From Cryobacterium aureum (GTDB lineage Bacteria; Actinomycetota; Actinomycetes; Actinomycetales; Microbacteriaceae), in the NCBI RefSeq assembly GCF_002954245.1, contig NZ_PPTG01000052.1, positions 1 through 64,000 on the forward strand: a stretch of 64,000 nucleotides of DNA, written 5' to 3'. The position numbers and the translations under genes were made by a program. Under the pieces are notes generated by a model that saw only the letters and a program-made list of their open reading frames with translations, did not search any database and had not been told where the DNA came from. Positions 1 through 64,000 of the stretch are shown in pieces (the stretch's first letter is position 1; the number at the start of each line of letters is the position of its first letter).

Positions 1-132
1 AATTCAGAATCTGCCCGCCGAAACGCCCTGCCCGCCTGGATCCACGAATACAATCACCACAGGCCCCACACCGCCATCGGAAACCACCCACCCATCAGCC
101 GCTTAACCAACGTCCCTGGGCAGTACACCTAG
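1..132 (+). pseudogene. C-terminal end of an IS481-type transposase (cut by window edge)
   Basis: Frame 1 is open from the first base to a TAG at 130-132 and encodes 43 residues. These include WIHEYNHHRPHTAIG, the typical end of the DDE/rve catalytic domain in IS481- and IS3-like transposases, with the H-R-P-H-x-x-I-G block. Only this tail is visible, so whether the element is intact cannot be judged. Its stop directly abuts the 3' end of the convergent deformylase gene, so the insertion lies immediately downstream of def. Confidence 0.7.
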
Positions 133-705
133 CTAGCCCTCGAGGTCGTCGACGCCGGGGGTCCAGCTCAGGCCGGGCACGCCCCAACTCTTCTTGCGTT
201 CGACCTTGGTCGCCATTTTCGCGTAGACGTGCTCGAGACGATCGACATACAGCGTACCTTCGAGGTGGTCGTACTCGTGCTGGAAGATGCGGGCGAGCCA
301 GCCATCCGCGCGAATCTCAAACGGTTGCTGTTCGGCGTCGACGGCTCGCAAAATGGCGGATTGTGATCGTTTCAGGGGAAACCGCTCGCCCGGAAATGAC
401 AGGCACCCTTCGTCTTCATCGACATTCTCATCATCGACGGGCTCGGCCGACACCGGCGTGATCCACAGTTCAGGATTGATCGCAACGCCGCGCCACGATA
501 CCTCGTCGTCGTCCTGGTAGCTGTAGGTGAAGATGCGCAGCCCAACACCCACCTGCGTGGCGGCGAGACCGACCCCCGGCGCGGCATCCATCGTCTCGAA
601 CATGTCTCGCACCAATTCACGCAAATTATCGTCGAAATCGACGACGGGAGCTGCGGGGGAGTGGAGAACGGGGTCACCTGAAATTACTATCGCGCGTACG
701 GCCAT
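133..705 (-). CDS. def: peptide deformylase
   Basis: This enzyme removes the N-formyl group from the initiator methionine of nascent proteins in the cytoplasm, using a metal ion. All three family motifs are present in the 190-residue product: GVGLAATQ (residues 44-51), EGCLS (99-103, with the metal-binding Cys) and HEYDH (143-147, two metal-binding His and the catalytic Glu). The length is usual for actinobacterial deformylases. An acidic insertion (about 65-98) separates motifs 1 and 2. It is transcribed towards the transposase remnant and divergently from the transporter at 746. Function is certain at family level; nothing suggests damage. Confidence 0.96.
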   Translation of the reverse strand: MAVRAIVISGDPVLHSPAAPVVDFDDNLRELVRDMFETMDAAPGVGLAATQVGVGLRIFTYSYQDDDEVSWRGVAINPELWITPVSAEPVDDENVDEDEGCLSFPGERFPLKRSQSAILRAVDAEQQPFEIRADGWLARIFQHEYDHLEGTLYVDRLEHVYAKMATKVERKKSWGVPGLSWTPGVDDLEG

Positions 706-745
706 TCCTCCAGAATATCGGCAAGCTTGTCGATAGGGTCATCAA

Positions 746-1660
746 GTGACCTCCGACCTAACCGATCTGGCGACAGAAATCGCTATCGATCCACGTCAGG
801 CCATCGGAATTCCTCTGGCCTTGGTCGGTGCAGTCTTTCTCTCCCTCGGCGCACAATTTCAGCACCGCGGCGTCACCAAAGTCGAGGCGCGCACCGAAGA
901 GGTCACCGGCGGGCTCACCGTACGCCAACTCACCCTCTTGCTGGCCAGGCCCTCCTGGGTCTTCGGATCACTCATGCTCGGCCTCGCCATCGTTTTCCAG
1001 CTCACGAGCCTCGCCTTCGCCCCCATCATCGTCGTGCAGCCGCTGGGGGCAGTCGCCTTGGTTCTCACCGCCGTGCTGAACGCGAGGGTCAGCAAGGTCA
1101 AGCTCAATCGCGCGAGCATTATCGCCATCTCCATGTGCGTCGGCGGTGTCGGCCTGTTCGTGACCGTGGCCGCGTTCACCGCCGTGGACAAGCCGGTCAC
1201 CGACCAAAACCTGGTGACCATCCTCATCGTGCTTGCGGTGGTTCTGCTGGCCTTTGCGCTCGCCTTTGGGTTTCTGCGTCGCCGGTCCCAGGCGATCTTT
1301 TACATTCTCGGCGCCGGCGTGCTCTATGGATTCGTCGCCACCCTTGCCAAAGTCGTGATCAACCGCACCCAGCACGGCAACTTCGAATGGCTGACCCTGA
1401 CCTGTGTGCTCGGCCTGCTGTTGGCGGCAGCGCTCGGGGCTTACTTCGTGCAGAACGCCTACGCGTCTGGACCACCCGATCTTGTCATTGCCGGGCTCAC
1501 CGTCGTCGACCCGCTCGTCGCGGTGGGAATCGGAATCGTTGTGCTCGGTGAAGCCAGCCAGGCCCCGCCCGCAGCAGCACTCGCCTTCGTCGTTGCCGGT
1601 GCGATTGCCATTTGGGGCGTCTTCCTGCTGGCGCGGTACCACCCACAACTTGACCGCTGA
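746..1660 (+). CDS. DMT/EamA-like integral membrane transporter
   Basis: The 304-residue product is almost entirely hydrophobic, with about nine or ten membrane segments starting near residue 18. The repeated helix-pair layout is that of the drug/metabolite transporter superfamily. Conserved-looking stretches are LALVGAVFLSLGAQFQHRG near the N-terminus and a final helix IAIWGVFLLARYHP. The start is GTG at 746, about 40 bases from the divergent def start. The substrate cannot be told from sequence. The gene is in normal chromosomal context outside the island. Confidence 0.8.
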   Translation: MTSDLTDLATEIAIDPRQAIGIPLALVGAVFLSLGAQFQHRGVTKVEARTEEVTGGLTVRQLTLLLARPSWVFGSLMLGLAIVFQLTSLAFAPIIVVQPLGAVALVLTAVLNARVSKVKLNRASIIAISMCVGGVGLFVTVAAFTAVDKPVTDQNLVTILIVLAVVLLAFALAFGFLRRRSQAIFYILGAGVLYGFVATLAKVVINRTQHGNFEWLTLTCVLGLLLAAALGAYFVQNAYASGPPDLVIAGLTVVDPLVAVGIGIVVLGEASQAPPAAALAFVVAGAIAIWGVFLLARYHPQLDR

Positions 1661-1815
1661 CGGCCTGCGAATTTGGGCCGCCACGGTGCGGGGCGCCGCG
1701 CGGCAGGCACGGTTTAGAATAGGGTTCGAGTGCGCAGCGTCATTTCCTGCCGCGCGTACCCGAGATATCCTGCCGGACGATGATCCCCGGCCCAACAACG
1801 TAGGGACCACTCCAC

Positions 1816-3096
1816 TTGTCAGATTCGACCGACTTGCTGAGCAGCCCGACCCCGGGCAATGCGCCCGAGAGCGCGGCGGGTGCGCCAACCGAGAAGCCGC
1901 GGATTCGCGTGCTCATCGCTGCCGACACGTTTGCGCCCGATGTAAATGGTGCGGCCCGCTTTGCCGAGCGGCTCGCCGCTGGCCTGGTCGCCCGCGGCCA
2001 CGAGGTGCAGATTATGGCTCCGGCAGCGTCGCGCAAGCACGGCAGCTGGACCGAAATGCACGAGGGCCAGCCCATGGTGGTGCACCGCCTGCACAGCTGG
2101 CGCTGGTACCCACACGACTGGCTGCGATTCGCCCTGCCCTGGCTGATCCGCGGTGAAAGCCGGCGCATTCTCGACTCCTTCCATCCCGATGTCGTGCACT
2201 TTCAATCGCACATCAATGTGGGGCGGGGCGTGTCCATCGAGGCGGCGAAGCGCAACATCCGCTTGGTCGGCACGAACCACTTCATGCCGGAGAACATGGT
2301 GAAGTTCTCCCTCGTTCCGGTCGGTTTGCAGGATCGAGTCATCAAGGCCGCGTGGCGAGCCGCCCGACGCACTTTCGGACGCGCCGCAGCCGTCACCACC
2401 CCGACCCGTCGGGCCGCCCAGTTTCTTGAGAAATACACCGGCCTCACCGGGGTATACGCCATCTCCTGCGGGATCGATGCCGACAACTATGCCCCGAATT
2501 TTGAGCCGCGCATCGAGAACCGCATCCTCTTTGTCGGTCGGGTCACCGGCGAGAAGCAGATCGACGTGTTGCTACAGGCGGCGGCGCTGCTGTCAGCCGA
2601 CCTTGACGCTCAAATTGAAATCGTTGGCGGGGGCGATCAGAAGCGCAACCTGGAACACCTGGCCGACACCCTCGGTATCCGCTCGCGTGTCACGTTCACC
2701 GGTTATGTGACGGATGACGAACTGCGCGCGGCCTATTCACGTGCCACGGTGTTTGCCATGCCGTCCATTGCCGAGCTGCAGAGTATCGCCACGATGGAGG
2801 CGATGGCCTCCGGATTGCCGATTGTCGCCGCCGACGCCATGGCGCTGCCCCACCTCGTGCACGACCAGGCGAACGGGTACCTGTTCAAGCCGAGTGACGC
2901 GCAGGATCTGGCGGATAAACTGACCGTGGTGCTCACGGCGTCGCCGGAACGCCTGGAGGAGCTTAAGCGGGAATCGCTCAAGCTCATTGCCGCGCACGAC
3001 ATCAAGCGCACTTTGAACACATTCGAATGCCTGTATCGTGGGGAGACGGTGAGCGATCTGGTCACCAATGGGGCCTCGTCGCAGTCGCCCGATTAG
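1816..3096 (+). CDS. GT4-family glycosyltransferase (mannosyltransferase-like)
   Basis: This is a GT-B fold, retaining glycosyltransferase of 426 residues. The N-terminal Rossmann domain begins at about residue 31 (VLIAADTFAPDVNGAARF, the usual GT4 opening). The C-terminal nucleotide-sugar domain has GRVTGEKQIDVLLQA and the E-x7-E motif inside AELQSIATMEAMASG (about residues 319-333). The opening and the C-terminal domain resemble actinobacterial phosphatidylinositol or diacylglycerol mannosyltransferases (PimB/MgtA type), but donor and acceptor are inferred. It probably acts at the inner membrane face in glycolipid synthesis. The start is TTG at 1816; the first 25-30 residues are low complexity, so a later start is possible. 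Confidence 0.87.
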   Translation: MSDSTDLLSSPTPGNAPESAAGAPTEKPRIRVLIAADTFAPDVNGAARFAERLAAGLVARGHEVQIMAPAASRKHGSWTEMHEGQPMVVHRLHSWRWYPHDWLRFALPWLIRGESRRILDSFHPDVVHFQSHINVGRGVSIEAAKRNIRLVGTNHFMPENMVKFSLVPVGLQDRVIKAAWRAARRTFGRAAAVTTPTRRAAQFLEKYTGLTGVYAISCGIDADNYAPNFEPRIENRILFVGRVTGEKQIDVLLQAAALLSADLDAQIEIVGGGDQKRNLEHLADTLGIRSRVTFTGYVTDDELRAAYSRATVFAMPSIAELQSIATMEAMASGLPIVAADAMALPHLVHDQANGYLFKPSDAQDLADKLTVVLTASPERLEELKRESLKLIAAHDIKRTLNTFECLYRGETVSDLVTNGASSQSPD

Positions 3097-3135
3097 TCAC
3101 ATGTCTGTGGGTGCAACCGTTGGGTTGTGCTTTTT

Positions 3136-3209
3136 GGGGCGGTAGCTCAGCTGGTTAGAGCAGCGGACTCATAATCCGTCGGTCCCGGGTTCAAGTCCCG
3201 GCCGCCCTA
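3136..3209 (+). tRNA. tRNA with CAU anticodon (tRNA-Met or lysidine-type tRNA-Ile)
   Basis: A complete cloverleaf can be drawn: acceptor 5' GGGGCGG paired with 3' CCGCCCT, D arm GCTCAGCTGGTTAGAGC, anticodon stem GCGGA/TCCGT around loop CTCATAA (anticodon CAT), and T arm CCGGGTTCAAGTCCCGG. The discriminator base is A and CCA is not encoded. CTCATAA loops occur both in elongator tRNA-Met and in tRNA-Ile2, so identity is open. Its 3' half is the integration target of the island that follows. Confidence 0.93.
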
Positions 3210-3215
3210 CTGTAA
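3174..3215 (+). repeat. attL-like direct repeat (tRNA 3' end), copy 1
   Basis: This is a 42-bp segment starting ATCCGTCGG and ending CTACTGTAA. It covers the 3' end of the tRNA from the anticodon stem plus six bases downstream. It is repeated without mismatch at 54617-54658. Similarity continues past the core for about 50 bases on both sides of the island (TTTCTTGTCT, ACCGAAAGGGCAAGACTTGA), as expected for integrase arm sites. Integration at a tRNA 3' end that rebuilds the tRNA is the classic outcome of tyrosine recombinases. Confidence 0.92.
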
Positions 3216-3380
3216 ATTTGATCTGATCAGGGTTTCTTGTCTGTACCGAAAGGGCAAGACTTGATGCACTATCCGTTTATTGGTCCTTTATTCAAAAATA
3301 TCCGCCATCTCTGGCCGCTCGTAGAGAAGGTGCACGACCCGGTTCGAGTCATGTGGAATGACCTCGCTTACCTACGAGTT

Positions 3381-3614
3381 ATGGACAGCGAACGACAATT
3401 CGGGCTCGGCCTGGAGCCGGTTTTAACGACAAGCGAGCTCGCCGAGTACCTCGGCGTGCAGACGCAGGCGATCTACGACCTGCGTACAGACGGACGTGGT
3501 CCCTCGGGCATTCGAGTGGGCCGGGAGATCCGCTTCCGCGTGTCCGATGTGGTGCGATGGCTCGACGGGCTTCACGAGCCCGAACCATCCAGCGCCCACG
3601 GGGACAGACGCTGA
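3381..3614 (+). CDS. excisionase-like helix-turn-helix protein (AlpA/HTH_17 type)
   Basis: This small DNA-binding protein has a MerR-like winged helix of the excisionase/AlpA kind: LTTSELAEYLGV, then IYDLRTDGRGP, then GREIRFRVSDVVRWLD. It probably directs the adjacent integrase towards excision. From ATG 3381 the product is 77 residues. The frame stays open upstream to a TTG at 3237, but that part overlaps AT-rich sequence shared by both att regions, so the shorter form is preferred; GTG 3330 is another option. Its TGA (3612-3614) overlaps the ATG of the integrase. A near copy with a premature stop lies at 54824. Confidence 0.75.
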   Translation: MDSERQFGLGLEPVLTTSELAEYLGVQTQAIYDLRTDGRGPSGIRVGREIRFRVSDVVRWLDGLHEPEPSSAHGDRR

Positions 3615-4663
3615 TGGCCGGACGACCCCGGCTCCCGATCAGCACGTTTGGCGCCATTACGACTCAACAGGTCAGTCTCGGGATTTTTCGCTCCGTGACT
3701 CGCTTCCGCGACTGGGACGGTCAGACGCGCAAAGTGACAGCGACCGGCTCGAGTCGTAATGACGCGCAGGCAGCCCTTAAGTCGGACCTAGCGGCCCGCC
3801 TACGAGCCGGCGGTAGCGGCGACTTGCTCACGGCGAGCTCACCATTCCTGCTGCTCGCTGCGGCCTGGATGGAGGACGTGATGCTCGACGTTGACCGCTC
3901 TCAGGGCACAAAAGACACCTACCAGCGTGAACTGCGCGTGCTTGTTTTGCCCTTTTTCGAGAACTTCACGATTCGTGAAGTGACCGTTGGGCGGATCGAG
4001 CTCTTCCTGAGGCAGCAGCGCGCGCAGTCGTACCCGAGAGCGAAGCACTCCCGCACGCTGCTCGGCATGATCCTGGCCTTTGCGGTGCGGCGGGAGATCA
4101 TTCCGCGCAATCCCATGAAGGAGACGTCGCGCATGAAGAAGCCCCCGCACACCCCGAAGGCGCTCACGACCGAGCAAATCGCTGCGATCCGCCTCGCGGC
4201 CCGAGAATGGCGCACGGAAGACGGCAGAATGGGGCCACGATCCGACGGCCAGGTGCGGGACATCATCGAGGTGATGCTCGGCACCGCAACTCGCATCGGC
4301 GAGGCACTCGCGCTGCGGCAGTGCGACGTCGACATGGACGCCGATCCGCCGCGGGTGAACATCAGCGGCACAATCGTCGTGCACAACGGCGCCGGCGTGC
4401 ACCGTCAAGAGCACCCGAAGACACATGAGTCGAACCGGGTAATCGGCGTGCCGCAGTTCGCGGCCGACGTGATTCGCCAGCGCTTGGCGCTGCTGGATCC
4501 GGAGGACACGGAGCATCTGCTGTTCTACTCCCGGGTGGATACTCCACTGGCGCCGTACAACGTCAGGCGCACATTCCGGGGGATACTGCGGAATGCCGGC
4601 CTTGAGGGCAGGGCACCGGAAAGTCACACATTTACTCGGAGTTCTCACCGCACGGGATGTTAA
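3614..4663 (+). pseudogene. tyrosine integrase, C-terminally truncated
   Basis: The N-terminal arm-binding and SAM-like domains and the first half of the catalytic domain are present, including the first catalytic arginine in GTATRIGEALALRQCDVD. The protein matches the integrase at 54990-56234 closely until GAGGGC at 4604-4609, then departs. The second half of the active site (H-x-x-R, H/W and the tyrosine nucleophile) is missing and replaced by about 18 unrelated residues ending at TAA 4661-4663. Those bases are brxL sequence in another frame. The gene therefore cannot encode a working recombinase. ATG 3614 overlaps the excisionase stop (TGATG). Confidence 0.9.
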
Positions 4664-6009
4664 TCTCAGGCGGCGAGGTGACCGTCCCGAAGCTGTTTGT
4701 GAACAACGCGAACGGTCGCCTCGGCCTCGTCGGGTACTGGGACGTTGTCGCATTTGACGAGTTCGCGGGCAAGAAGAAGCGCACCGATAAGGCGCTCGTC
4801 GACATCATGAAGAACTACATGGCGAACAAGTCATTCTCCCGTGGCGTCGAGACCCTCGGGGCGGAGGCGTCAATGGTGTTCGTCGGTAACACGTCGCACA
4901 CTGTGCCGTACATGCTCAAGCACTCCGATCTGTTCGACGAACTGCCCGAGAGTTACCACGACCCGGCATACCTCGACCGTCTTCACTTCTATATCCCCGG
5001 GTGGGAGATCGATACGATCCGCAATGAGATGTTCTCGGACGGGTATGGGTTCGTCGTCGACTACATCGCCGAAGTGCTGAAGTCGATGCGCAATCTCGAC
5101 TATTCGGACCGCTACCAGCACTACTTCACGCTGGGGTCGGACATCTCGACTCGTGACCGTGACGCCATCCACAAGACTTTCTCTGGACTTATGAAGCTCA
5201 TATACCCTCACGGTGATGCCACCGCTGAGCAGATCGAGGAACTGCTGCGCTTCGCGATTGAAGGCCGCAAGCGTGTGAAGGACCAGATCCTGCGGATGGA
5301 TGCCACGATGGCCGCGGTGAATTTCGGCTACGACTCGCTCGGTGGAGGCTGGTCAGCTGTGACGACCCTCGAAGAGGACGAGTACCCGTCGCATTACTAC
5401 CGGGGTCATGTGGCCGCTCCCGCCGCAGCAACGTCCCTCGGGGCAGACGCCTTGGCGTCCTCCGCAGCGACGGTGTCTGCGGTCTCGGGGACGGAATCCG
5501 CTCCGGCGAAGCTATTCCACGGGCAGCGCGACTTCGTCGAGAATCAGCGCGGCATCTCCTACGAGACGTTGCTTATGTCGTACATGGCGGGCGCGACCGA
5601 GATCGAGTTGCACGATCCTTACATCCGCTTGGGGCATCAGGGTCGTAACCTCGTTGAGCTGCTCGCGCTCATCGCGGCCGCGAAAGACCCCGCTGACGAG
5701 GTCACCTTCAATCTGTTTACAGTGCTCGACGAAGACCCTGAGTATCAGCCGAAGCAGCTCCGTATGCTGAACGACATCGTGCAGGGCGCCGAGCAGCAGG
5801 GCATCAAGGTAAATGTGGCGAAGGACCCGGGCGGCCACGACCGCTGGATCCGTACGGATGGCGGCTGGCGGATCAACCTTGGGCGTGGTCTCGACATCTT
5901 CCAGAAGGCCGATGGTGGCTGGTTCGACTTCGGCACGAGTCGACAGGAGTTCCGCCAAGTGCGCGCGTTTGGCGTCACCTATATTCGTGAAGGCACGGAC
6001 AACGGATGA
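4657..6009 (+). pseudogene. brxL: BrxL-like BREX AAA+ protein, 5'-truncated, with MIT_C-type C-terminus
   Basis: Residues 1-235 follow BrxL: LISGGEVTVPKLFVNN, then GLVGYWDVVAFDEFAGK (Walker B region), then MKNYMANKSFSRG and AYLDRLHFYIPGWE. BrxL is a BREX phage-defence AAA+ protein. Upstream, frame 1 from 4612 still reads GTGKSHIYSEFSPHG, the Walker A loop and its sequel, but TGA at 4603 closes the frame and no start codon precedes ATG 4657. The predicted 450-residue product therefore lacks the P-loop and the whole N-terminal domain. After a linker rich in Ala/Ser, residues about 288-447 look like MIT_C (HDRWI, then GWRINLGRGLDIFQK), where classical BrxL has a Lon-like protease. It may be inactive or act as a fragment. 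No other BREX core gene is seen. Confidence 0.85.
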
Positions 6010-6040
6010 CTAATTGGTCTTACCGACGGATGGATAGACG

Positions 6041-6742
6041 ATGACTGTTCCCGGGTCTCTTCCGGAGATCACCTTCTTCATCATTTTGGTGACCCCAGGT
6101 GTCGCCGACTCCTTGGCAAAACGAATGGTGGTTGGCTGGCAATCGCCAGATCACAGCGCAGCGTCGAGGCTCTTCGACGCGTTGTTTGTAAGTCTCGTTT
6201 TCGACGCCAGCTACTTGTTTGTCATCCTCAGCCTGGTCGGCTGGACAGGCGGCAATGCGCTCGATAGAGCTGGGAACCTGGTGTCGACTTTGAACGGAGG
6301 TGTTCTCGCCCTCGGCCTTATTGTGCTGATGCTGCTGACGCCCGCCGGAATTGGATACTTCGCCTCTGCTCGGTTCAGAATCGTGAAAGTCCCTGCCCGT
6401 GGCGGGAAGACGCAAAAGCGCATTAGGCAGGTGAACCGTGCGCGGGCAACCCCCCGTGCCTGGGACCACGCGGCGTTTCGTGCCTATGAGCCCTGCTTCG
6501 TTCGAGTTCGAACGGAAGACGGCCGGTACTACGGTGGGTGGTTTAACGCGGATTCGCTCGTCAGCACCTACCCTTTCAGTCGCGACATCTTCATCGCTGT
6601 TGCGTGGAATATGGGTGAGTTCGGCGAGTTTGAATGTGAGGCGCCAAACACTCGAGGTGTTTGGAGTCCGATGACCGACGGGTGCATTGTCGAATGGGTC
6701 GATGCTTCACCGCTGAAAGACAAGGAAGCACAAAATGTCTGA
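6041..6742 (+). CDS. DUF6338-type membrane protein
   Basis: The 233-residue protein has hydrophobic segments near residues 10-25, 45-70 and 85-110, followed by a soluble domain. That domain carries the DUF6338 pattern: AWDHAAF, then FVRVRTEDGRYYGGWF, STYPFSRDIFIAVAWNM and GVWSPM. Function is unknown. Proteins of this type are often found in actinobacterial accessory regions beside a small downstream ORF, as here. It starts 31 bases after brxL and may be co-transcribed with it. Confidence 0.75.
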   Translation: MTVPGSLPEITFFIILVTPGVADSLAKRMVVGWQSPDHSAASRLFDALFVSLVFDASYLFVILSLVGWTGGNALDRAGNLVSTLNGGVLALGLIVLMLLTPAGIGYFASARFRIVKVPARGGKTQKRIRQVNRARATPRAWDHAAFRAYEPCFVRVRTEDGRYYGGWFNADSLVSTYPFSRDIFIAVAWNMGEFGEFECEAPNTRGVWSPMTDGCIVEWVDASPLKDKEAQNV

Positions 6743-6929
6743 GAACAAAGATGAATCCCGTGAGTCGCTATTTGGGAGTGCAGGGCCCCACCGGGCTCCA
6801 CGTGCTCAGCGTATTTCGGAGAGCGCACGGCCCGGAGCGCAACAAGCTCGCCCCACAAGCGCTCCTCCAGGAGCAGCTTCCAGCTCCGACGCAGCGAAGG
6901 CTCCTGCCCGAGACCAGTCGAAAGGCTGA
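6735..6929 (+). CDS. small disordered protein coupled to DUF6338 gene
   Basis: The product is 64 residues, rich in Ala, Pro, Ser, Arg and Gln, with no predicted fold. ATG 6735 lies inside the end of the DUF6338 gene (8-base overlap), which implies translational coupling. No known domain is recognised. Existence rests on the overlap and on the recurrent pairing of DUF6338 genes with a short partner; the composition alone would not support it. Confidence 0.5.
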   Translation: MSENKDESRESLFGSAGPHRAPRAQRISESARPGAQQARPTSAPPGAASSSDAAKAPARDQSKG

Positions 6930-7013
6930 CAGTGCTTACGAGCTGACAGTTCTCCCACTGCGATCCCACGCCTCTTGCAGATCGAGGCGGAGCGGGCATT
7001 ATCGCTGCAGATG

Positions 7014-7325
7014 TCACTGGCCAAGCCGTTGTCGGTTTGCAGCGATCGGTTGCGGAAAGGAGTGGATCGCCGCCTCAAGGTCGGCGTCGTCGAAGACGAC
7101 GAACGGCGCCTTGCCTCCGAGCTCGAGATGCACGCCCGCTGCGCTATTTCCTCCGATCGCGCTTCGAGCAGGGTCGCGAACTTCGAGAGCACGCCGGAGC
7201 GCTCGGAGGGAGTAGAGGTGGACCACCCCGGGAAGGCGGCGGGCCGCGGCGACGGCGTGGTCGCCGTCGGCCGCATTTGCCATGGTGACCTCGGCCATGG
7301 CGTCGCCGTTGGAGGGGTCACGCAC
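7014..7325 (-). pseudogene. decayed aldehyde dehydrogenase fragment
   Basis: The minus strand encodes pieces of an NAD(P)-dependent aldehyde dehydrogenase. One is RDPSNGDAMAEVTMANAADGD with AVAAARR from the N-terminal domain; the other is HLELGGKAPFVVFDDADLE from the cofactor-binding domain. Roughly 150 residues between them are missing, and another frame carries the expected FPGWSTSTPSERSGVLSKFA, so there is at least one frameshift. The remnant lies between the DUF6338 pair and the defence operon and indicates that something else occupied this site before. Nothing else convincing is visible between 6930 and 7536. Confidence 0.75.
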
Positions 7326-7462
7326 GGTGCGGGTCTAGCCGGAGACGCCGTCTCGCGGTTCAGTTTGACTTTTCGCAATCGATGCGACAAGCTGATCAGC
7401 TTTGCAAACGCCGCGCCAAGCGAACGCAAAGCCACGAGATCGTGTTGCCCCATCGGGAGCAC

Positions 7463-7500
7463 GAGTGGCCATCCGGCCATCTGAGTGGTCATCCGGCCAT
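7463..7500. repeat. tandem 18-bp repeat, possible insertion-sequence end
   Basis: GAGTGGCCATCCGGCCAT at 7463-7480 is repeated with one change at 7483-7500 (period 20). Read on the minus strand, the block starts TGTTGATGGCCGGATGACC at about 7505, which has the look of an IS21-type terminus (TG followed by multiple internal repeats). No transposase gene is recognisable next to it, so it may be a solo end left after deletion. Confidence 0.45.
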
Positions 7501-7536
7501 CAACACCCGCACCAATAACACAAGGGAGCATGACAA

Positions 7537-7677
7537 GTGCAGTATTTACGAATCACCGGCGCGGCACTCCTCACGGGAGTTGGACTTGGCAGCTTGGCCG
7601 CCAGCTCAATTCTGTGGAAGCAGGCAGGCATCGACCTCGCGCCGCTCGTAAGCCGAGTCCTCAACATCCGCGCGTAG
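7537..7677 (+). CDS. 46-residue single-pass membrane peptide
   Basis: GTG 7537 opens a 46-codon frame ending at TAG 7675-7677. The start is preceded by GGGAG 9-13 bases upstream. The peptide begins MQYLRITGAALLTGVGLGS and has one hydrophobic segment (residues about 4-26) followed by WKQAGIDLAPLVSRVLNIRA. No family is recognised. It sits 66 bases before the first vWA gene and could be the first cistron of the defence operon or a remnant. Confidence 0.4.
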   Translation: MQYLRITGAALLTGVGLGSLAASSILWKQAGIDLAPLVSRVLNIRA

Positions 7678-7743
7678 CGCGGGCCTGCTCTTTCCGTCCG
7701 TCTTAACGTGCGACACTGATTTCGATACTTGAGGAGTACAACC

Positions 7744-8478
7744 ATGGCCCTTTTCGACGCTTCCCAGTTCACCGCCTCAAAGGCAAAACCGCTCCCAGTC
7801 ATTCTGCTGCTCGATACGAGCGGCAGCATGGCGCTCGCCACGCAGGGGGGCAACTCTGGCGAGAAGAAGATCGACTCGCTGAATGGAGCTGTCCGGCGCA
7901 TGCTGGGCACCTTCACCAGGGAGGAGTCCCAGGCGAATGAGTTCCTGGTGTCGATCGTCGCGTTCGGCGGCGACGCCTCAGTCGCCACGTCGCCTACGCC
8001 GGCGTCGGAGATCGCCTTCCTCGACCTCCATGCAGGCGGCCTCACGCCTTTCGGCGAGGCAATCGATGTAGCCAAGCGTCTGATCGAGGACAAGGAGCAG
8101 ACCCCTTCCCGCGCTTACCGCCCCCTGGTCGTCCTCGTGTCGGATGGCGTCCCCACTGACTCGTGGCAGGACCGGCTCGACAACTTCATCGGGACCGGGC
8201 GCTCGGCGAAGTGCGACCGTATGGCGCTGGGAATCGGGCAAGAGGCGTACGAGGGGGTCGGCCGTGCAACGCTGGAGCGATTCATCGCCGGAACCGAGCA
8301 CCAGGTGTTCGAGGCGAAGGATGCGGAAGAGATCCACAAGTTCTTCAGGTTCGTGACGATGTCGGTCGTCAGCCGCAGCCTGTCTCTGGACCCGAATGCG
8401 GTCCCCAAAGATGCGACCCTCCAGCCGCCAGCCACCGCCACCGAGTCCGCTGTAGACGAAGACAGCTACTGGGGATGA
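7744..8478 (+). CDS. TerY-like von Willebrand factor A protein
   Basis: This is a 244-residue vWA-domain protein with an intact MIDAS metal site: DTSGSM (residues 24-29), a conserved Thr in GGLTPFGEAI, and a following Asp in VLVSDGVPTD. It belongs to the TerY type, which works with a PP2C phosphatase and a kinase in TerY-P modules of stress and defence loci. The start at ATG 7744 is chosen because AGGAG (7732-7736) stands seven bases upstream; a TTG 15 bases earlier is less likely. It is the first gene of the long unit, and its stop overlaps the next start by four bases (ATGA). Likely cytoplasmic. Confidence 0.88.
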   Translation: MALFDASQFTASKAKPLPVILLLDTSGSMALATQGGNSGEKKIDSLNGAVRRMLGTFTREESQANEFLVSIVAFGGDASVATSPTPASEIAFLDLHAGGLTPFGEAIDVAKRLIEDKEQTPSRAYRPLVVLVSDGVPTDSWQDRLDNFIGTGRSAKCDRMALGIGQEAYEGVGRATLERFIAGTEHQVFEAKDAEEIHKFFRFVTMSVVSRSLSLDPNAVPKDATLQPPATATESAVDEDSYWG

Positions 8479-8936
8479 CCCTCTGGCTCATATGCGATGC
8501 CTCAGGCAGCATGATCGAAGGCGGCAAGCGCCTCATCGTGCGTGGCGTCGTACGACAGGTCGAACAGTACCTCCGCCTCGGTCATTCCACTAATGTCGAT
8601 TTGCGCCTGATTATATGGCGGGACCACGCCGCTGAACTCGGCTGGATCATTGGCGACGAGGTGCCCGGCGAGTTGCTTGAGTGTCGAGGGTCTGTCGATG
8701 CCGCTGAGCTCTTGGCGTTGCTTGGACACGACAGCAATGACCGCTACCTCATGCTCACCGATGGCTTCTGGCCCGACGATTCAAGGGAGGAGCTCAAGCA
8801 TTGGCGGGACAGACTCTCCCCTGACGCGCTTCGACTCATCAAGATTGGGGCTGACTCCAACCCCAAAATGATAGGTGATGAGGTGTTCGAGGCCGAGTGC
8901 CTCCTCGAAGCGCTGGACGGGTGGCTCGCGCGATGA
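8475..8936 (+). CDS. second vWA-like protein (short)
   Basis: The 153-residue protein has a vWA MIDAS sequence at its extreme N-terminus (DASGSM, residues 8-13) and LMLTDGFWPDD further on, matching the MIDAS Asp loop. At about half the length of the preceding vWA protein, it is a minimal vWA fold. It may form a pair with that protein, or act as an adaptor presenting clients to the kinase and phosphatase. ATG 8475 overlaps the upstream stop and its TGA 8934-8936 overlaps the next ATG, so it is tightly coupled on both sides. Confidence 0.8.
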   Translation: MTLWLICDASGSMIEGGKRLIVRGVVRQVEQYLRLGHSTNVDLRLIIWRDHAAELGWIIGDEVPGELLECRGSVDAAELLALLGHDSNDRYLMLTDGFWPDDSREELKHWRDRLSPDALRLIKIGADSNPKMIGDEVFEAECLLEALDGWLAR

Positions 8937-9673
8937 TGCCAACCACCTGGAAGAGTTTTGGAGCCAGCGTTACGGGCCCTTCCCACGTCGCGACGGGCAA
9001 ACCGAATCAGGACGCGTGGTCCGCATTCGAGCATTCCTGGGGATACGGGATCGCGGTAGCCGACGGTCTGGGATCGAAGCCGCATTCGGACTGGGGGAGC
9101 CGCGCTGCCTGTCGAGCGGTCGAGGCTTCGGCATCCCGCTTGTGGACCGACCACCGGCACCCGATGCTCCAGTCCCATTCGAGCGAACTTTTGCCGGGCA
9201 TCGTCGAGGAATGGCTGTTCGCGATCGATCCCTTTGTGGAGAAAGACTGCGCTGCAACGTGCTTGTACGCAATCACCTCCCCCGACGACCAGATCCATCT
9301 TGGGATGCTCGGCGACGGCGCCGCGGTGGCTGTACTCCAGGACGGGTCGGTGATCGTACTCTCCGACTCCAAAGATGAAGGCTTCTCGAACCTCACGAAC
9401 GCGCTCTCAGCAACCACAACACTCAATCATTGGCGGGTGCGGAGTGTCGTCGCGTCGGAGTGCGCAGCTGTACTCCTGTGCACTGACGGCGTCGCCGACG
9501 ACGTGGAGGATCTGGCCGGCTTCGCGCGGGGCTTCGTAAAGGCATACGAGGGACTCGGGAGTTTGGCGGCGTCGCGACGCGCCTGGGAGATGCTCAGCAC
9601 GTGGCCTGTGCCGAAACACAGCGACGACAAGACCCTCGCGTGCCTGATCAATGTGGTGACTCCCGATGAGTGA
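8933..9673 (+). CDS. PP2C-type (PPM) protein phosphatase
   Basis: The 246-residue protein is predicted to remove phosphate from Ser/Thr residues with two metal ions. The PPM motifs are present in order: GKPNQDAWS (near residue 25), VADGLGSKPHSDWGSRAA (about 42-60), GMLGDGAAV, LLCTDGVADD and HSDDKTLACL. The start is ATG 8933, which overlaps the preceding stop; upstream codons in this frame belong to the vWA gene. It should counteract the kinase encoded next (8-base overlap), forming the phosphatase arm of the TerY-P triad. Confidence 0.9.
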   Translation: MMPTTWKSFGASVTGPSHVATGKPNQDAWSAFEHSWGYGIAVADGLGSKPHSDWGSRAACRAVEASASRLWTDHRHPMLQSHSSELLPGIVEEWLFAIDPFVEKDCAATCLYAITSPDDQIHLGMLGDGAAVAVLQDGSVIVLSDSKDEGFSNLTNALSATTTLNHWRVRSVVASECAAVLLCTDGVADDVEDLAGFARGFVKAYEGLGSLAASRRAWEMLSTWPVPKHSDDKTLACLINVVTPDE

Positions 9674-11006
9674 GGTGTTCCAACGCGCACGAAGTACGGC
9701 ACTCGCCGACCAGTACGGTTATGTCCACCAGGTCGGAGCGGAGCTAGCCCGCGGCGGTCAGGGCGTCGTCTACCGGACGGGCGATGCCGACCTCGCCATT
9801 AAGCAGCCGCTGGGCCCCGACGGAGAGCCAGACCACGCGTCGAACCTGCAATCTCGCTTCGAGAATATCCGAACGTTGCCGATCCCGCCGCGCATCCCGA
9901 TCTCACTGCCGCTGGCAACACTGCGCGATGGGCCCGGATACGTAATGCAACTTCTCAACGATATGCGTCCGTTCAGCATCTTCGACCTGAGTGGCGACCG
10001 CCGCGAGCAGATAGCGAGGAGCCCACGCCCGGCATGGCTAGCTGGTATCGAAGACGTGAACACCGTCGCAACGCTCATGCACTACGCCGAGTCGGGATCG
10101 ACGAAGCACCGCCTCATCGCCCTCTCTAAGGTCGCCGCTATTCTGGGCCGTCTCCACGCGGCTGGCCTCGTCTACGGCGACATCTCACTCAACAACTGCT
10201 TCATCGACGAGGGCTACAACCCTGAGGTCTGGCTCATCGACGCCGACAATCTGCGCTGCGAAGTCTTGAGCGGCGGGAACAGCGTGTACACACCGCGTCT
10301 CGGTGCACCGGAGGTAGTGCAGGGTCGTGATCAGTCACGACCGCGTACCGATGCTTGGGCCTTCACTGTGATGGCTTTCGAGATGCTGGCTCTCGTGCAT
10401 CCGTTCATCGGGCAGAAGGTGCTCGACCCTGATGACGACGCAGGGGGCTGGGACGCCGAGCCTGTGGCCGCGGGCGCTCCGGCCGATCTCGACGAGCAGG
10501 CGTACGCCGGGTTCTTGCCTTTCGTCGATGACGAGGACGATGACACGAACATAACGATGAGCGGGCTGCCTCGCGGACTGGTGCTCACTGCCGAGCTTTC
10601 ACGCCTGTTCCAGGAAACTTTGTCAGTTGGCCGCACCAAACCCTGGCGGCGACCTGCGATGTCTTTTTGGGCGTTTGAACTGATGCGAGCACACGACCAG
10701 TCAATTACTTGCCCCGGGTGCAGAATGAGCTACTACCGCACCTATGACACCTGCCCGTTCTGCTCGGCGCAGCGACCAGGATTTGTAGTTGCGACTACGG
10801 ATCGGTGGCAGATGACGGTCCAGGGACATGGCCAGGTTGAAGTCCCACTCCCACACCGCCTCTTCAACCCTTTCTCGCTGGAGCTCAACGGCAGGACGGA
10901 TTTCGAGGCATTGATTGACTTCGATCGTGGCACTGCGACGCACGTTCGCGGAACGGGTGCGCTGCCAGCAGGACTGGACTTCGAGCTTGTCAGAGGAGGG
11001 CTGTGA
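9666..11006 (+). CDS. atypical Ser/Thr protein kinase with C-terminal zinc ribbon
   Basis: The N-terminal kinase domain has the glycine loop LARGGQGVVY (near residue 28), the ATP-binding Lys in LAIKQPLG (about 46), the catalytic loop LVYGDISLNN (about 168-177, Y-G-D replacing H-R-D but Asp and Asn kept), LIDADN in place of DFG, and GAPEVV as the APE element. After an acidic insert (about 255-295) comes a four-Cys zinc ribbon, CPGC and CPFC (about 349-366), and a beta-rich tail. The 446-residue kinase would phosphorylate partners within the system and is opposed by the PP2C upstream. The stop overlaps the helicase start by four bases. Confidence 0.87.
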   Translation: MSEVFQRARSTALADQYGYVHQVGAELARGGQGVVYRTGDADLAIKQPLGPDGEPDHASNLQSRFENIRTLPIPPRIPISLPLATLRDGPGYVMQLLNDMRPFSIFDLSGDRREQIARSPRPAWLAGIEDVNTVATLMHYAESGSTKHRLIALSKVAAILGRLHAAGLVYGDISLNNCFIDEGYNPEVWLIDADNLRCEVLSGGNSVYTPRLGAPEVVQGRDQSRPRTDAWAFTVMAFEMLALVHPFIGQKVLDPDDDAGGWDAEPVAAGAPADLDEQAYAGFLPFVDDEDDDTNITMSGLPRGLVLTAELSRLFQETLSVGRTKPWRRPAMSFWAFELMRAHDQSITCPGCRMSYYRTYDTCPFCSAQRPGFVVATTDRWQMTVQGHGQVEVPLPHRLFNPFSLELNGRTDFEALIDFDRGTATHVRGTGALPAGLDFELVRGGL

Positions 11007-14000
11007 AGTTCTCGGAACTTCCGGGACAGAGGCTTTCCGTCCGGGTGTTGCCCACCGACCGCATCGATTTCAGCGACCAGCTCGATCAGCGCAGCGGGAC
11101 CATGACCGTCCTGACGGTCGAACCAACGAGCGCGGAGGGCCAGTTCGGACTTGCACTTCGCGAAAGCTACATACACGTTCGTCCTGTCAGCGAGACCGAA
11201 GCGCAGCGGCTCAATGACGAGTTGCTCCACGGAAGGGCGATGCTCGCCCAACTCTCCGATCCTGGGGTCGACGGGAGCGCCGAGCTTTCCGTGGTCTTTT
11301 TCACCGGCCAACCAAATGACCTCGGTGACGTCGAAGTCGGTCTAGATGAATACGTCATACGGGCAGCTCAACGTCTCGGCCGCCAGTCGGCTCGCAAGGT
11401 ACCCGGCTGGATTCAGACCCAGTTTGTCTACGAAGTAGACGGGCTGCACTACTTCTTCTTTGCGGCAGGACCAGCAATCGGGGACGCGCTTGCAGCAGGT
11501 CAGGTTGATGAAGGCGCGGGACCGGTCGGACCGTACGAGACGTCTTCCGCGGAAAATTCGGATGAGCCAACCCACTTGCCGCACGAACTTGCGTCAGCGC
11601 CCAGGGTCGACCAGACGACGAAAAACTCCTTCATGCTCGTCGGCACTCATGCGCGCTGCGTCGCCACGGATACACCCGTCGGACATGGACAATCAATCTA
11701 TGTAGCCACGAAAATCACGGCGCGCAGCCCAGAGGTCGACCCGACAATCCGGCTCGCGCGGGGCACGTTGAAATTCGTTAACTGGTCGGAGGCTGGCCAG
11801 ATTCAGATTCGATCCCGTGCTCAACTCGCGAGCCTGACACTGGACGAGTCGAGCTACATGCGCAAGTGGGATGAGTTCGGCGATCTTGAAGGCACGCTTC
11901 TTCTCGATCAAGCCAGAGAAATCGGGCTGGTTCGATTCACGACGCCGACTGAGAATCGTGATGGGACAGTCACGATCCAGATCACGGATGCCTCGGACTC
12001 TGCTTTCGACGCGCTCCGTAGTGGAAACGTGGAGGCACTTGAGCTCGTAGATGCCGTGCCGAGCTACCTCAGCAATACTGCCCTCACCTTCGCTGAGTTC
12101 TCCCGGCAGATCGCATTGGGTGCAGGCGTCGGCGATCGGACGCGTCAGGGGAGGGCTGATCGTGTGTCGGGAACGACCATTCCGGTCGGTCGCTTCGACA
12201 ACGAATCACTTCGCCTCACACTCCAGATCGAACGACTTTCACCGGACGGCATGCTTGTGCTGTCGCTCCAAGGCGAGATCGCGCAGATCCGACGACGTCA
12301 CGCTGCCCGCAGAGCGATTCTCGAAGGTCGGTCCGCGAACCCTCAGCTCGGGCTGCTTATCGAAGAGAAGGGCGAGATCACCTCGATGCGCTCACCGCAG
12401 AAGGTTGCGCCACTCACTGCCTTCGTGCGCGACAAGGTGTTCCGGAACGACCCGACGGTGATGCAGGAGAAGGCGATCGAGGTCGCGCTCAACACCCCCG
12501 ACATCGCCCTTATTCAGGGGCCACCTGGTACCGGAAAGACGACCGTGATCGCGGCGATCTTGGAGCGACTCAACGAGAACGCGTCGAAGTCTGGCCGCTC
12601 ACTGAAGGGGCGCGTGCTGCTGACCGGGTTCCAGCACGACGCGGTCGAGAACATGATCGACCGCATTTCGCTCAATTCCATCCCCGTCCCGAAGTTTGGC
12701 AGGCCCACGGGGGCGGATGACAGCACCGAATCGTTCGAGCGCAACCTCGAAGTCTGGTGCAAGCAGATCGCAAACGAGTTGCGAGAGCGGAATCCGCAGT
12801 TCGCCGACATAGAGCACGAGGCGGATATTCGAGACCTTTATCAGCAGTACCTGCAGGGCCCATCGCGGCGGCTTGCACTGGCGTTTGTGACCCGAATTGC
12901 TGCGCTGAACGTGTCAGACCTCGGCGAGGAGCTGAGTCGTACCGCGACTCGACTGCTAGATCGCCTTCAAGCCGAAGACACGACGTCCGTATCCGGGCTG
13001 GCGTTGGCACCAGTCGCTGCGGCGCGCCGATTGCGAGTGCGCGCCGAGAGCTTCGCAGACGACGGGCCCGAGCGTGCCGAAGATGCGCTCGTCGATCTCG
13101 AGTTTCTCCTCACCGCAGATGAGCGCGGCGTCTTGGACAAGGCGAGTCTTTGGACGCAGTCACGGGGTACTCCTCCGTTCTTGGGGGAACTCGTTGGCGC
13201 GAAGAAGTCGCTTCTGCAGCGTCTCAAGGCTCCTCCAGAGTTTCGGGTGGAGAAGCATAGCGACGAGGTGCTCGGTCTCGGCCGACGAGTACTGGATCGG
13301 CTTCGTACCCACGGGCACGCAGCGTCCGACCGAAAGTCGGCTGCGCTTGCACAGTTCCTGGCAGAACTCGAGAACAACCCGTGGGGCATGGTCGATGCGG
13401 TTGCCGAGTACAGCTACGCGTTTGCCGCGACCGTCCAACAGTCCGTGAACAATGAGATGCAGCGACGGAAGGGTCTCTCGGCCGGTGAGTCCCAGGACCT
13501 CGAGTACGACTACGTCATCATCGACGAGGCAGCACGCGTATCGCCGCGAGACCTGATGATCCCGATGTCACAAGGTAAGCGCATCATCCTTGTAGGGGAC
13601 CACCGTCAGCTTCCTCACCTCATCGACGAGGCGGTAGCCCACAGAATGGAGTCCGGCGAGGCTGGCCCCACAGAGAGCGAGTGGCTTAAGCGATCAATGT
13701 TCGAATACCTCTTCGCAGAGCGATTGAAGGCGCTCGAGACACAGGATGGCATCACGCGTAGGGTAACACTGGACCAGCAGTTCCGAATGCACCCTGTCCT
13801 TGGCGGATTCATCAGTCGCAACTTCTATGAACGCTTCGACCCTGCCGAGCGCTTCGGGTCGGGTTTGCCCGAGGGCCACTTCGCCCACAACCTCCCGGAC
13901 ACGCAAGCACGACCAGCGATGTGGCTTCCCGTGACAAGCGACCAGGGCCCCAGCCGCCGTAGCGGCACCAGTTGGATTCGTCAGGCAGAGGCCGATCGAA

Positions 14001-14623
14001 TCGTTCAGCAAATCCGTGACTGGATTCGCTCGCCAGAAGGAGAGAGTCTCACCTATGGCGTGATCTCGTTTTACAAGGCGCAAGCCAACTTGATCCGCGA
14101 TCAGCTCCGGGAGCTCCTCGGTGACATCGCTGACAATAAGCACCGCATCAGAGTGGGCACCGTCGACTCATTCCAGGGCATGGAGTTTGACGTGGTGTTC
14201 CTGTCCGTTGTGCGGACAGTCGCGCCGAATTGGTCACCAAGAAGTGCAAACGCCGCTGTGAATGCACGTCAACTCTTCGGCCACCTCGGCCTCTACAACC
14301 GACTGAATGTGTCCATGAGCCGGCAGAAGCGACTACTCGTTGCGGTGGGCGACCCAGCGCTCGTCCAACACGACCTCGCTGCGGAACACATCCCTGGCCT
14401 CGTGGACTTCTATCGTCTCGCCGGCGAGGCTTCGCCCGCGCTCCGATCGCCGGCCGACACTGCCACCGTGCGATCGCCCCTCACTTCACCTGCGCCACTA
14501 GTCGTCGGCATGGAACAGCCACCGCCCAAGGGACAGCCTCCGACCAACGATCAGCCGCCGACCGAGGAGGAGCGTCACGGTTTCTTCGCCCGGCTGTTCG
14601 GCAGGGGGCGAGGCTACGTATGA
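11003..14623 (+). CDS. SF1 helicase of the UPF1/Dna2 type
   Basis: The product has 1206 residues. About 500 N-terminal residues form a family-specific region with beta-rich, OB-like character. The motor follows: motif I GPPGTGKTT (about 506-514), motif II DYVIIDEAARV (about 835), motif III VGDHRQLPHL, motif IV region LDQQFRMHP, then VGTVDSFQGMEFDVV and NVSMSRQKRLLVAVGD. These are diagnostic of SF1B DNA/RNA helicases related to UPF1 and Dna2. A roughly 250-residue insert lies between motifs I and II. The Pro-rich tail (about 1170-1190) is probably disordered. In this operon it likely unwinds or translocates on the nucleic acid target; the CoCoNuT helicase CnuH is a comparable component as I recall. 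ATG 11003 overlaps the kinase stop. Confidence 0.92.
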   Translation: MKFSELPGQRLSVRVLPTDRIDFSDQLDQRSGTMTVLTVEPTSAEGQFGLALRESYIHVRPVSETEAQRLNDELLHGRAMLAQLSDPGVDGSAELSVVFFTGQPNDLGDVEVGLDEYVIRAAQRLGRQSARKVPGWIQTQFVYEVDGLHYFFFAAGPAIGDALAAGQVDEGAGPVGPYETSSAENSDEPTHLPHELASAPRVDQTTKNSFMLVGTHARCVATDTPVGHGQSIYVATKITARSPEVDPTIRLARGTLKFVNWSEAGQIQIRSRAQLASLTLDESSYMRKWDEFGDLEGTLLLDQAREIGLVRFTTPTENRDGTVTIQITDASDSAFDALRSGNVEALELVDAVPSYLSNTALTFAEFSRQIALGAGVGDRTRQGRADRVSGTTIPVGRFDNESLRLTLQIERLSPDGMLVLSLQGEIAQIRRRHAARRAILEGRSANPQLGLLIEEKGEITSMRSPQKVAPLTAFVRDKVFRNDPTVMQEKAIEVALNTPDIALIQGPPGTGKTTVIAAILERLNENASKSGRSLKGRVLLTGFQHDAVENMIDRISLNSIPVPKFGRPTGADDSTESFERNLEVWCKQIANELRERNPQFADIEHEADIRDLYQQYLQGPSRRLALAFVTRIAALNVSDLGEELSRTATRLLDRLQAEDTTSVSGLALAPVAAARRLRVRAESFADDGPERAEDALVDLEFLLTADERGVLDKASLWTQSRGTPPFLGELVGAKKSLLQRLKAPPEFRVEKHSDEVLGLGRRVLDRLRTHGHAASDRKSAALAQFLAELENNPWGMVDAVAEYSYAFAATVQQSVNNEMQRRKGLSAGESQDLEYDYVIIDEAARVSPRDLMIPMSQGKRIILVGDHRQLPHLIDEAVAHRMESGEAGPTESEWLKRSMFEYLFAERLKALETQDGITRRVTLDQQFRMHPVLGGFISRNFYERFDPAERFGSGLPEGHFAHNLPDTQARPAMWLPVTSDQGPSRRSGTSWIRQAEADRIVQQIRDWIRSPEGESLTYGVISFYKAQANLIRDQLRELLGDIADNKHRIRVGTVDSFQGMEFDVVFLSVVRTVAPNWSPRSANAAVNARQLFGHLGLYNRLNVSMSRQKRLLVAVGDPALVQHDLAAEHIPGLVDFYRLAGEASPALRSPADTATVRSPLTSPAPLVVGMEQPPPKGQPPTNDQPPTEEERHGFFARLFGRGRGYV

Positions 14624-16584
14624 CCGTCAGGCTGATGGACTTCGGCTCGCCGAACCCCTTTGTAGGAATCTTCGGTCGGCCACGGACGCTCGCTTGGCCG
14701 GTCAACACCTATCGGGTCACCCTGCCGATGAGCGGGCGGGGGAGCAATACATTGAACCCCTTCGAGCAGGTCATCCTCGGCGTCTTGGAGGCCGAGCCCG
14801 GACGGAACCTCTCCGACCTCGCACAGGTGACTTGCATCCCGGAGGGCCTGGTCCGCAGCGTGCTGCTTCGGCTGCGCGACAGGCGACTCATTGACAACGA
14901 CAACCGACCGCCGCAGCAAGCATCGACGGCGAATCCGGAGGATTCGGAGGTTCAGATCGTGACCGCGGTCGTCTTCCAGGAGGCTCTGACCGGTCGGCTC
15001 CTGCCGCACATCCAGATCCTTGACGAAGATTCCCCACTCCGATTCAAGACGCGTGAAGATCTCAAATATTACCAGGGTCGTGTTATTAGGGCGTCCGGCA
15101 GACCCAAGTCACATGCCCACCCTTCGCCCAAGGATGTCATCGCGGTTCTTCGCGAGTCCAGGCAGCGGAGCGCGGCCTTCGGCGGCCGAGCGAAGCTGCC
15201 CGAGCTTTCCCAGATCCGCGTCGCAGACGATGCCGACAGTCACCTGCTCGAGTGCCCGATTGCGATCCAGCGAAGTGATGCCGATTTCCGGATCGCCGAT
15301 CCCTTCGGGAGCGGCTTCTCGCTCATGCTGGAAGAGGTGCTGACTGCTCGGCTGGCGGGCGATGAGTCACTGCAGCAGTGGATGACGGACTGGAGGACGT
15401 CGCTCACATCGACGGAATCAGGCGACAGCAGCAGCAGAGATCGAACGCGCCAGCCTTTCGAGGCCGAGCCATTCCGGAGTCGCTACCCGAGGCTGGTAAC
15501 GTCGCTCGTCGCAGGTCGCACCCGCGGCTACCGGTCGATCGCCAAGATCTACGCCTCATTGGAGTGGGCGCTCTTCTACTGCGCTGACACTCGGGACGCC
15601 GCCAACGCAATTGAGGTGGTGCGCCACACCCGACCTGACGAGTGGAGCGAACACCTGTCTCGAGCCGCTGAGCAGATTGGCCTCAAGGTGCCTGCCTACG
15701 GATTCCGCGCGATCCCACATGGGCGCCTAGCCGACATGCTCGCAGGCAAAGCCGAGATGAGCACAGTGCTGGCGGCTACGTTGGTGCAGGCGGAGCATGA
15801 CGAGGCTCATCCGTTGCGAAAGCTTGCGGAGCGGCACCCAGGTTTCCTCCTGCGGATTCAAGAGATTCGGGAGAGCCGGGACGAGCAGGAGCATGGTGGC
15901 GCAGCCGAGCGGCAGGATGGAGAGTCGCGATTCGATGCGCTGATGTGCGAGTGGGTCACCGCGTTGATTCCGGGGATCCGGTTCGACGGGCCTGCCCTCG
16001 GCACAGGCCACCAGGCCACGGCTGAGGACCGGCGCCTGGATGCTCGGACAGCTGTGATCGGACAGCTCGGGTACGCACTGATGAACCGACTCCCGGGAAG
16101 TGCCCGTGACGCTCTCATCGACGCAGAACGAGCGTGGATTGCGCATTATGACAGCGACGATGCGCTCCCGCTCGTGGGGCGGCTATATGCGGCGCTGCAG
16201 TCCGTCACGATGGATCGCCTCAGCGGTCTACAAGCCGTTGCTTTGCCGGCGCAGGACTATCGCAACGTTGCCACGAGCCGCGCCGAGGTTGCCGGTTTCG
16301 GTCGCATACCGGAAGCGCTCTCAAGAGTGCGCCCCGAGCGAGTTCGGGAGGCCATGTTCGGGAATGGGTCAACCCTGGGAGCATGTGCCATTGCGCTGCT
16401 ACTTGTCCTGAGCGACGAGCAACTGGTGAAGCTGGCGGCCGTCCAGCCCTCCTTGATGGCGGACATCGGTGCCGTCATCTCGCATCGTGGGCATGGCAAT
16501 GAGTCCGTACCACTAAACAAGTCGGCGACCAAGTCGCTGCGCACCTCAGCAATAAACTCAATTCGAACCCTTATGGAGGCCTAG
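14620..16584 (+). CDS. winged-helix protein of unknown function in defence operon
   Basis: The 654-residue protein has no family I can name. Residues about 40-95 look like a winged helix: NPFEQVILGVLEAEPGRNLS, LAQVTCIPEGLVRSVLLRL, then RRLIDNDN. A mixed alpha/beta region and a long helical C-terminal half follow. No nuclease, ATPase or phospholipase D signature is visible. ATG 14620 overlaps the helicase stop by four bases, and its TAG is directly followed by the ATG of the McrB-type gene, so it is an obligate part of the unit. It may be a DNA/RNA-binding adaptor; that is inference from the winged helix only. Confidence 0.8.
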   Translation: MTVRLMDFGSPNPFVGIFGRPRTLAWPVNTYRVTLPMSGRGSNTLNPFEQVILGVLEAEPGRNLSDLAQVTCIPEGLVRSVLLRLRDRRLIDNDNRPPQQASTANPEDSEVQIVTAVVFQEALTGRLLPHIQILDEDSPLRFKTREDLKYYQGRVIRASGRPKSHAHPSPKDVIAVLRESRQRSAAFGGRAKLPELSQIRVADDADSHLLECPIAIQRSDADFRIADPFGSGFSLMLEEVLTARLAGDESLQQWMTDWRTSLTSTESGDSSSRDRTRQPFEAEPFRSRYPRLVTSLVAGRTRGYRSIAKIYASLEWALFYCADTRDAANAIEVVRHTRPDEWSEHLSRAAEQIGLKVPAYGFRAIPHGRLADMLAGKAEMSTVLAATLVQAEHDEAHPLRKLAERHPGFLLRIQEIRESRDEQEHGGAAERQDGESRFDALMCEWVTALIPGIRFDGPALGTGHQATAEDRRLDARTAVIGQLGYALMNRLPGSARDALIDAERAWIAHYDSDDALPLVGRLYAALQSVTMDRLSGLQAVALPAQDYRNVATSRAEVAGFGRIPEALSRVRPERVREAMFGNGSTLGACAIALLLVLSDEQLVKLAAVQPSLMADIGAVISHRGHGNESVPLNKSATKSLRTSAINSIRTLMEA

Positions 16585-18993
16585 ATGGATGCACCAATCG
16601 ACAAGGACAGGCCCCATACAGATGCGCCGACGGCTACGGGAGTAAAGCCGGTCCGGGCGGACGACTTCGCGATTGCGGAGCTCCAGTCGAATCTGGAGCG
16701 GAAGATTGCCGATGTCGGCGAACGACTGAAGGCCACGGAAGCTGCGGCAGGCGCCGCGCAAGGGCTGCTTGACACCCTCGAACGCTTCGCAAACGCCAAC
16801 GCTGCTGATCGCGCCGCTCTCGCGCGCGGAAAGGCCGAGTTCGTCGAGCGACAGCAAGCCGTGTGGCGCGCCGAATCCATCCGCGACGCAGGGTATGCAG
16901 ACGAGCGCGCCAAGCTGGATGCGGAGCTGCTGGACCGGCGGCGAGCACTCGACACGCAACTGAGCACCACCCGCACCACGCGGCTCGCGGAGGTTGCCGA
17001 AGCTGAGGAGGCGGAGCGCGATCGGGTGCGCGCTGCGATCGAAGCAGAGCGCACCGCTTGGGATGCCCGACGTCAACTGCAAGAATCCTCCCTTGCGCAG
17101 CTCATGGCCGAAGTCGAAACACAGAAGGGCGCGGTAATCGCCACGCAGAGCGCGCTCGAGGGCCGCCGCGTGGAGATCGAAGGCCTGGAATCCGAGGCCG
17201 AGCAACGTGAGTCGCGTGCCCGGCGACAGGCGCGGCGTCGCGCCGAGAACCTTCAGGAGGAGGTCGACGATCTTGTTGTCGAGCGGCGCCTGTCTTTCGA
17301 GAGCGCTCTGCAGGCTTCCGCTGCTGAGACGTCCCAACTTCGCGCGACGATAAGGTCGCAGACTGATCTCGTCGGAGCGTACGAGTCATTGAAGCAGCAG
17401 TTGGGCAGCCAGCACCCAGCTGCAGTTATTCAGATACTCAACAGCAAGACCGATGAGATCACGCGTCTGCAGGAGGAACTGGCGACTCGGCCGACGGAGG
17501 AGATGCGCACCCGGTACGAAAGCCTCGACGCGGAGTATCGACGTGTGCTGACGCTCGCTGAGCAGCGGGAGGTGAAGATCAACGCGGATGCGCAAGTCGT
17601 CGCACAAGTGACCGCATTCCAGCACGAGAACAGCGAGCTGAAGGCGCAGAACGCATCGCTTGATCGCCTGGCGCGAAACATGGAGAGCGAAGCGCAACGG
17701 CTCGACGCCGAGCTGAACCGCCTTCAGGCAGCGTACGAGCGACCGGCGGAGGTCGAGGCACGCTACGACGAGATCGAATTGCCGCGGCTGGCGGCAACGG
17801 AGATCAAGCAGCCTCCAGTCGCATCGGGCATCGACGAGTTGACCTGGCTCACGGGCATCGCCCGGGCTTCCGATGCATACGGACTGCACTTCAACCCGCG
17901 CATCTTGAAGGCATTCCACACTTCGCTGAAGACGGCCGAGTGGTCACCGCTCACTGTCCTCGCCGGCGTGTCCGGTACGGGCAAGTCAGAGTTGCCACGG
18001 CTGTACTCGCACTTCGGCGGCCTGTTCTTCGAGCCGCTCGCCGTGCAGCCAAACTGGGACAGTCAGGAGTCGATGCTCGGCTTCTTCAACTCGATTGACA
18101 ACCGGTTTGATTCGCAGCCCGCGCTTCGCTTTCTTGCCCAAAGCCAGAAGCCATGGACAGCTACAACCGACGGAAGCGGGTACCCGGGCCTCGCGGATGC
18201 CGTGTCACTCGTCCTACTCGACGAGATGAACCTCGCCCACCCAGAGCTCTACTTCGCCGAATTCCTGAGCAAGCTGGAATTTCGCCGAGGCATGAAGGGC
18301 TCCGACGTTCCGCGCCTGCCAGTCAAGATCGGCGCGGGGATGCCGCCGTACGAGTTGCCGTTGGGTCGGAACGTGCTGTGGACCGGCACGATGAATCAGG
18401 ATGAGACGACCAAGTCGCTATCCGACAAGGTGCTCGACCGGTCGATCATCATCCATTTCCCCCGGCCGACAGAGCTGAAGCGGCGTCTGAAGCTCGCCGC
18501 CCTGGACGGCAACAACCGTGGCGCACTCCTGCACAAGAGCGACTGGAATTCTTGGAAGGCACAAGCAAGTGGCTTCTCCGACGAAGAAGTGACGCCGTTC
18601 AAGTCGTTCATCGAAGAGATGAACACGTCCCTCGCGGTCGTCGGTCGCGCCCTCGGCCACCGCGTCTGGCAGTCGATCGAGTATTACATGGCCAACTACC
18701 CGGATGTGCGCGCCGCCGGCGACGACACGGCGAGGCGTGCCGAGGCGATGCACATCGCCTTTGAGGACCAACTCGTCCAGAAGGTCATGCCAAAGCTCCG
18801 CGGTATCGACACTCGCGGCAAGAGCAAGGACGAGTGCCTGGACAAGATCCGTGGCCAGCTCACCGTTGGGGTCAATAGCCGTGAGTTCAACCTCGACGAA
18901 GACTTCCTCTTGGCCACGGAACTCGGCTACGGCCAGTTCATTTGGCAAACCGCGAACTACCTGAAGGCTGACGATGCCGGCAACGCTGGGTGA
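16585..18993 (+). CDS. coiled-coil McrB-type AAA+ NTPase
   Basis: The 802-residue protein has an N-terminal half (about 30-420) that is an extended coiled coil rich in Glu, Ala, Arg and Leu. The C-terminal half is a McrB/MoxR-type AAA+ domain: Walker A GVSGTGKSELP (about 460), Walker B LVLLDEMNLAHPE (about 540) and TGTMNQDETT (about 602), the Met-Asn-x-x-Asp signature of McrB GTPases. McrB translocates on nucleic acid and drives a nuclease partner. Fusion to a long coiled coil is the feature for which coiled-coil nuclease tandems (CoCoNuTs) are named. It abuts the preceding stop and overlaps the next gene by 20 bases. Confidence 0.9.
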   Translation: MDAPIDKDRPHTDAPTATGVKPVRADDFAIAELQSNLERKIADVGERLKATEAAAGAAQGLLDTLERFANANAADRAALARGKAEFVERQQAVWRAESIRDAGYADERAKLDAELLDRRRALDTQLSTTRTTRLAEVAEAEEAERDRVRAAIEAERTAWDARRQLQESSLAQLMAEVETQKGAVIATQSALEGRRVEIEGLESEAEQRESRARRQARRRAENLQEEVDDLVVERRLSFESALQASAAETSQLRATIRSQTDLVGAYESLKQQLGSQHPAAVIQILNSKTDEITRLQEELATRPTEEMRTRYESLDAEYRRVLTLAEQREVKINADAQVVAQVTAFQHENSELKAQNASLDRLARNMESEAQRLDAELNRLQAAYERPAEVEARYDEIELPRLAATEIKQPPVASGIDELTWLTGIARASDAYGLHFNPRILKAFHTSLKTAEWSPLTVLAGVSGTGKSELPRLYSHFGGLFFEPLAVQPNWDSQESMLGFFNSIDNRFDSQPALRFLAQSQKPWTATTDGSGYPGLADAVSLVLLDEMNLAHPELYFAEFLSKLEFRRGMKGSDVPRLPVKIGAGMPPYELPLGRNVLWTGTMNQDETTKSLSDKVLDRSIIIHFPRPTELKRRLKLAALDGNNRGALLHKSDWNSWKAQASGFSDEEVTPFKSFIEEMNTSLAVVGRALGHRVWQSIEYYMANYPDVRAAGDDTARRAEAMHIAFEDQLVQKVMPKLRGIDTRGKSKDECLDKIRGQLTVGVNSREFNLDEDFLLATELGYGQFIWQTANYLKADDAGNAG

Positions 18994-21900
18994 GGTCTAT
19001 CAGGCGTTTGGCGAGGACAACGAGGCTGGGGCGGTTGCGCGTCGACTGATCGAGCAGCAGCACTGGTACAACTCGTTCGCCGAGTTCGATCCGAAGACGG
19101 GGCAGGCGCTGCCCCTCGGGCTCGACGAGGTCCTCCGCCGACTCGTGAAGCCCGAAGAGGATGCCGAGATACGCGATCGCCTGTGGCGGATTGTCGAACA
19201 CGGTCGTGTAGCCGTTGGCCGACTCTTCCACACGCTCAATGAGAGCCCACACCGCGAGCAGGCGACGCTGCCCATCCGCGCCGTCAGGGAGCTGAATGCC
19301 ACGAGCTTGATCGCCCTCAACCGTCGGCCCGGACGCAACATCCGCGAGAAGCTCGCGGGCAACCCCTACATGCAGGCTGTCCGCAGGTACCAGTCGACCG
19401 ATCTGCCTGAGAACCGGCTGCTCAAGGAGTACGTCACACGGCTCGCTGATCTGCTCGAACTGCGAGCCAAGCATCTCCTTCGCGAGGACCCGCTGCTCGC
19501 CGTAATATATCGTTGGCTCCACACAGACGAAGCGAAGGCCATCTCCCGATGGGGTAATCTTCCCCCGAACAACACTCTCCTTTCGCACAAGGACTACCGC
19601 CGTGTCTGGGATGCCTGGCGTCGGCTGCAGACGCTTGACGAGGACCTCCATGCAGACGTGGCGCAGGCAGGCGCCCGCGCTGCACTCATTAGTGAGTGGC
19701 AGAGCTTGGCGTCTTCGTACGCCGCCGGGACAACGTTGTTCGGCGACATGCCTGTGCTGTTCGACCATGAGGCCTTCACCATAACCCCGTGGATTGCACT
19801 GGTTGCCGTTAAATCTGTGCAGACTGCGAATCGGCGCGCCGGGCTGACGCTGCGAACCGACCGGGCAGTCTGCCTCGACCTGACTGGAGTCCATCCGAGG
19901 CTCGCCACCGAGTCGGGCACGCCGGAGGCGCTACCAGATACGTTCGTTTGGCAGCGATGGCAACGGAAAGGCGACGCTGTCGACATCAACCTCTTTGAGG
20001 CGGAATTTCCAATCCTTCACCCGGACTCGACCACAGTCGCTTTACCCGACCTGTTCTTCCGCAGCGACCTGGACCCGTCTCTCGCCGACATCGCCGCCCA
20101 CTCATTTGCCCGGCGACTGCGGTCGCGCTTCCGGGATGCGGCGTTGACATGGCTGATCCCGGACCGACTGAACGAGTTTGATCTCGGGGTGCTGCGTCGG
20201 AATATCAATGCGCGGTTCCCGGCCGCGGAGCCACTGCCTCGATCGGTGGCCGCGGTGTTCGAATCTGTCGAGCACAAGCAGATCAAAAGCGAGGGCTTCA
20301 CCGTCCTCGTTGTCGACACGACAGGCTGCATCACAACGGCAACGAGGCTAATCGCAAGAGTGGACAGCGAACTAGCTGAGCGGGTGCCGGCAACTCGCGG
20401 CTACTACTGGGAGCGAACGCCCACAATCAGTCTCGAGGACGCCGGTGCGTTCGATCCCCTAGATGCGATCGCCTATGTCGGTGCAGATGGGCAGTGGCGA
20501 GATGCCAAGACGAGTGGTCACCCTAGCGCCGTCACTGAGAAAGCGTTGCAAGCCAACCAGCAGATCGAACCGTTTGACGAGCTGATTCATGTCATCACCA
20601 GTCCAGTCGTAGGCGGCATGCGGGTCCACCAATTGCAGCTCACCGCTGGCGATATTCCGATCTGGCGCGACCAGATCCCTGAACTGTCGATCAAGGTGCA
20701 TGTCAGTGGCCGCTATGAGTCGTTCTTCCTGGTCAACAAGCACACGACGATCCGGCCGATCAGGGGTCTCGCAGTCGAGATTCCTGTGGTCGAAGGGTTC
20801 ACGCTTCCGGCCGGACGCACCCATTACCAGTTCCCGCTGTACCAGGGCAGCGACGCCAGCGATCTGGGCTTCGAGGCGCGCTTGGATTCCCCTAGCTTCC
20901 CGTTGGTGACGGACACCCGGTGCCGCTTGACCATGACGTACACCTACGGCGCCGACGAGCCGTACCGGCTCGTGCTGAAGGCCATCGATAGCTCGCTTCC
21001 GCCCATTCACGTGAAGTGGCGGCCGAAGTCGGACGAGCCCATGACTGACGCACCAGCGCCGGGCTACCCGCGGCCGATGACGTGGGCGGAGCTCCAGCGC
21101 AACTATTACGCGGCGAAGGACAGATGGAATGACTATCTCGACTGGGTTGTCACCGCGACACAACGACTTCTGGACAACGTAGAGAATCCGACCATCGTTG
21201 AACATCGGACACATTCGGGCGCTGTTGAAAGCGACTGGAGAGTGGACCGGAACGGGAAGTCCTTCACGTTCGTCGATGGACTGTTCGTGCACGAGAGCTC
21301 GCTTCGTGACGGTCTGACAACTCTCAGTGTTCGGCGAGGAGACTTCCTTTACTACGACATCGCAGAGTCAGCGGACGGGCGGTCTCATGCTCGGAATGTG
21401 TCGACTCAGCGCTCATCGACACGTCAACTCAGACCCGTTGATCCCGGTGCCGTTCGCATAAGTCTCTTTGTCCCCTACATCAAGACCTGGGGCGATGCGC
21501 GGTCTGTCACTGACGATGCCTGCCCTCCCAACTTCCGTAGCCAGATGGCAGAGCTTGTCCCGCGGTTGGAACTCGCAATGCGAGCTCCGGCTACGAATAC
21601 CGAGTTGCAACGCGAACTCCACTTCCTCTTCTGCTGTATGCACCGTGACATGCCGACATCCGTGAGTCGCGATCTGGTGAGCGGTGCTTCAGCCAAGACC
21701 TTGGATGATCGGGCGTATGCGTTTGCGCTCGGTGACCTGACGCAGGGCTGGCAGAAGGAGGTGTTCCTGGCGATCTGGAATCGTGCAGATCTCCAGACGC
21801 TTTCCATCCTCGCCCAAGCCATCTGGCGTACGCACGACTTTGTACGGGTGTTCGATGCCGCATCGCTTGCCTGGCTCGGTGAGCGCCTCCTGACTGAGAT

Positions 21901-22261
21901 GCAGAAGACTAACGAGGTGAAGCGACCCGACAAGCAGGATGTCTCCCGGATGACCCACTACTGCGAACTCCTCCTCGGACTCCTGCGGAGCCGCGATTCA
22001 GAGGTGCCAGAGGTGCGAATGACATTCCAGCCGAGTCAGGAGCTCACGACGCTACTCGCTGACCAGGTTGAACGTGCGGCATCGTTGATTGATCGATCTG
22101 GCATCCTGCCGCGGTCGCGGGTTGAAATCGCGGACCTGCCCGACAAGCCGGAAGGTGACACTACGCCCGACCTGCTCTACGCCCTCCGCCTTTTCCTGAT
22201 TGGCGACGTGGGATCGAACGCGATTCGAGTGACCGGCGTTCTCGACGGAGATGATGATTGA
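18974..22261 (+). CDS. large DUF2357-like partner of the McrB-type NTPase
   Basis: The product has 1095 residues. The N-terminal part resembles DUF2357: LPIRAVRELN, then GRNIREKLAGN and STDLPENRLLKEYVTRLADL (about 140-160); P-E-N-R-x-x-K is the family hallmark. DUF2357 proteins usually accompany or fuse to McrC-like nucleases, but no PD-(D/E)xK motif is visible here. A central stretch with TVLVVDTTG (about 440) resembles an actin/Hsp70-type phosphate loop, and beta-rich regions follow (about 540-690). Hsp70-like domains are known in CoCoNuTs, so this may be the RNA-facing subunit; that part is inference. No convincing HEPN active site was found by eye. Confidence 0.78.
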   Translation: MPATLGEVYQAFGEDNEAGAVARRLIEQQHWYNSFAEFDPKTGQALPLGLDEVLRRLVKPEEDAEIRDRLWRIVEHGRVAVGRLFHTLNESPHREQATLPIRAVRELNATSLIALNRRPGRNIREKLAGNPYMQAVRRYQSTDLPENRLLKEYVTRLADLLELRAKHLLREDPLLAVIYRWLHTDEAKAISRWGNLPPNNTLLSHKDYRRVWDAWRRLQTLDEDLHADVAQAGARAALISEWQSLASSYAAGTTLFGDMPVLFDHEAFTITPWIALVAVKSVQTANRRAGLTLRTDRAVCLDLTGVHPRLATESGTPEALPDTFVWQRWQRKGDAVDINLFEAEFPILHPDSTTVALPDLFFRSDLDPSLADIAAHSFARRLRSRFRDAALTWLIPDRLNEFDLGVLRRNINARFPAAEPLPRSVAAVFESVEHKQIKSEGFTVLVVDTTGCITTATRLIARVDSELAERVPATRGYYWERTPTISLEDAGAFDPLDAIAYVGADGQWRDAKTSGHPSAVTEKALQANQQIEPFDELIHVITSPVVGGMRVHQLQLTAGDIPIWRDQIPELSIKVHVSGRYESFFLVNKHTTIRPIRGLAVEIPVVEGFTLPAGRTHYQFPLYQGSDASDLGFEARLDSPSFPLVTDTRCRLTMTYTYGADEPYRLVLKAIDSSLPPIHVKWRPKSDEPMTDAPAPGYPRPMTWAELQRNYYAAKDRWNDYLDWVVTATQRLLDNVENPTIVEHRTHSGAVESDWRVDRNGKSFTFVDGLFVHESSLRDGLTTLSVRRGDFLYYDIAESADGRSHARNVSTQRSSTRQLRPVDPGAVRISLFVPYIKTWGDARSVTDDACPPNFRSQMAELVPRLELAMRAPATNTELQRELHFLFCCMHRDMPTSVSRDLVSGASAKTLDDRAYAFALGDLTQGWQKEVFLAIWNRADLQTLSILAQAIWRTHDFVRVFDAASLAWLGERLLTEMQKTNEVKRPDKQDVSRMTHYCELLLGLLRSRDSEVPEVRMTFQPSQELTTLLADQVERAASLIDRSGILPRSRVEIADLPDKPEGDTTPDLLYALRLFLIGDVGSNAIRVTGVLDGDDD

Positions 22262-24003
22262 CGATGAAGCATTACCTGCTGACCTGGTACGGCATGACCG
22301 ACTTGCGCGCCGCACTCGCGCTTGACGCCACGGATGGGCCAGTTCTCAGCGCGCTCAGGACCGGCGACTACACCGACGTCGTCATCTTGGCCTACACGGA
22401 CTCTGGCAAGACGGGGCCGTCTGCAGGCGCCGCCCCGCCGAGCTCTGGATTGACCCGCGACGAAGCACAGTGCGTTACCGATGCAGTCAGCAACACTCCG
22501 GCCGGGCATGACTTGTTTGCCGCTTGGCTGACGAAGTCCTTAGCTGCTGGCGGACTCACGGTACGCGTGCGGGTCGTTCCGCAGGAGTTGACGCACATCA
22601 ACGACGCAGCCGGGATTCACAGTGCTGCGTCGACCGCCGTCCGTATGGCGCTGTCCGACCCGAGCGAGAAGCAGATCACGACCTATGTAAGCCCCGGCAC
22701 GCCCGTAATGGCCTACACGTGGGCCCTGATTGCGAGGTCCAACCCGCAGCTGCGCCTTCGAGTAATCTCCAGTTCTGACCCCCGGCGCCCGCCGGAGGAG
22801 ATTGCATTGCCGACCTCCCTGTTGAACCCGTCTATCGGCGGTGCCGGATCGATTGGGGCGACAACCAGAGACTATGACCTCGTGATTCACCTTCTCGGTG
22901 AGCAAGTGATGCCAATCTTCTTTGCCCTCCGCCAGTTCGCCGCGAAGCGCCATGTGATCCTGACAACGCGGGGCTACCTCGACGAGGTCGATCGCCTTGC
23001 GAAGGTGACCGCGGTCGAGCCTGACCCGGTGGTGATCGCCGACCCGTTCAAGCCGGCCGACACGAAGAAGGCCATCACCGCACTGGTCGCGTCTATGTCC
23101 GACGGAGTGAGGGTTGCCGTCAACATGACCGGCGGGACGAAGCTCATGTTCGCCGGCGCGCTGTCGGCGTGCTGGGCGCTCGGGCTGGATCCGTTCTACT
23201 TCGAGATCAAGAACCACAACGTCATTTTCCTGCGCGATGGGACCCAGGTTCCGTTCGTTGGCATCTCAGACGTTGAGGACTTCCTTCGCGCTGGCGACTA
23301 TCACGCAGTGACCGCGGGCCATTGGCCAACGCAGAATGACAGCATCAAGAATCGACGACTGCCGGCGACTGAGGAGCTGTGGCGACGGCGCGATGCGCTT
23401 CGATCCCTCTACAAGGAGCGAAGTTTCCTTGAGTTCTCGAACAAGTACGACCGGCACTATCCGCGACACGAGCGAGACGACCTCGAGTTCTCTTTTGCCT
23501 GGGGCGGGGGAGAGGCGTCGCTCAACCAAGGCGGCAACCCGACGCTGACGCTCAAGGGCACCCGGCTGGCAATTCCGAAGCGTGATTTCTTCCCTTTCAT
23601 CGCGGGAGGATGGCTTGAGGAGTATGTGTATTCCCTGCTTCGACCGTTAGTAGAAGAGGGTGTTGTGCGGGACGTGCGCGTCGGGTTCGAGGTCGGGCAC
23701 CGCCAGGACACTAGCGCGAAACACGAGAAGCTCGCGCAGGAGTTCGACTGCACATTCACCGATGGAAAACGGCTCTGGATCGTCGAGTGCAAAGCCGGCC
23801 CAGTGAAGCAAGAAGCGATCCAGAAGCTTGAGAACAACCTCCGCCAGTACGGCGGAATTGCCGCACGCGGCATCATCGTCTCTTCGTTCCAGCTCACGGA
23901 CGCTAACCAGAGTCGGATCGACTCGATCCCGACGATCACGGGGATCGATCCTAATGGCCTCACGACCGACGCGCTGAGGCTCATCATCAAGGCAGCGCAG
24001 TAG
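22258..24003 (+). CDS. CARF-domain nuclease (Card1/Can2-like) with RtcR-like N-terminus
   Basis: The 581-residue protein has three parts. The N-terminal sensor-like region has YVSPGTPVMAYTWALI (about 143-158), as in RtcR-like CARF domains. The middle contains VNMTGGTKLMFAGAL (about 287-301), the Card1/Can2 CARF signature that binds cyclic oligonucleotides. The C-terminal PD-(D/E)xK domain has EFDCTF and LWIVECKAG (Asp near 497, E-C-K near 508-510). Such proteins cut DNA and/or RNA when a cyclic nucleotide or cyclic-phosphate ligand binds. TTG 22258 overlaps the upstream stop and has GGAG seven bases before it; ATG 22264 is the alternative. It is the last gene of the unit and its likely effector. 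Confidence 0.87.
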   Translation: MTMKHYLLTWYGMTDLRAALALDATDGPVLSALRTGDYTDVVILAYTDSGKTGPSAGAAPPSSGLTRDEAQCVTDAVSNTPAGHDLFAAWLTKSLAAGGLTVRVRVVPQELTHINDAAGIHSAASTAVRMALSDPSEKQITTYVSPGTPVMAYTWALIARSNPQLRLRVISSSDPRRPPEEIALPTSLLNPSIGGAGSIGATTRDYDLVIHLLGEQVMPIFFALRQFAAKRHVILTTRGYLDEVDRLAKVTAVEPDPVVIADPFKPADTKKAITALVASMSDGVRVAVNMTGGTKLMFAGALSACWALGLDPFYFEIKNHNVIFLRDGTQVPFVGISDVEDFLRAGDYHAVTAGHWPTQNDSIKNRRLPATEELWRRRDALRSLYKERSFLEFSNKYDRHYPRHERDDLEFSFAWGGGEASLNQGGNPTLTLKGTRLAIPKRDFFPFIAGGWLEEYVYSLLRPLVEEGVVRDVRVGFEVGHRQDTSAKHEKLAQEFDCTFTDGKRLWIVECKAGPVKQEAIQKLENNLRQYGGIAARGIIVSSFQLTDANQSRIDSIPTITGIDPNGLTTDALRLIIKAAQ

Positions 24004-24093
24004 TGTCCATTTGTACTCGCGCTGATATTCGTCGATCGAGTACGAGCGGCCCTGGAGCAGTTCCACGATCGTGCGGAAGTACGGTTTGATGCC
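24004..24093 (-). pseudogene. N-terminal remnant of a DUF262 (GmrSD-type) gene
   Basis: The minus strand encodes GIKPYFRTIVELLQGRSYSI followed by DEYQREYKW. This is the characteristic opening of DUF262/ParB-like nucleases of GmrSD Type IV restriction systems, including the Y-Q-R-x-Y-x-W motif. The match stops abruptly beside the end of the CARF gene and lacks a start codon in frame. It is a relic of another restriction gene once placed convergently to the operon. Confidence 0.65.
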
Positions 24094-24132
24094 TGTCGTA
24101 GCGTCTTGCTTTCGTTAGTTCGGTCTCGTGTT

Positions 24133-24222
24133 TCAGAGAGAGGATGGGTTGCGGTCCGGGAAGGCTTCGCCGAGGGCTTCGACAAGCAGGTCGGCAGGGT
24201 CGACAACATGAGGTGCAGCCAT
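24133..24222 (-). pseudogene. IS256-type transposase, N-terminal remnant
   Basis: The ORF starts at ATG 24222 on the minus strand and reads MAAPHVVDPADLLVEALGEA, followed by nine residues and TGA. The first 20 residues match the usual N-terminus of actinobacterial IS256 (Mutator) transposases. The rest of the gene is missing. It marks an IS-mediated rearrangement at the end of the defence block. Confidence 0.6.
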
Positions 24223-24927
24223 CGTGATCACTCCAATTCGAGGATTCGGTAGAAGGTTGACTCGAAGGATCACACGATGAACGCACTTTCGTCAGTAACG
24301 ACGAACCGGGTCGCCGGGCTACACCACGTCATGGTGCACTACTTGCTTGCCAGGCAGTACCCCCACCGTTTACTCATTGGAATCACCCGTTACCTTCCGC
24401 AACGAACTCGCTAAAATCAGATCAGGCCAACCGCCTGCATCCCTAACAACTCAAGGGGACCCAGCGGTATCCGAGACATCAGGAAACACCTGCTGACCGG
24501 GGATTCATCAGAGGGTCGCAGGATGAGATCTGTCACGGCCGACCTGAAAACGAGGCGGTTTTCGAGACTGCGGCTGGACGGTCCCTGACAGGACTTTCGT
24601 GTTCCAAGGGGACAGTGCAGGCAAAATTCTGCGGCCTCTTGCTCGATGCCCCAGAACGGGTTCGCGAAGCGCGCGGTTGCATCGTGTCGCAAGACCCGAT
24701 GCCCAGTTCACTACGGCCGAACTACCAACCACTCTGTGCGTACCGGTGCTCGTGGACCCGAGATGATTGTCGCCTCCGCCAGTGGTTGCGCGCGGCCGAT
24801 GGTTGGTCACGTTGCCCCGAACTATCTTGGCAAGGAGACCATTAACCTCCGTGCGGATTCCTGCGACGAAGAAGCCTCTCTCTAATCCTCTTGTGGGTCA
24901 CTGCGCACCTTCGTCACGACGACGGAG
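24223..24927. other. 705-bp region without a supportable gene
   Basis: Short open frames occur on both strands (for example 45 codons from ATG 24277), but none has recognisable domains or a good ribosome site. The first part is probably the former upstream region of the IS256 copy. The last part should contain the promoter of the relaxase gene and possibly its origin of transfer. I could not identify a nic site or a clear inverted repeat by eye. Confidence 0.4.
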
Positions 24928-27900
24928 GTGACTTCAGTGACGGTGTCGATGCGGGTGATGAGCGCCGGCGACGGGTACAAATACCTGCTGCGCACCGTCG
25001 CCGCCGGTGACGGCAAACGCCTGCTGTCGACCCCGCTCACTCGGTATTACACCGAGGAAGGTACCCCGCCGGGCCGATGGATGAGCGGCGGACTCCGCGG
25101 CCTCGGCGAGGGACTCATCGTTAACGGCGACGTCGTTACCGAGGCACAGCTGCAGCTCCTCATCGGATTGGGCCGAGACCCGGTAACCGGCGAACCCCTT
25201 GGTCGCGCTTACCCGGTCTATCGCACTGCCGCCGACCGCGCCCTGGACGGGCCACGCGACGACGTTGGCCGATCTACCGAGCGGGCCGCGGCATCCGCTG
25301 TGGAGCAGCCCGACGAGAAACGGCGTCGCGCCGTTGCCGGCTACGACTTCACGTTTTCGATTCCGAAGTCGGCGAGCATCCTCTGGGGTGTTGCCGACGC
25401 GGCCGCGCAGGAGCGCATCGTGCAGGCCCACCATGCGGCGGTGGCGGAGGTGCTGGCGTACATGGAGCGCGAGGTGGCGGCGACGCGCACCGGCACGACG
25501 GCGCGGGGCGGTGCCGTCGCGCAGGTCGATGTGACCGGACTGATCGCGACGGCGTTCGATCACTTCGACAGCCGGGCCGGCGACCCGCACCTGCACACGC
25601 ACGTCGTGATCAGCAACAAGGTGCAGACCGTGCTCGACGGCAAGTGGCGCTCGCTCGACGGCCGGCCGATGCACGAGGCCGTGGTGGCGCTCTCGGAACT
25701 GCACGAGACCCTGTTCGCCGATGAGCTCACGCGATTGCTCGGCGTGCAGTGGGAGCAGCGGGAGCGGGGGCGTGATCGCCACCCCGCGTGGGCCCTGACG
25801 GATGTGCCGGAGGCGCTCGTTGCGGAATTCTCAACGCGGTCCCGGCACATCGACGTCGAGACGGACCGTTTGATCGAGGAGTATGTAACCAGTCACGGGC
25901 GACGTCCGAAGCCGGTGACGATCATGAAGCTGCGCGCGCAAGCCACACTCGCCACCCGGCCGGCAAAGCAGGTGCACTCGCTGGCGGATCTCACGGCGGC
26001 GTGGCGGGAACGGGCTTCACGCGTGCTCGGAAACGAAGTATTGACGGTCGCCGAGTCGTCGCCGGTGTTGCTGCGTGCCGAGGATCTGCCTCGCGAGACA
26101 GTGGATGCGCTCGGGGCGAGCGTGATGACGGCCGTCAGCGAGAAGCGCGCCACCTGGCGGCACTGGAATCTCACCGCCGAGGCCGCGCGCCAAACGATGC
26201 CGTACCGGTTCGCGTCGGCCTCCGATCGGGAAGCCGTCGTCGGCCTCATAGTGGATGCTGCCGAGCGCGCGTCCCTGCGCCTCACGCCGCCAGAGCTCGC
26301 CGTGAGCCCTGTGGAGTTTCAGCGGGATAATGGGACGTCGATGTTTCGGCCGAAGCACTCCGTCGTGTTCACGTCGACCGAGCTGCTCGAGGCGGAGACT
26401 CGCCTGCTCGAGCGGGCTGCGCTTCTGACCGCACCACGGGTGGCGCTTGGGTCGGCTGCTTCTTCTCGGTTGCCGGGTGGCGGCCGGCTTGCCGATGACC
26501 AGCTCGCGGCGCTTTCCTCGGTTGCTGGTTCGGGCCGTGTCATCGATGTGCTCGTGGGGCCGGCTGGCGCGGGCAAGACGACGGCGATGAACGCGCTTCG
26601 GCGGGCTTGGGAATCAGAACGCGGTTTGGGCTCAGTCGTCGGGCTTGCTCCCTCGGCTGCCGCGGCGACAGTACTGGCGACGGATCTCGGTATCGCGACC
26701 GAGAACTTGGCTAAGTGGTGGCAGACCCATATTGACCAGAGTTCGTCGTTTCGAGCTGGCCAGCTCGTGATCATCGACGAGGCCTCGCTGGCGGGCACGC
26801 TGCCTCTGGATCGGGTCACCGCGCTGGCTGCTTCGGCGGGCGCGAAGGTGTTGTTGGTCGGCGACTACGCCCAGCTGCAGTCGGTCGAGGCGGGCGGTGC
26901 GTTCTCGCTGCTCGTGCACGATCGAGCGGATGCGCCCGAACTCGTCGACGTGCACCGTTTCGTGCACGAGTGGGAGAAGACGGCCTCCCTCGGACTGCGC
27001 CAAGGCAACCCCGACGTGATCGACCGGTACTCCGCCCACGACCGCCTGCGCGATGGCAGCACCGAGGCGATGGCGAATGCCGCCTACGAGGCGTGGCGGG
27101 CGGACATCCGCTCGGGCAAGTCGGCCGTGCTGATCAGCGACTCGAACGAGGCCGTCGCGGCGCTGAACGTGCGCGCTCGCAGCGAACTGATTCTGGAGGG
27201 ACGTGTCGATGCGCTGCACGAAGTCGCCCTGCACGACGGAACCCGCGCCGCCGTCGGTGACACGGTCATCACACGCCGTAACGATCGTCGGCTGTATGCG
27301 TCGCGCAGTTGGGTGCGGAACGGGGACCGGTGGAATGTCATCGGCGTGCATCGGAACGGTTCGGTCGAGGTGCGGCGGCTGGGTCGCCGGTGGGGCAGCA
27401 CGGTGCTGCTGCCCGCGTCGTACGTCGCTCAGCATGTCGAGCTGGGCTACGCGGTCACCTCGCACCGGGCGCAGGGAATCACGACCGACACCGGTCACGT
27501 CGTCGTCGCGCCGAGCATGCCCCGCGAGAACCTGTACGTCGCGATGACGCGGGGCCGCGAGGCGAACACCGCCTACGTCGCCGTCGACCGGCCCGATGTC
27601 GCCCACGTCGGGCCGCGGCCTGGCGACGTGGCGGACGGGACGGCGCGCAGCATCCTCTGTGGCATTTTGCAGCACGTCGGCGCCGAGCTGTCCGCACACG
27701 AGACTCTAGCGGCCGAGCAGGATGCCTGGGGCTCGGTGGCGCAACTCGCGGCGGAGTACGAGACCCTCGCGGCGGCCGCGCAGCACGACCGGTGGGCTTC
27801 TCTCCTGCGAGCGAGCGGTCTATCGCCGGGCCAGGCATTGGACGTGATCAATTCGGATGCCTTCGGGCCGTTGACCGCGGAGCTCCGGCGAGCCGACGCG

Positions 27901-28440
27901 CACTATGTCGACGTTGCGAGCCTGCTGCCGCGCGTAGTCGCGGCCCGCGGGTTCGAGGATGCCCAGAACATCGCGGCGGTGCTGCGCGCCAGGGTCGCTG
28001 CGGTCGTATCGCGAGATTCCGGAGCAGGTCGAACGCGCCGTGCGCCGCGTCTCGTAGCCGGGCTAATCCCGCGTGCGCTCGGGCCGATGGATACTGCCAT
28101 GCAAGAGGCGTTGGTCGAGCGCGCCGACCTGATCGAATCGCGAGCTGCCGCCGTGCTCGACCAGGCGCTACTAGCGAGGGAGCCGTGGACTCGAGCGCTC
28201 GGCCCCGCGCCCCTCGGGGCGGCCGCAGTCGCGTGGCACCAAAACGGATGCGCCGTCGCGGCCTACCGAGACCGCTACGGCATCACGGGCGCTCGCCCGC
28301 TCGGTGCGGCACCGGAGTCGACGGCACAGAAACTCGACGCCGCGCGCGCTCGGGTTGCCCTTAAAACCATCAATCGTCTCGCGCAAGCGCCCCCCGACTA
28401 CGTGTCCAGCCCGGTTGTAGCCGCGGCCCTAGAGCTGTAA
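24928..28440 (+). CDS. traA: MobF/TraA-type conjugative relaxase-helicase
   Basis: The 1170-residue protein nicks and unwinds DNA at an origin of transfer. The N-terminal TrwC relaxase domain (about 10-370) has GYDFTFSIPKSASILWGV and the three-His metal site in DPHLHTHVVISN (about 218-229). The C-terminal RecD-like helicase has Walker A GPAGAGKTT (about 543), IIDEASLAGT, LLVGDYAQLQSVEAGG and the UvrD-type VTSHRAQG. The start at 24928 is GTG or ATG within a run of in-frame options; an AGGTGAC sequence precedes GTG 24940, so the N-terminus is uncertain by a few residues. No coupling protein or type IV secretion gene accompanies it, so the element could at most be mobilised. Confidence 0.93.
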   Translation: MTSVTVSMRVMSAGDGYKYLLRTVAAGDGKRLLSTPLTRYYTEEGTPPGRWMSGGLRGLGEGLIVNGDVVTEAQLQLLIGLGRDPVTGEPLGRAYPVYRTAADRALDGPRDDVGRSTERAAASAVEQPDEKRRRAVAGYDFTFSIPKSASILWGVADAAAQERIVQAHHAAVAEVLAYMEREVAATRTGTTARGGAVAQVDVTGLIATAFDHFDSRAGDPHLHTHVVISNKVQTVLDGKWRSLDGRPMHEAVVALSELHETLFADELTRLLGVQWEQRERGRDRHPAWALTDVPEALVAEFSTRSRHIDVETDRLIEEYVTSHGRRPKPVTIMKLRAQATLATRPAKQVHSLADLTAAWRERASRVLGNEVLTVAESSPVLLRAEDLPRETVDALGASVMTAVSEKRATWRHWNLTAEAARQTMPYRFASASDREAVVGLIVDAAERASLRLTPPELAVSPVEFQRDNGTSMFRPKHSVVFTSTELLEAETRLLERAALLTAPRVALGSAASSRLPGGGRLADDQLAALSSVAGSGRVIDVLVGPAGAGKTTAMNALRRAWESERGLGSVVGLAPSAAAATVLATDLGIATENLAKWWQTHIDQSSSFRAGQLVIIDEASLAGTLPLDRVTALAASAGAKVLLVGDYAQLQSVEAGGAFSLLVHDRADAPELVDVHRFVHEWEKTASLGLRQGNPDVIDRYSAHDRLRDGSTEAMANAAYEAWRADIRSGKSAVLISDSNEAVAALNVRARSELILEGRVDALHEVALHDGTRAAVGDTVITRRNDRRLYASRSWVRNGDRWNVIGVHRNGSVEVRRLGRRWGSTVLLPASYVAQHVELGYAVTSHRAQGITTDTGHVVVAPSMPRENLYVAMTRGREANTAYVAVDRPDVAHVGPRPGDVADGTARSILCGILQHVGAELSAHETLAAEQDAWGSVAQLAAEYETLAAAAQHDRWASLLRASGLSPGQALDVINSDAFGPLTAELRRADAHYVDVASLLPRVVAARGFEDAQNIAAVLRARVAAVVSRDSGAGRTRRAPRLVAGLIPRALGPMDTAMQEALVERADLIESRAAAVLDQALLAREPWTRALGPAPLGAAAVAWHQNGCAVAAYRDRYGITGARPLGAAPESTAQKLDAARARVALKTINRLAQAPPDYVSSPVVAAALEL

Positions 28441-28732
28441 ATCATCAGACTGGAGTCCCTAGCGCATGCCATGCAGTTGAATAGTTTGCCAAAAGCCCCT
28501 GTGCCTATTACTTTTGAAGCCCGTAATTCAAACCATGTATTCGACAGATGGCCACCAGACAATCCAGACGAATTACTTTTCCAAGACCAGCTATATTTCG
28601 TAGATGCGTCTTTCTCTTCGACGGTCGACTTCGTGTCGAATTTGCAACGGCGCTGAAACTGATTTCGCACGGATAGTGTTAGGGCCCTTGGCGCGCTCGT
28701 TCACCGACCGGGGATCAGGCTTCAGCGTTCCC

Positions 28733-30097
28733 CTAATAGTCAACGATCGTAAATACGCTAGTTTGGGTCCGGTCTGCCTCTGTCTTGATGAAAATCGTGA
28801 CATTATCATCAAGCCGGTAGCCAGAGAAGATTGGGCCGCGATGACGTAAGGCTTCTGACGTGCTAATGACCTCGAATTCTCGCCACAAATTTCGCTCATT
28901 CGCAGCCGCCTCCTCTTGATCCACGTCACCCCAGTCGCCGCGCATATGGCGTTGGACGAGCAGGTCAATTTCGACAAAGCGGCCTTCCTCCGCAAGCGCT
29001 GCGACCGATAGCCCTGTATCGACGACACCAATTTCGAGCGCCCACGACGATTTCCAGTCCGGGCTTGGGCGTTTGTATTCAAAGTTGAGGGGGATCCGGT
29101 CTGAAAAGTCAAAAACGTCCGATTCCTGCTGGATATCGGACTCCAATGAAACCAGCGCCGACCCGTATAGGCTGGCTCCTCGCGCCCCTGCAAGGCGCAG
29201 AATCTCACGCAGATCAGTGGTCGAAGGTACGTCGGCGTTTGGCTCGTCTGTTTTCACCCCGGGGATCATCTCCTCCACGAGGACAGGGAGGACGAGCTCC
29301 ATGCATTCGGCCCGGAGCCCCACTTCGTGCAGCGGTGCATGCTCTTGTCCTTCTGAACGGGCGATCATTGAATCAATTTTCATCACCATTCCGAGGGATT
29401 CGAGAGCGACGCGACATGCGGCTGCGGCACTGGCTAGCGTCCAGCCCCTCTGCCGTCTGTGGCTGTCCAGGCATACGGCCAGCGCGCCAAACAGATCACA
29501 CACAATCTCTTCAACAAAACGCGGCTTATTGAGCATCGGCAGGAGTCGGGATCGCTTCTCGTCCCACTCCGCAGTGGTTGATGCTTTCGCAGAGCCGTCG
29601 GCCCATGAATGCAGGTACCAGTCATCAATGAACAAGTGATGGTCCTGATATAGCATCAAGGAATTGTCCAGCGAGTGATCTGCACGGGGGCTACGAAAGG
29701 GCGAGTACTCGTCAAAAGAAGTTCCTTGTGACGACTTCAATATTTCTACGACCCGTGCAGATATTAATTCGAATGCGTGATGATCGGCCGTTTCCAGAAA
29801 GTGCATTTGCTCGTGAGCCAGAGCGAAGCGCTCTTGCAATTCAGTAGTCAGCCAGATGCTGAAGACACTTTCTGCGTCGGAGTAGTAGTCGTTCGAGTTG
29901 TCGACAGGAGTGCGATCAAGCAAGGCCGCCGCCTTTGACGCCTGCCGATCCGCTTCCGCAGATAGACCGGCCACGCTTAGTCGGACTGAGCACACTGTGC
30001 GAACGAGTGATTCTGCAACGGCCAGGGGCTGGGGGTGAGGGAGCTGAAGCGCGAAAATGTTCAGCAGACTTCCAAGCCCGGCATCCCAAACGATCAC
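28733..30097 (-). CDS. putative HExxH metallopeptidase-like protein of unknown family
   Basis: The 454-residue protein starts at GTG 30097. Residues about 95-105 include ALAHEQMHFLE, a HExxH zinc-binding motif in a helical context, followed eight residues later by DHHAFE that could supply further ligands. The remainder is helical and shows no known domain. The gene is less GC-rich than its neighbours, which fits horizontal origin. It is followed upstream (same strand) by a short EACC1-like ORF, so it could be the effector of a small conflict module. The 290 bases between traA and this gene hold no supportable ORF. Confidence 0.65.
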   Translation of the reverse strand: MIVWDAGLGSLLNIFALQLPHPQPLAVAESLVRTVCSVRLSVAGLSAEADRQASKAAALLDRTPVDNSNDYYSDAESVFSIWLTTELQERFALAHEQMHFLETADHHAFELISARVVEILKSSQGTSFDEYSPFRSPRADHSLDNSLMLYQDHHLFIDDWYLHSWADGSAKASTTAEWDEKRSRLLPMLNKPRFVEEIVCDLFGALAVCLDSHRRQRGWTLASAAAACRVALESLGMVMKIDSMIARSEGQEHAPLHEVGLRAECMELVLPVLVEEMIPGVKTDEPNADVPSTTDLREILRLAGARGASLYGSALVSLESDIQQESDVFDFSDRIPLNFEYKRPSPDWKSSWALEIGVVDTGLSVAALAEEGRFVEIDLLVQRHMRGDWGDVDQEEAAANERNLWREFEVISTSEALRHRGPIFSGYRLDDNVTIFIKTEADRTQTSVFTIVDY

Positions 30098-30304
30098 GGT
30101 ACTTGGACCGCGACCTAACGTCGCAGGGAGCGCGCGCGCTGTGGACGCCTAAAAGGCTAGGTGCCGACGTTGATGTGCCCGCAATATGGCGGATGGCATT
30201 CCAAAGGCTGACGTTTCGACCGGACACCGTCTCGAGCTCATGGTCGTCGAGTTGACGGCCGATCGGGTTACCCCAACGGGTTGATACGTAAATCGGGAGG
30301 GCGA

Positions 30305-30670
30305 TCAACTTTCGGGCGGTTCATTAAAGCCGAAGGTTTTGTCCAAAGCTGAAATCACTTTTACCGTGTCGCGACGATTCATACCGTCGATAACGATATC
30401 CCGACCGTTGTAGGTCACGCGCGAATTCTTTAGTTGATCAGAACGTGTGATTAGCCAAGTCCTTACTGTGGCCCAAATCGCCGTTGCACTCGCCGTAGTC
30501 GTGCCAAGAGGCAGGAGTAAGTCCAGAAAATTTGCGCCGTCAAAATACCTTTGCTCGGTCACATCTGAATCCCGACCGAGGGACGATGCCAAGTCAGCAA
30601 GGTCGTCGCGGTCAGCGGGAAGAACTCCAATTATTATGGCTGGCTCCGTCATGTGGCCAGCATAGAGCAC
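30305..30670 (-). CDS. small protein resembling EACC1 (effector-associated component)
   Basis: The product is 121 residues from GTG 30670 or 115 from ATG 30652. The layout fits effector-associated constant component 1: a short N-terminal alpha/beta half, a Thr/Ala/Ser helix (TTTASATAIWATVRTWLIT), then VTYNGRDIVIDG and a final helix. EACC1 proteins are small partners of effectors in bacterial conflict systems. The match is by pattern, not by a hard motif. It lies 207 bases upstream of the HExxH gene on the same strand. Confidence 0.55.
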   Translation of the reverse strand: MLYAGHMTEPAIIIGVLPADRDDLADLASSLGRDSDVTEQRYFDGANFLDLLLPLGTTTASATAIWATVRTWLITRSDQLKNSRVTYNGRDIVIDGMNRRDTVKVISALDKTFGFNEPPES

Positions 30671-30778
30671 ACAAGGCCGTTACCTAATAGCTGCGCGTTG
30701 TCTAGTCGCGGTGGGTCGAGTCGTTGGCGACCCGCGAGGATGCGGCATAGTGGGGAAGACGACGAATGAGGGCAATAC

Positions 30779-31324
30779 ATGGATGGACTGATCGCGAACA
30801 TATCCTTTGCCGTTCTTGGCGCGGGAATTTCGCTAATCTCCGGGCTCATGCTCGAGAGGTCGAAAAGGAAAAATGAGTTGCAAACGCGTTGGGATCAGCC
30901 GAGGCTGGAGGCATACATGAAATTCGGTTCTGTCATTTCGGGAGCGCTCAAGGCTTCGGATAAGGCCGCTGGTGGGTCGGCCATGGAGGGTTCAGGCGAA
31001 CTCTATGAAGCGATCCTAATACTGAGCTCCTCACGGTCGGCGCTGGCGGCACAAGCAGCTAGAGCCGACAGTGACGCCTATGTTCAGAGCCTGCCAATGG
31101 CCCCGGAACTTGGGCCCAGCACTTCCAGGGATTGGGAAATCGACTCTGCTGGCCATGCGATAGCGCCACCGGGTATGGAATTGGGTATCCGAGGGCTCCA
31201 AGACTCTGGCTTTTCGAGCCTCACCTCCTTTTACGAAGCCGTACGCGCGGAGTTAGGAATTGCGGCTTTGGATCGCAACCAACTAAACGATCAACGGCGC
31301 GAGTCTTACCGGAGGGCTCAGTAG
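30779..31324 (+). CDS. membrane-anchored hypothetical protein
   Basis: The 181-residue product has a single hydrophobic N-terminal segment (about 4-24: IANISFAVLGAGISLISGLM) followed by positively charged residues, so it is predicted to be inner-membrane anchored with a cytoplasmic C-terminal domain. That domain is mostly helical with no recognised family. The gene is divergent from the EACC1-like gene, with about 110 bases between them that must hold both promoters. Confidence 0.6.
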   Translation: MDGLIANISFAVLGAGISLISGLMLERSKRKNELQTRWDQPRLEAYMKFGSVISGALKASDKAAGGSAMEGSGELYEAILILSSSRSALAAQAARADSDAYVQSLPMAPELGPSTSRDWEIDSAGHAIAPPGMELGIRGLQDSGFSSLTSFYEAVRAELGIAALDRNQLNDQRRESYRRAQ

Positions 31325-31665
31325 GTTAGCTCGGAGGAACGAACACGCAGATCGCTTGCCAGTCGTCTCCGGCGTTTGTCACCCTGCCGATCGGCAACAT
31401 CGACCACCGTCCTGAGACCGACTCGCTCGGCCGACGGTTCGACGCCGAGTGCGCCCGCCCGGTAGGAGCGGAGCCAGTTGCCTCCGATGTCGACGTCGGA
31501 AAATCCGGTCGCGGTGCCCGCCAAGCAGTAGACCGGCAGATTGACGGAAATGCCTTCTAGCGGAATTTTACTGTAGCGGGCCCGGAGCCGGGTAATGAAG
31601 GCCCGATACAGATCGTCCGGCGCGCACAGAAATGATGACACTCGCCCACCCACCAGCGGCGTCAA
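31318..31665 (-). CDS. doubtful hypothetical ORF
   Basis: A 115-codon frame on the minus strand begins MTPLVGGRVSSFLCAPDDLY. No domain is recognised, and it overlaps the end of the upstream gene on the other strand by seven bases. It could be a fragment of a larger decayed gene, because the neighbouring 400 bases also contain broken coding traces. Reported with low confidence. Confidence 0.25.
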   Translation of the reverse strand: MTPLVGGRVSSFLCAPDDLYRAFITRLRARYSKIPLEGISVNLPVYCLAGTATGFSDVDIGGNWLRSYRAGALGVEPSAERVGLRTVVDVADRQGDKRRRRLASDLRVRSSELTY

Positions 31666-32041
31666 AGCGTTCGATCGTTGAATATCCAGGGCATTTCGAG
31701 CGACGACGGCGCAAGGAGTGGGGCGGCGTTGGGAAAACGTGACCTATAAATCCAGCGCCCGGTAGAAGTCCAGCGCATTGTCCGAGTCGGCGCACGGCAC
31801 TACCAGATGTGTTCGCTTGCCCGTGATCGTGTCCAGAATTTCGCGGGGCGGGTAGGCGCTTCCTAGGGCAGGGAAGCGCAGTCAAGCATGCACTCTGAGT
31901 TAGCGCGCGCGGCACTTTTGCTTGACGGCATCCCGTTCTAAAATGTTTGTAGGCAACCTCCATTACGCGCCATCGCCCGTCGCGATGGCATGATATTCAG
32001 TCCTTCAGGTTCTTGTTGCCGAACATCTGAAAGGCCGCGCC
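31666..32041. other. decayed stretch, coding traces only
   Basis: There is no complete gene. The minus strand between about 31860 and 31746 reads AYPPREILDTITGKRTHLVV followed by PCADSDNALDFYRALDL and a stop. It looks like the start of a VOC-fold or similar protein cut short. The rest shows no coding signal that I can defend. Confidence 0.35.
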
Positions 32042-32428
32042 ATGTTCGAAATCATTCTGGCCGCCACCGCACGCAGCTACTTCTTCTTGCGCCGCTTCAT
32101 GCCGACCGCCATCCTGATCGACGCGATCAACACACGGCGCGGGCTGAAGTGGGGCCTGCCAGCGATGCTGCTCGCCGTTCCGTATGCGATGGCTGCTGTC
32201 TACTGCCGAGCTCAGATTGAAGCCGGTGGTGCGGGCTGGCTGAACCTTCTCGTGGTGCTGTTCCTTTGGAACATGCTCAAGTTTGTTTTGATCGGGCCCA
32301 TCAGCCTGCTGAAGTTGATCGCGGTCCGCGTTCGTGAAGCCGTGGCGCGCCGTCGCAGGGCGCGGACGCTGCTCGCTGACGGCGTTGAGAGCCTCGATGA
32401 GCCAGTGCTCGTGTCGAGACACGGCTGA
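32042..32428 (+). CDS. small membrane protein typical of actinobacterial mobile elements
   Basis: The 128-residue protein has two hydrophobic segments (GLPAMLLAVPYAMAAVY and WLNLLVVLFLWNMLKFVLIG) and an Arg-rich C-terminal tail (VREAVARRRRARTLL). I recall similar ORFs near TraA-type relaxases, sometimes labelled sulfate permease without support. Function is unknown; a role in conjugation or mating-pair functions is only a guess from location. Confidence 0.6.
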   Translation: MFEIILAATARSYFFLRRFMPTAILIDAINTRRGLKWGLPAMLLAVPYAMAAVYCRAQIEAGGAGWLNLLVVLFLWNMLKFVLIGPISLLKLIAVRVREAVARRRRARTLLADGVESLDEPVLVSRHG

Positions 32429-32504
32429 CGCCACGTCACAGTCGGCGTACCTCCTAATAGCGGCATGATTGGCTCACACACGTCCGCGCACAGGAGGCTT
32501 TACT

Positions 32505-32771
32505 ATGACCATCCCGCAGGAACAGTTCGACGACCTGCTCAGCCGGACCGCACTCGCTGCGCTGTTCTACTTTCCGGAGGTTGCCGTCGACGATGACGGC
32601 CCCAACCTGCAGAACGACATCGCGTACTGCTTGGAGCCCGTCGCCGGGATCGCAGACGAAGATGCCGAGCGGCTCCGCGTAGCTGTCGGGCGCGTGATTA
32701 CGAATCCGACGACGCACCGCTCCGAACTTCTTGCTTTGGCCATCGAGCTGGCCCCGCCGCCCGCCGAGTAG
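32505..32771 (+). CDS. small acidic hypothetical protein
   Basis: The 88-residue, acidic and mainly helical product has no recognised domain. ATG 32505 is chosen because a strong ribosome site AGGAGG (32492-32497) lies seven bases upstream; the open frame extends 36 bases further but without a site. It ends eight bases before the next coding region, so both are probably in one transcript. Confidence 0.6.
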   Translation: MTIPQEQFDDLLSRTALAALFYFPEVAVDDDGPNLQNDIAYCLEPVAGIADEDAERLRVAVGRVITNPTTHRSELLALAIELAPPPAE

Positions 32772-32779
32772 CAGCGATC

Positions 32780-33448
32780 ATGAACGACTTATCTGGGGAA
32801 GCCGGAGCAGCATGGAAGGCGCTGGCGGAGCATCCGTCTGTCGATGACACGGCGGAGAAGCGACGCCAGTATGTGGCGGCGAACCGTGACAGGATCCGCG
32901 AGCTGAATCGTCTCTGGCGTTCGCAAAATCTCGACCGGGCCCGGGAGCTCAATCGGGACTCGATGCGTCGGGCCGCGGCTCGCCGGCACCGAGAGTCGGA
33001 GGTGCGTGCGCGGGGGAGAGAGCGGGCGAAGCGGTGGCGGGTGGAGCATCCGGAGCGCCGGCGTGAGTATTAGCAGCGGTGGGTGGCGGAGAATCGCGAG
33101 AAGGTGCGCGAGTACTACAACCGCTACTACGAGGCCCATCGCGAAGAGGTGAACGCCCAGGCCGCGGCCAGGCGAGATGCGGACCCGGAGCGGACGAAGC
33201 AGATCACCCGGCAGTGGGCGGAGCGCAACAAGGAACGCCGTGCCGAGTTGCAGCGCAATCGGCGCAGCGACCCGGAGATCTACCAGTCCGAGCTAGAGGA
33301 CAACGCTGCGGCACGACGGCTGACGCGCAGCCTGAGTCGGGGCGGGCTCCCGCCGAAACTTCTGCACGCGACGACTGCGGCTGAGCGCCGGGCGAATGTG
33401 CGTGAGGCCGACGCCTATTTCAACCTCGATCGAAAAGAGCGACCACCG
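32780..33448 (+). pseudogene. Arg/Glu-rich helical protein interrupted by an in-frame amber codon
   Basis: ATG 32780 opens a frame rich in charged repeats (AANRDRIRELNRLWRSQNL, then RRREY) that stops at TAG 33071-33073. The same frame continues immediately with the same composition (RWVAENREKVREYYNRYY, then DADPERTKQITRQWAERNK) up to about 33448. The pattern is one gene with a nonsense mutation rather than two. Such K/R/E-rich repeat proteins accompany relaxase genes in actinobacterial elements. Beyond 33450 the frame runs antisense to the decarboxylase and is not meaningful; 33450-33687 holds no gene. Confidence 0.65.
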
Positions 33449-33687
33449 GCGGCGACGCGAACGACGACTGGGCCGTGCGCGGGCGAGAGTCGCCACCTCA
33501 AGGACCTTGAGCAGCGATGCACCGATTCAGCGTCGACCCGCTGCCTCGTCTTCATGCACAGAACAGCGGAAAGAAGCGGGAGAAATGAAGAGGAGTGTGG
33601 AAAAGCCAGTACTCATATTCGCCAACACAAACCCGAAGACAGGGAAACTCTCGTAGATGAATTTTCAAACGACATCAGGAGCCAGTT

Positions 33688-35211
33688 TCAGTCGCGGACG
33701 ACACGGAGTTCGGTGACGCCGGGGTCATACGCGCCGCGCACGTATCCGCTAGGGCTGGCAGCCACAGCCTGCAAATACTCCACGGCGGCCGAGGTGATCT
33801 CCTCACCGGGTAGCAGGTTCGGGATGCCGGGCGGGTATGCGGCGACCGTATCCGCCGACACTGCACCTATGGCGGAGCGCGCCGGCATGATCGCGGTGGG
33901 CGCGAAGAATGCCTCGCGAACGCTCATTCGGCGGGGTCCACCTGGTGGAATAATCAGTGAGTCTCGGGCCCCCGGCTTGTGGGCCGAAGGCAACCCGTGC
34001 AACAGGTCGAGTACATTGCCCGCACCATGGTTGGAACCTGCTCCGATCACCGCAACTAGGGTGGACTCGTTTGCAAGTTCGAAAAGGACGTCGTGCTCCT
34101 CGTCGAGGATCGAACGTGCTTCGTGGCCCGTGATGCCCCCGTCGATCGTGGTAATCACGACCTTGAGTGGATCGTTCGCGTACCAGCCCGGAACCTCGTG
34201 GAATCGGTCGGAGGCGATCGTGAATCGCCCCCGGCTGCGCACTTGGTCACGAAGCGAATCAGCAAAGTCGATCGACCGCCGCACTAGGGCGGGCCGTGTG
34301 ACAAGGGCTCGACGAGCGAGGTCAAGCGAGGCCAGGAGCACGGCGCTCTCACTGGTCGACTGTACCGCTCTGTGGGCGCGCTCGATCAACGGCTCGAGTT
34401 GGTCGGCGAACGGCCCGTAGCCGAGGTGGATCATGGCTGACTGGGTCAGCGACCCGGCCTGCTTGTGAGTGGAGGAGATGACGAGGTCGGCTCCATTCGC
34501 GAGCGCGTTAGTAGGAAGGTCGTCATGGAGACTCAGGTGCGAACCCCAAGCTTCGTCGACGACGAGCGGGATGCCCTCAGCATGCGTTACCTCTGCGATT
34601 GCGGCAATGTCGGAGATGAACCCAAAATAGCTGGGTGACACCACATAAATGGCCACTGGGCCCGCATTCCCCGCGCGCATCCGTACCAGTTCCTGCCGCA
34701 CGTCATCAGCGGTCACCCCATGGGCGATGCCGAGAGTGTTGTCGATCTGCGGGAGGACGAACCGAGCGTTCGCGCCCGTCAACACCATGGCGTCGACCAC
34801 AGACGAGTGCACCGAACGTTGAACCAGTAGGTCGGTGCCGAGGCTGCGCAGAGCGATCGAGGCGACGTGATTGCCTTGGGAAGCCCCGTTCGTGAGGAAC
34901 CACGTGCGGCGCGCGCCCCAGGCCTTTGCTGCCAGTCTCAAAGACCGGCCGAGCGCAGTGGGGGCCGGACCAAGGTCGATTCCGCGGATCATGGGCATGA
35001 GATCGAGCTCGGCCAGCCGCCCACCGAAGAACTCCGTCAAGGCTGTGACCCCGGCCGTATCGCCACCGTGGCCGGGCAGGTGCAGTCGCCGACGATGCCG
35101 TTCAGCGTAGGCCACGAGGGCATCGGCATAGGGCGCGCTCGCCTGCGAATCTAAGGGCTCATCTCGCAGATTCGGGGTGGTTGCGAGAATGAAAGAAGCT
35201 GCTTCTGGCAT
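33688..35211 (-). CDS. Orn/Lys/Arg decarboxylase family PLP enzyme
   Basis: This is a fold-type I PLP enzyme of 507 residues. The N-terminus has the family opening RLHLPGHGGD, then the cofactor-binding FLTNGASQGNH and the Schiff-base lysine in VISSTHKQAGSLTQ. The group removes CO2 from ornithine, lysine or arginine to give diamines or agmatine; which one cannot be told. It is shorter than the inducible enterobacterial enzymes and matches the short Bacillus/actinobacterial form. It is divergent from the rpiR operon and shares an 84-base intergenic region with repeat operators, so co-regulation is likely. A product amine could feed the glutamine-synthetase-like enzyme of that operon. Confidence 0.88.
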   Translation of the reverse strand: MPEAASFILATTPNLRDEPLDSQASAPYADALVAYAERHRRRLHLPGHGGDTAGVTALTEFFGGRLAELDLMPMIRGIDLGPAPTALGRSLRLAAKAWGARRTWFLTNGASQGNHVASIALRSLGTDLLVQRSVHSSVVDAMVLTGANARFVLPQIDNTLGIAHGVTADDVRQELVRMRAGNAGPVAIYVVSPSYFGFISDIAAIAEVTHAEGIPLVVDEAWGSHLSLHDDLPTNALANGADLVISSTHKQAGSLTQSAMIHLGYGPFADQLEPLIERAHRAVQSTSESAVLLASLDLARRALVTRPALVRRSIDFADSLRDQVRSRGRFTIASDRFHEVPGWYANDPLKVVITTIDGGITGHEARSILDEEHDVLFELANESTLVAVIGAGSNHGAGNVLDLLHGLPSAHKPGARDSLIIPPGGPRRMSVREAFFAPTAIMPARSAIGAVSADTVAAYPPGIPNLLPGEEITSAAVEYLQAVAASPSGYVRGAYDPGVTELRVVRD

Positions 35212-35238
35212 GACTGACCTCGGGGTTGAGGAGTGGAT

Positions 35239-35280
35239 ATGTAATTTACATTACATTACGCGTCAGTTTTTTGACATTAC
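35239..35280. promoter_or_regulatory. candidate RpiR-type operator cluster
   Basis: Between the divergent decarboxylase and regulator genes lies ATGTAA-T-TTACAT (35239-35251), a perfect 6-bp inverted repeat. ACATTAC occurs three times (35248, 35253, 35274). The block is much more AT-rich than its surroundings. It is the natural place for autoregulation and for control of both transcripts by the RpiR protein. Confidence 0.5.
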
Positions 35281-35294
35281 GGTATGTTTGTTAC

Positions 35295-36185
35295 ATGCAG
35301 ACCGTTTCGCAGATTCTGAGAGCGCATTTGGGCACACTTCCGCGTGCCGAGAGGATGGTAGCCACTGCGCTGCTGGGAAACTATCCGGCGGCCGCTCTCG
35401 ACACGGTGGCCAGCATCGCAGCCGATGCGAGCGTAAGTGCTCCGACCGTTCTGCGCCTCGTGGAGCGCATCGGCTTCGATGGGTATGCCGCGTTTCAGGA
35501 CGCGCTGCGTCAGGAACTCAAGGAACGCTCGCTCGCCCCTATCGAGCAGCTCTCGGACTATGGAGCGGACGACGACCCGTTGATGCGCGCACGCACAGTC
35601 TTTAGCCGCGGCGTCATCGAGACCTTCGACGCGATGAACCCCGCCGACTTCCATGGCGCGGTCGCAATGCTCTCCTCCGCCAAGAACCGCATCTATGCCA
35701 CCGGCGGTCGGTTCTCGTACATCCTCGCCAAGACCCTCATTCTGGGACTGGAGGTGCTGCGGCCGCTCACCAGATACCTCAACGTCGAGGATCGCACCAC
35801 GCTGCTCACCGACATCACCGTGAACGACGTAATCGTGATTGTCGACCTGCGTCGGTACCAAACGAACACGATCGAATTTGGTCGCGGGGCGAAGGCCCGC
35901 GGGGCGAAGATCGTGCTGCTCACCGACCGTTGGATGAGTCCCCTTGCTGAGCACGCGGATGCCGTGCTCACCTGCTCGATTGATGCCCCGCATCCGCTCG
36001 ATTCGATGGTGCCGGCCATGGCGGTCACCGAGGCCCTTCTGGCCGGTGTCGCGGACTCACTCGGCGACACCCCTGTGGAGCGGATGCGCCGCTATGACGC
36101 GGCCTGGGACAGCCTCGGCTTCCGCAACCGGCATGGATCGCTCGTCGAAACCGCCGACGCCCAGTTTGGAGAAACCCCCCGATGA
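35295..36185 (+). CDS. RpiR/MurR-family transcriptional regulator
   Basis: The N-terminal RpiR helix-turn-helix (about 1-75) includes TVASIAADASVSAPTVLRLV. The C-terminal SIS sugar-isomerase-like ligand domain (about 110-270) includes IYATGGRFSYILAKTL and a pattern of beta-alpha repeats. ATG 35295 gives 296 residues and starts at the usual family position (MQTVSQILRAHLGTLPRAER); an upstream ATG at 35226 would add 23 residues that cover the operator region and is disfavoured. The stop overlaps the next ATG (ATGA). It probably senses an intermediate of the downstream pathway. Confidence 0.88.
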   Translation: MQTVSQILRAHLGTLPRAERMVATALLGNYPAAALDTVASIAADASVSAPTVLRLVERIGFDGYAAFQDALRQELKERSLAPIEQLSDYGADDDPLMRARTVFSRGVIETFDAMNPADFHGAVAMLSSAKNRIYATGGRFSYILAKTLILGLEVLRPLTRYLNVEDRTTLLTDITVNDVIVIVDLRRYQTNTIEFGRGAKARGAKIVLLTDRWMSPLAEHADAVLTCSIDAPHPLDSMVPAMAVTEALLAGVADSLGDTPVERMRRYDAAWDSLGFRNRHGSLVETADAQFGETPR

Positions 36186-37351
36186 TCGCATCCGACGTCA
36201 GACTCGTCGACCACCACTGCCATGGTTTGCTCTTCGGCGCGTTGCCGGCGGCCGAGTTCCGGTTGCATGCCACTGAGTCCGATTGGCTGAGCATCAACGG
36301 CATCGAGACCCTCGACTCGCCGTTCGGGCTGGGAATCCGCTCGCGGTGCGCACCCTTGCTCGGTCTGCCTCGCCACGCATCTATCGCGGACTACCTTGAG
36401 CGGCGCGCCGAGCTCGGCGCACCTGAGGTCAACCGCCGTTTGATGGCGGCCACCGGCACTGACATCCTGATCCTCGACACCGGATTCACAGCATCCGATG
36501 TCGTGTCCCCGTCGTTGATGACTGGCGAGCTCGGCATCGGTTCGGCCGAGATCGTGCGCCTCGAGCGCATCGCCGAGGAGGTGGCGCCGGACACCACCGC
36601 GTCCGGTTTTCTCCTCGACTTCCGGGAGGCGCTGCAGCGAGCCTCCGCGGGCGCGGTGGGCTTCAAATCGGTGATGGCTTACCGCACCGGCTTCGATATT
36701 CCCGAGTCGCCGTTCACTGCCGCAGAGGTCGAAGCTGCCGCCGCGGAATGGTTGGCCGGCAGCGACCCCGAGGCCGGTTATCGACTCGATCACCGGGTGC
36801 TGCTGGCGCACATCGTCTGGGAGGCCGTCGCCCTAGCCAAGCCCATCCAGTTTCACGTGGGTTTCGGCGATAGCGACGTGCACCTGCACCTCTCCGATCC
36901 GACCCGTCTCACCGGTTTCTTCCGCGCTACCCGTGCTTCGGGTGCCTCGATGATGCTGCTTCACTGCTACCCATTCATCCGCGAGGCCGGGAGCCTCGCG
37001 CACATCTTTCCCCACGTCTTCCTCGACGTAGGCCTCGTGAGCCACTACATGGGGCCGAGCGCCGGTTCCGCCGTGCGAGAGTCGCTTGAGATCGCTCCCT
37101 TCCACAAGGTGCTCTACTCCTCTGACGCCTATGGCTTGGCCGAGCACTACCTCGTAAGCGCGACGTCGTGGCGCAGTGCTATCTCGCGCATCGCCGAGGA
37201 GTGGTTGGGCGACGACTGGCTGACAGCAGACGAAGCCGAACGCATTGTCGAGCTCGTCGCGTCCGGCAACGCCAGGCGCGTCTACGGACTGGAAAACCGC
37301 GGGGTCAATGACAGTGTGCTCGAGGTACGCGGGCTCGGTGGCCGCCGGTGA
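36182..37351 (+). CDS. metal-dependent amidohydrolase (amidohydrolase_2, FluG N-domain-like)
   Basis: The 389-residue TIM-barrel hydrolase has the metal pair H-x-H in RLVDHHCHGLLF (about 10-21), further His in IQFHVGFGDSD, and the catalytic Asp in LYSSDAYGL. Together with a GS-like gene downstream it mirrors the two halves of fungal FluG (amidohydrolase plus glutamine synthetase domain), here as separate genes in one operon. Likely substrates are gamma-glutamyl or other amide compounds; this is inferred from the pairing. ATG 36182 overlaps the regulator stop, and its own stop overlaps the next start. Confidence 0.85.
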   Translation: MIASDVRLVDHHCHGLLFGALPAAEFRLHATESDWLSINGIETLDSPFGLGIRSRCAPLLGLPRHASIADYLERRAELGAPEVNRRLMAATGTDILILDTGFTASDVVSPSLMTGELGIGSAEIVRLERIAEEVAPDTTASGFLLDFREALQRASAGAVGFKSVMAYRTGFDIPESPFTAAEVEAAAAEWLAGSDPEAGYRLDHRVLLAHIVWEAVALAKPIQFHVGFGDSDVHLHLSDPTRLTGFFRATRASGASMMLLHCYPFIREAGSLAHIFPHVFLDVGLVSHYMGPSAGSAVRESLEIAPFHKVLYSSDAYGLAEHYLVSATSWRSAISRIAEEWLGDDWLTADEAERIVELVASGNARRVYGLENRGVNDSVLEVRGLGGRR

Positions 37352-38586
37352 GCGAGAATCCGCGACTGCCTGATGAGACCGAGACCGAAGGCGTGGTCGG
37401 TCTCGTGGCCGAGCAGCTAGAGGCCCTTGAGCAGGTGGCGATCAGTATGCTTGAGACGGTCCTGCCTGAGGCTGTGGAGTTGCGCCACCGCATTCATGCC
37501 GAGCCGAGGCTCGGCGGGGACGAATTCGACACCCGCGACGAGATCCTGCGCGCGCTGGGGATGCCCGGTGCGCAATTCATCCACGAGGGCTTCGTGCTTC
37601 GGGTCGGCGACGCGAAAGGTCCGGTGATCGCGATCCGCTCCGAGCTCGATGCGCTGCCCATCCAAGAGTGCTCAGAGGTTCCGTGGCAATCGCGGCGGGC
37701 GAACGTCGCCCACCTCTGCGGTCACGATGTTCATATGGCAGCACTCGTGGCAGTCACCCGGGTGCTCGACATGGTCAGGCCCCCGGTGCCCTTCCTGGCT
37801 GTGTTCCAGCCCCGTGAGGAGACATACCCCTCCGGTGCCAAGGATTTCGTGGACAATCCGACGATGCTCGCACACGACATTCGCGCGATGATCGGGGTAC
37901 ACCTGCAGCCCGCCATCCCTGAGGGATGGATCTCCTCGGCGGCCGGCGCTATCAACGCCGCAGCCGACAATTTCGATATTCTGGTGCATGGGAGGCCGGC
38001 GCACGGAGCGTATCCGCACCTCGGCGACGACACCGTGCTCGCTGCCGCCGCCATCGTTCAGAGCCTGCAACAGGTCGTCGCCCGTCGGATTGACCCGATG
38101 AATCCCATGGTCATCACCGTCGGCCGTATCAGCGGCGGTGACTCGCACAACGCCATGCCCTCGCAGGTATCGCTGCAGGGCACCATTCGAAGCTACAGCC
38201 AGTCCGAATCCCGCCTAATTCATGGCTTGGTCAACACGATTGTGCGCTCCACAGCCGAGGCCTATGGCTGCACCGCCGAGGTGGTTATAAGCATCGGAGA
38301 GCCCGTGCTGCGCAACAACGTCGAGCTGGCGGAGGGGCTCTCAGCTCAACTGCGGTCCAACGACTTCATGGAATCGGCTCCGGTGCGCTCGTGCGGCGCC
38401 GACGACTTCGCCTTCTTCAGCGCGCTCATGCCTTCTCTTATGGTCTTCGCCGGTGCTGGCGACGGTGATCCAGGCTCGCCGGGCCTCCATCATCCGCGGT
38501 TCGCCCCCGATGACACGAGCGTGCGGCAGGTCGCCCAAGTGATGCTGCTCGCCTACTTCGCGGCCGCACGCACCCTGCTCACCTGA
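37348..38586 (+). CDS. M20-family amidohydrolase (peptidase M20D-like)
   Basis: This di-zinc hydrolase has 412 residues. The family pattern is clear: ELRHRIHAEPRLGGDEFDT at the N-terminus, then the catalytic segment LCGHDVHMAAL, FQPREET with its Glu pair, a dimerisation insert with HGRPAHGAYPH, and HHPRFAPDD near the end. Such enzymes cleave N-acyl amino acids or similar amides. The start is GTG 37348, coupled to the previous stop. In this operon it probably removes an acyl or gamma-glutamyl group together with the neighbouring amidohydrolase. Confidence 0.88.
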   Translation: MSENPRLPDETETEGVVGLVAEQLEALEQVAISMLETVLPEAVELRHRIHAEPRLGGDEFDTRDEILRALGMPGAQFIHEGFVLRVGDAKGPVIAIRSELDALPIQECSEVPWQSRRANVAHLCGHDVHMAALVAVTRVLDMVRPPVPFLAVFQPREETYPSGAKDFVDNPTMLAHDIRAMIGVHLQPAIPEGWISSAAGAINAAADNFDILVHGRPAHGAYPHLGDDTVLAAAAIVQSLQQVVARRIDPMNPMVITVGRISGGDSHNAMPSQVSLQGTIRSYSQSESRLIHGLVNTIVRSTAEAYGCTAEVVISIGEPVLRNNVELAEGLSAQLRSNDFMESAPVRSCGADDFAFFSALMPSLMVFAGAGDGDPGSPGLHHPRFAPDDTSVRQVAQVMLLAYFAAARTLLT

Positions 38587-38609
38587 TCCACACTAAGAAG
38601 GAGTTCTTG

Positions 38610-39962
38610 ATGACCAGTATCCCGCCAGCGGCTTCGCCCGTCGACCTCGGCGCGGTTCGCGCGCTGATGATATCTCATGTCGACAACGCCGGTGTCTCGC
38701 GGCTCAAGGTGGTGCCCGGTAGAAAGATCGAGAGCGCTGCGCGCAGCGGCAGCACTGTCTCGCTCAGCGTCGCTCTGCTGCTCGCGATCGACGATCACGT
38801 GTGCCGCACCGACGAGCTCGACTCGACGGTCGGCGACCTGCGGGGTATCCCCGACCTAGGCGCCGCCGCCCTGATCGATCCGATTGCTGGGCTCGCCTGG
38901 GCACCTTCCGATCTGCACGCGCTTGACGGCAGCCCGCATCCGGCCTGTTCGCGCTCGCTGCTGAAGCGTCTCGGCCGAGAAGCGGAGGCTGATGGACTCC
39001 ACTTCACGATCGGCCTCGAGATGGAGTTCACGCTGTTCACAGGCTCGGCCGACGCACCGGTGTTGGCGCACTTCGGGCCGGGATACGGGGCACGCCCGTT
39101 CCTCGAACTGGAGACATGGCACCTCGATGTCATGCGCGGACTCGACCAGGCGGGCGTGCCAATCGAGCAGATGCACCCGGAGTTTGGGGCCGGGCAGGTG
39201 GAGGTGTCGTTCGCCCCGCGCGATCCGGTGCGGGCGGTTGACGACTACATGCTTGCGCGCCATGTCATTACCCGCCTCAGCGCAGCCCACGGACTGCTCG
39301 TCTCATTCCAGCCAGTCGCCAGCACAGCGACCTGCTCGAATGGCTGCCACATACACTTCTCGGCCCGGCGCGAGGGGGTCAACGTCTTTCATGATCCGGC
39401 GGGGTCGTGGGGGATGAGTGATGAGGGCGGCCACATGATAGCCGGAGTACTCGCTCATATGCGGGAGAGCACCGCTCTCCTCGGTGGCAGCACCCTGAGT
39501 TTCGAGCGCTTGCAGCCGCACAACTGGTCGGGCGCCGCGATCTGCTGGGGCGTGGGTAATCGCGAGGTCGCCGTGCGCCTTATGCCTGGCTACGCCGGTT
39601 TGGAGGCGACGCAATCCAATGTGGAGGTCAAATGCGCCGACCCGGCGGCGAACCTCTACCTCGCTGTCGCGACGGTCATCGCTTCAGCACTCGACGGCGT
39701 GCGCACCAAAGCCCCACTGCCTGAACCCGTCAACGTCGACCCTGAGCTCCTCACGGAAGCCGAGCGTGCCGCGGCCGGCGTTACTGCGTTCCCGGCCGAT
39801 CTTGGTCAGGCGCTTGATCTGCTCGAGAAAAGCACGTACCTTCGCGAGGCCTTCGGCTCCGTGCTTCTTGACGCTTACGTTGCGGTACGGCGCCACGACG
39901 CGGCCACCTACGGAGCGCTGCCCGTTGACGAGGCGGCCGCGCTGATCCGTTGGAAACTCTAG
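38610..39962 (+). CDS. glutamine-synthetase-like ligase (GlnA-type, probably gamma-glutamylation of an amine)
   Basis: The 450-residue glutamine synthetase fold has its metal/ATP motifs visible: GLEMEFTLF (active-site Glu), CSNGCHIHFS, ERLQPHNWSG and GNREVAVRLMPG. The N-terminal beta-grasp domain diverges from true GlnA, as in the GlnA3/PuuA/IpuC families that join glutamate to amines. ATG 38610 has AAGGAG (38598-38603) six bases upstream; the TTG three bases earlier is ignored. It is the last gene of the RpiR operon. A role in polyamine or amine utilisation fits with the divergent decarboxylase and the two hydrolases, but substrate is unproven. Confidence 0.87.
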   Translation: MTSIPPAASPVDLGAVRALMISHVDNAGVSRLKVVPGRKIESAARSGSTVSLSVALLLAIDDHVCRTDELDSTVGDLRGIPDLGAAALIDPIAGLAWAPSDLHALDGSPHPACSRSLLKRLGREAEADGLHFTIGLEMEFTLFTGSADAPVLAHFGPGYGARPFLELETWHLDVMRGLDQAGVPIEQMHPEFGAGQVEVSFAPRDPVRAVDDYMLARHVITRLSAAHGLLVSFQPVASTATCSNGCHIHFSARREGVNVFHDPAGSWGMSDEGGHMIAGVLAHMRESTALLGGSTLSFERLQPHNWSGAAICWGVGNREVAVRLMPGYAGLEATQSNVEVKCADPAANLYLAVATVIASALDGVRTKAPLPEPVNVDPELLTEAERAAAGVTAFPADLGQALDLLEKSTYLREAFGSVLLDAYVAVRRHDAATYGALPVDEAAALIRWKL

Positions 39963-40056
39963 CTCTAGTCCCCGAGTTTCCCTGCCGCCTCGGCAGATTC
40001 CAATGCCGATTTCTCAATCGGAAAGAACGCAGTGGATTCTGGCCACAATGCAGGCG

Positions 40057-40090
40057 CCGAGGCCCCAAGAATACTCCTGGGGCCTCGGCC
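40057..40090 (+). terminator. strong hairpin ending the RpiR operon
   Basis: The arms GCCGAGGCCCCA (40057-40068) and TGGGGCCTCGGC (40079-40090) pair perfectly over 12 bp around a 10-base loop. There is no U-tract, as is common for GC-rich actinobacterial terminators. It stands between two convergent operons and may serve both. Nothing else is recognised in 39963-40202. Confidence 0.7.
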
Positions 40091-40202
40091 ATTGTCCTGC
40101 AAAAGCAGCGGCAGTGATCCAGTTGGGAAAGTTGCCGTGTTCCGATGATCACCATCGTCGACAACGGACCACGGTGCGGAGACTACCTATCACCGGTAGG
40201 TG

Positions 40203-41150
40203 TCAGTCAGTCGGTGCGGGAACCTGCTCGGCAAACTTCTCTGCGATGTCGATGCGACGCATAAAGGCGACGTCGTCAAACTGCTTCGCGTAGTCGATGA
40301 ATCGAGCCAGAGCATCGGCGCGAGCAGGATTTCCGGTGATACGCGGGTGCAGACCGATGGACATCATGCGCCCCACGTCGTCGCCGTCGTTGCGCAGGCG
40401 GTCCAGGCTCGCCTTGGCGGTCTCGAAAAAGTGCTCCGGGCTCGCGTATCCGGTTCCGATAACGTAACGTGCGTCATTGACCACCAGCGAGTACGGAACG
40501 ACCAAGTGGTTCTTGCCGTTCGTCTTGGTCCAGTAGGGGATATCTTCGTTGTAGGTATCGGAGTCATACATGAACCCGCCCTCCTCCACAACGAGATCCC
40601 GCGTGTTGACACTCATCTCTCGGCAATACCAGCCAGTCGGACGCTTGCCCGTCGTCTTTTCAATTGAGGCGATCGCGCGCTTGATGGCTTCGCGTTCCTC
40701 GTCGCGGGTCATTTCGTAGTGATTGCTCCACCGATAACCGTGGCCAGCTGCTTCGTCGCCACGGCGGGCGAGCTTCTCCGCAACCGCCGGGTTGCGTTCC
40801 AGTGCCACGGCAGCGGCAAAGAATGTGACCGGAATATCGGCGGCGTCGAAGATTCGGAACAGTCGCCAGATCCCCGCGCGAGCCCCGTATTCGTACATTG
40901 ACTCGACCGCAAGGTCGCGCTGGCCGTCCACGGCGAACGGAAGCTCGTACATTCCCTCGTTTACGCCGTCACCCATAGCGAACGACTTCTCCGAACCCTC
41001 CTCGTAATTCACGACGATCTGGATCGCAACCTTCGCGTCGTTCGCCCAACGAACGCGGGGCGGAAATTCGCCGTATCCGACCAGGTCGCGAGATGGACCA
41101 GGCACGTCGGCAACGTCGGCCTGTCGGAAAAATTGTGGATCAAGGGACAT
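40203..41150 (-). CDS. polysaccharide deacetylase-fold hydrolase of the PuuE/cyclic-imide hydrolase type
   Basis: This 315-residue NodB-like barrel enzyme has VAIQIVVNYEEGSE at the start, FRIFDAADIPVTFFAAAVAL, ARRGDEAAGHGYRWSNH and GWYCREMS, closest by pattern to PuuE-type allantoinases. Enzymes of this type open rings such as allantoin or cyclic imides without a classical metal site. No other purine genes are here, so a cyclic amide or imide substrate is likelier than allantoin; that is inference from the neighbours (isochorismatase-fold amidase, methylaspartase). It is the last gene of the minus-strand catabolic run. Confidence 0.8.
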   Translation of the reverse strand: MSLDPQFFRQADVADVPGPSRDLVGYGEFPPRVRWANDAKVAIQIVVNYEEGSEKSFAMGDGVNEGMYELPFAVDGQRDLAVESMYEYGARAGIWRLFRIFDAADIPVTFFAAAVALERNPAVAEKLARRGDEAAGHGYRWSNHYEMTRDEEREAIKRAIASIEKTTGKRPTGWYCREMSVNTRDLVVEEGGFMYDSDTYNEDIPYWTKTNGKNHLVVPYSLVVNDARYVIGTGYASPEHFFETAKASLDRLRNDGDDVGRMMSIGLHPRITGNPARADALARFIDYAKQFDDVAFMRRIDIAEKFAEQVPAPTD

Positions 41151-41202
41151 AATCTCACTCCTCTAGTGTTTGTGTGCGGGGTGGTGCGCGGCGCTGTCGC
41201 GC

Positions 41203-41985
41203 CTAGTCAAGTCCGGCAAGGTTGCGGCCGCCGTCGACGACCAGAAGTTGGCCGTTGACGTAGGACGCCTCTTGACTGGCGAGAAAGCGGTAGACATATC
41301 CGATGTCGTCCGGTACTCCCACTCTTCCGGCTGGAATCTTCTTGGCTGCAGCGTCCACTCCGGCGGGGCCTAGCGAGTTCACGGGGTCGAGCGACTGCGG
41401 GGTGCGAATGACCCCGGGTGCGACCGCATTGGCCGTGATCCCGTCGCCGCCGAACTCCACGGCGAGCGACTTGACGAGCCCGACGAGCCCGGCCTTGGCA
41501 GCGGCATAGTGGGAGTGCTCGGGCCAGCCCGAGACGGTGCCCGCAACCGACGAGGTCGCGAGCAGCCGACCGTATTTCTCGCGCTGCATGGACGGGATGG
41601 CCGCTCTGAAGCAGCGCCAAGCCCCGTGCAAATCGACTTCCATTACAGAGTTCCACGCCACATCGTCTAGGTCGGCGAGGCGCACGGTGCGCGCTATTCC
41701 GGCGTTGGCGACCACGATATGGACGGCCCCGAACTCATTTTCGGCGGCTTTCACAAGCCCTTCGACATCCGCAGTGGACGAAACGTCAACGGGAGCGGTA
41801 ATCGCCCGGCGGCCGGCTGCCTCGACGGCGGCGACGACGGGGCGGATATCGTGCCCGTCCGGCGGGTAAAACGCGAGTGCGACATCGGCTCCGGCCTCGG
41901 CGAATATCCTCGCGGTTGCTGCCCCAATGCCTGAGGCGGCCCCAGTGATTAGGGCCACTCGCCCTGTAAGGTCAAACATCGTCAT
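41203..41985 (-). CDS. short-chain dehydrogenase/reductase
   Basis: The 260-residue classical SDR has the cofactor loop TGAASGIGAAT (near residue 14), NNAG-equivalent VANAGIART, and catalytic SVAGTVSG with HYAAAKAG (the Y-x-x-x-K pair). The C-terminal segment SYVNGQLLVVDGG is typical. It oxidises or reduces a hydroxyl/keto group; the substrate is unknown. The start overlaps the end of the CoA-transferase gene by 14 bases (ATG 41985, or 41979 as second option), so it belongs to the same operon. Confidence 0.88.
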   Translation of the reverse strand: MTMFDLTGRVALITGAASGIGAATARIFAEAGADVALAFYPPDGHDIRPVVAAVEAAGRRAITAPVDVSSTADVEGLVKAAENEFGAVHIVVANAGIARTVRLADLDDVAWNSVMEVDLHGAWRCFRAAIPSMQREKYGRLLATSSVAGTVSGWPEHSHYAAAKAGLVGLVKSLAVEFGGDGITANAVAPGVIRTPQSLDPVNSLGPAGVDAAAKKIPAGRVGVPDDIGYVYRFLASQEASYVNGQLLVVDGGRNLAGLD

Positions 41986-43219
41986 CTCCTGTTTCTCTTA
42001 CCGCCGGGGATATGGCGGAGTTGTGTGCGCCGAAAGCGCCAGTCTCGCGCAAGTAGCGAATTCTCGTTTCGGGGTATCCGAGCAGGCCTCTCAGAATTTC
42101 TGGGCCGTCCTCATCGCGTGCGGGGGCTCGGCCTCGCGCGGGCGGAAACGAGCCGACTCGAGCCGCGGTAGCGACCTGCGTGATGGTCCCAAACCGGGGA
42201 TGCTCTGTTTCGACGAGCATGTTTCGCGCCAGTGTGTGCGGATCGGCTAGGGCCTCGCGGACCGTGTTGACCGGACCGCACGGTACACCGGCGACGGTCA
42301 GCTTTTCGATCCACGACGCAGTGGTGTCGGATCGAAAGGCCGCCTCGAGGATCTCCGTCAACGCTTCACGGTGGGCGCGCCTTGTCGCGAAGCTGTTGTA
42401 TCTAGCGTCCGTGGCCAGTTCTGGTCGACCGATGGCATCGGCCAATCTTGCCCAGAACTTCTCCTTTGCACAGGCCACAACTAACCAGCCGTCCTCGGAT
42501 GGGAAGGCTTGGAATGGCACGATCGACGGATGGGCAGAGTGATGTGTGCGCTCGGGGAGAAAGTTACTGTTGAGCGCCCACGCCGCGGGGTAGCTCAGCA
42601 TCGAGATTGCAGTGTCGAAAAGGCTCACGTCGCAGTCCATGCCCACGCCGTCACGCCGAGCCGCGTGGAGGCCGGAGAGGAGAGCGATGGCCGCGACCAG
42701 GCCACCCGAGTAGTCGACGACCGAGAGCCCCGATTTGGTGGGGGGGCCGCTTGGTTCACCTGTCAGGTCCATCCATCCCGCGATTCCTTGCAGGAGATAG
42801 TCATAACCGGGTTGCGCGCTCCGAGGACCGGACATTCCAAAACCACTGAGGGAGCAGCACACAATCTTAGGGTTGAGGTGCTTCAGGGCGTCATACGTTA
42901 TTCCGAGCTTGCTCGGCACGTCGCCGCGGAGGTTGGAGTAAACGGCATCACTGTTGCGAACCAAGTCTTCGAATACACGGCGTCCGCTCGACGTGGAGAG
43001 GTCGAGGCTAATGCTCCTCTTGTTCCGGTTGAACGCTTCAAAAAAGAGACTGTCTTCGCCGGCTTGAAGCGGAACCACGTAGCGTCCGACGTCGCCGCCG
43101 CTAGAGGGGTCTTCAATCTTGATCACGTCGGCACCGAGGTCTGCGAGGTGCAGGCTGCCGAATGGCCCGGCGCCGTACTGCTCGATGGCGATAATGCGCA
43201 CATCTTCAAGCGGCCTCAT
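41972..43219 (-). CDS. class III (CaiB/BaiF) CoA-transferase, candidate mesaconate CoA-transferase
   Basis: The 415-residue family III CoA-transferase opens LEDVRIIAIEQYGAGPFGSL and has LADLGADVIKIEDP, RNKRSISLDL and the catalytic Asp in PGYDYLLQGIAGWMDLTG. The family moves CoA between carboxylic acids through an Asp-bound thioester. Because the gene overlaps methylaspartate ammonia-lyase by four bases, mesaconate made by that enzyme is the natural acceptor; succinyl-CoA:mesaconate CoA-transferases known from the methylaspartate cycle belong to this class. Assignment of substrate is inference. Confidence 0.88.
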   Translation of the reverse strand: MRPLEDVRIIAIEQYGAGPFGSLHLADLGADVIKIEDPSSGGDVGRYVVPLQAGEDSLFFEAFNRNKRSISLDLSTSSGRRVFEDLVRNSDAVYSNLRGDVPSKLGITYDALKHLNPKIVCCSLSGFGMSGPRSAQPGYDYLLQGIAGWMDLTGEPSGPPTKSGLSVVDYSGGLVAAIALLSGLHAARRDGVGMDCDVSLFDTAISMLSYPAAWALNSNFLPERTHHSAHPSIVPFQAFPSEDGWLVVACAKEKFWARLADAIGRPELATDARYNSFATRRAHREALTEILEAAFRSDTTASWIEKLTVAGVPCGPVNTVREALADPHTLARNMLVETEHPRFGTITQVATAARVGSFPPARGRAPARDEDGPEILRGLLGYPETRIRYLRETGAFGAHNSAISPAVRETGDDDV

Positions 43220-44493
43220 TCGCCTACCGCCGAAGGAAGTAACTCCGAGATTCTCCGTCGCGCGGCGGCCAATGCCGCGGTGCGCGCCATTTCGTTCCCA
43301 ACAATCATGACCCCCTCGTCAACGCCCATCCCCGGTTTGGCGAGAACCTGGTCTGCCCCGCATGCCATAGCGACGTGGGCGCACACCCGACCCGAAATAT
43401 CGGTTTCGTTGCAGGTGCCGCCGCAATACGCGGCCAGACCGCTCGCGCGGACGAGAAGTAGCGCAGTGATGGTGTTGTTGATTCCGCCAAGGTCCGGAGT
43501 TTTGACATGGATCACGTCAGCGGCCCGAGCTGAGACGAAGGCCTCAATGTCCTCGAGGGTATTGCACCACTCGTCCACGACCAGTTCAACACTGATTGAA
43601 CGTTCCCTCAGCAGGGCACGCAGGGCTGCGAGCATCTCGATCTGGGCATCCCGGCTGCCGGCGTCGATAGGATGTTCTACTCGGAGTCGGAACGGCGACG
43701 CACACTCCTCCAGCTCGCCCAAGTAGTCAGCAATACGATCCAGGTCGTTCGAGAAGGCAATGCCGATCGTGCCGTAGGTGTCGATGTGGAGCCGCGGGTT
43801 GTAGTGAGGGTTCAACCGAACCGTCCGGATGCGCTCGCTAAGCCAGCTGACGTAGTCCTTGAGCAATCCGCCGTCGATGCCGAGCTTGGTCTCAACATTG
43901 TTTATGAGGCCGTGGGGTAAGACGTCAACTTCTTTGAGAATCATCTTGTCGACGTTTATCCGACGTTCGTCGCCCGTTTGTGCATACAGGGGCACGGGCA
44001 CGATCTCGATCCCCGTGTCGTATTCGTCACGCACGATCTCTGCCATCGTCAGGCCACGCGTTAGCGAGACGGCATGAAGCAGCGCCTGGGTCACGCCGTA
44101 TCGAACGGAGGCAGAGAGTCGGTCTGCATCGCGTGGGTCGCCGTCAACCTCATCGGCAAGCTCCCGGAAGCTGTGCACCTCGCGACCGACAAGCGCAGGA
44201 GTGACCCGTTCGGAGATCTGCCGACTCGCACTGTCCGCGTGGAACACCGCTTCGCGCCCCGCTGCTCCCGAATACTGAACTTCAGCGCAGTCGCCGACGC
44301 CGACTTGCCCGTCGGCGAGCACAATCATTACCGAGACCGATTCGCCCGGTTCTCGCACAGAACGAAATCCCGGGGTGACCGGCGATCCAGAATAAAGAAA
44401 GCCATCGTGCCCTGCTCCCGTGCGAATAGCCATCTGGTCATCGCGGTAGAAACCAGTGCGGCCAGGCACGCAGATAACATCGACAATCCTCAC
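43216..44493 (-). CDS. mal: methylaspartate ammonia-lyase (3-methylaspartase)
   Basis: This enolase-superfamily enzyme, EC 4.3.1.2, converts (2S,3S)-3-methylaspartate into mesaconate and ammonia. The 425-residue product keeps both catalytic residues at the published numbers: His194 in VLPHGLINNVE and Lys331 in IHVKTPDLGG. The metal ligands are in HIDTYGTIG, RVEHPID and LVVDEWCN. Both codon positions were counted from the ATG at 44493. The usual partner glutamate mutase (GlmES) is not in the window, so methylaspartate must come from elsewhere or from another gene set. It is co-transcribed with a CoA-transferase and an SDR (overlaps on both sides). Confidence 0.94.
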   Translation of the reverse strand: MRIVDVICVPGRTGFYRDDQMAIRTGAGHDGFLYSGSPVTPGFRSVREPGESVSVMIVLADGQVGVGDCAEVQYSGAAGREAVFHADSASRQISERVTPALVGREVHSFRELADEVDGDPRDADRLSASVRYGVTQALLHAVSLTRGLTMAEIVRDEYDTGIEIVPVPLYAQTGDERRINVDKMILKEVDVLPHGLINNVETKLGIDGGLLKDYVSWLSERIRTVRLNPHYNPRLHIDTYGTIGIAFSNDLDRIADYLGELEECASPFRLRVEHPIDAGSRDAQIEMLAALRALLRERSISVELVVDEWCNTLEDIEAFVSARAADVIHVKTPDLGGINNTITALLLVRASGLAAYCGGTCNETDISGRVCAHVAMACGADQVLAKPGMGVDEGVMIVGNEMARTAALAAARRRISELLPSAVGE

Positions 44494-45260
44494 AGCATCA
44501 CGTCCCCACCGTTAGGCCCGAGGGTTTGCCCGACGTAGAAGGAGCCCCCGGCAGAAGCAAGCAGCACTGCCGTGGGCGTAACCTCGCTCACCTCGCCGAA
44601 TCGCCCTATAGGCAATTCGGCCAGCTTTGCCGTGCGCCACGACTCCGTTTCGGAGTCGAGCAGTGGAGTGTTGATCGGGCCGGGAGCAATCGCATTGACG
44701 AGCACTCCGCGCGAAGAGACTTCGCGCGCGAGCGCTTTCGTAAAACCAATGACACCGGCTTTACTTGCGCAATAGTGAGCTACTTCGGCGCCACCAATCT
44801 GGCCGAGTTGGGAGGCAATGTTGATGATGCGGCCGTCGCCGCGTTCGAGCATCCCACCGAGGAATGCCCGAGTGCACAAGAACGTGCCACGGAGGTTGAC
44901 CCCCATGACGAAATCCCACTCAGCAATCGTCATGTCCTCAACCAGAGCTTGAGTAAAAACACCCGCGTTATTGACGAGCACATCTACTCGCCCCAGGTTT
45001 CTGGTTACGGCATCGGCGAGTTCGGACACAGCCGTGGCGTCGCTCACATCGGTTTGAATAAACAGGGATGTTGCGCCCATCGCGGCCAACTGATCGAGCA
45101 CTGGCTGCGCCTCAGCTTGGTCGCACAAGTCGACGACCGCCACGTGGGCGCCTTCCCGTCCGAAGGCGAGCGCAATTCCAGCGCCAATACCAGATGCCGC
45201 GCCAGTCACAACCGCAACCTTGCCAACGAGTAGTCCGTCTCGTGTCACATTCTTTTTCAT
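44490..45260 (-). CDS. short-chain dehydrogenase/reductase (second copy)
   Basis: The 256-residue classical SDR has TGAASGIGAGIA in the cofactor loop, LVNNAGVFTQ, NIASQLGQIGG and catalytic HYCASKAG. ATG 45260 is chosen because AAGGAGAG precedes it and the longer open frame upstream has no SDR-like sequence. It overlaps the methylaspartase start by four bases. It is distinct from the other SDR of this operon and probably acts on a different step. Substrate unknown. Confidence 0.88.
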   Translation of the reverse strand: MKKNVTRDGLLVGKVAVVTGAASGIGAGIALAFGREGAHVAVVDLCDQAEAQPVLDQLAAMGATSLFIQTDVSDATAVSELADAVTRNLGRVDVLVNNAGVFTQALVEDMTIAEWDFVMGVNLRGTFLCTRAFLGGMLERGDGRIINIASQLGQIGGAEVAHYCASKAGVIGFTKALAREVSSRGVLVNAIAPGPINTPLLDSETESWRTAKLAELPIGRFGEVSEVTPTAVLLASAGGSFYVGQTLGPNGGDVML

Positions 45261-45282
45261 TGCTCTCCTTGGTTGCTGGGGT

Positions 45283-45972
45283 CTAGATCGGGAGGGCAGT
45301 CGAAGTGCTTTCCCATGCCATACGAATTTCGCCTTCCGTTGCCATGTCAAAACGGTGGCGCATGAGCAGCATTGAGGCGTCGTGTTGCTCCGGGTCGTCG
45401 CTGGCGACGCAGTCCGTGGCAAGAACCACGTAGTAGTTCGCAAACATCGCGTCGCGAGCGGTGGATTCCACACAACCCTCTGTGGTGCACCCGGTGACGA
45501 TTACCGTCTCGATTCCGTTGCTGCGCAGAAGGAGATCGAGGTTGGTGCCCCAGAACGCGCTGGATCTGTACTTACGCACGACAAGTTCATCGCCGATGGG
45601 AAGGAGTTCCTCGACGAAGTCGAACCCAGGCGTGCCCGGACGGGTGTAGATAAGTGGCTCAGCCCGGGAGATGTCGCTCGAGTGCATCCGCTGGTTGAAC
45701 CGGATTTGTGCGGGCGAGTCACTGGCTCGACCGGGAAGCGAAGTGTTCTGAATGTGTATTACGAGCACGCCGTTTTCCCGGGAACTCTTCAGCAGCTCAT
45801 GCAGTCGGGGTCGGCTCTGGTGATACATGCTCAGATCGATGCCCATGATACCGAAAGCGCCATCTGGTTCGATGAAGTCCCGCTGCATATCAACGATGAC
45901 GAGCGCGGTGTGCGAAGGCTCGACGAGCTCCTTGAGTTCCGTGTATATCTGCTTCCCATCGACGATGATCAT
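45283..45972 (-). CDS. isochorismatase-fold amidohydrolase
   Basis: The 229-residue cysteine hydrolase carries the triad Asp in ALVIVDMQRDF (about 29), Lys in VVRKYRSSAF and nucleophilic Cys in VTGCTTEGCVESTARDA. The closest relatives by motif are the amidases (N-carbamoylsarcosine amidase, maleamate amidase, RutB), which release ammonia from amides. With the PuuE-type ring-opening enzyme in the same strand and run, a cyclic imide to half-amide to diacid route is conceivable. The gene is first in this operon segment, after a hairpin that follows livK. Confidence 0.85.
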   Translation of the reverse strand: MIIVDGKQIYTELKELVEPSHTALVIVDMQRDFIEPDGAFGIMGIDLSMYHQSRPRLHELLKSSRENGVLVIHIQNTSLPGRASDSPAQIRFNQRMHSSDISRAEPLIYTRPGTPGFDFVEELLPIGDELVVRKYRSSAFWGTNLDLLLRSNGIETVIVTGCTTEGCVESTARDAMFANYYVVLATDCVASDDPEQHDASMLLMRHRFDMATEGEIRMAWESTSTALPI

Positions 45973-46020
45973 TGCAATTACTCCTTATTTGAAGGGACGT
46001 CAGAGCGGCGCCACGGGTGA

Positions 46021-46058
46021 ACTGGGCGGCTCAGCGCGGGTGCGCTGAGCCGCCCAGT
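46021..46058 (-). terminator. perfect 17-bp hairpin after livK
   Basis: The arms 46021-46037 (starts ACTGGGCGG, ends CAGCGC) and 46042-46058 are exact reverse complements around the loop GGGT. It is the likely end of the liv transcript or an attenuator before the isochorismatase gene. No U-tract follows on the minus strand. Confidence 0.75.
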
Positions 46059-46064
46059 GAGCCT

Positions 46065-46087
46065 GGGCTAGGGCTAGGGCTAGGGCT
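46065..46087. repeat. short tandem repeat GGGCTA x3.8 at livK stop
   Basis: GGGCTA is repeated three times and followed by GGGCT. The array overlaps the TAG stop of livK (46080-46082) and sits seven bases from the terminator hairpin. It could change the C-terminus of LivK by slippage, since the unit is six bases long and in frame. Confidence 0.6.
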
Positions 46088-47231
46088 GAATGGTCTCGAC
46101 GAACGTTGTGACTTCGTCGACGATACGCATGATGGTGACAGCCTTGCTCGGCTTGCGTGAGCCCTCGGGGAACGAGATTGTTCCCGTTACGGCGACCAGG
46201 TTCTGGGTGCTCGCGAGGGCATCCCTCACCGCTGCCGGGTCGGTGTCATCGGTCGCGCGCTTGAGTGCATCTGCGATCAGGTTCATCGTGTCGAAACCCA
46301 GTGCGGCGAATGCATTCTCCGGAGCAGTGCCATATTCCTCGGTGTAGGCCGTCACGAAGTCCTGAACGACCGCATCCGTACTTTCGAGGGAAACGTGAGT
46401 GGAGAAATAGACATCCTTTGAGTTGGCGCCTGCGACTTCAGCGACCAGCGGAGTGTCGTAGCCGTCGCCCGATACGATGGGTTGCATGAGCCCCGCAGCG
46501 CGGATTTGCTGTGTGATGATGCCAGCCTCGTTCGGGATTGCGGCGACGAACAGCACATCAGGCTGGGTCTTCAAAGCTTGCAGTCGTGCAATCTGCGCCG
46601 AGTAGTCTGTGTCGCCCGACTTGTACGAGTCTTCAAGGACAATCTCGCCGCCGCTGGCGGTGAAGCGCTCCTGGAAGAACTTGTTTAGCGCGGTGGTGAA
46701 GTCATAGGCCTGGTCCACGAGCGCCCACGCGGTTTGTGCGCCCAACTCTTCGGTCGAATAGTCTGCGATTGCTTCAGCCTGAAGGTCGTCACCGTAACAG
46801 GCCATAAACATGGAATCACCGACCTGTTCGGGCAGCGTCGGGAGGGTCGCACCGGATGCAACAAAAGGAATACCCGCCGCTTGGGCAATGGGCCCGGCCA
46901 CCAATGCCAAGGTGGAGTCGTTCGTTCCGCCAAGTGCCACCGCACCGTCGTTCTCGATGAGTTCGGAAACGACGTTAGTTAGCGTCGTAGTCTCCGAAGC
47001 GGCATCCGAGAATGCAACCCGAATCTGCTTACCGTTGATGCCGCCGCTTTCGTTGATCTGCTTCGCAGCGAGTTTGAACCCGTTGTAGCCGGGCTGGTCG
47101 ATTGATGCTTGCGAGCCAGTGATGCTGTACACAGCGCCGACGACAATCTCGTCGTCAGCGGCGGCGGCCGAGCAGCCGGCGAGGAGCATCGCAGCGCTCA
47201 CGCCAAGTGCCAATAATTGGATGTTTCTCAT
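46080..47231 (-). CDS. branched-chain-type ABC transporter substrate-binding lipoprotein
   Basis: The mature domain is a type I periplasmic-binding (LivK-like) fold: IVVGAVYSITGSQASIDQPG, then VVSELIENDGAVALGGTNDS and further repeats. ATG 47231 gives 383 residues with a lipoprotein signal: positive start, hydrophobic core and lipobox LLAGC with Cys20. A longer frame upstream is rejected because it has a His/Thr-rich, non-signal N-terminus and GAAAGG precedes 47231. It is anchored outside the membrane and passes its ligand to the LivHM permease encoded upstream. Ligand is probably an amino acid or amide related to this catabolic island. Confidence 0.92.
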   Translation of the reverse strand: MRNIQLLALGVSAAMLLAGCSAAAADDEIVVGAVYSITGSQASIDQPGYNGFKLAAKQINESGGINGKQIRVAFSDAASETTTLTNVVSELIENDGAVALGGTNDSTLALVAGPIAQAAGIPFVASGATLPTLPEQVGDSMFMACYGDDLQAEAIADYSTEELGAQTAWALVDQAYDFTTALNKFFQERFTASGGEIVLEDSYKSGDTDYSAQIARLQALKTQPDVLFVAAIPNEAGIITQQIRAAGLMQPIVSGDGYDTPLVAEVAGANSKDVYFSTHVSLESTDAVVQDFVTAYTEEYGTAPENAFAALGFDTMNLIADALKRATDDTDPAAVRDALASTQNLVAVTGTISFPEGSRKPSKAVTIMRIVDEVTTFVETIQP

Positions 47232-47265
47232 TGTCGTGCCTTTCGTTGTGTTGTGAGTGTGGGAA

Positions 47266-48300
47266 TTACTGCTGTGGTGCGTCAACGGAAACTGGAGTGG
47301 CAGGTTTCTTCATGAACCATGTCGAGGGATGCATCTCACGGCTACCCATGAGGCCCTGACGGCGAAAGATCATGAAGGCGATCAGGGCAGCGGCGATAAT
47401 GATTTGTGAGACGCCGGGCAGCTCAAAGCGGCGCTCAAGGTCGCGCAGAATCACAGGCACGATAGTCATGATGATGGCTCCGATAACGGAACCGGTCACG
47501 CTGCCCGACCCGCCGATAACAAGCATGATCACAATCAAGAAAGTCAGGTCGAAAGAATAGGTGGGTGGCGTAATTGCGGTGAGCTGGTGGGCAAGCAACG
47601 CCCCACCTACGCCGCCAAAGAATGCGCTCATGATGAAGGCGATGAGTCGAATCTGGAACACGTAGATACCGCGGCTCGCCGCGGCCACGGAGTCATCCCG
47701 CACGGCGATCATCGACCGACCGAATGGGGAGTGCACCAGACGCCACACGACGAAGACCGTGACGACCGCCCACCCGAACGCCCACCACAGAGTCGTCGCC
47801 GAATCTAAACCACTCAGTCCTCGAGCACCGCGGGTGACCGGCTCCCAGTTGCTCGCGAGGCTCTTGACGACAATCAGTAGGCCCAGAGTCATTACCGCGA
47901 GATAGTGACCGCGAAGTCGCAACACGACGAGGCCAACAGGCAGGGCAACGAGCGCGGCAAGAAGCCCTCCGAGCACGGTCGCAAGTGGGAAAGGCATTGC
48001 GAACTCCTGAAACCAGGCGGGCAGGTCCGCGAGCTGAAGGGCTCGCGCAGCAAGCGGCATCGTCAGGAGGGCAGATACATAGCCGCCAATGGCCATGAAA
48101 GCAGCATGGCCGAGGGAAAAGTCTCCCGTGAACCCGTTCGTGAGATTTAGGCTCGCCGTTAAGACGATGTAGATCCCCATCAGTTGAAGAATCCGCAAGT
48201 AGTAGTTATTAAGCGTCGCGTCTGCGACCCCGAGGAGAACTACGAGAAGAACAATCCCTCCCAGCAGCACGACGTTCTTGCGCGTAAGAAAGCTCTTCAT
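47266..48300 (-). CDS. branched-chain-type ABC transporter permease (LivM-like)
   Basis: The 344-residue polytopic protein of the LivM family carries SLGHAAFMAIGGYVSALLT near residue 60 and GRSMIAVRDDSVAAASRGI, the EAA-type cytoplasmic loop. About nine or ten membrane helices are visible. The start is ATG 48300, three bases after the stop of livH on the same strand. It forms the channel with LivH. Confidence 0.92.
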   Translation of the reverse strand: MKSFLTRKNVVLLGGIVLLVVLLGVADATLNNYYLRILQLMGIYIVLTASLNLTNGFTGDFSLGHAAFMAIGGYVSALLTMPLAARALQLADLPAWFQEFAMPFPLATVLGGLLAALVALPVGLVVLRLRGHYLAVMTLGLLIVVKSLASNWEPVTRGARGLSGLDSATTLWWAFGWAVVTVFVVWRLVHSPFGRSMIAVRDDSVAAASRGIYVFQIRLIAFIMSAFFGGVGGALLAHQLTAITPPTYSFDLTFLIVIMLVIGGSGSVTGSVIGAIIMTIVPVILRDLERRFELPGVSQIIIAAALIAFMIFRRQGLMGSREMHPSTWFMKKPATPVSVDAPQQ

Positions 48301-48303
48301 TAT

Positions 48304-49200
48304 TTATGCCCTCTCAACTTCGGACTTGCCGAACAGCCCGTTCGGCCGGACCAGCAGAACAATCAGCAGAAGCGAGAAGACGAAGGCGTCACGGTAACCC
48401 GAGAACTCCGGAGGGAGAAAGCCAACGAACCCGATCTCGGCGACCCCGAGGATCACCCCACCCGCCACTGCACCGCGAATCGACCCAATTCCCCCGATGA
48501 CGGCAGCGACGAACGCTTTTACGCCGGGAAGGAAGCCCATGAAGGGATCAATGATTCCGTACCGTGAGGCCCACAGGAACCCAGCCGTTCCCGCAAGAGC
48601 CGAACCAAGAACGAATGCTGCGCCAATCGCCCAGTTGACGTTGATGCCGATGAGTCGCGCGGCGCGAAGATTCTCGCTCGATGCGCGCATCGCCATGCCG
48701 GTCTTCGATCGGTTGATGTACAGGGTCAGGAGCACCATAAGAGCAATGACCAGCAGGAAGGTGAGCACATCCAGTTGGGTGAAACGGATACCCCCCACAT
48801 TCATGGTCTGCGTTAGATCGCCGGGGAGCCTGAAGGCGCGCGGCTGAGGGCTGAGTACCAGAACCGTCGAGTTTTGTAGTAATCGGCTTACCCCGAGGGA
48901 GGTGATGAGCATCGCGACTTCTGGCGCGCCTCGTAGCGGCCTGTAGGCGGTTCGTTCAACGATCAGGCCCATGAGGGCCATGAGCAGGGTCGGGATGACG
49001 ACAGCAAACAAAATGGGCAGGATCGTCGCGCTTATGAAGATGCTCGAGACGTAAGCGCCCAGCATCATGAGGTCTCCATGCGCGAAGTTTATGAGCCGCA
49101 GGATGCCGTAAACCATCGTCAGTCCGATAGCGAGGAGGGCATAGATACTTCCGAGCGCAAGCCCGTTCACCAGCTGCTGCATGATGTAGTTGATCGTCAT
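48304..49200 (-). CDS. branched-chain-type ABC transporter permease (LivH-like)
   Basis: The 298-residue permease starts at ATG 49200 (MTINYIMQQLVNGLALGS), the standard LivH opening with AIGLTMVYGILRLINFAHGD. The 43 extra codons open upstream belong to antisense of the livF end. The coupling loop GMAMRASSENLRAARLIGIN contacts the ATPases. It follows livF by four bases. Confidence 0.92.
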   Translation of the reverse strand: MTINYIMQQLVNGLALGSIYALLAIGLTMVYGILRLINFAHGDLMMLGAYVSSIFISATILPILFAVVIPTLLMALMGLIVERTAYRPLRGAPEVAMLITSLGVSRLLQNSTVLVLSPQPRAFRLPGDLTQTMNVGGIRFTQLDVLTFLLVIALMVLLTLYINRSKTGMAMRASSENLRAARLIGINVNWAIGAAFVLGSALAGTAGFLWASRYGIIDPFMGFLPGVKAFVAAVIGGIGSIRGAVAGGVILGVAEIGFVGFLPPEFSGYRDAFVFSLLLIVLLVRPNGLFGKSEVERA

Positions 49201-49204
49201 CGGA

Positions 49205-49912
49205 TTAGTCCAGTCCCAGGTAGGCCGCACGGAGCATTGGGTTGTTAATGAGTTCTGTCGAAGGGCCTTCGATAGTGACCGTGCCAGTTTCAAGCACGTA
49301 GGCGCGGTCGGAAATGCGCAGGGCCTCATTCGCGTTCTGTTCCACGAGAAGAATCGTGACGCCCTCGTTTCGGAGTTCGACTACGACGTCGAAGATCTTC
49401 TCGACGAGGAGCGGAGCAAGCCCAAGTGACGGCTCGTCGAGGAGCAAAAGATTCGGCCTGCTCATGAGTGAACGAGCGATTGCGAGCATCTGCTGTTCAC
49501 CACCGCTGAGGGTGCCGGCCCGTTGCGACTTTCGCTGTTCAAGCACCGGGAACATTCCGAACATCCGTTCCATGTCGCTCTTTACGCCGGAAGGATCCTT
49601 GCGGTTGTAGGCGCCAAGTTTTAGATTTTCCGTTATCGTGAGGCGGCCAAAGATCATCCGTCCCTCGGGTGAGTGCGATATGCCGCGAGTGACTATTGCT
49701 TCAGGAGACAGCCCAACCATCGACTTGCCCTTGAACAATATTTCGCCGGACCGTGGCTTCAATACTCCAGAAACGGTTCGAAGTGTTGTCGTCTTTCCTG
49801 CACCATTGCCTCCAACAACGGTGACGATCTCACCTTCATTGACGGTCAAGCTCAGGTTAGAAACCGCGACGATCTTGCCGTAGGCAACGGAGAGATTACG
49901 AATTTCAAGCAT
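49205..49912 (-). CDS. ABC transporter ATPase (LivF-like)
   Basis: The 235-residue nucleotide-binding subunit has Walker A GGNGAGKTT, signature LSGGEQQMLAIARSL, Walker B NLLLLDEPSLGLAP and a switch His region LLVEQNANEAL. Order and length match LivF. ATG 49912 overlaps the end of livG by eight bases. Confidence 0.93.
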   Translation of the reverse strand: MLEIRNLSVAYGKIVAVSNLSLTVNEGEIVTVVGGNGAGKTTTLRTVSGVLKPRSGEILFKGKSMVGLSPEAIVTRGISHSPEGRMIFGRLTITENLKLGAYNRKDPSGVKSDMERMFGMFPVLEQRKSQRAGTLSGGEQQMLAIARSLMSRPNLLLLDEPSLGLAPLLVEKIFDVVVELRNEGVTILLVEQNANEALRISDRAYVLETGTVTIEGPSTELINNPMLRAAYLGLD

Positions 49913-50732
49913 CGTGGGCTCCCGCTCCTAGGTAGGCCTCAATTACGGCAGGGTGCTTGCGGATGTATGACGGTTCACCATCGGCAATTAGCCGACCGTA
50001 GTTCAGCACTTGAATCCGCTCACACGTGTTCATGATGAAATGCACGTTGTGTTCGATGAGCATGATGGTGAGGGCAAACTCGCGGTGAACTCTCTTAATG
50101 AGTTCCATCAATTCAAGGGTCTCCGTTGGGTTCATTCCGGCCGCCGGCTCGTCGAGGAGCAGCAGCTTTGGCTCAAGCGCCAGGGCACAGGCGATTTCCA
50201 GCCGACGCTGGGCGCCGTACGGCAATCCGTCGCCCGGTAAATCCCGAACGTCGTCCAAGTTCAGCAACTTGAGCAGGTCGCGAGCCTTCCGCTCAGTGCG
50301 GGCTTGTCCGGCGCGGTATCCAGGTGTGTAGAAAATCGTGGAGAGTAGCGACGGAGCCTCATGAAGGCCCAATGCGACTTTCACGTTGTCGATGACCGAG
50401 AGGCCTCGAATGTTTCGGATGTTCTGGAAGGTGCGAGCGACGCCCGCGCCTGCGAGAACATGCGGCTTTGCCCCCGTGATGTCGCGGCCCTGAAGCACCA
50501 CGGAGCCTGTGGTGGGCGGCACGAGTCCGGTGAGCAAGTTGAAGAGAGTCGTCTTGCCGGCGCCGTTGGGACCGATGATTCCCAGGAGGCGCCCCTGCTC
50601 GAGTTCAAGGGCGTACTCGCTAAGCGCGGTGAGCCCGCCGAAAGTTACTCCGAGGTCCTTCACACCGAGGAAAGCACCTTCGCCGCTTGTTGCGGCGCGC
50701 GCTCCCTGCGCAAAAACGATCCCATCTGTCAT
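49905..50732 (-). CDS. ABC transporter ATPase (LivG-like)
   Basis: The 275-residue ATPase has Walker A GPNGAGKTTLFNLLTG, signature YGAQRRLEIACAL, Walker B LLLLDEPAAGMNPTE and TIMLIEHNVHFIMN. The tail PSYIRKHPAVIEAYLG is typical of LivG. It is the first gene of the liv operon, divergent from the GntR gene with 187 bases between, which contain a candidate operator. Confidence 0.93.
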   Translation of the reverse strand: MTDGIVFAQGARAATSGEGAFLGVKDLGVTFGGLTALSEYALELEQGRLLGIIGPNGAGKTTLFNLLTGLVPPTTGSVVLQGRDITGAKPHVLAGAGVARTFQNIRNIRGLSVIDNVKVALGLHEAPSLLSTIFYTPGYRAGQARTERKARDLLKLLNLDDVRDLPGDGLPYGAQRRLEIACALALEPKLLLLDEPAAGMNPTETLELMELIKRVHREFALTIMLIEHNVHFIMNTCERIQVLNYGRLIADGEPSYIRKHPAVIEAYLGAGAHDA

Positions 50733-50791
50733 GTGCTCGACTCCTTACGTCGAATCGGAGAATCGTGGTCTTTTTATGTGTTGCCACTGAA

Positions 50792-50820
50792 GATACACAA
50801 GTGAACCCATCTTGTATATC
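50792..50820. promoter_or_regulatory. candidate GntR operator between livG and the regulator
   Basis: GATACACAAG (50792-50801) and CTTGTATATC (50811-50820) form an inverted repeat with nine of ten positions pairing and a 9-base spacer. A related half (ATATCAGTTGCATAT) follows directly. It lies in the AT-rich middle of the only divergent intergenic region of this module, so one regulator could control both operons. Confidence 0.45.
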
Positions 50821-50919
50821 AGTTGCATATTTCAGTTATTTCTGATGAGGTGGACTGCGGTCCGCCTGCCTTAGCTGTTTGGGGATCGTCAGGAGAAAAT
50901 CAAAGGCTGAGAAGGGAAC

Positions 50920-51558
50920 ATGGTGTCAGCGCAACGGGACAGTGACTTGGCTTACGCGAAGCTACAAGAGATGATCGTGGACTTGCGTCTTCCGCCCGGT
51001 ACCTTCGTAAATGAAAGTGCCCTTGCCAGCGAACTAGGCTTTGGCCGCGTGCCGGTGCGCGAGGCTCTCGCTCGGCTCGCAAAAGACCGGTTCGTCACGA
51101 TCATGCCCCGCCGCGGCACTGCCGTGACCCCGCTGACGCTAAGTGATGTTCTTGACATATTCGAGGCACGAGAAGTCATTCAGTGCGGCGTCGCGTACAT
51201 CGCAGCCGCGCGTGCCAGCGAGGAAGATCTCTCGGTATTGCGCGCTCTTGTTGAGTCCATTGATCGTGATCGCGAAATCAATGATCACGAACAATTCCTT
51301 CTCGATGACCATGCCTTTCACGAGACGCTCGTGCACATGGTGAACAATTCGTTGCTTCAAGACGCCGCTGACAGTTTGTTGCTGCACAGCTTGCGGTTCT
51401 GGCGGATGCATTGGAAGAACCGGCCACCATCAAAAGATGCGATGCTCTCCCATTCCGACTTGATGAGTGCGCTCGAAAGTGGTGACTCTGCTCGTGCCGA
51501 AGCGGCCATGCGCGATCATCTGACAACGTCGCGTCAGCTCGTGCAGATGCTCTTCTGA
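50920..51558 (+). CDS. GntR-family regulator, FCD (FadR/VanR) subgroup
   Basis: The product has 212 residues. The N-terminal winged helix includes LPPGTFVNESALASELGFGR and VPVREALARLAKDRFV. The helical FCD domain (about 80-205) has metal-type His/Asp in DDHAFHETLVHM. ATG 50920 follows GAAGGG. FCD regulators bind carboxylic acids, so a dicarboxylate such as mesaconate or a CoA-pathway acid is a sensible ligand. It is two bases upstream of the HpcH-type lyase gene and likely co-transcribed with it. Confidence 0.9.
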   Translation: MVSAQRDSDLAYAKLQEMIVDLRLPPGTFVNESALASELGFGRVPVREALARLAKDRFVTIMPRRGTAVTPLTLSDVLDIFEAREVIQCGVAYIAAARASEEDLSVLRALVESIDRDREINDHEQFLLDDHAFHETLVHMVNNSLLQDAADSLLLHSLRFWRMHWKNRPPSKDAMLSHSDLMSALESGDSARAEAAMRDHLTTSRQLVQMLF

Positions 51559-51560
51559 CG

Positions 51561-52472
51561 ATGAATCCATCCGGCAACGGCCCAGGTCTTCGGAGCTACC
51601 TCTACGTACCCGGCGACGCGGGTCGGCGACTTGACATGGCGCAAGGGCTGCGGGCAGATGCCGTCATCGCAGACCTTGAAGACTCGGTAGTGCCCGCACA
51701 TAAGGCGAGCGCCTTGGCACAGGTGCTCGCCTGGTTGAAATCCGAGCCGGTTGTCAGGGACAGGCGAGGGCGGCCCGTGGAGCGATGGGTCCGGGTGAAT
51801 GCTGGCTGCGTGGGGCTCCAAGAGTTGAATCAGCTCGTACGCGGGCATTTGCGGGGAGTTGTGTTGCCGAAAATCACCACGTCGGCTGACCTCGCCGCAG
51901 CCGACGATGTGTTGACCGCGGCGGAGCGCAGGCAGGGCCTCGCCCCAGGCTCAATCGCAGTCATGCCGCTCATCGAAACGGCCGAGGCCGTAGTCAACAT
52001 CATGCCCATTGCCGGCGCGCCGCGAGTAATCATGCTGCAGCTTGGGGAAATCGACCTTGCCGCAGATTTGGGGATGGAGCTCGGTGCCGACGAGGGCGGA
52101 CTTGCGGCAATTCGATCGAACATTGTTGTCGCGTCGCGGGCGAACGGGCTGGCAGCTCCGGTCGGTCCGGTCTCTGCAAACTATTCAGACCTTGAACGCT
52201 TCCGATTCTCTACCGAGCGATTGCGCCGATTAGGCTTCGTCGGTCGGGCAGCGATCCATCCCGCGCAACTACCGATCATTCATGAGACGTTTACACCCTC
52301 GGCCGACGCGGTCGCGTCAGCCAGGGCACTGCTTGATACAGCGAAGGTCTTCACGGACGCTGGTCGTGGGGCATGGGTTGGAACCGACGGCAAGATGGTG
52401 GACGCGGCGATACTCCGTCAAGCGAGACGGATTCTGGAACTCGCAGCACCGAGCGAGAGCGAGATAAAATGA
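51561..52472 (+). CDS. HpcH/HpaI-CitE family CoA-ester lyase
   Basis: This is a 303-residue Mg-dependent lyase of the citrate-lyase beta/malyl-CoA lyase group. RSYLYVPGDAGRRLDMA opens it, ADAVIADLEDSVVPAHK carries the metal-site Asp/Glu, VRVNA follows, and VMPLIETAEAV and LGEIDLAADLGM provide the remaining ligands. Candidate substrates in this context are beta-methylmalyl-CoA (to glyoxylate and propionyl-CoA) or citramalyl-CoA (to pyruvate and acetyl-CoA). The start is ATG 51561; its TGA overlaps the MaoC ATG (ATGA). Confidence 0.88.
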   Translation: MNPSGNGPGLRSYLYVPGDAGRRLDMAQGLRADAVIADLEDSVVPAHKASALAQVLAWLKSEPVVRDRRGRPVERWVRVNAGCVGLQELNQLVRGHLRGVVLPKITTSADLAAADDVLTAAERRQGLAPGSIAVMPLIETAEAVVNIMPIAGAPRVIMLQLGEIDLAADLGMELGADEGGLAAIRSNIVVASRANGLAAPVGPVSANYSDLERFRFSTERLRRLGFVGRAAIHPAQLPIIHETFTPSADAVASARALLDTAKVFTDAGRGAWVGTDGKMVDAAILRQARRILELAAPSESEIK

Positions 52473-52981
52473 CAAAACTTCCGAGTTGGCGTGGACGTTT
52501 CTTTGAGGATTTTGCAGTCGGTGAGATATATCAGCATGCGCTTGGACGAACGGTGACGCAGACGGACAACTCCTGGTTCACACTCCTCACTCAAAACACG
52601 GCGCCCCTGCACTTCGACCATCATTACGCTGCACAGACCGAATTCGGCAAACCGCTCATCAACTCGACCTTCACACTCGCGCTGGTCACCGGGCAGTCCG
52701 TGAGCGATATCTCGCAGAACGTAATGGCGAATCTCGGTTGGGACGAGGTTCGGTTGCCCAACCCTCTCTTCGAGGGCGACACTGTCTATTCCCGCTCCGA
52801 GGTTCTTGAAACTCGTGAATCTGCATCTCGACCCCATGTCGGAATCGTGACGGTTCGCACGACTGGCTACAACCAGAACGGGACACCGGTAATCAGTTTC
52901 CGACGCACGGTCATGATCTACCGCAGAGGCCAAGGTCCCAGCATCCCGACTGTAGAGCTGCACGACCCGCAGACCCGCTAG
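52469..52981 (+). CDS. MaoC-type (R)-specific hydratase, candidate mesaconyl-CoA hydratase
   Basis: The 170-residue single hot-dog domain protein has FAVGEIYQHALGRTVTQTDN, then TLLTQNTAPLHFDHHYAAQT (the D-x4-5-H hydratase motif region) and NPLFEGDTVYSRSEVLE. ATG 52469 is coupled to the lyase stop. Together with the lyase and the CoA-transferase at 41972 it would hydrate an unsaturated acyl-CoA before C-C cleavage. Known mesaconyl-CoA hydratases are often double hot-dog proteins of about twice this length, so this one may work as a dimer. Confidence 0.86.
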   Translation: MTKLPSWRGRFFEDFAVGEIYQHALGRTVTQTDNSWFTLLTQNTAPLHFDHHYAAQTEFGKPLINSTFTLALVTGQSVSDISQNVMANLGWDEVRLPNPLFEGDTVYSRSEVLETRESASRPHVGIVTVRTTGYNQNGTPVISFRRTVMIYRRGQGPSIPTVELHDPQTR

Positions 52982-53104
52982 GAAAGGCCACCGCCGGCAT
53001 CTGCTGGTTTCGTGGGAGATCAGACAGAAATGGGATCCCTGTGTCGAAGCGTCGGGCACCATCTGGTCATTGACGCCGACCGAGCACCTGGCTAAATTTT
53101 AACA

Positions 53105-53154
53105 TGTCAACGACGGTTGAAAATTGAGCCAAGAACGACGGTTGAGAATTGAGC
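53105..53154 (+). repeat. IS21-like left end with internal repeats
   Basis: The terminus starts TGTCAA at 53105. CGACGGTTGAAAATTGAGC (53111-53129) is repeated with one change at 53136-53154. Multiple repeats behind a TG end, immediately before an IstA-like reading frame, are the signature of IS21-family elements. The right end was not found. Confidence 0.7.
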
Positions 53155-53174
53155 TAACAGAGCACGATGGTTGC

Positions 53175-53330
53175 GTGATCACGTTGGAAGAGTGGGCTTT
53201 GGTTCGTCGCCTTCATTTGAATGAGGGGGTGTCGCAGCGCGAGATCGCTCAGCGGTTGGGCATCGCGCGGAATACGATCGCGATAGCGATCAAGTCGGAG
53301 AAGCATCCCCAGCATGGTGGCGTCGTCCGG
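53175..53330 (+). pseudogene. IstA (IS21) N-terminal fragment
   Basis: The frame from GTG 53175 reads VITLEEWALVRRLHLNEGVS and REIAQRLGIARNTIAIAIKS, the helix-turn-helix start of IS21 transposases. The coding similarity ends after about 50 residues; what follows belongs to the integrase remnant. Only the left end and first domain of the element remain, and IstB is absent. Confidence 0.75.
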
Positions 53331-53499
53331 TCCTCGGCGATGAGGGAACTACGGCATGCTGATCGACCACGTGTACAAGCAAGAATGGAATTTACAGGGC
53401 TCACCCGCGCCAAGGCGGGCAGTTTGTCGTATTCGACCTAGGAATCCTACGAGACAACGGCTCGCGTCATCATCGTGCCGCGCTGCGGGGGGAGTGCGG

Positions 53500-54419
53500 C
53501 TCGAGCACCTGACCGTCGGTCGCTGCGATCGCATCCTCCAGCGAATCCTGGAGGAAGAAACGATCAAGAAAGCCCGTCGAGCGCCTGCGGTCTTGACCTA
53601 GTGTGTGGCTACGCCGTGCGCGACGACGCCATGACCCAGAATCCCGTGCGCGACGTGCAGCGCCTGCCGATGTGACCGCAAAAGGAATCCGCCCTCACTC
53701 CGGAGCAGATCACCGGTATCCGCGGTCGCATGCAGGTATGGCGGCTCACGCGCGAGGAGGGACCCCGACCCAATTACCGCGCCCTGATCGACGGCATGGA
53801 TATTATGATCGGCGCCTCGCTGCGCATTGGCGAGTGCCGCGGCCTGCGCCGCTGTGACGTAGATATGACGACGCTTCCACCTACCCTCATCGTGAACGGC
53901 ACAATCGTCAGCACCAAGGCCCAAGGAACGCACCGCAAGAACTCTCCCGAACGCTCTCGACAGCGGCGGAGTATCGCGCTGCCCTCCATGGCAGCATCGG
54001 CCGTGCGCGTGCGGCTGGCGCTTGCCGAGCCAGACCCGGAGGCTTTCTTGTTCCCCACCAGGACCGGCCGCTCGTTGAGCGTGAGCAACTACGAGCGGCA
54101 ACTGCGCGCCTTCGTTGAGGATGAGCGCACTCATCTTGTTGGCCTCGGCGTTGACGTCGATGAATACACGACGCATATCTACCGGCGGATGGCCGCGACG
54201 CTTATAGAGTGGGCAGCCGGGATCACGCTCGCCTCGCGACTTCTCGACCACGCCAACGAGCAGACCACTCGAAATAGCTATGTGGTCACGGCCGACATGT
54301 TCGACCCGGTGACGGCGGAGATATGTTGTCGTCGTCGAACACTGTTCCCCAACGACAAAATTCTAGTCATGAGACGGTGCGTCGCCGAGCGTGTACGAGA
54401 AGCATCATGCTTCGGCTAG
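53500..54419 (+). pseudogene. degenerate tyrosine recombinase, different from the flanking integrases
   Basis: Three pieces in sequence make up one integrase. The first is HLTVGRCDRILQRILEEETI with KKARRAPAVLT (core-binding domain, to about 53600). The second is YAVRDDAMTQNPVRDVQRLP, ended by TGA near 53673. The third, ALTPEQITGIRGRM, carries the catalytic domain to 54419. The active-site Arg is in ASLRIGECRGLRRCDVD, H-x-x-R in THIYRRMAAT, His in LLDHANEQ and Tyr in RNSYVV. A frameshift near 53600 and the nonsense codon make the full gene dead, although the last 229 codons are open. It points to an older, independent integration event at this spot. Confidence 0.8.
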
Positions 54420-54434
54420 GTCTAGTTGCGTCGA

Positions 54435-54472
54435 GCAAGACTTGATGCGCGGATTTTTAATATCCGTTTATT
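54435..54472 (+). repeat. partial third copy of the att-flanking sequence
   Basis: GCAAGACTTGATGC (54435-54448) and TATCCGTTTATT (54461-54472) also occur at 3254-3267 and 3270-3281, directly inside the left att copy, but there with only two bases between them instead of twelve. The segment lacks the tRNA core. It looks like the ghost of another element end. Confidence 0.55.
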
Positions 54473-54616
54473 CCATCGAGATGGCACGAACTCGGTCTAG
54501 GCTTACCCTTACCTTTCAGCGCATCTGCAACGATGAAAACCTGGTCCGACCGAAGTTCGTCGAGATCAATCGATGTTCATTATCACCGAGCGAGCGACTC
54601 ACGAGCACTTGGTGTG

Positions 54617-54658
54617 ATCCGTCGGTCCCGGGTTCAAGTCCCGGCCGCCCTACTGTAA
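54617..54658 (+). repeat. attR-like direct repeat (tRNA 3' end), copy 2
   Basis: This 42-bp sequence is identical to 3174-3215: the tRNA 3' half without its 5' half, so it is not a functional tRNA. It closes the 51.4-kb region and at the same time starts a second excisionase/integrase module with the same arm sequence. No third copy was seen to the right in this window. Confidence 0.92.
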
Positions 54659-54823
54659 TTTAGATCTGATCTGGGTTTCTTGTCTTTACCGAAAGGGCAA
54701 GACTTGACTCACCCATTGTTTACCCATTGTTTATTGCAAAATAACCGCCTTGTTCAGGTGCTCGTAGAGAAGGTGCACGACCCGGTTCGAGTCGTCTGGG
54801 ATGACCTCGAACACCTACGGGTT

Positions 54824-54967
54824 ATGGACACTGAAAAACTTTTGGGGCTCGGTCTCGAGCCCGTTTTGACGACAAGCGAGCTCGCCGAATATGTCGGCGT
54901 GCAGGTGCAGGCCATCTATGACCTACGCACCGACGGTCGCGGACCCTCCGGCATTCGAGTCGGGTGA
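54824..54967 (+). pseudogene. excisionase-like HTH gene with premature stop
   Basis: It is homologous to the gene at 3381 (MDTEKLLGLGLEPVLTTSEL and IYDLRTDGRGPSGIRVG), then TGA at 54965-54967 replaces a codon that is Arg in the left copy. Similar sequence (REIRYRVSDV, then RRWLDSLHEP in shifted reading) continues to about 55058, so the wing and C-terminus are lost. Confidence 0.8.
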
Positions 54968-54989
54968 GAGATCCGCTACCGTGTCTCCG

Positions 54990-56234
54990 ATGTTCGGCGA
55001 TGGCTCGACAGTCTGCACGAGCCTGCACCGGCTCTGGGCGATCCTGGGGGCGATCGCTAGTGGCCGGGCGTCCACGTCTGCCGATAAGCACGTTCGGCTC
55101 GAACTCGGACCGGCGCGATTTCGAGCGACGACCGTCTTCCGCGACTGGGATGGTCAGTCACGGCAAGTTGGGGCGACACGTGAAAGCCGCAACGCGGCGC
55201 AGGCGGCCCTCAAGACCGAACTCGCCGCGCGCATGCGCGTCGGTGGTGTCGGGGAGTCCCTGACGGCCAGCTCGCCATTTCCGTTGCTCGCGGCGGCATG
55301 GATGGAGGACGTGACGCTCGATGTCGACCGTGTCCAGGGCACGAAGGACACGTATCAAGGCGCGTTGCGTGTGCTCATCTTGCCCTACTTCGAGAACTTC
55401 ACGATTCGCGAGGTGACCGTCGGTCGTATCGAGCTCTTCCTCAGGGAGCAGCGAGTGCAGTCCTATACGCGGGCAAAGCACTCTCGAACGATTCTCGGCA
55501 TGATCCTGGCGTTCGTAACGCGGCGGGAGATCATTCCGCGAAATCCGATGAAGGATACCTCGCGCATGAAGAGCCCTCCGCACACGCCAAAGGCGCTCAC
55601 GACCGACCAGATTGCCGCCATCCGGCTCGCGGCCCGAGAATGGCGCACGGAAGTGGGCCGGATGGGGCCGCGGTCTGACGGCCAGGTGCGCGACATCATC
55701 GAGGTGATGCTCGGCACCGCCACGCGCATCGGCGAAGTGCTCGCCATTCGGCAATGCGACGTCGACCTGGACGCCGACCCGCCGCAAGTGAACATCAGTG
55801 GCACGCTCGTCGTGCACAATAAGGCCGGCGTGCACCGTCAGGAGCACCCCAAGACCCACGAGTCGAACCGGGTAATTGGCATGCCGTTCTTTGCGACCGA
55901 GGTTATCCGCCAGCGTTTGGCACTGCTTGATCCGGCGGATGCGGAGCACCTGATCTTCTACTCGAGGGTGGGCACACCACTCGCGCCATATAACGTCAGG
56001 CGCACGTTCCGGGAGATACTCCGAAATGCGGCGCTCGAGGGCCTGAACATCACGGCGCACTCCTTTCGACGAACGGGCTCGACGTTGCTCGCGAACGAGC
56101 TTGGAATGCAGGCGGCAGCCGACATGCTCGGGCATACCTCGACGTCGACGACGAAGGCGCACTATGCGGAGCCCGACCGCACAGTGAAGTCAAGGCCGGC
56201 GGAGGTGATGCAGCGGTTGGTGCCTCCGAAGTGA
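54990..56234 (+). CDS. tyrosine integrase with intact catalytic domain, N-terminal frameshift
   Basis: From TTVFRDWDGQ (about 55128) to the stop the protein parallels the left integrase and then continues through the full active site: Arg in GTATRIGEVLAIRQC, H-S-F-R in ITAHSFRRTG, His in DMLGHTSTST and Tyr nucleophile in KAHYAEPD. The original start (GTG 55060, VAGRPRLPISTFG, matching MAGRPRLP of the left copy) is in another frame because about 13 bases are missing near 55090-55125. In the present frame translation would need a start such as ATG 54990, giving a foreign N-terminus. The enzyme may therefore be impaired in arm binding. Confidence 0.8.
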   Translation: MFGDGSTVCTSLHRLWAILGAIASGRASTSADKHVRLELGPARFRATTVFRDWDGQSRQVGATRESRNAAQAALKTELAARMRVGGVGESLTASSPFPLLAAAWMEDVTLDVDRVQGTKDTYQGALRVLILPYFENFTIREVTVGRIELFLREQRVQSYTRAKHSRTILGMILAFVTRREIIPRNPMKDTSRMKSPPHTPKALTTDQIAAIRLAAREWRTEVGRMGPRSDGQVRDIIEVMLGTATRIGEVLAIRQCDVDLDADPPQVNISGTLVVHNKAGVHRQEHPKTHESNRVIGMPFFATEVIRQRLALLDPADAEHLIFYSRVGTPLAPYNVRRTFREILRNAALEGLNITAHSFRRTGSTLLANELGMQAAADMLGHTSTSTTKAHYAEPDRTVKSRPAEVMQRLVPPK

Positions 56235-56375
56235 TCGCTGTTGGTCTTCATCGATGCGCGAGGTCCCCTGTATTGGGGTTGAACCGCTAACTGGAGGCCG
56301 CACAATCGTGGATACGCTCATCTAGTAACTTGAGTCCGCACCGGCTCCCACGATGCTAATTTACGTCAGGAACAC

Positions 56376-56747
56376 ATGATGTCCTTCGGCCAGGCTATAT
56401 CGACCGTTTTCAGCAAATACGCGAAGTTTGATGGGGTTGCCAGTCGTTCTGAGTACTGGTGGTGGACTTTGTTCAATGTTGTCGTGTCCGCCGTTCTCGG
56501 TGGCATCGACATCGCGATCAATGGTCAACAAGATATCGCCGTGCTGCAGACACTGTGGGGATTAGCCGTACTACTCCCGTCTCTCGCCGTCGGCGCGCGT
56601 CGGCTGCGTGATGCGGGGTATTCTTGGGGATTTCTGTTTCTCGCGCTCATCCCGTTCGCAGGAGCAATTATCGTGATCGTGCTGTTGTGTCAGCCCAGTA
56701 CAGTGAGCGCGGCAACACAAAATTCTTACGTTGCCTCCGACACTTAG
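56376..56747 (+). CDS. DUF805 membrane protein
   Basis: The 123-residue protein has four hydrophobic segments and the DUF805 pattern: SFGQAISTVFSKYAKFDGVA at the start, then SRSEYWWWTLFNVV and GARRLRDAGYSWGF. Function is unknown; such proteins are common as single genes in many bacteria. ATG 56376 or 56379 are equivalent starts. It is isolated from its neighbours and complete. Confidence 0.88.
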   Translation: MMSFGQAISTVFSKYAKFDGVASRSEYWWWTLFNVVVSAVLGGIDIAINGQQDIAVLQTLWGLAVLLPSLAVGARRLRDAGYSWGFLFLALIPFAGAIIVIVLLCQPSTVSAATQNSYVASDT

Positions 56748-56845
56748 CAGGGCGCGCGGGCGTGGTCAGTTCGGGCCGATTCCTGCACCCAGGGCAGCGA
56801 TGGACGTAGCATCTCCGACGGATCCGTGGGCGGTAGCATTCGAGT

Positions 56846-57436
56846 ATGCCTGTGCGCCGCGATCTTGACGAGCGCCTCGCGGAACACCTTGACTGGCTTC
56901 GGGCATCCGCTGCACGGTTTGATGCCGGTACTACCTCAGAGGCGAAACGCATAGCGACTTCTGTTCGCACTCTTGTTCACACAACCGAAGTGTCCACGTC
57001 TCTGCTCACTCAGATGAACCTGCGGGATTCGATGACCTGGCTTTCCGCAGTTGAAATGGTGCGGCCCGATGGTTTGCCCCACACAGATGGCCTGTGGGTA
57101 TCACTTCCGAATATGCCGGGATTCGAACCCATCCGAGGCCTGCCCAAATACACGACCAGTTTCGAAAGTTGGTGGTATGGAAGTCTTGGAGCGATCGGAG
57201 GAGTGGAACTCAGTCGTAGTTATTTCGTCTTACACGCGGCCAACATAGACGGGGGCGCTCACGTCGATCCTCACATCCCCGACCATTACAAGGACCTCAG
57301 CCGGCTGGGCGGCCTCAAACCCGTTCGAATAAACAGCGCGGGCAACCCATATCCGGACTCATCAGATCCCACTCCGAGCGCGCTAAGAACGATCTGCACC
57401 GAAATCGTCGTTTCCATTGAGGAAGCGAAATGGTGA
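56846..57436 (+). CDS. hypothetical protein
   Basis: The 196-residue protein has a helical N-terminal part (LAEHLDWLRASAARFDAGTT and EAKRIATSVRTLVHTT) and a Gly/Pro-rich beta-like middle with WVSLPNMPG, TTSFESWWYGS and DGGAHVDPHIPDHYKDLSR. I have seen similar stand-alone hypothetical proteins but know no function. No signal peptide or membrane segment is present. The next gene begins 31 bases downstream. Confidence 0.7.
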   Translation: MPVRRDLDERLAEHLDWLRASAARFDAGTTSEAKRIATSVRTLVHTTEVSTSLLTQMNLRDSMTWLSAVEMVRPDGLPHTDGLWVSLPNMPGFEPIRGLPKYTTSFESWWYGSLGAIGGVELSRSYFVLHAANIDGGAHVDPHIPDHYKDLSRLGGLKPVRINSAGNPYPDSSDPTPSALRTICTEIVVSIEEAKW

Positions 57437-57467
57437 ACCATGATGCGCGTAAACGGGAGGGGGTCTC

Positions 57468-58051
57468 ATGCCCGTAGCTGACTGTGAAAGGGCGTTCGCG
57501 CTGGCGGCGGCGGCCGATGGAGTCGTGTTAGCGCGCGCTCGCGTGCCTTGGTTGAACCAGCGCGGTCATCTCGGGGTTCCAGATGCCGCAGCATCGGTCC
57601 GTGGGATCCTCGACACGATATTTGCTTCTCTGGGCGGGCATCATGAGGAGCAGAACGCAAAACGACTTACCTCCCTTCCGGGCGACTTCATTCACGCCGA
57701 GAGCGGTACGTTCATCGAAGTGGACGAGTCTCAGCACTTCACGAGTTTTCGGCTGCTCAGCCTCGAGCTGTACCCGATGAACGTGCCTCTGGGCTTTGAC
57801 CTCGTCGAGTATCGAGCCCTTTGCCGGGCATGGGCCGAGCGGTCGGACAAGTACAGAAAGTACAAAGCCGCGGTTGGCTTTGGCGATGGGGGTAGGCAAC
57901 GTCAGCGTGCCTACCACGACGCACTTCGTGACCTGGTGGCACCAGAGATGGGCATCCACCGGTCATTCGGGTGGCTGCGCCCGACCGAGACGGGGCTGCC
58001 GCCTACCAGCGAGTCCGCGACAGGCTTCAGGGCTTTAGAAGGGTTGGCTGA
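57468..58051 (+). pseudogene. hypothetical protein gene with a frameshift near its 3' end
   Basis: The frame from ATG 57468 encodes a coherent protein (PGDFIHAESGTFIEVDESQH, FTSFRL, then RQRQRAYHDALRDLVAP) resembling small predicted endonuclease-like hypothetical proteins with an E-x-D-E-x-Q-H block. At about 57945 the expected continuation (GHPPVIRVAAPDRDGAAAYQ, then RVRDRLQ and a stop at 58049-58051) moves to another frame. The longer open reading in the original frame runs through a terminator and the next promoter and is not credible. The cause is either one indel in the genome or a sequencing error. Confidence 0.65.
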
Positions 58052-58063
58052 TCGCCATTGCCC

Positions 58064-58085
58064 GAGGGCGCCGTTGGCCCTCTAT
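58064..58085 (+). terminator. rho-independent-type hairpin
   Basis: GAGGGC (58064-58069) pairs with GCCCTC (58077-58082), followed by TATT. It lies 12 bases after the frame-corrected stop of the preceding gene, which supports that stop. Confidence 0.5.
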
Positions 58086-58180
58086 TGCACCAGTCTGGCG
58101 CGCCGGGAGGAGGCAGGTCGACGTCGAGGTGGATGCCGTCGCGAGTCAGCGATGTACCGGCCACGCGAGAGAATGGGGCT

Positions 58181-60034
58181 ATGGCATCTGAGCTCGCTCG
58201 AATCATCCGATCCGTCGTCGACGGCACCACGGTCGGTCCCGAGGAGATCCGAGTGGTGCTGGCCGGAGATGGCGAAGCCGCGATTGCTCTGGCCGATCTC
58301 GCACAGCGGGTCGATGCCCTTCGTCAGCGAAGCGCTGAACTTCGCGGTGTGATGTCGTCAACGCGTGATCTTCTTGCCATCCCCGACGCCGACCTCATGC
58401 TTCAACGGATCGTAGATCGCGCTCACGAGCTGATGAAGGTCGACGTCACCTATCTTTCTGTCTACGAACCAGTCCGAGACGAGTTGTATGTGCGCGCGGC
58501 GACGGGCACTATTTCACCACGATTCTTTGGAATGGTGGTGCCCGCAGGCATCGGACTTGCGAGCCTGGCCGTACGAACGCAGCACCCGCAATGGGTTGAA
58601 GACTATTCAACCCATACCGCTGTGCCGCACGACCCCACGATCGATGAGGTCGTCGGTGAGGAACAGCTGCGTGGGCTACTTGGTGCACCTCTGGTCGTCA
58701 AGGGCAAGGTTCTGGGCGTGCTCTTTGCGGCCACCCGTTCACCGCACGCGTTCCGACCGGACGAGATCGCGCTCCTGTCCGCGTTCGCTGCACATGCGGC
58801 CCTGGTTCTCCACCTCGCGCAACTGCTGCGGCAGGCGACGGATGCAACGGCTGAAGCCGCATCGCGTCAGAGAGAGGCCGAGTGGGCTGCGAGCTTGCAC
58901 GGAGAGCTCACACAACTCGTCGTGGACGGTCATGATGCGGAAGCCGTTGTGGGCGCGCTCACGGAGGCCCTCGGGCGTGATGTCACTCTTGTTTCCGATG
59001 GGGGAGTGTTGCGATCTGCGGAAATCGATCCGTTCGCTGATCCAATTTTGCGGGCTGCGGCCGCTGAGGCAGCGGTAAGTGGGCGCAGCGTCGTCATACC
59101 AACCGGGGGGATCGAGCTCGTCGTCTCGATTATCGCCGCGAGTTCGCGATCGGAATCCATGCTTATTGCGCGAGGTGAGCATCCGCTCACACCGGTCGAA
59201 CGTCGCACGGTGGAGCGGTCCGCGCTCACGGCTGCGCTCGTCATGCTGCGGCGGAACGCCCTCGCCGATGCTGAGGAATGGGTGCGAGGCGAGGTCGCCA
59301 CGGAAGTCCTGGAAGGGGCGGCAAACCGAGTTACGGGCCTGCGTCGAGCTGCCGCGCGTGGTTACCCGGTCGACCGATCGTGGGTGATGGTGGCCCTTCC
59401 GTGCGATCCTGACGCGCGTCCTCGCCTCCTCGCTCGCCTGCGTATTCGTACTGACTGGCTGGTGGCACCGGCTCCCCTCGGCGTCACGGTGCTAGCCCCC
59501 ATGATGACCGATGGGGAGGCTGAGGAAACCGAGGCGCTGGCGACGGCGCGAAAGGTTGGGGACTTCGCTGGTCCTGGATCGGGGTTGGTGGTTGCATCGG
59601 GGCGGGCGTCGTTGGAAGAAGCGGCTGTCGCGGCTCCCGCAATCTGGCAGACGGCCCAGCTCGCCCGCGGCCTTGGCATCAACACCGGCGTGATCGATGC
59701 GGCAACCCTGGCACCGTACAGTCTGCTTTTTGAAGGCGACGGCGGTCGAATCGCTGCATTCGTGGACAGCATGCTCGCGCCGGTTATCGCGTGGGACAGT
59801 TTGCACGGCTCGGACCTGCTGAAAACGCTCGCCGTGCTGTTTGATGAGCGCTGGTCACTGGCCTCGGCAGCACGCACTCTGCACGTCCACCTGAACACTG
59901 TTAAGCAGCGGATGCAGCGCCTTCGCGTGCTCCTCGATGAGGACCCCGACCAACCCGAGGCACGGTTCCGACTGGAGCTGGCCGTGCGGATTGAGCGCGC
60001 CCGGCAGGTTGCGCAGCGAGCCTCAAAAAGCTGA
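58181..60034 (+). CDS. PucR/CdaR-type transcriptional regulator with GAF domain
   Basis: The 617-residue regulator has a GAF-type sensor (about 65-215, with DLLAIPDADLMLQRIVDRAH and LLGAPLVVKGKVLGVLFAAT), a linker domain, and the PucR C-terminal helix-turn-helix LKTLAVLFDERWSLASAART with LHVHLNTVKQRMQRL. ATG 58181 is preferred: upstream codons overlap the terminator region and are non-conserved. It is directly upstream of the HMG-CoA reductase gene (145 bases), so it probably activates mevalonate catabolism in response to mevalonate or a CoA ester; that link is inferred from position. Confidence 0.87.
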   Translation: MASELARIIRSVVDGTTVGPEEIRVVLAGDGEAAIALADLAQRVDALRQRSAELRGVMSSTRDLLAIPDADLMLQRIVDRAHELMKVDVTYLSVYEPVRDELYVRAATGTISPRFFGMVVPAGIGLASLAVRTQHPQWVEDYSTHTAVPHDPTIDEVVGEEQLRGLLGAPLVVKGKVLGVLFAATRSPHAFRPDEIALLSAFAAHAALVLHLAQLLRQATDATAEAASRQREAEWAASLHGELTQLVVDGHDAEAVVGALTEALGRDVTLVSDGGVLRSAEIDPFADPILRAAAAEAAVSGRSVVIPTGGIELVVSIIAASSRSESMLIARGEHPLTPVERRTVERSALTAALVMLRRNALADAEEWVRGEVATEVLEGAANRVTGLRRAAARGYPVDRSWVMVALPCDPDARPRLLARLRIRTDWLVAPAPLGVTVLAPMMTDGEAEETEALATARKVGDFAGPGSGLVVASGRASLEEAAVAAPAIWQTAQLARGLGINTGVIDAATLAPYSLLFEGDGGRIAAFVDSMLAPVIAWDSLHGSDLLKTLAVLFDERWSLASAARTLHVHLNTVKQRMQRLRVLLDEDPDQPEARFRLELAVRIERARQVAQRASKS

Positions 60035-60179
60035 CTAAGCCGCAGCCACGACGGCTGAAGGTGATGAATTGGACATGAACAAGGGGTGCACTGTGTCTGA
60101 TATGGACCTCGTCGGGGTTTTCGCCGGATGGTTAGCTTGCTGAATCGGTGACGAAGTAGTCACCCGGAAGGACAGCAAC

Positions 60180-61445
60180 GTGGCTAGTACATCTCGACTC
60201 AGCGGACTCCGCAATATCAGCGTCGACGAGCGACGGGCCGCCGTCGCCGAGGCGATCGGTGGCGATATCGACCTGACGCCTCTGGCGGGCGATGGCCTCA
60301 GCATTGAGCAAGCAGACCGGATGATTGAAAACGTCATCGGTCAGATCGGTATCCCCGTCGGAGTGGCGACCAACGTCATTGTCAACGGCCGCGACGTGCT
60401 CGTGCCGATGGCCACGGAGGAGCCTTCCGTCGTCGCGGCGGTCTCGAACATTGCCCGGATGGCACGGCGTTTCGGCGGCATCGTCACCACGTCAACCGAG
60501 CCGCTCATGCAAGCCCAGGTGCAGCTGCTCGACATCGCCGACCCGCAGGGTGCGCGTGCACGTATTCTCGAGGCGAGGGATGAGATCCTTACCCTCGCGA
60601 ACGAGCAAGATCCCATGCTCGTGCAGGTGGGTGGTGGCGCGCGCGACCTCCTCGTCCGCACGATCCACGGCATTCTCGGCGACCACCTCGTCGTACACCT
60701 CGTCGTAAATGTCGGCGACGCCATGGGCGCCAATGCCGTCAACACGATGGCAGAGGCCATCGCGCCGCGCCTCGCGGAGATCGCACGGGGCCGATCTCTA
60801 CTGCGCATCCTGACCAATCTTGCTGACCTACGCGTCACCCGTGCGCGCGTAGCCATCCACCCCGATGAGATCGGCGGATCGGAGGTCGTGGCGAACATGG
60901 TCACCGGCGCCAATCTCGCCTACGACGACCCGTACCGTGCGGCTACGCATAACAAAGGGATCATGAACGGCATCTCCGCCGTCGCGCTCGCCACCGGCAA
61001 TGACACGCGCGCCGTTGAGGCGGGAGCACACTCCTACGCCGCACGCGATGGGCAGTACCGAGCCTTGTCGCGCTTTGAACAGGACGCCGATGGAAACCTC
61101 GTGGCCACACTGGAGCTTCCGATGGCGGTCGGCCTCGTCGGGGGAGCGACCAAATCGCATCCCGCCGCCCGCGCTGCTGTCGCAATGACCGAAGTATCCA
61201 CTGCGCGCGAACTCGCCGAGATCATTTCCGCCGTGGGGTTGTTGCAGAACGTTGCCGCGGTTCGTGCTCTCGCTGCTGAAGGTATTCAGCGCGGTCACAT
61301 GGGACTGCACGCGCGCAACGTTGCAGTCGCTGCCGGCGCAGTGGGTGCGGAAGTGGATGCTGTCGCTGCTGCTTTGGTCGCGCGGCGTGCGGTTCGCTCC
61401 GACATCGCGGTTACGGTGCTCGCTGAGCTTCGTGCCTCAGAATGA
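60180..61445 (+). CDS. mvaA: hydroxymethylglutaryl-CoA reductase, degradative (class II)
   Basis: The product has 421 residues. Class II motifs are present: ENVIGQIGIPVGVATN, the catalytic Glu in ATEEPSVVAA, Lys in THNKGIMNGI, Asp in ATGNDTRAVEAGAH and His in MGLHARN. In catabolic organisms this enzyme runs from mevalonate plus CoA to HMG-CoA. The pairing with HMG-CoA lyase (overlap of four bases) and a transporter repeats the Pseudomonas mevalonii mvaAB arrangement. The start is GTG 60180 with GGAAGGA about nine bases upstream. Confidence 0.94.
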   Translation: MASTSRLSGLRNISVDERRAAVAEAIGGDIDLTPLAGDGLSIEQADRMIENVIGQIGIPVGVATNVIVNGRDVLVPMATEEPSVVAAVSNIARMARRFGGIVTTSTEPLMQAQVQLLDIADPQGARARILEARDEILTLANEQDPMLVQVGGGARDLLVRTIHGILGDHLVVHLVVNVGDAMGANAVNTMAEAIAPRLAEIARGRSLLRILTNLADLRVTRARVAIHPDEIGGSEVVANMVTGANLAYDDPYRAATHNKGIMNGISAVALATGNDTRAVEAGAHSYAARDGQYRALSRFEQDADGNLVATLELPMAVGLVGGATKSHPAARAAVAMTEVSTARELAEIISAVGLLQNVAAVRALAAEGIQRGHMGLHARNVAVAAGAVGAEVDAVAAALVARRAVRSDIAVTVLAELRASE

Positions 61446-62383
61446 CCAGCACTCGTGAGTTAGGCCTGCCGACAGTTTCCCGGCAGGAGGGACTGGCAGA
61501 TGAGGTCGAGATCTGGGAGGTCGCCCCGCGCGATGGGCTCCAGGCCGAGAAGGCTCTTGTCGACGTCGACACGAAGGTTGAGCTCATCCAGCGCCTCGTT
61601 CGTGCTGGCGCGTCGGTCATCGAGGTCGGCAGTTTCGTGCGCGCCGACCGCGTGCCACAAATGGCCGACTCGGCAGACGTCTTCGAGCGAGTGAAGGATC
61701 TGCCCGTTCGCACACCGGTTCTCGTGCCCAACGTTCGTGGATATGAACTTGCCCGCGAAGCTGGGGCATCCGACATCGCGGTCTTCCTCAGCGTGACCGA
61801 GTCGTTCTCGCAAGGGAACCTCGGCGCGTCGCGCGAGCGGATGGAGCAGTCTGTCCTGAATGTCGTCGCGCGGGCGAAGGCCGACGGTGTTCGCGTCCGC
61901 GGCTACTTGTCCATGGTGTTCGGAGATCCCTGGGAAGGATCTGTTCCCATCGAAGATGTACTCCGGCTTGCCGTCGCAATGCGATCATGGGGTATCGAAG
62001 ACCTTTCCCTCGGCGACACCATCGGTGTGGCTACGCCGGGGCAGGTCAAGCATCTGGTCAAGTCGCTCGTTGGGGCGGGCGTACCAACGTCCTCGCTCGC
62101 TTTACATTTGCACGACACCTACGGCATGGCTCTCGCGAACGTCTATGCGGGACTTGAGGAAGGTGTGCGCATCTTCGACGCCGCTGCGGGCGGCGTGGGT
62201 GGATGCCCCTTCGCAAAGTCCGCGACCGGAAATCTCGCCACTGATGATCTCGTCTGGATGCTGAACGGGCTCGGCATTCGAACCGGCATCGATCTCGATG
62301 CACTAACTGAGACGAGCGCATGGTTGTCACACGCTCTCGCAAAGCCCACAACGTCTCGAGTCGCAATGGCGCTGACGCGATAA
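61442..62383 (+). CDS. mvaB: hydroxymethylglutaryl-CoA lyase
   Basis: The 313-residue DRE-TIM-type lyase splits HMG-CoA into acetoacetate and acetyl-CoA. The DRE-like loop is in EVAPRDGLQAEK (about 26-37), metal ligands are in LHLHDTYGMAL, and the active-site Cys lies in the signature GVGGCPFAKSATGNLATDD. ATG 61442 overlaps the mvaA stop, so the two are translated together. It completes mevalonate breakdown to central metabolites. Confidence 0.95.
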   Translation: MTSTRELGLPTVSRQEGLADEVEIWEVAPRDGLQAEKALVDVDTKVELIQRLVRAGASVIEVGSFVRADRVPQMADSADVFERVKDLPVRTPVLVPNVRGYELAREAGASDIAVFLSVTESFSQGNLGASRERMEQSVLNVVARAKADGVRVRGYLSMVFGDPWEGSVPIEDVLRLAVAMRSWGIEDLSLGDTIGVATPGQVKHLVKSLVGAGVPTSSLALHLHDTYGMALANVYAGLEEGVRIFDAAAGGVGGCPFAKSATGNLATDDLVWMLNGLGIRTGIDLDALTETSAWLSHALAKPTTSRVAMALTR

Positions 62384-62400
62384 CGAAAGGAACCACAGCA

Positions 62401-62832
62401 ATGGCACAACACTATTTGGAGGTGTGGGGGGACACAGTAGACAGCCGGCATTTGATCGGCTCCATCGGTCTGGGTATCGGCATTGCCGTGCCCATCTACC
62501 TCCTGGCGGACTGGGGATTCGATGTCTTGACCGGAGGTGACGTCCTTGCGCACTCCTACGCCCTCGTCGCCGGCCTCGGCGCCTGCGTGCTCGCGGCCGT
62601 GGTTGCAGCTCGTCTGTTCAAGCCCAAGCGCATCATTCAGATCGGCACAGCTCACCGGGGGTCCCGCGAGGCGGCGATGGATGCAATCGAAGAAGAGATG
62701 GGCTTGCTCGGCAACCCAGACGAGCTCTCACCGTCGGCTTTGGCCGAGGTGAAGGAGCTCGGTCTGTATGAGGATCTCCGCGCCCAGCACGAGAAGAACC
62801 AGCGCAACGCAGCCAAAGCCGAGGCTCAGTAA
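62401..62832 (+). CDS. small membrane subunit, probably of a TctA-type transporter
   Basis: The 143-residue protein has two membrane segments (IGSIGLGIGIAVPIYLLADW and ALVAGLGACVLAAVVAARLF) and a charged cytoplasmic tail. Its place directly before a TctA-like permease suggests the small TctB-like subunit, although the sequence is not a clear TctB. ATG 62401 follows GAAAGG; its TAA overlaps the next ATG (TAATG). The longer open frame upstream is antisense-like and overlaps mvaB. Confidence 0.75.
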   Translation: MAQHYLEVWGDTVDSRHLIGSIGLGIGIAVPIYLLADWGFDVLTGGDVLAHSYALVAGLGACVLAAVVAARLFKPKRIIQIGTAHRGSREAAMDAIEEEMGLLGNPDELSPSALAEVKELGLYEDLRAQHEKNQRNAAKAEAQ

Positions 62833-64000
62833 TGGAAGGCTTTCTTGAACCAGCGCTCTGGGCGCTCGGAATGGCAGTCATTGGTGCGGTCGTCTTCGGC
62901 CTCCTCGGACTGGTTTCCGGGACTGATGAAACGGCCACCATCGCGCCCCTCACTCTGCTGGTCATTCTCGTTGGCGTCCCGCCGGAAGGTGTCTTCGCCT
63001 TCTTCATGGCGGCGATCTCGGCAAAGCACATCACGCATGCGATTCCAACCACGCTCCTCGGCATACCAGGCGACACCATGGCGGCGCCACTGCTGCGCGA
63101 TGCGCAAATGCTCCGTGAGCTCGGAGTTCCGCACATCGCACTGCGCAAAGCGATTTCCGGCGGCGCGGTAGCAGCCGTCATCGCAGTCCCGATGGCCGTC
63201 TTCTTCGCCTGGGTGATCACGCCGTTCTCGGGTCAGATCGGCGCCGTTGCTCCTTGGCTGTTCTTCGCGGCCGCCGGGCTCATCGCTGTACTGTCGAAGG
63301 GCCGTTGGGCAGCACTGATCGCCCTTCTTCCTTTCGTTCTCATCGTGGTCGGTTTGCAGAACTTTGCGATCGACGCGCTCGGCAAGGGGCTTTCGATCAG
63401 CTTCTTCCTGGGCATTGCCATCGGGCCCCTGATCGCAGACCTCTTTCTCGCAGCGAGCCCCGCCGGTCGCGCGACGCTCAAGCGGGACGCGCCGCGTACA
63501 TTTGAGCTGGCAGCGGATGTGCGCACCTGGAAGGGACGGATGCCCAATCCGTTGCGAGTTCTGGATCGCGCCCAGTTGGGCAGCACTGCCGGAGCCGCCG
63601 TGGTTTCAAGCGCGACGTTCGTGTTCTCGCCCGTTGCGATGACCGTGATGATGGGTGAGCTGTTTGGCCGTCGGATCAAGAATGGCTACCAGCGCCTCAC
63701 GACCATGATGGCAGTGAAGAACGGAACGACAGAGTCGACCTACATTGCCGAAACCCTCATCCCGCTCATTGCGATCGGTCTTCCGCTGTCACCGATGGCT
63801 GCAGGACCGGCAAACCCGTTGTTCAATGCACCACCGGTTTTCACCCTCAACGCCGAGACCGGTGCGACGAACAACCTGCACGACATGCTGGACCCGTGGC
63901 AGTTCCTGGTCATCGGTTTAGCAGCAGTTCTCATCGGACTAGTCATTACATATCCGTTCGCGATGACGCAAGCGCACCGCGCGGCATCCTGGATCATGCG
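62832..64000 (+). CDS. TctA-like tripartite tricarboxylate transporter permease (runs off the window)
   Basis: The frame from ATG 62832 is open to the last base (389 codons visible). It begins MEGFLEPALWALGMAVIGAV and has many membrane helices. The TctA-type pore motif appears as TTLLGIPGDTMAAPLLRDAQ near residue 80, and a second half-repeat begins around 63590 (AAVVSSATFVFSPVAMTVMM, then NGTTESTYIAETLIP). It probably imports mevalonate or 3-hydroxy-3-methylglutarate for the mva genes; the substrate is inferred from the operon. No periplasmic binding subunit is visible up to the edge. Confidence 0.82.
   Translation, partial: MEGFLEPALWALGMAVIGAVVFGLLGLVSGTDETATIAPLTLLVILVGVPPEGVFAFFMAAISAKHITHAIPTTLLGIPGDTMAAPLLRDAQMLRELGVPHIALRKAISGGAVAAVIAVPMAVFFAWVITPFSGQIGAVAPWLFFAAAGLIAVLSKGRWAALIALLPFVLIVVGLQNFAIDALGKGLSISFFLGIAIGPLIADLFLAASPAGRATLKRDAPRTFELAADVRTWKGRMPNPLRVLDRAQLGSTAGAAVVSSATFVFSPVAMTVMMGELFGRRIKNGYQRLTTMMAVKNGTTESTYIAETLIPLIAIGLPLSPMAAGPANPLFNAPPVFTLNAETGATNNLHDMLDPWQFLVIGLAAVLIGLVITYPFAMTQAHRAASWIM

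Follow-up and report, generated by a model that had tools for sequence, protein, structure and literature searches.

In the genome of Cryobacterium aureum, the gene for a 654-residue protein is wedged between a helicase gene and the gene for an McrB-type GTPase. An initial annotation had recognised a winged helix in this protein, assigned it to no family and found nothing familiar past the winged helix, which raises the question of what such a protein is doing in the middle of an operon. We examined a 64,000-nt stretch of the forward strand of contig NZ_PPTG01000052.1 (assembly GCF_002954245.1), hereafter called the window. The protein is CnuE of a Type III-A CoCoNuT, a known, little-tested type of bacterial anti-virus system; because it fits this known family, it counts as a new member of it, not as a protein of a new kind. 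Taken as a whole, with its inferred parts, the explanation that we consider very probable is that it serves as the ribonuclease effector of this system.

The open reading frame was called exactly: cnuE runs from an ATG at 14620 to 16584 on the forward strand (654 codons plus stop), overlaps the helicase gene (11003–14623) by 4 nt and is followed without a gap by the McrB-type gene at 16585–18993. The gene is genuine, as 14 aligned homologs share its start position or begin close to it and occupy the same place in their operons; identity is 34–42% in 11 of them and 20–25% in three. From the tight packing it had been proposed that the protein is a core component, and this is borne out by the order helicase–CnuE–CnuB–CnuC, found in 14 of 14 loci, one of which (L017) lies at a contig edge and retains only the 3′ end of the helicase gene. 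A homologous operon is also present in Caballeronia. Homolog alignments, an AlphaFold2 model and the architecture described in section 9 of PMC11090510 together give the domain plan of CnuE: a winged helix (about residues 22–133), linker helices, and two HEPN-like domains, HEPN1 (about 307–462) and HEPN2 (about 466–654).

Nine genes, overlapping or abutting and all on the forward strand, make up the operon, with cnuE in its middle. The first (7744–8478) encodes a TerY-like VWA protein (Pfam VWA_2, 9.6e-10; VWA, 1.5e-9), and homologs lie upstream in loci L008, L009, L010, L013 and L021. It overlaps by 4 nt a second, short VWA gene (8475–8936), which has no Pfam match at E<=0.1; a DxSGS motif is visible in its product, and homologs directly precede the phosphatase gene in 10 of 14 loci. 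The phosphatase is of the PP2C type (8933–9673; Pfam PP2C_2, 6.6e-41); its reading frame is open from 8897, and the ATG at 8933 gives a 4-nt overlap with the second VWA gene. A Ser/Thr-type protein kinase follows (9666–11006), with a Pfam Pkinase match (4e-7) of 30.1 bits, just below the curated cut-off of 31.7, and a C-terminal CxxC...CxxC pattern that reads as zinc-ribbon-like. The helicase gene, cnuH (11003–14623), encodes a UPF1-like superfamily 1 enzyme (Pfam AAA_12, 6.9e-32; PADLOC MkoA, 3.5e-86; NCBIfam IGHMBP2 family, 4.2e-37, below the equivalog cut-off). Downstream of cnuE, cnuB (16585–18993) encodes an McrB-type GTPase (PADLOC PDC-M26A, 2.3e-23) with a long charged N-terminal stretch and an NxD motif (NQDE in the window) that is present in the window copy and in 14 of 14 homologs. 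The next gene, cnuC(D) (18974–22261), combines a DUF2357 region (1.1e-3, below cut-off) with an Hsp70-like domain at about residues 296–684; its AlphaFold2 model superimposes on DnaK with Z 18.3 and an rmsd of 4.5 over 341 residues. No nuclease family was matched in CnuC by Pfam or NCBIfam, although a missing match is no proof that a PD-(D/E)xK nuclease has been lost. Alignment A3 of CnuC comprises the window copy and 10 of 11 loci, L015 being left out as close to L014. The operon ends with a gene overlapping cnuC by 4 nt (22258–24003), whose product is a CARF protein with a Card1-like endonuclease domain (Card1_endonuc, 3.2e-12, above cut-off; CARF_Card1, 0.043, below cut-off).

This arrangement is that of a Type III-A CoCoNuT, and the system in the window is apparently complete. 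According to the main text of Bell et al. 2024 (PMC11090510), CnuE of this type opens with an elongated winged helix and continues with two HEPN ribonuclease-like domains that bear the same motifs as those found here, an RxxxxH followed by a shortened RxH. The window shares with the described type, besides this architecture, a cnuE located between cnuH and cnuB, with the UPF1-like helicase directly upstream; the TerY-P triad of VWA protein, PP2C and kinase, which is frequent in Type III-A without belonging to its core; a McrB GTPase with an NxD motif; an Hsp70-bearing CnuC; and a CARF-nuclease partner. The known system is further characterized by a CnuH whose N-terminus carries SmpB-like and RNase-toxin-like domains, by a coiled coil between the winged helix and the HEPN part of CnuE, by an McrB GTPase that has a long coiled coil as fusion partner, and by a CnuC without PD-(D/E)xK nuclease. 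Two features of the window depart from the type as described. In extended Type III-A operons an ATPase is encoded between two VWA genes, and a move to the 3′ end is noted, in the main text of PMC11090510, only for a third variant with a VirB4-like ATPase; in the window, by contrast, the VWA genes adjoin, no ATPase extension separates them, and the CARF gene stands at the 3′ end. Locus L013 has the same arrangement as the window and L012 likewise has a 3′ CARF gene, while in L008 and L009 the CARF gene lies in the 5′ VWA part of the operon. A related type is Type II, whose CnuE also has a winged helix and HEPN and adjoins a UPF1-like helicase and the TerY-P triad; as described there, however, this CnuE has a single HEPN domain, and the Type II CnuC lacks the Hsp70 unit while retaining a nuclease in inactivated form (PMC11090510). 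We rejected Type II on account of the two related C-terminal domains of the window protein and the Hsp70 fold in CnuC. Phage resistance has been reported for a Type II CoCoNuT in P. aeruginosa PAO1 (PMC12735699, section 23); our literature search found no activity for any Type III-A CnuE.

The statement that nothing can be recognised past the winged helix holds for the Pfam and NCBIfam sequence libraries and fails for structure, motifs and described architecture. A Pfam search of CnuE returned no family at E<=1, and NCBIfam a single chance-level match (E 0.068); across 12 CnuE sequences Pfam gave weak scattered matches, the best being wHTH-PRTase_assc at 8.7e-4 in one member. Profile–profile comparison and structure prediction, both proposed earlier as checks, were more productive: they revealed an internal repeat in the C-terminal part and an RnlA-like fold for residues 468–654. 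The AlphaFold2 model of CnuE (m16a66d0be2e3) has a pLDDT of 75.6 and a pTM of 0.46, with pLDDT under 50 at residues 422–435, which hold H425. The four best PDB entries for this model are all RnlA (Z 10.9, 10.1, 10.1 and 9.8, where by the comparison tool's own note a Z of about 10, below 13, is not decisive for a helical bundle), superimposing with rmsd 3.4–4.2 over 126–137 residues, mainly 468–654. Among the 50 entries listed, only five reach past residue 300, these four and Csm6 (Z 8.2 over 135 residues). With Foldseek by itself nothing matched at E<=0.001, and RnlA appeared at E 1.5 and 2.4. Both RnlA of E. coli and Csm6 carry a HEPN-type Arg/His motif and form dimers of chains that have one HEPN domain each, whereas CnuE is predicted to have two in a single chain. 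The likeness to the HEPN RNase toxin RnlA amounts in part to the strong match to a known accessory toxin that, for the initial annotation, would have spoken against its view: the likeness holds for the fold, with no match in sequence, and the toxin-like protein is a predicted core effector of the operon instead of an accessory.

HEPN1 had no direct fold match among the 50 PDB entries listed, and its prediction as a HEPN-like domain draws on its motif and on its relation to HEPN2. By profile comparison, the C-terminal part is made up of two halves that form an internal repeat, their motifs in register: hhalign places R420 and H425 over R623 and H625 (score 33.1, E 1.5e-4, 103 columns, at a probability of only 52% despite the E-value), and none of 100 column-shuffled controls reached this score (maximum 20.9). 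Leaving out the most divergent sequence lowered the score to 28.5 (E 9.3e-4, probability 23%). As a yardstick we used a DUF4145 HEPN profile built from 13 of 15 loci (L055 and L056 left out), which matched HEPN1 marginally in 28 columns around the motif (E 0.028, probability 1.8) and did not match HEPN2 (E 0.28).

The predicted catalytic motif of HEPN1 is R-x4-H at codons 420–425 (RDEQEH; 15877–15894, forward strand), and that of HEPN2 is a shortened RxH at codons 623–625 (RGH; 16486–16494, forward strand), the first from alignments A1 and A2 and the second from these and hhalign. Conservation was counted over 15 sequences, 12 in A2 and three plasmid homologs in A1. R420 and H425 are invariant (15/15; 12/12 in A2 and 3/3 plasmid homologs), as is H625 (15/15; 12/12 and 3/3), and R623 occurs in 13 of 15 (10/12 in A2, absent from L012 and L013; 3/3 plasmid homologs). 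In A2, R420 is the sole invariant arginine and H425 and H625 are the sole invariant histidines; these motifs supply three of the 11 invariant polar residues. What had been about 550 anonymous residues can now be read as a predicted RNase, and four named residues offer themselves for mutation.

The loss of R623 in two of 12 homologs and the shortening of the second motif could also mean that the HEPN-like domains are catalytically silent, CnuE being an adaptor that joins helicase and GTPase while the CARF protein, whose Card1-like domain scores above cut-off, is the sole nuclease. The invariance of R420, H425 and H625 in 15/15 sequences counts against such an inert scaffold, which would have no need of them. 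In addition, tblastn did not find the CARF gene in three of 14 loci (L010, L017 and L021, within limited flanks, L017 being on a contig end), so that the CARF protein would not be the sole nuclease everywhere. We regard silent domains as improbable.

In the N-terminal part, residues of about 40–100 of the model match MarR-type and Z-alpha winged helices in the PDB (Z 8–9.6), confirming the one domain that had been recognised, and the model places helices at 235–263, between the winged helix and the HEPN part. In PDB sequences, too, the matches were confined to winged-helix regulators and were weak (best E 0.12). The MarR likeness could point to a transcription regulator of the operon, with the winged helix on the promoter and the helical C-terminus as a sensor or dimerisation domain. 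Such a role is very unlikely: the gene sits in the middle of a run of nine overlapping or abutting genes, the Arg and His residues of the C-terminal motifs account for three of the 11 invariant polar positions, and behind the winged helix comes a conserved region (residues 112–247 in alignment A2 and the model), unlike in a simple regulator. A transposition protein was likewise rejected, Pfam and NCBIfam having given no match to a transposase family.

The least probable reading, to which we give hardly any weight, is that the protein is MkoB of a Mokosh-type system and the locus no CoCoNuT. CnuE and MkoB do have in common a winged-helix part and a place beside a UPF1-like helicase: the PADLOC MkoB profile matches the window protein weakly (E 6.3e-5, residues 23–204) and four of 12 CnuE sequences (best 1.1e-9), the window helicase matches MkoA, and in two MkoB-like loci (L022 and L023) the gene likewise overlaps an AAA_11/AAA_12 helicase. 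However, the match ends at residue 204 and is not full-length. In L022, the MkoB-like protein carries PLD (PLDc_2, 4.7e-7) where CnuE has HEPN-type motifs, and Pfam finds no PLD family in the window CnuE; in L023 PLD is seen by motif only, with no Pfam PLD domain at E<=0.01. Kinase, McrB GTPase and CnuC are separate genes in the window, and to our knowledge Mokosh as usually described has no McrB or CnuC genes. Three of the 20 MkoB-like loci fetched (L022, L023 and L030) were compared with the N-terminal part of CnuE by hhalign. All three together gave a score of 40.8 (E 1.5e-4, 115 columns; best of 50 shuffles, 22.1), but L022 and L023 alone gave E 0.64, under the best shuffle. The hhalign signal thus comes from L030, whose protein could itself combine a winged helix with HEPN, and it is mostly the PADLOC profile that supports a link to Mokosh. 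R-x4-H strings occur once in the L022 protein, three times in L023 and twice in L030. The MkoB profile is matched in 120 of 396 genomes, a tally with little bearing on MkoB, as many of these match only the C-terminal part of the profile.

For CnuE as the effector of the CoCoNuT, we propose the following mechanism. The winged helix most likely docks CnuE on CnuH, whose gene cnuE overlaps, and HEPN1 and HEPN2 of the same chain most likely come together in a single metal-independent RNase site. CnuH, CnuB and the Hsp70-bearing CnuC would act as sensors of viral or aberrant RNA or of stalled translation, with the VWA/phosphatase/kinase triad presumably setting the switch through phosphorylation. 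CnuE would then cut RNA, first as restriction; should restriction fail, growth arrest or cell suicide would follow, with CnuE acting alongside the CARF nuclease. An effect of the window system against phage is predicted accordingly.

The halves of the C-terminal part are homologous, and the second motif corresponds to the first with three residues fewer. A tentative extension, which we hold to be possible with the odds somewhat against it, is that CnuE is a single-chain HEPN pseudo-dimer that arose by internal duplication, its composite RNase site gated by the helicase through the winged helix as a clamp. With the same chassis of helicase and winged helix carrying a PLD nuclease in Mokosh, CoCoNuT and Mokosh would form one effector-swapping superfamily. 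If so, a helicase holding a swappable nuclease by a winged helix would be one testable principle joining two separately named defence families. This idea was not found among the papers listed by a literature search on Mokosh, CoCoNuT and UPF1; the main text of PMC11090510 contains neither 'Mokosh' nor 'duplication' (0 times each) and states in general terms that such helicases accompany winged helices fused to varied effectors.

Across 396 genomes of the phylum, CnuE has a full-length match in its own genome only, the other six genomes with a match showing short stretches (E 1.7e-4 to 8.1e-4). Among 60 near relatives the single match is again the genome itself, the 59 others having none, and one pattern scan of viral contigs found no relative. 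The CoCoNuT looks to be carried on an integrated mobile element.

The open reading frame at 14620–16584 on the forward strand begins with ATG and encodes CnuE, a protein of 654 residues. As in the initial annotation, the gene overlaps the upstream helicase gene, here by 4 nt, and abuts the downstream McrB-type gene with a gap of 0; start and position are repeated among homologs. Winged-helix structures match residues 40–100. The accompanying statement that the protein has no recognisable family was wrong, as it fits the described Type III-A CoCoNuT operon and carries the corresponding motifs and a HEPN-like fold. CnuE is thus a further member of an already described protein kind. Only the winged helix had been seen because sequence libraries show little for CnuE: it matches 0 Pfam families, yields only a chance-level row in NCBIfam, and with PADLOC gives a weak match of residues 23–204 to MkoB, a component of the Mokosh system.

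The CoCoNuT lead came from the operon's gene content. Two VWA genes (7744–8478 and 8475–8936) are followed by genes for a PP2C phosphatase, a kinase whose C-terminal part carries CxxC...CxxC, a UPF1-like helicase (CnuH, 11003–14623), CnuE, an McrB-type GTPase (CnuB, 16585–18993), a DUF2357 protein (CnuC, 18974–22261), and a Card1-like CARF nuclease (22258–24003), all consecutive genes being overlapping or gap-free. Operons of such composition are Type III-A CoCoNuTs in the sections of Bell et al. (2024, PMC11090510) that concern them. Among 14 homologous loci, the order helicase–CnuE–CnuB–CnuC is found in all, with only the helicase 3′ end on the L017 contig, and phosphatase and kinase are present in 13, L017 being cut by the contig end; an NxD motif is carried by the window's GTPase and by 14/14 homologs. 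The predicted model of CnuC contains an Hsp70-like unit (DnaK, Z 18.3 across 341 residues), which, in the same sections, sets Type III-A CnuC apart from that of Type II. The CARF gene lies 5′ in nine of the 14 loci and 3′ in two (L012, 17798–19507; L013, 16590–18338), and was not found in three. Where those sections treat Type III-A, an ATPase extension is described with the two VWA genes, whereas in the window these are adjacent without it; the arrangement, with its 3′ CARF gene, is a small variation that L013 shares. In the closest homolog in the plasmid collection (41%), a Caballeronia plasmid operon (L008, 575–8503), the stretch separating the two VWA genes holds genes of WXG100 and FtsK/SpoIIIE type together with a CARF gene, resembling the EssC extension described there.

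Homologs were taken from 16 plasmid records and from 11 of 43 candidate stretches of genome contigs. One alignment joined CnuE to the 11 genome-contig homologs and a separate one to three plasmid homologs. Across both, R420 and H425 (HEPN1, residues ~307–462) are invariant in 15/15 sequences, and in HEPN2 (~466–654) H625 is kept in 15/15 and R623 in 13/15, counts that include the mutually close relatives L014–L016. In the larger alignment, R420 is the sole invariant arginine, and H425 and H625 are the sole invariant histidines.

The AlphaFold2 model of CnuE (12 sequences, mean pLDDT 75.6, pTM 0.46) is nearly all helix beyond residue 307. When Foldseek matches were re-examined, the best four entries were all the HEPN toxin RnlA (Z 10.9–9.8, mainly model residues 468–654); five of the 50 entries listed extend beyond residue 300, namely the four RnlA entries and Csm6, likewise a HEPN protein (Z 8.2). 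Because helical bundles can reach such Z values by chance, as the tool itself warns, and Foldseek alone gave no significant match, the fold match supports the motif evidence and would be insufficient as the sole basis of the HEPN claim. HEPN1 had no direct fold match among the 50 entries. Profile–profile comparison, however, aligned HEPN1 with HEPN2 over 103 columns (score 33.1, E 1.5e-4, probability 52%), setting R420/H425 over R623/H625. All controls scored lower: at most 20.9 in 100 column shuffles, 11.8–13.2 for five other region pairs and 12.4 for a reversed control; without the most divergent row the score was 28.5 (E 9.3e-4, probability 23%). Since the match exceeds its controls, the C-terminal halves appear, from sequence, to be an internal repeat in which three residues have been lost from the second motif. 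A DUF4145 profile, taken as an external yardstick for HEPN domains, matched HEPN1 marginally and did not match HEPN2.

The MkoB profile matches 4/12 CnuE sequences. In two loci of the phylum (L022 and L023), an MkoB-like gene overlaps the 3′ end of an AAA_11/AAA_12 helicase gene; the L022 protein has a Pfam PLD domain, that of L023 an HxK motif only. A helicase plus winged-helix chassis common to CoCoNuT and Mokosh is a lead, because direct profile comparison of CnuE with the L022 and L023 proteins failed to match and the signal obtained on adding L030 (E 1.5e-4) stems from the latter. L030, a 522-residue open frame in a further genome from this phylum, matches the winged-helix part of MkoB, drives the match to the CnuE N-terminal part, and holds RNNATH, an R-x4-H motif; its product is possibly another winged-helix HEPN protein.

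Beyond what is established for CnuE, namely gene, conservation, HEPN-like architecture and operon, we predict an RNase that would dock on CnuH via its winged helix, a contact also suggested by the complex model in the relevant part of PMC11090510. Both HEPN domains would build a single site within one chain; the helicase, GTPase and Hsp70 parts may detect RNA or stalled translation, the kinase–phosphatase pair may govern the switch, and RNA cleavage would lead to restriction or growth arrest. Our literature search found no experimental test of Type III-A CoCoNuT; of the systems introduced into P. aeruginosa PAO1 by cloning, one of them a Type II CoCoNuT, all but JukAB are reported in the pertinent section of PMC12735699 to give resistance to at least one phage.

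An 87-bp repeat occurs at 3174–3260, from the 3′ part of a tRNA-Met gene (3136–3210) onward, and at 54617–54703, with 95% identity. Downstream of the tRNA gene lie an excisionase-like HTH gene (3237–3614) and then a tyrosine integrase gene (3557–4663), and the repeat pair looks like the two ends of a ~51 kb integrated element enclosing the operon. The frame at 4657–6009, whose start overlaps the integrase end as if joined by deletion, fuses a BrxL-type ATPase (profile positions 90–306 only, without the N-terminal part) to a phospholipase-D-like MIT_C domain. Shortly downstream of the operon, a TrwC-type relaxase with a helicase domain (24928–28440) is a sign of conjugative transfer. Some 120 bp at 24155–24279 are 88–89% identical to stretches of eight plasmids of Rhodococcus, Gordonia and Mycolicibacterium, with no listed gene beneath in seven and an IS256-family transposase in one; they may represent an origin of transfer or the end of an IS.
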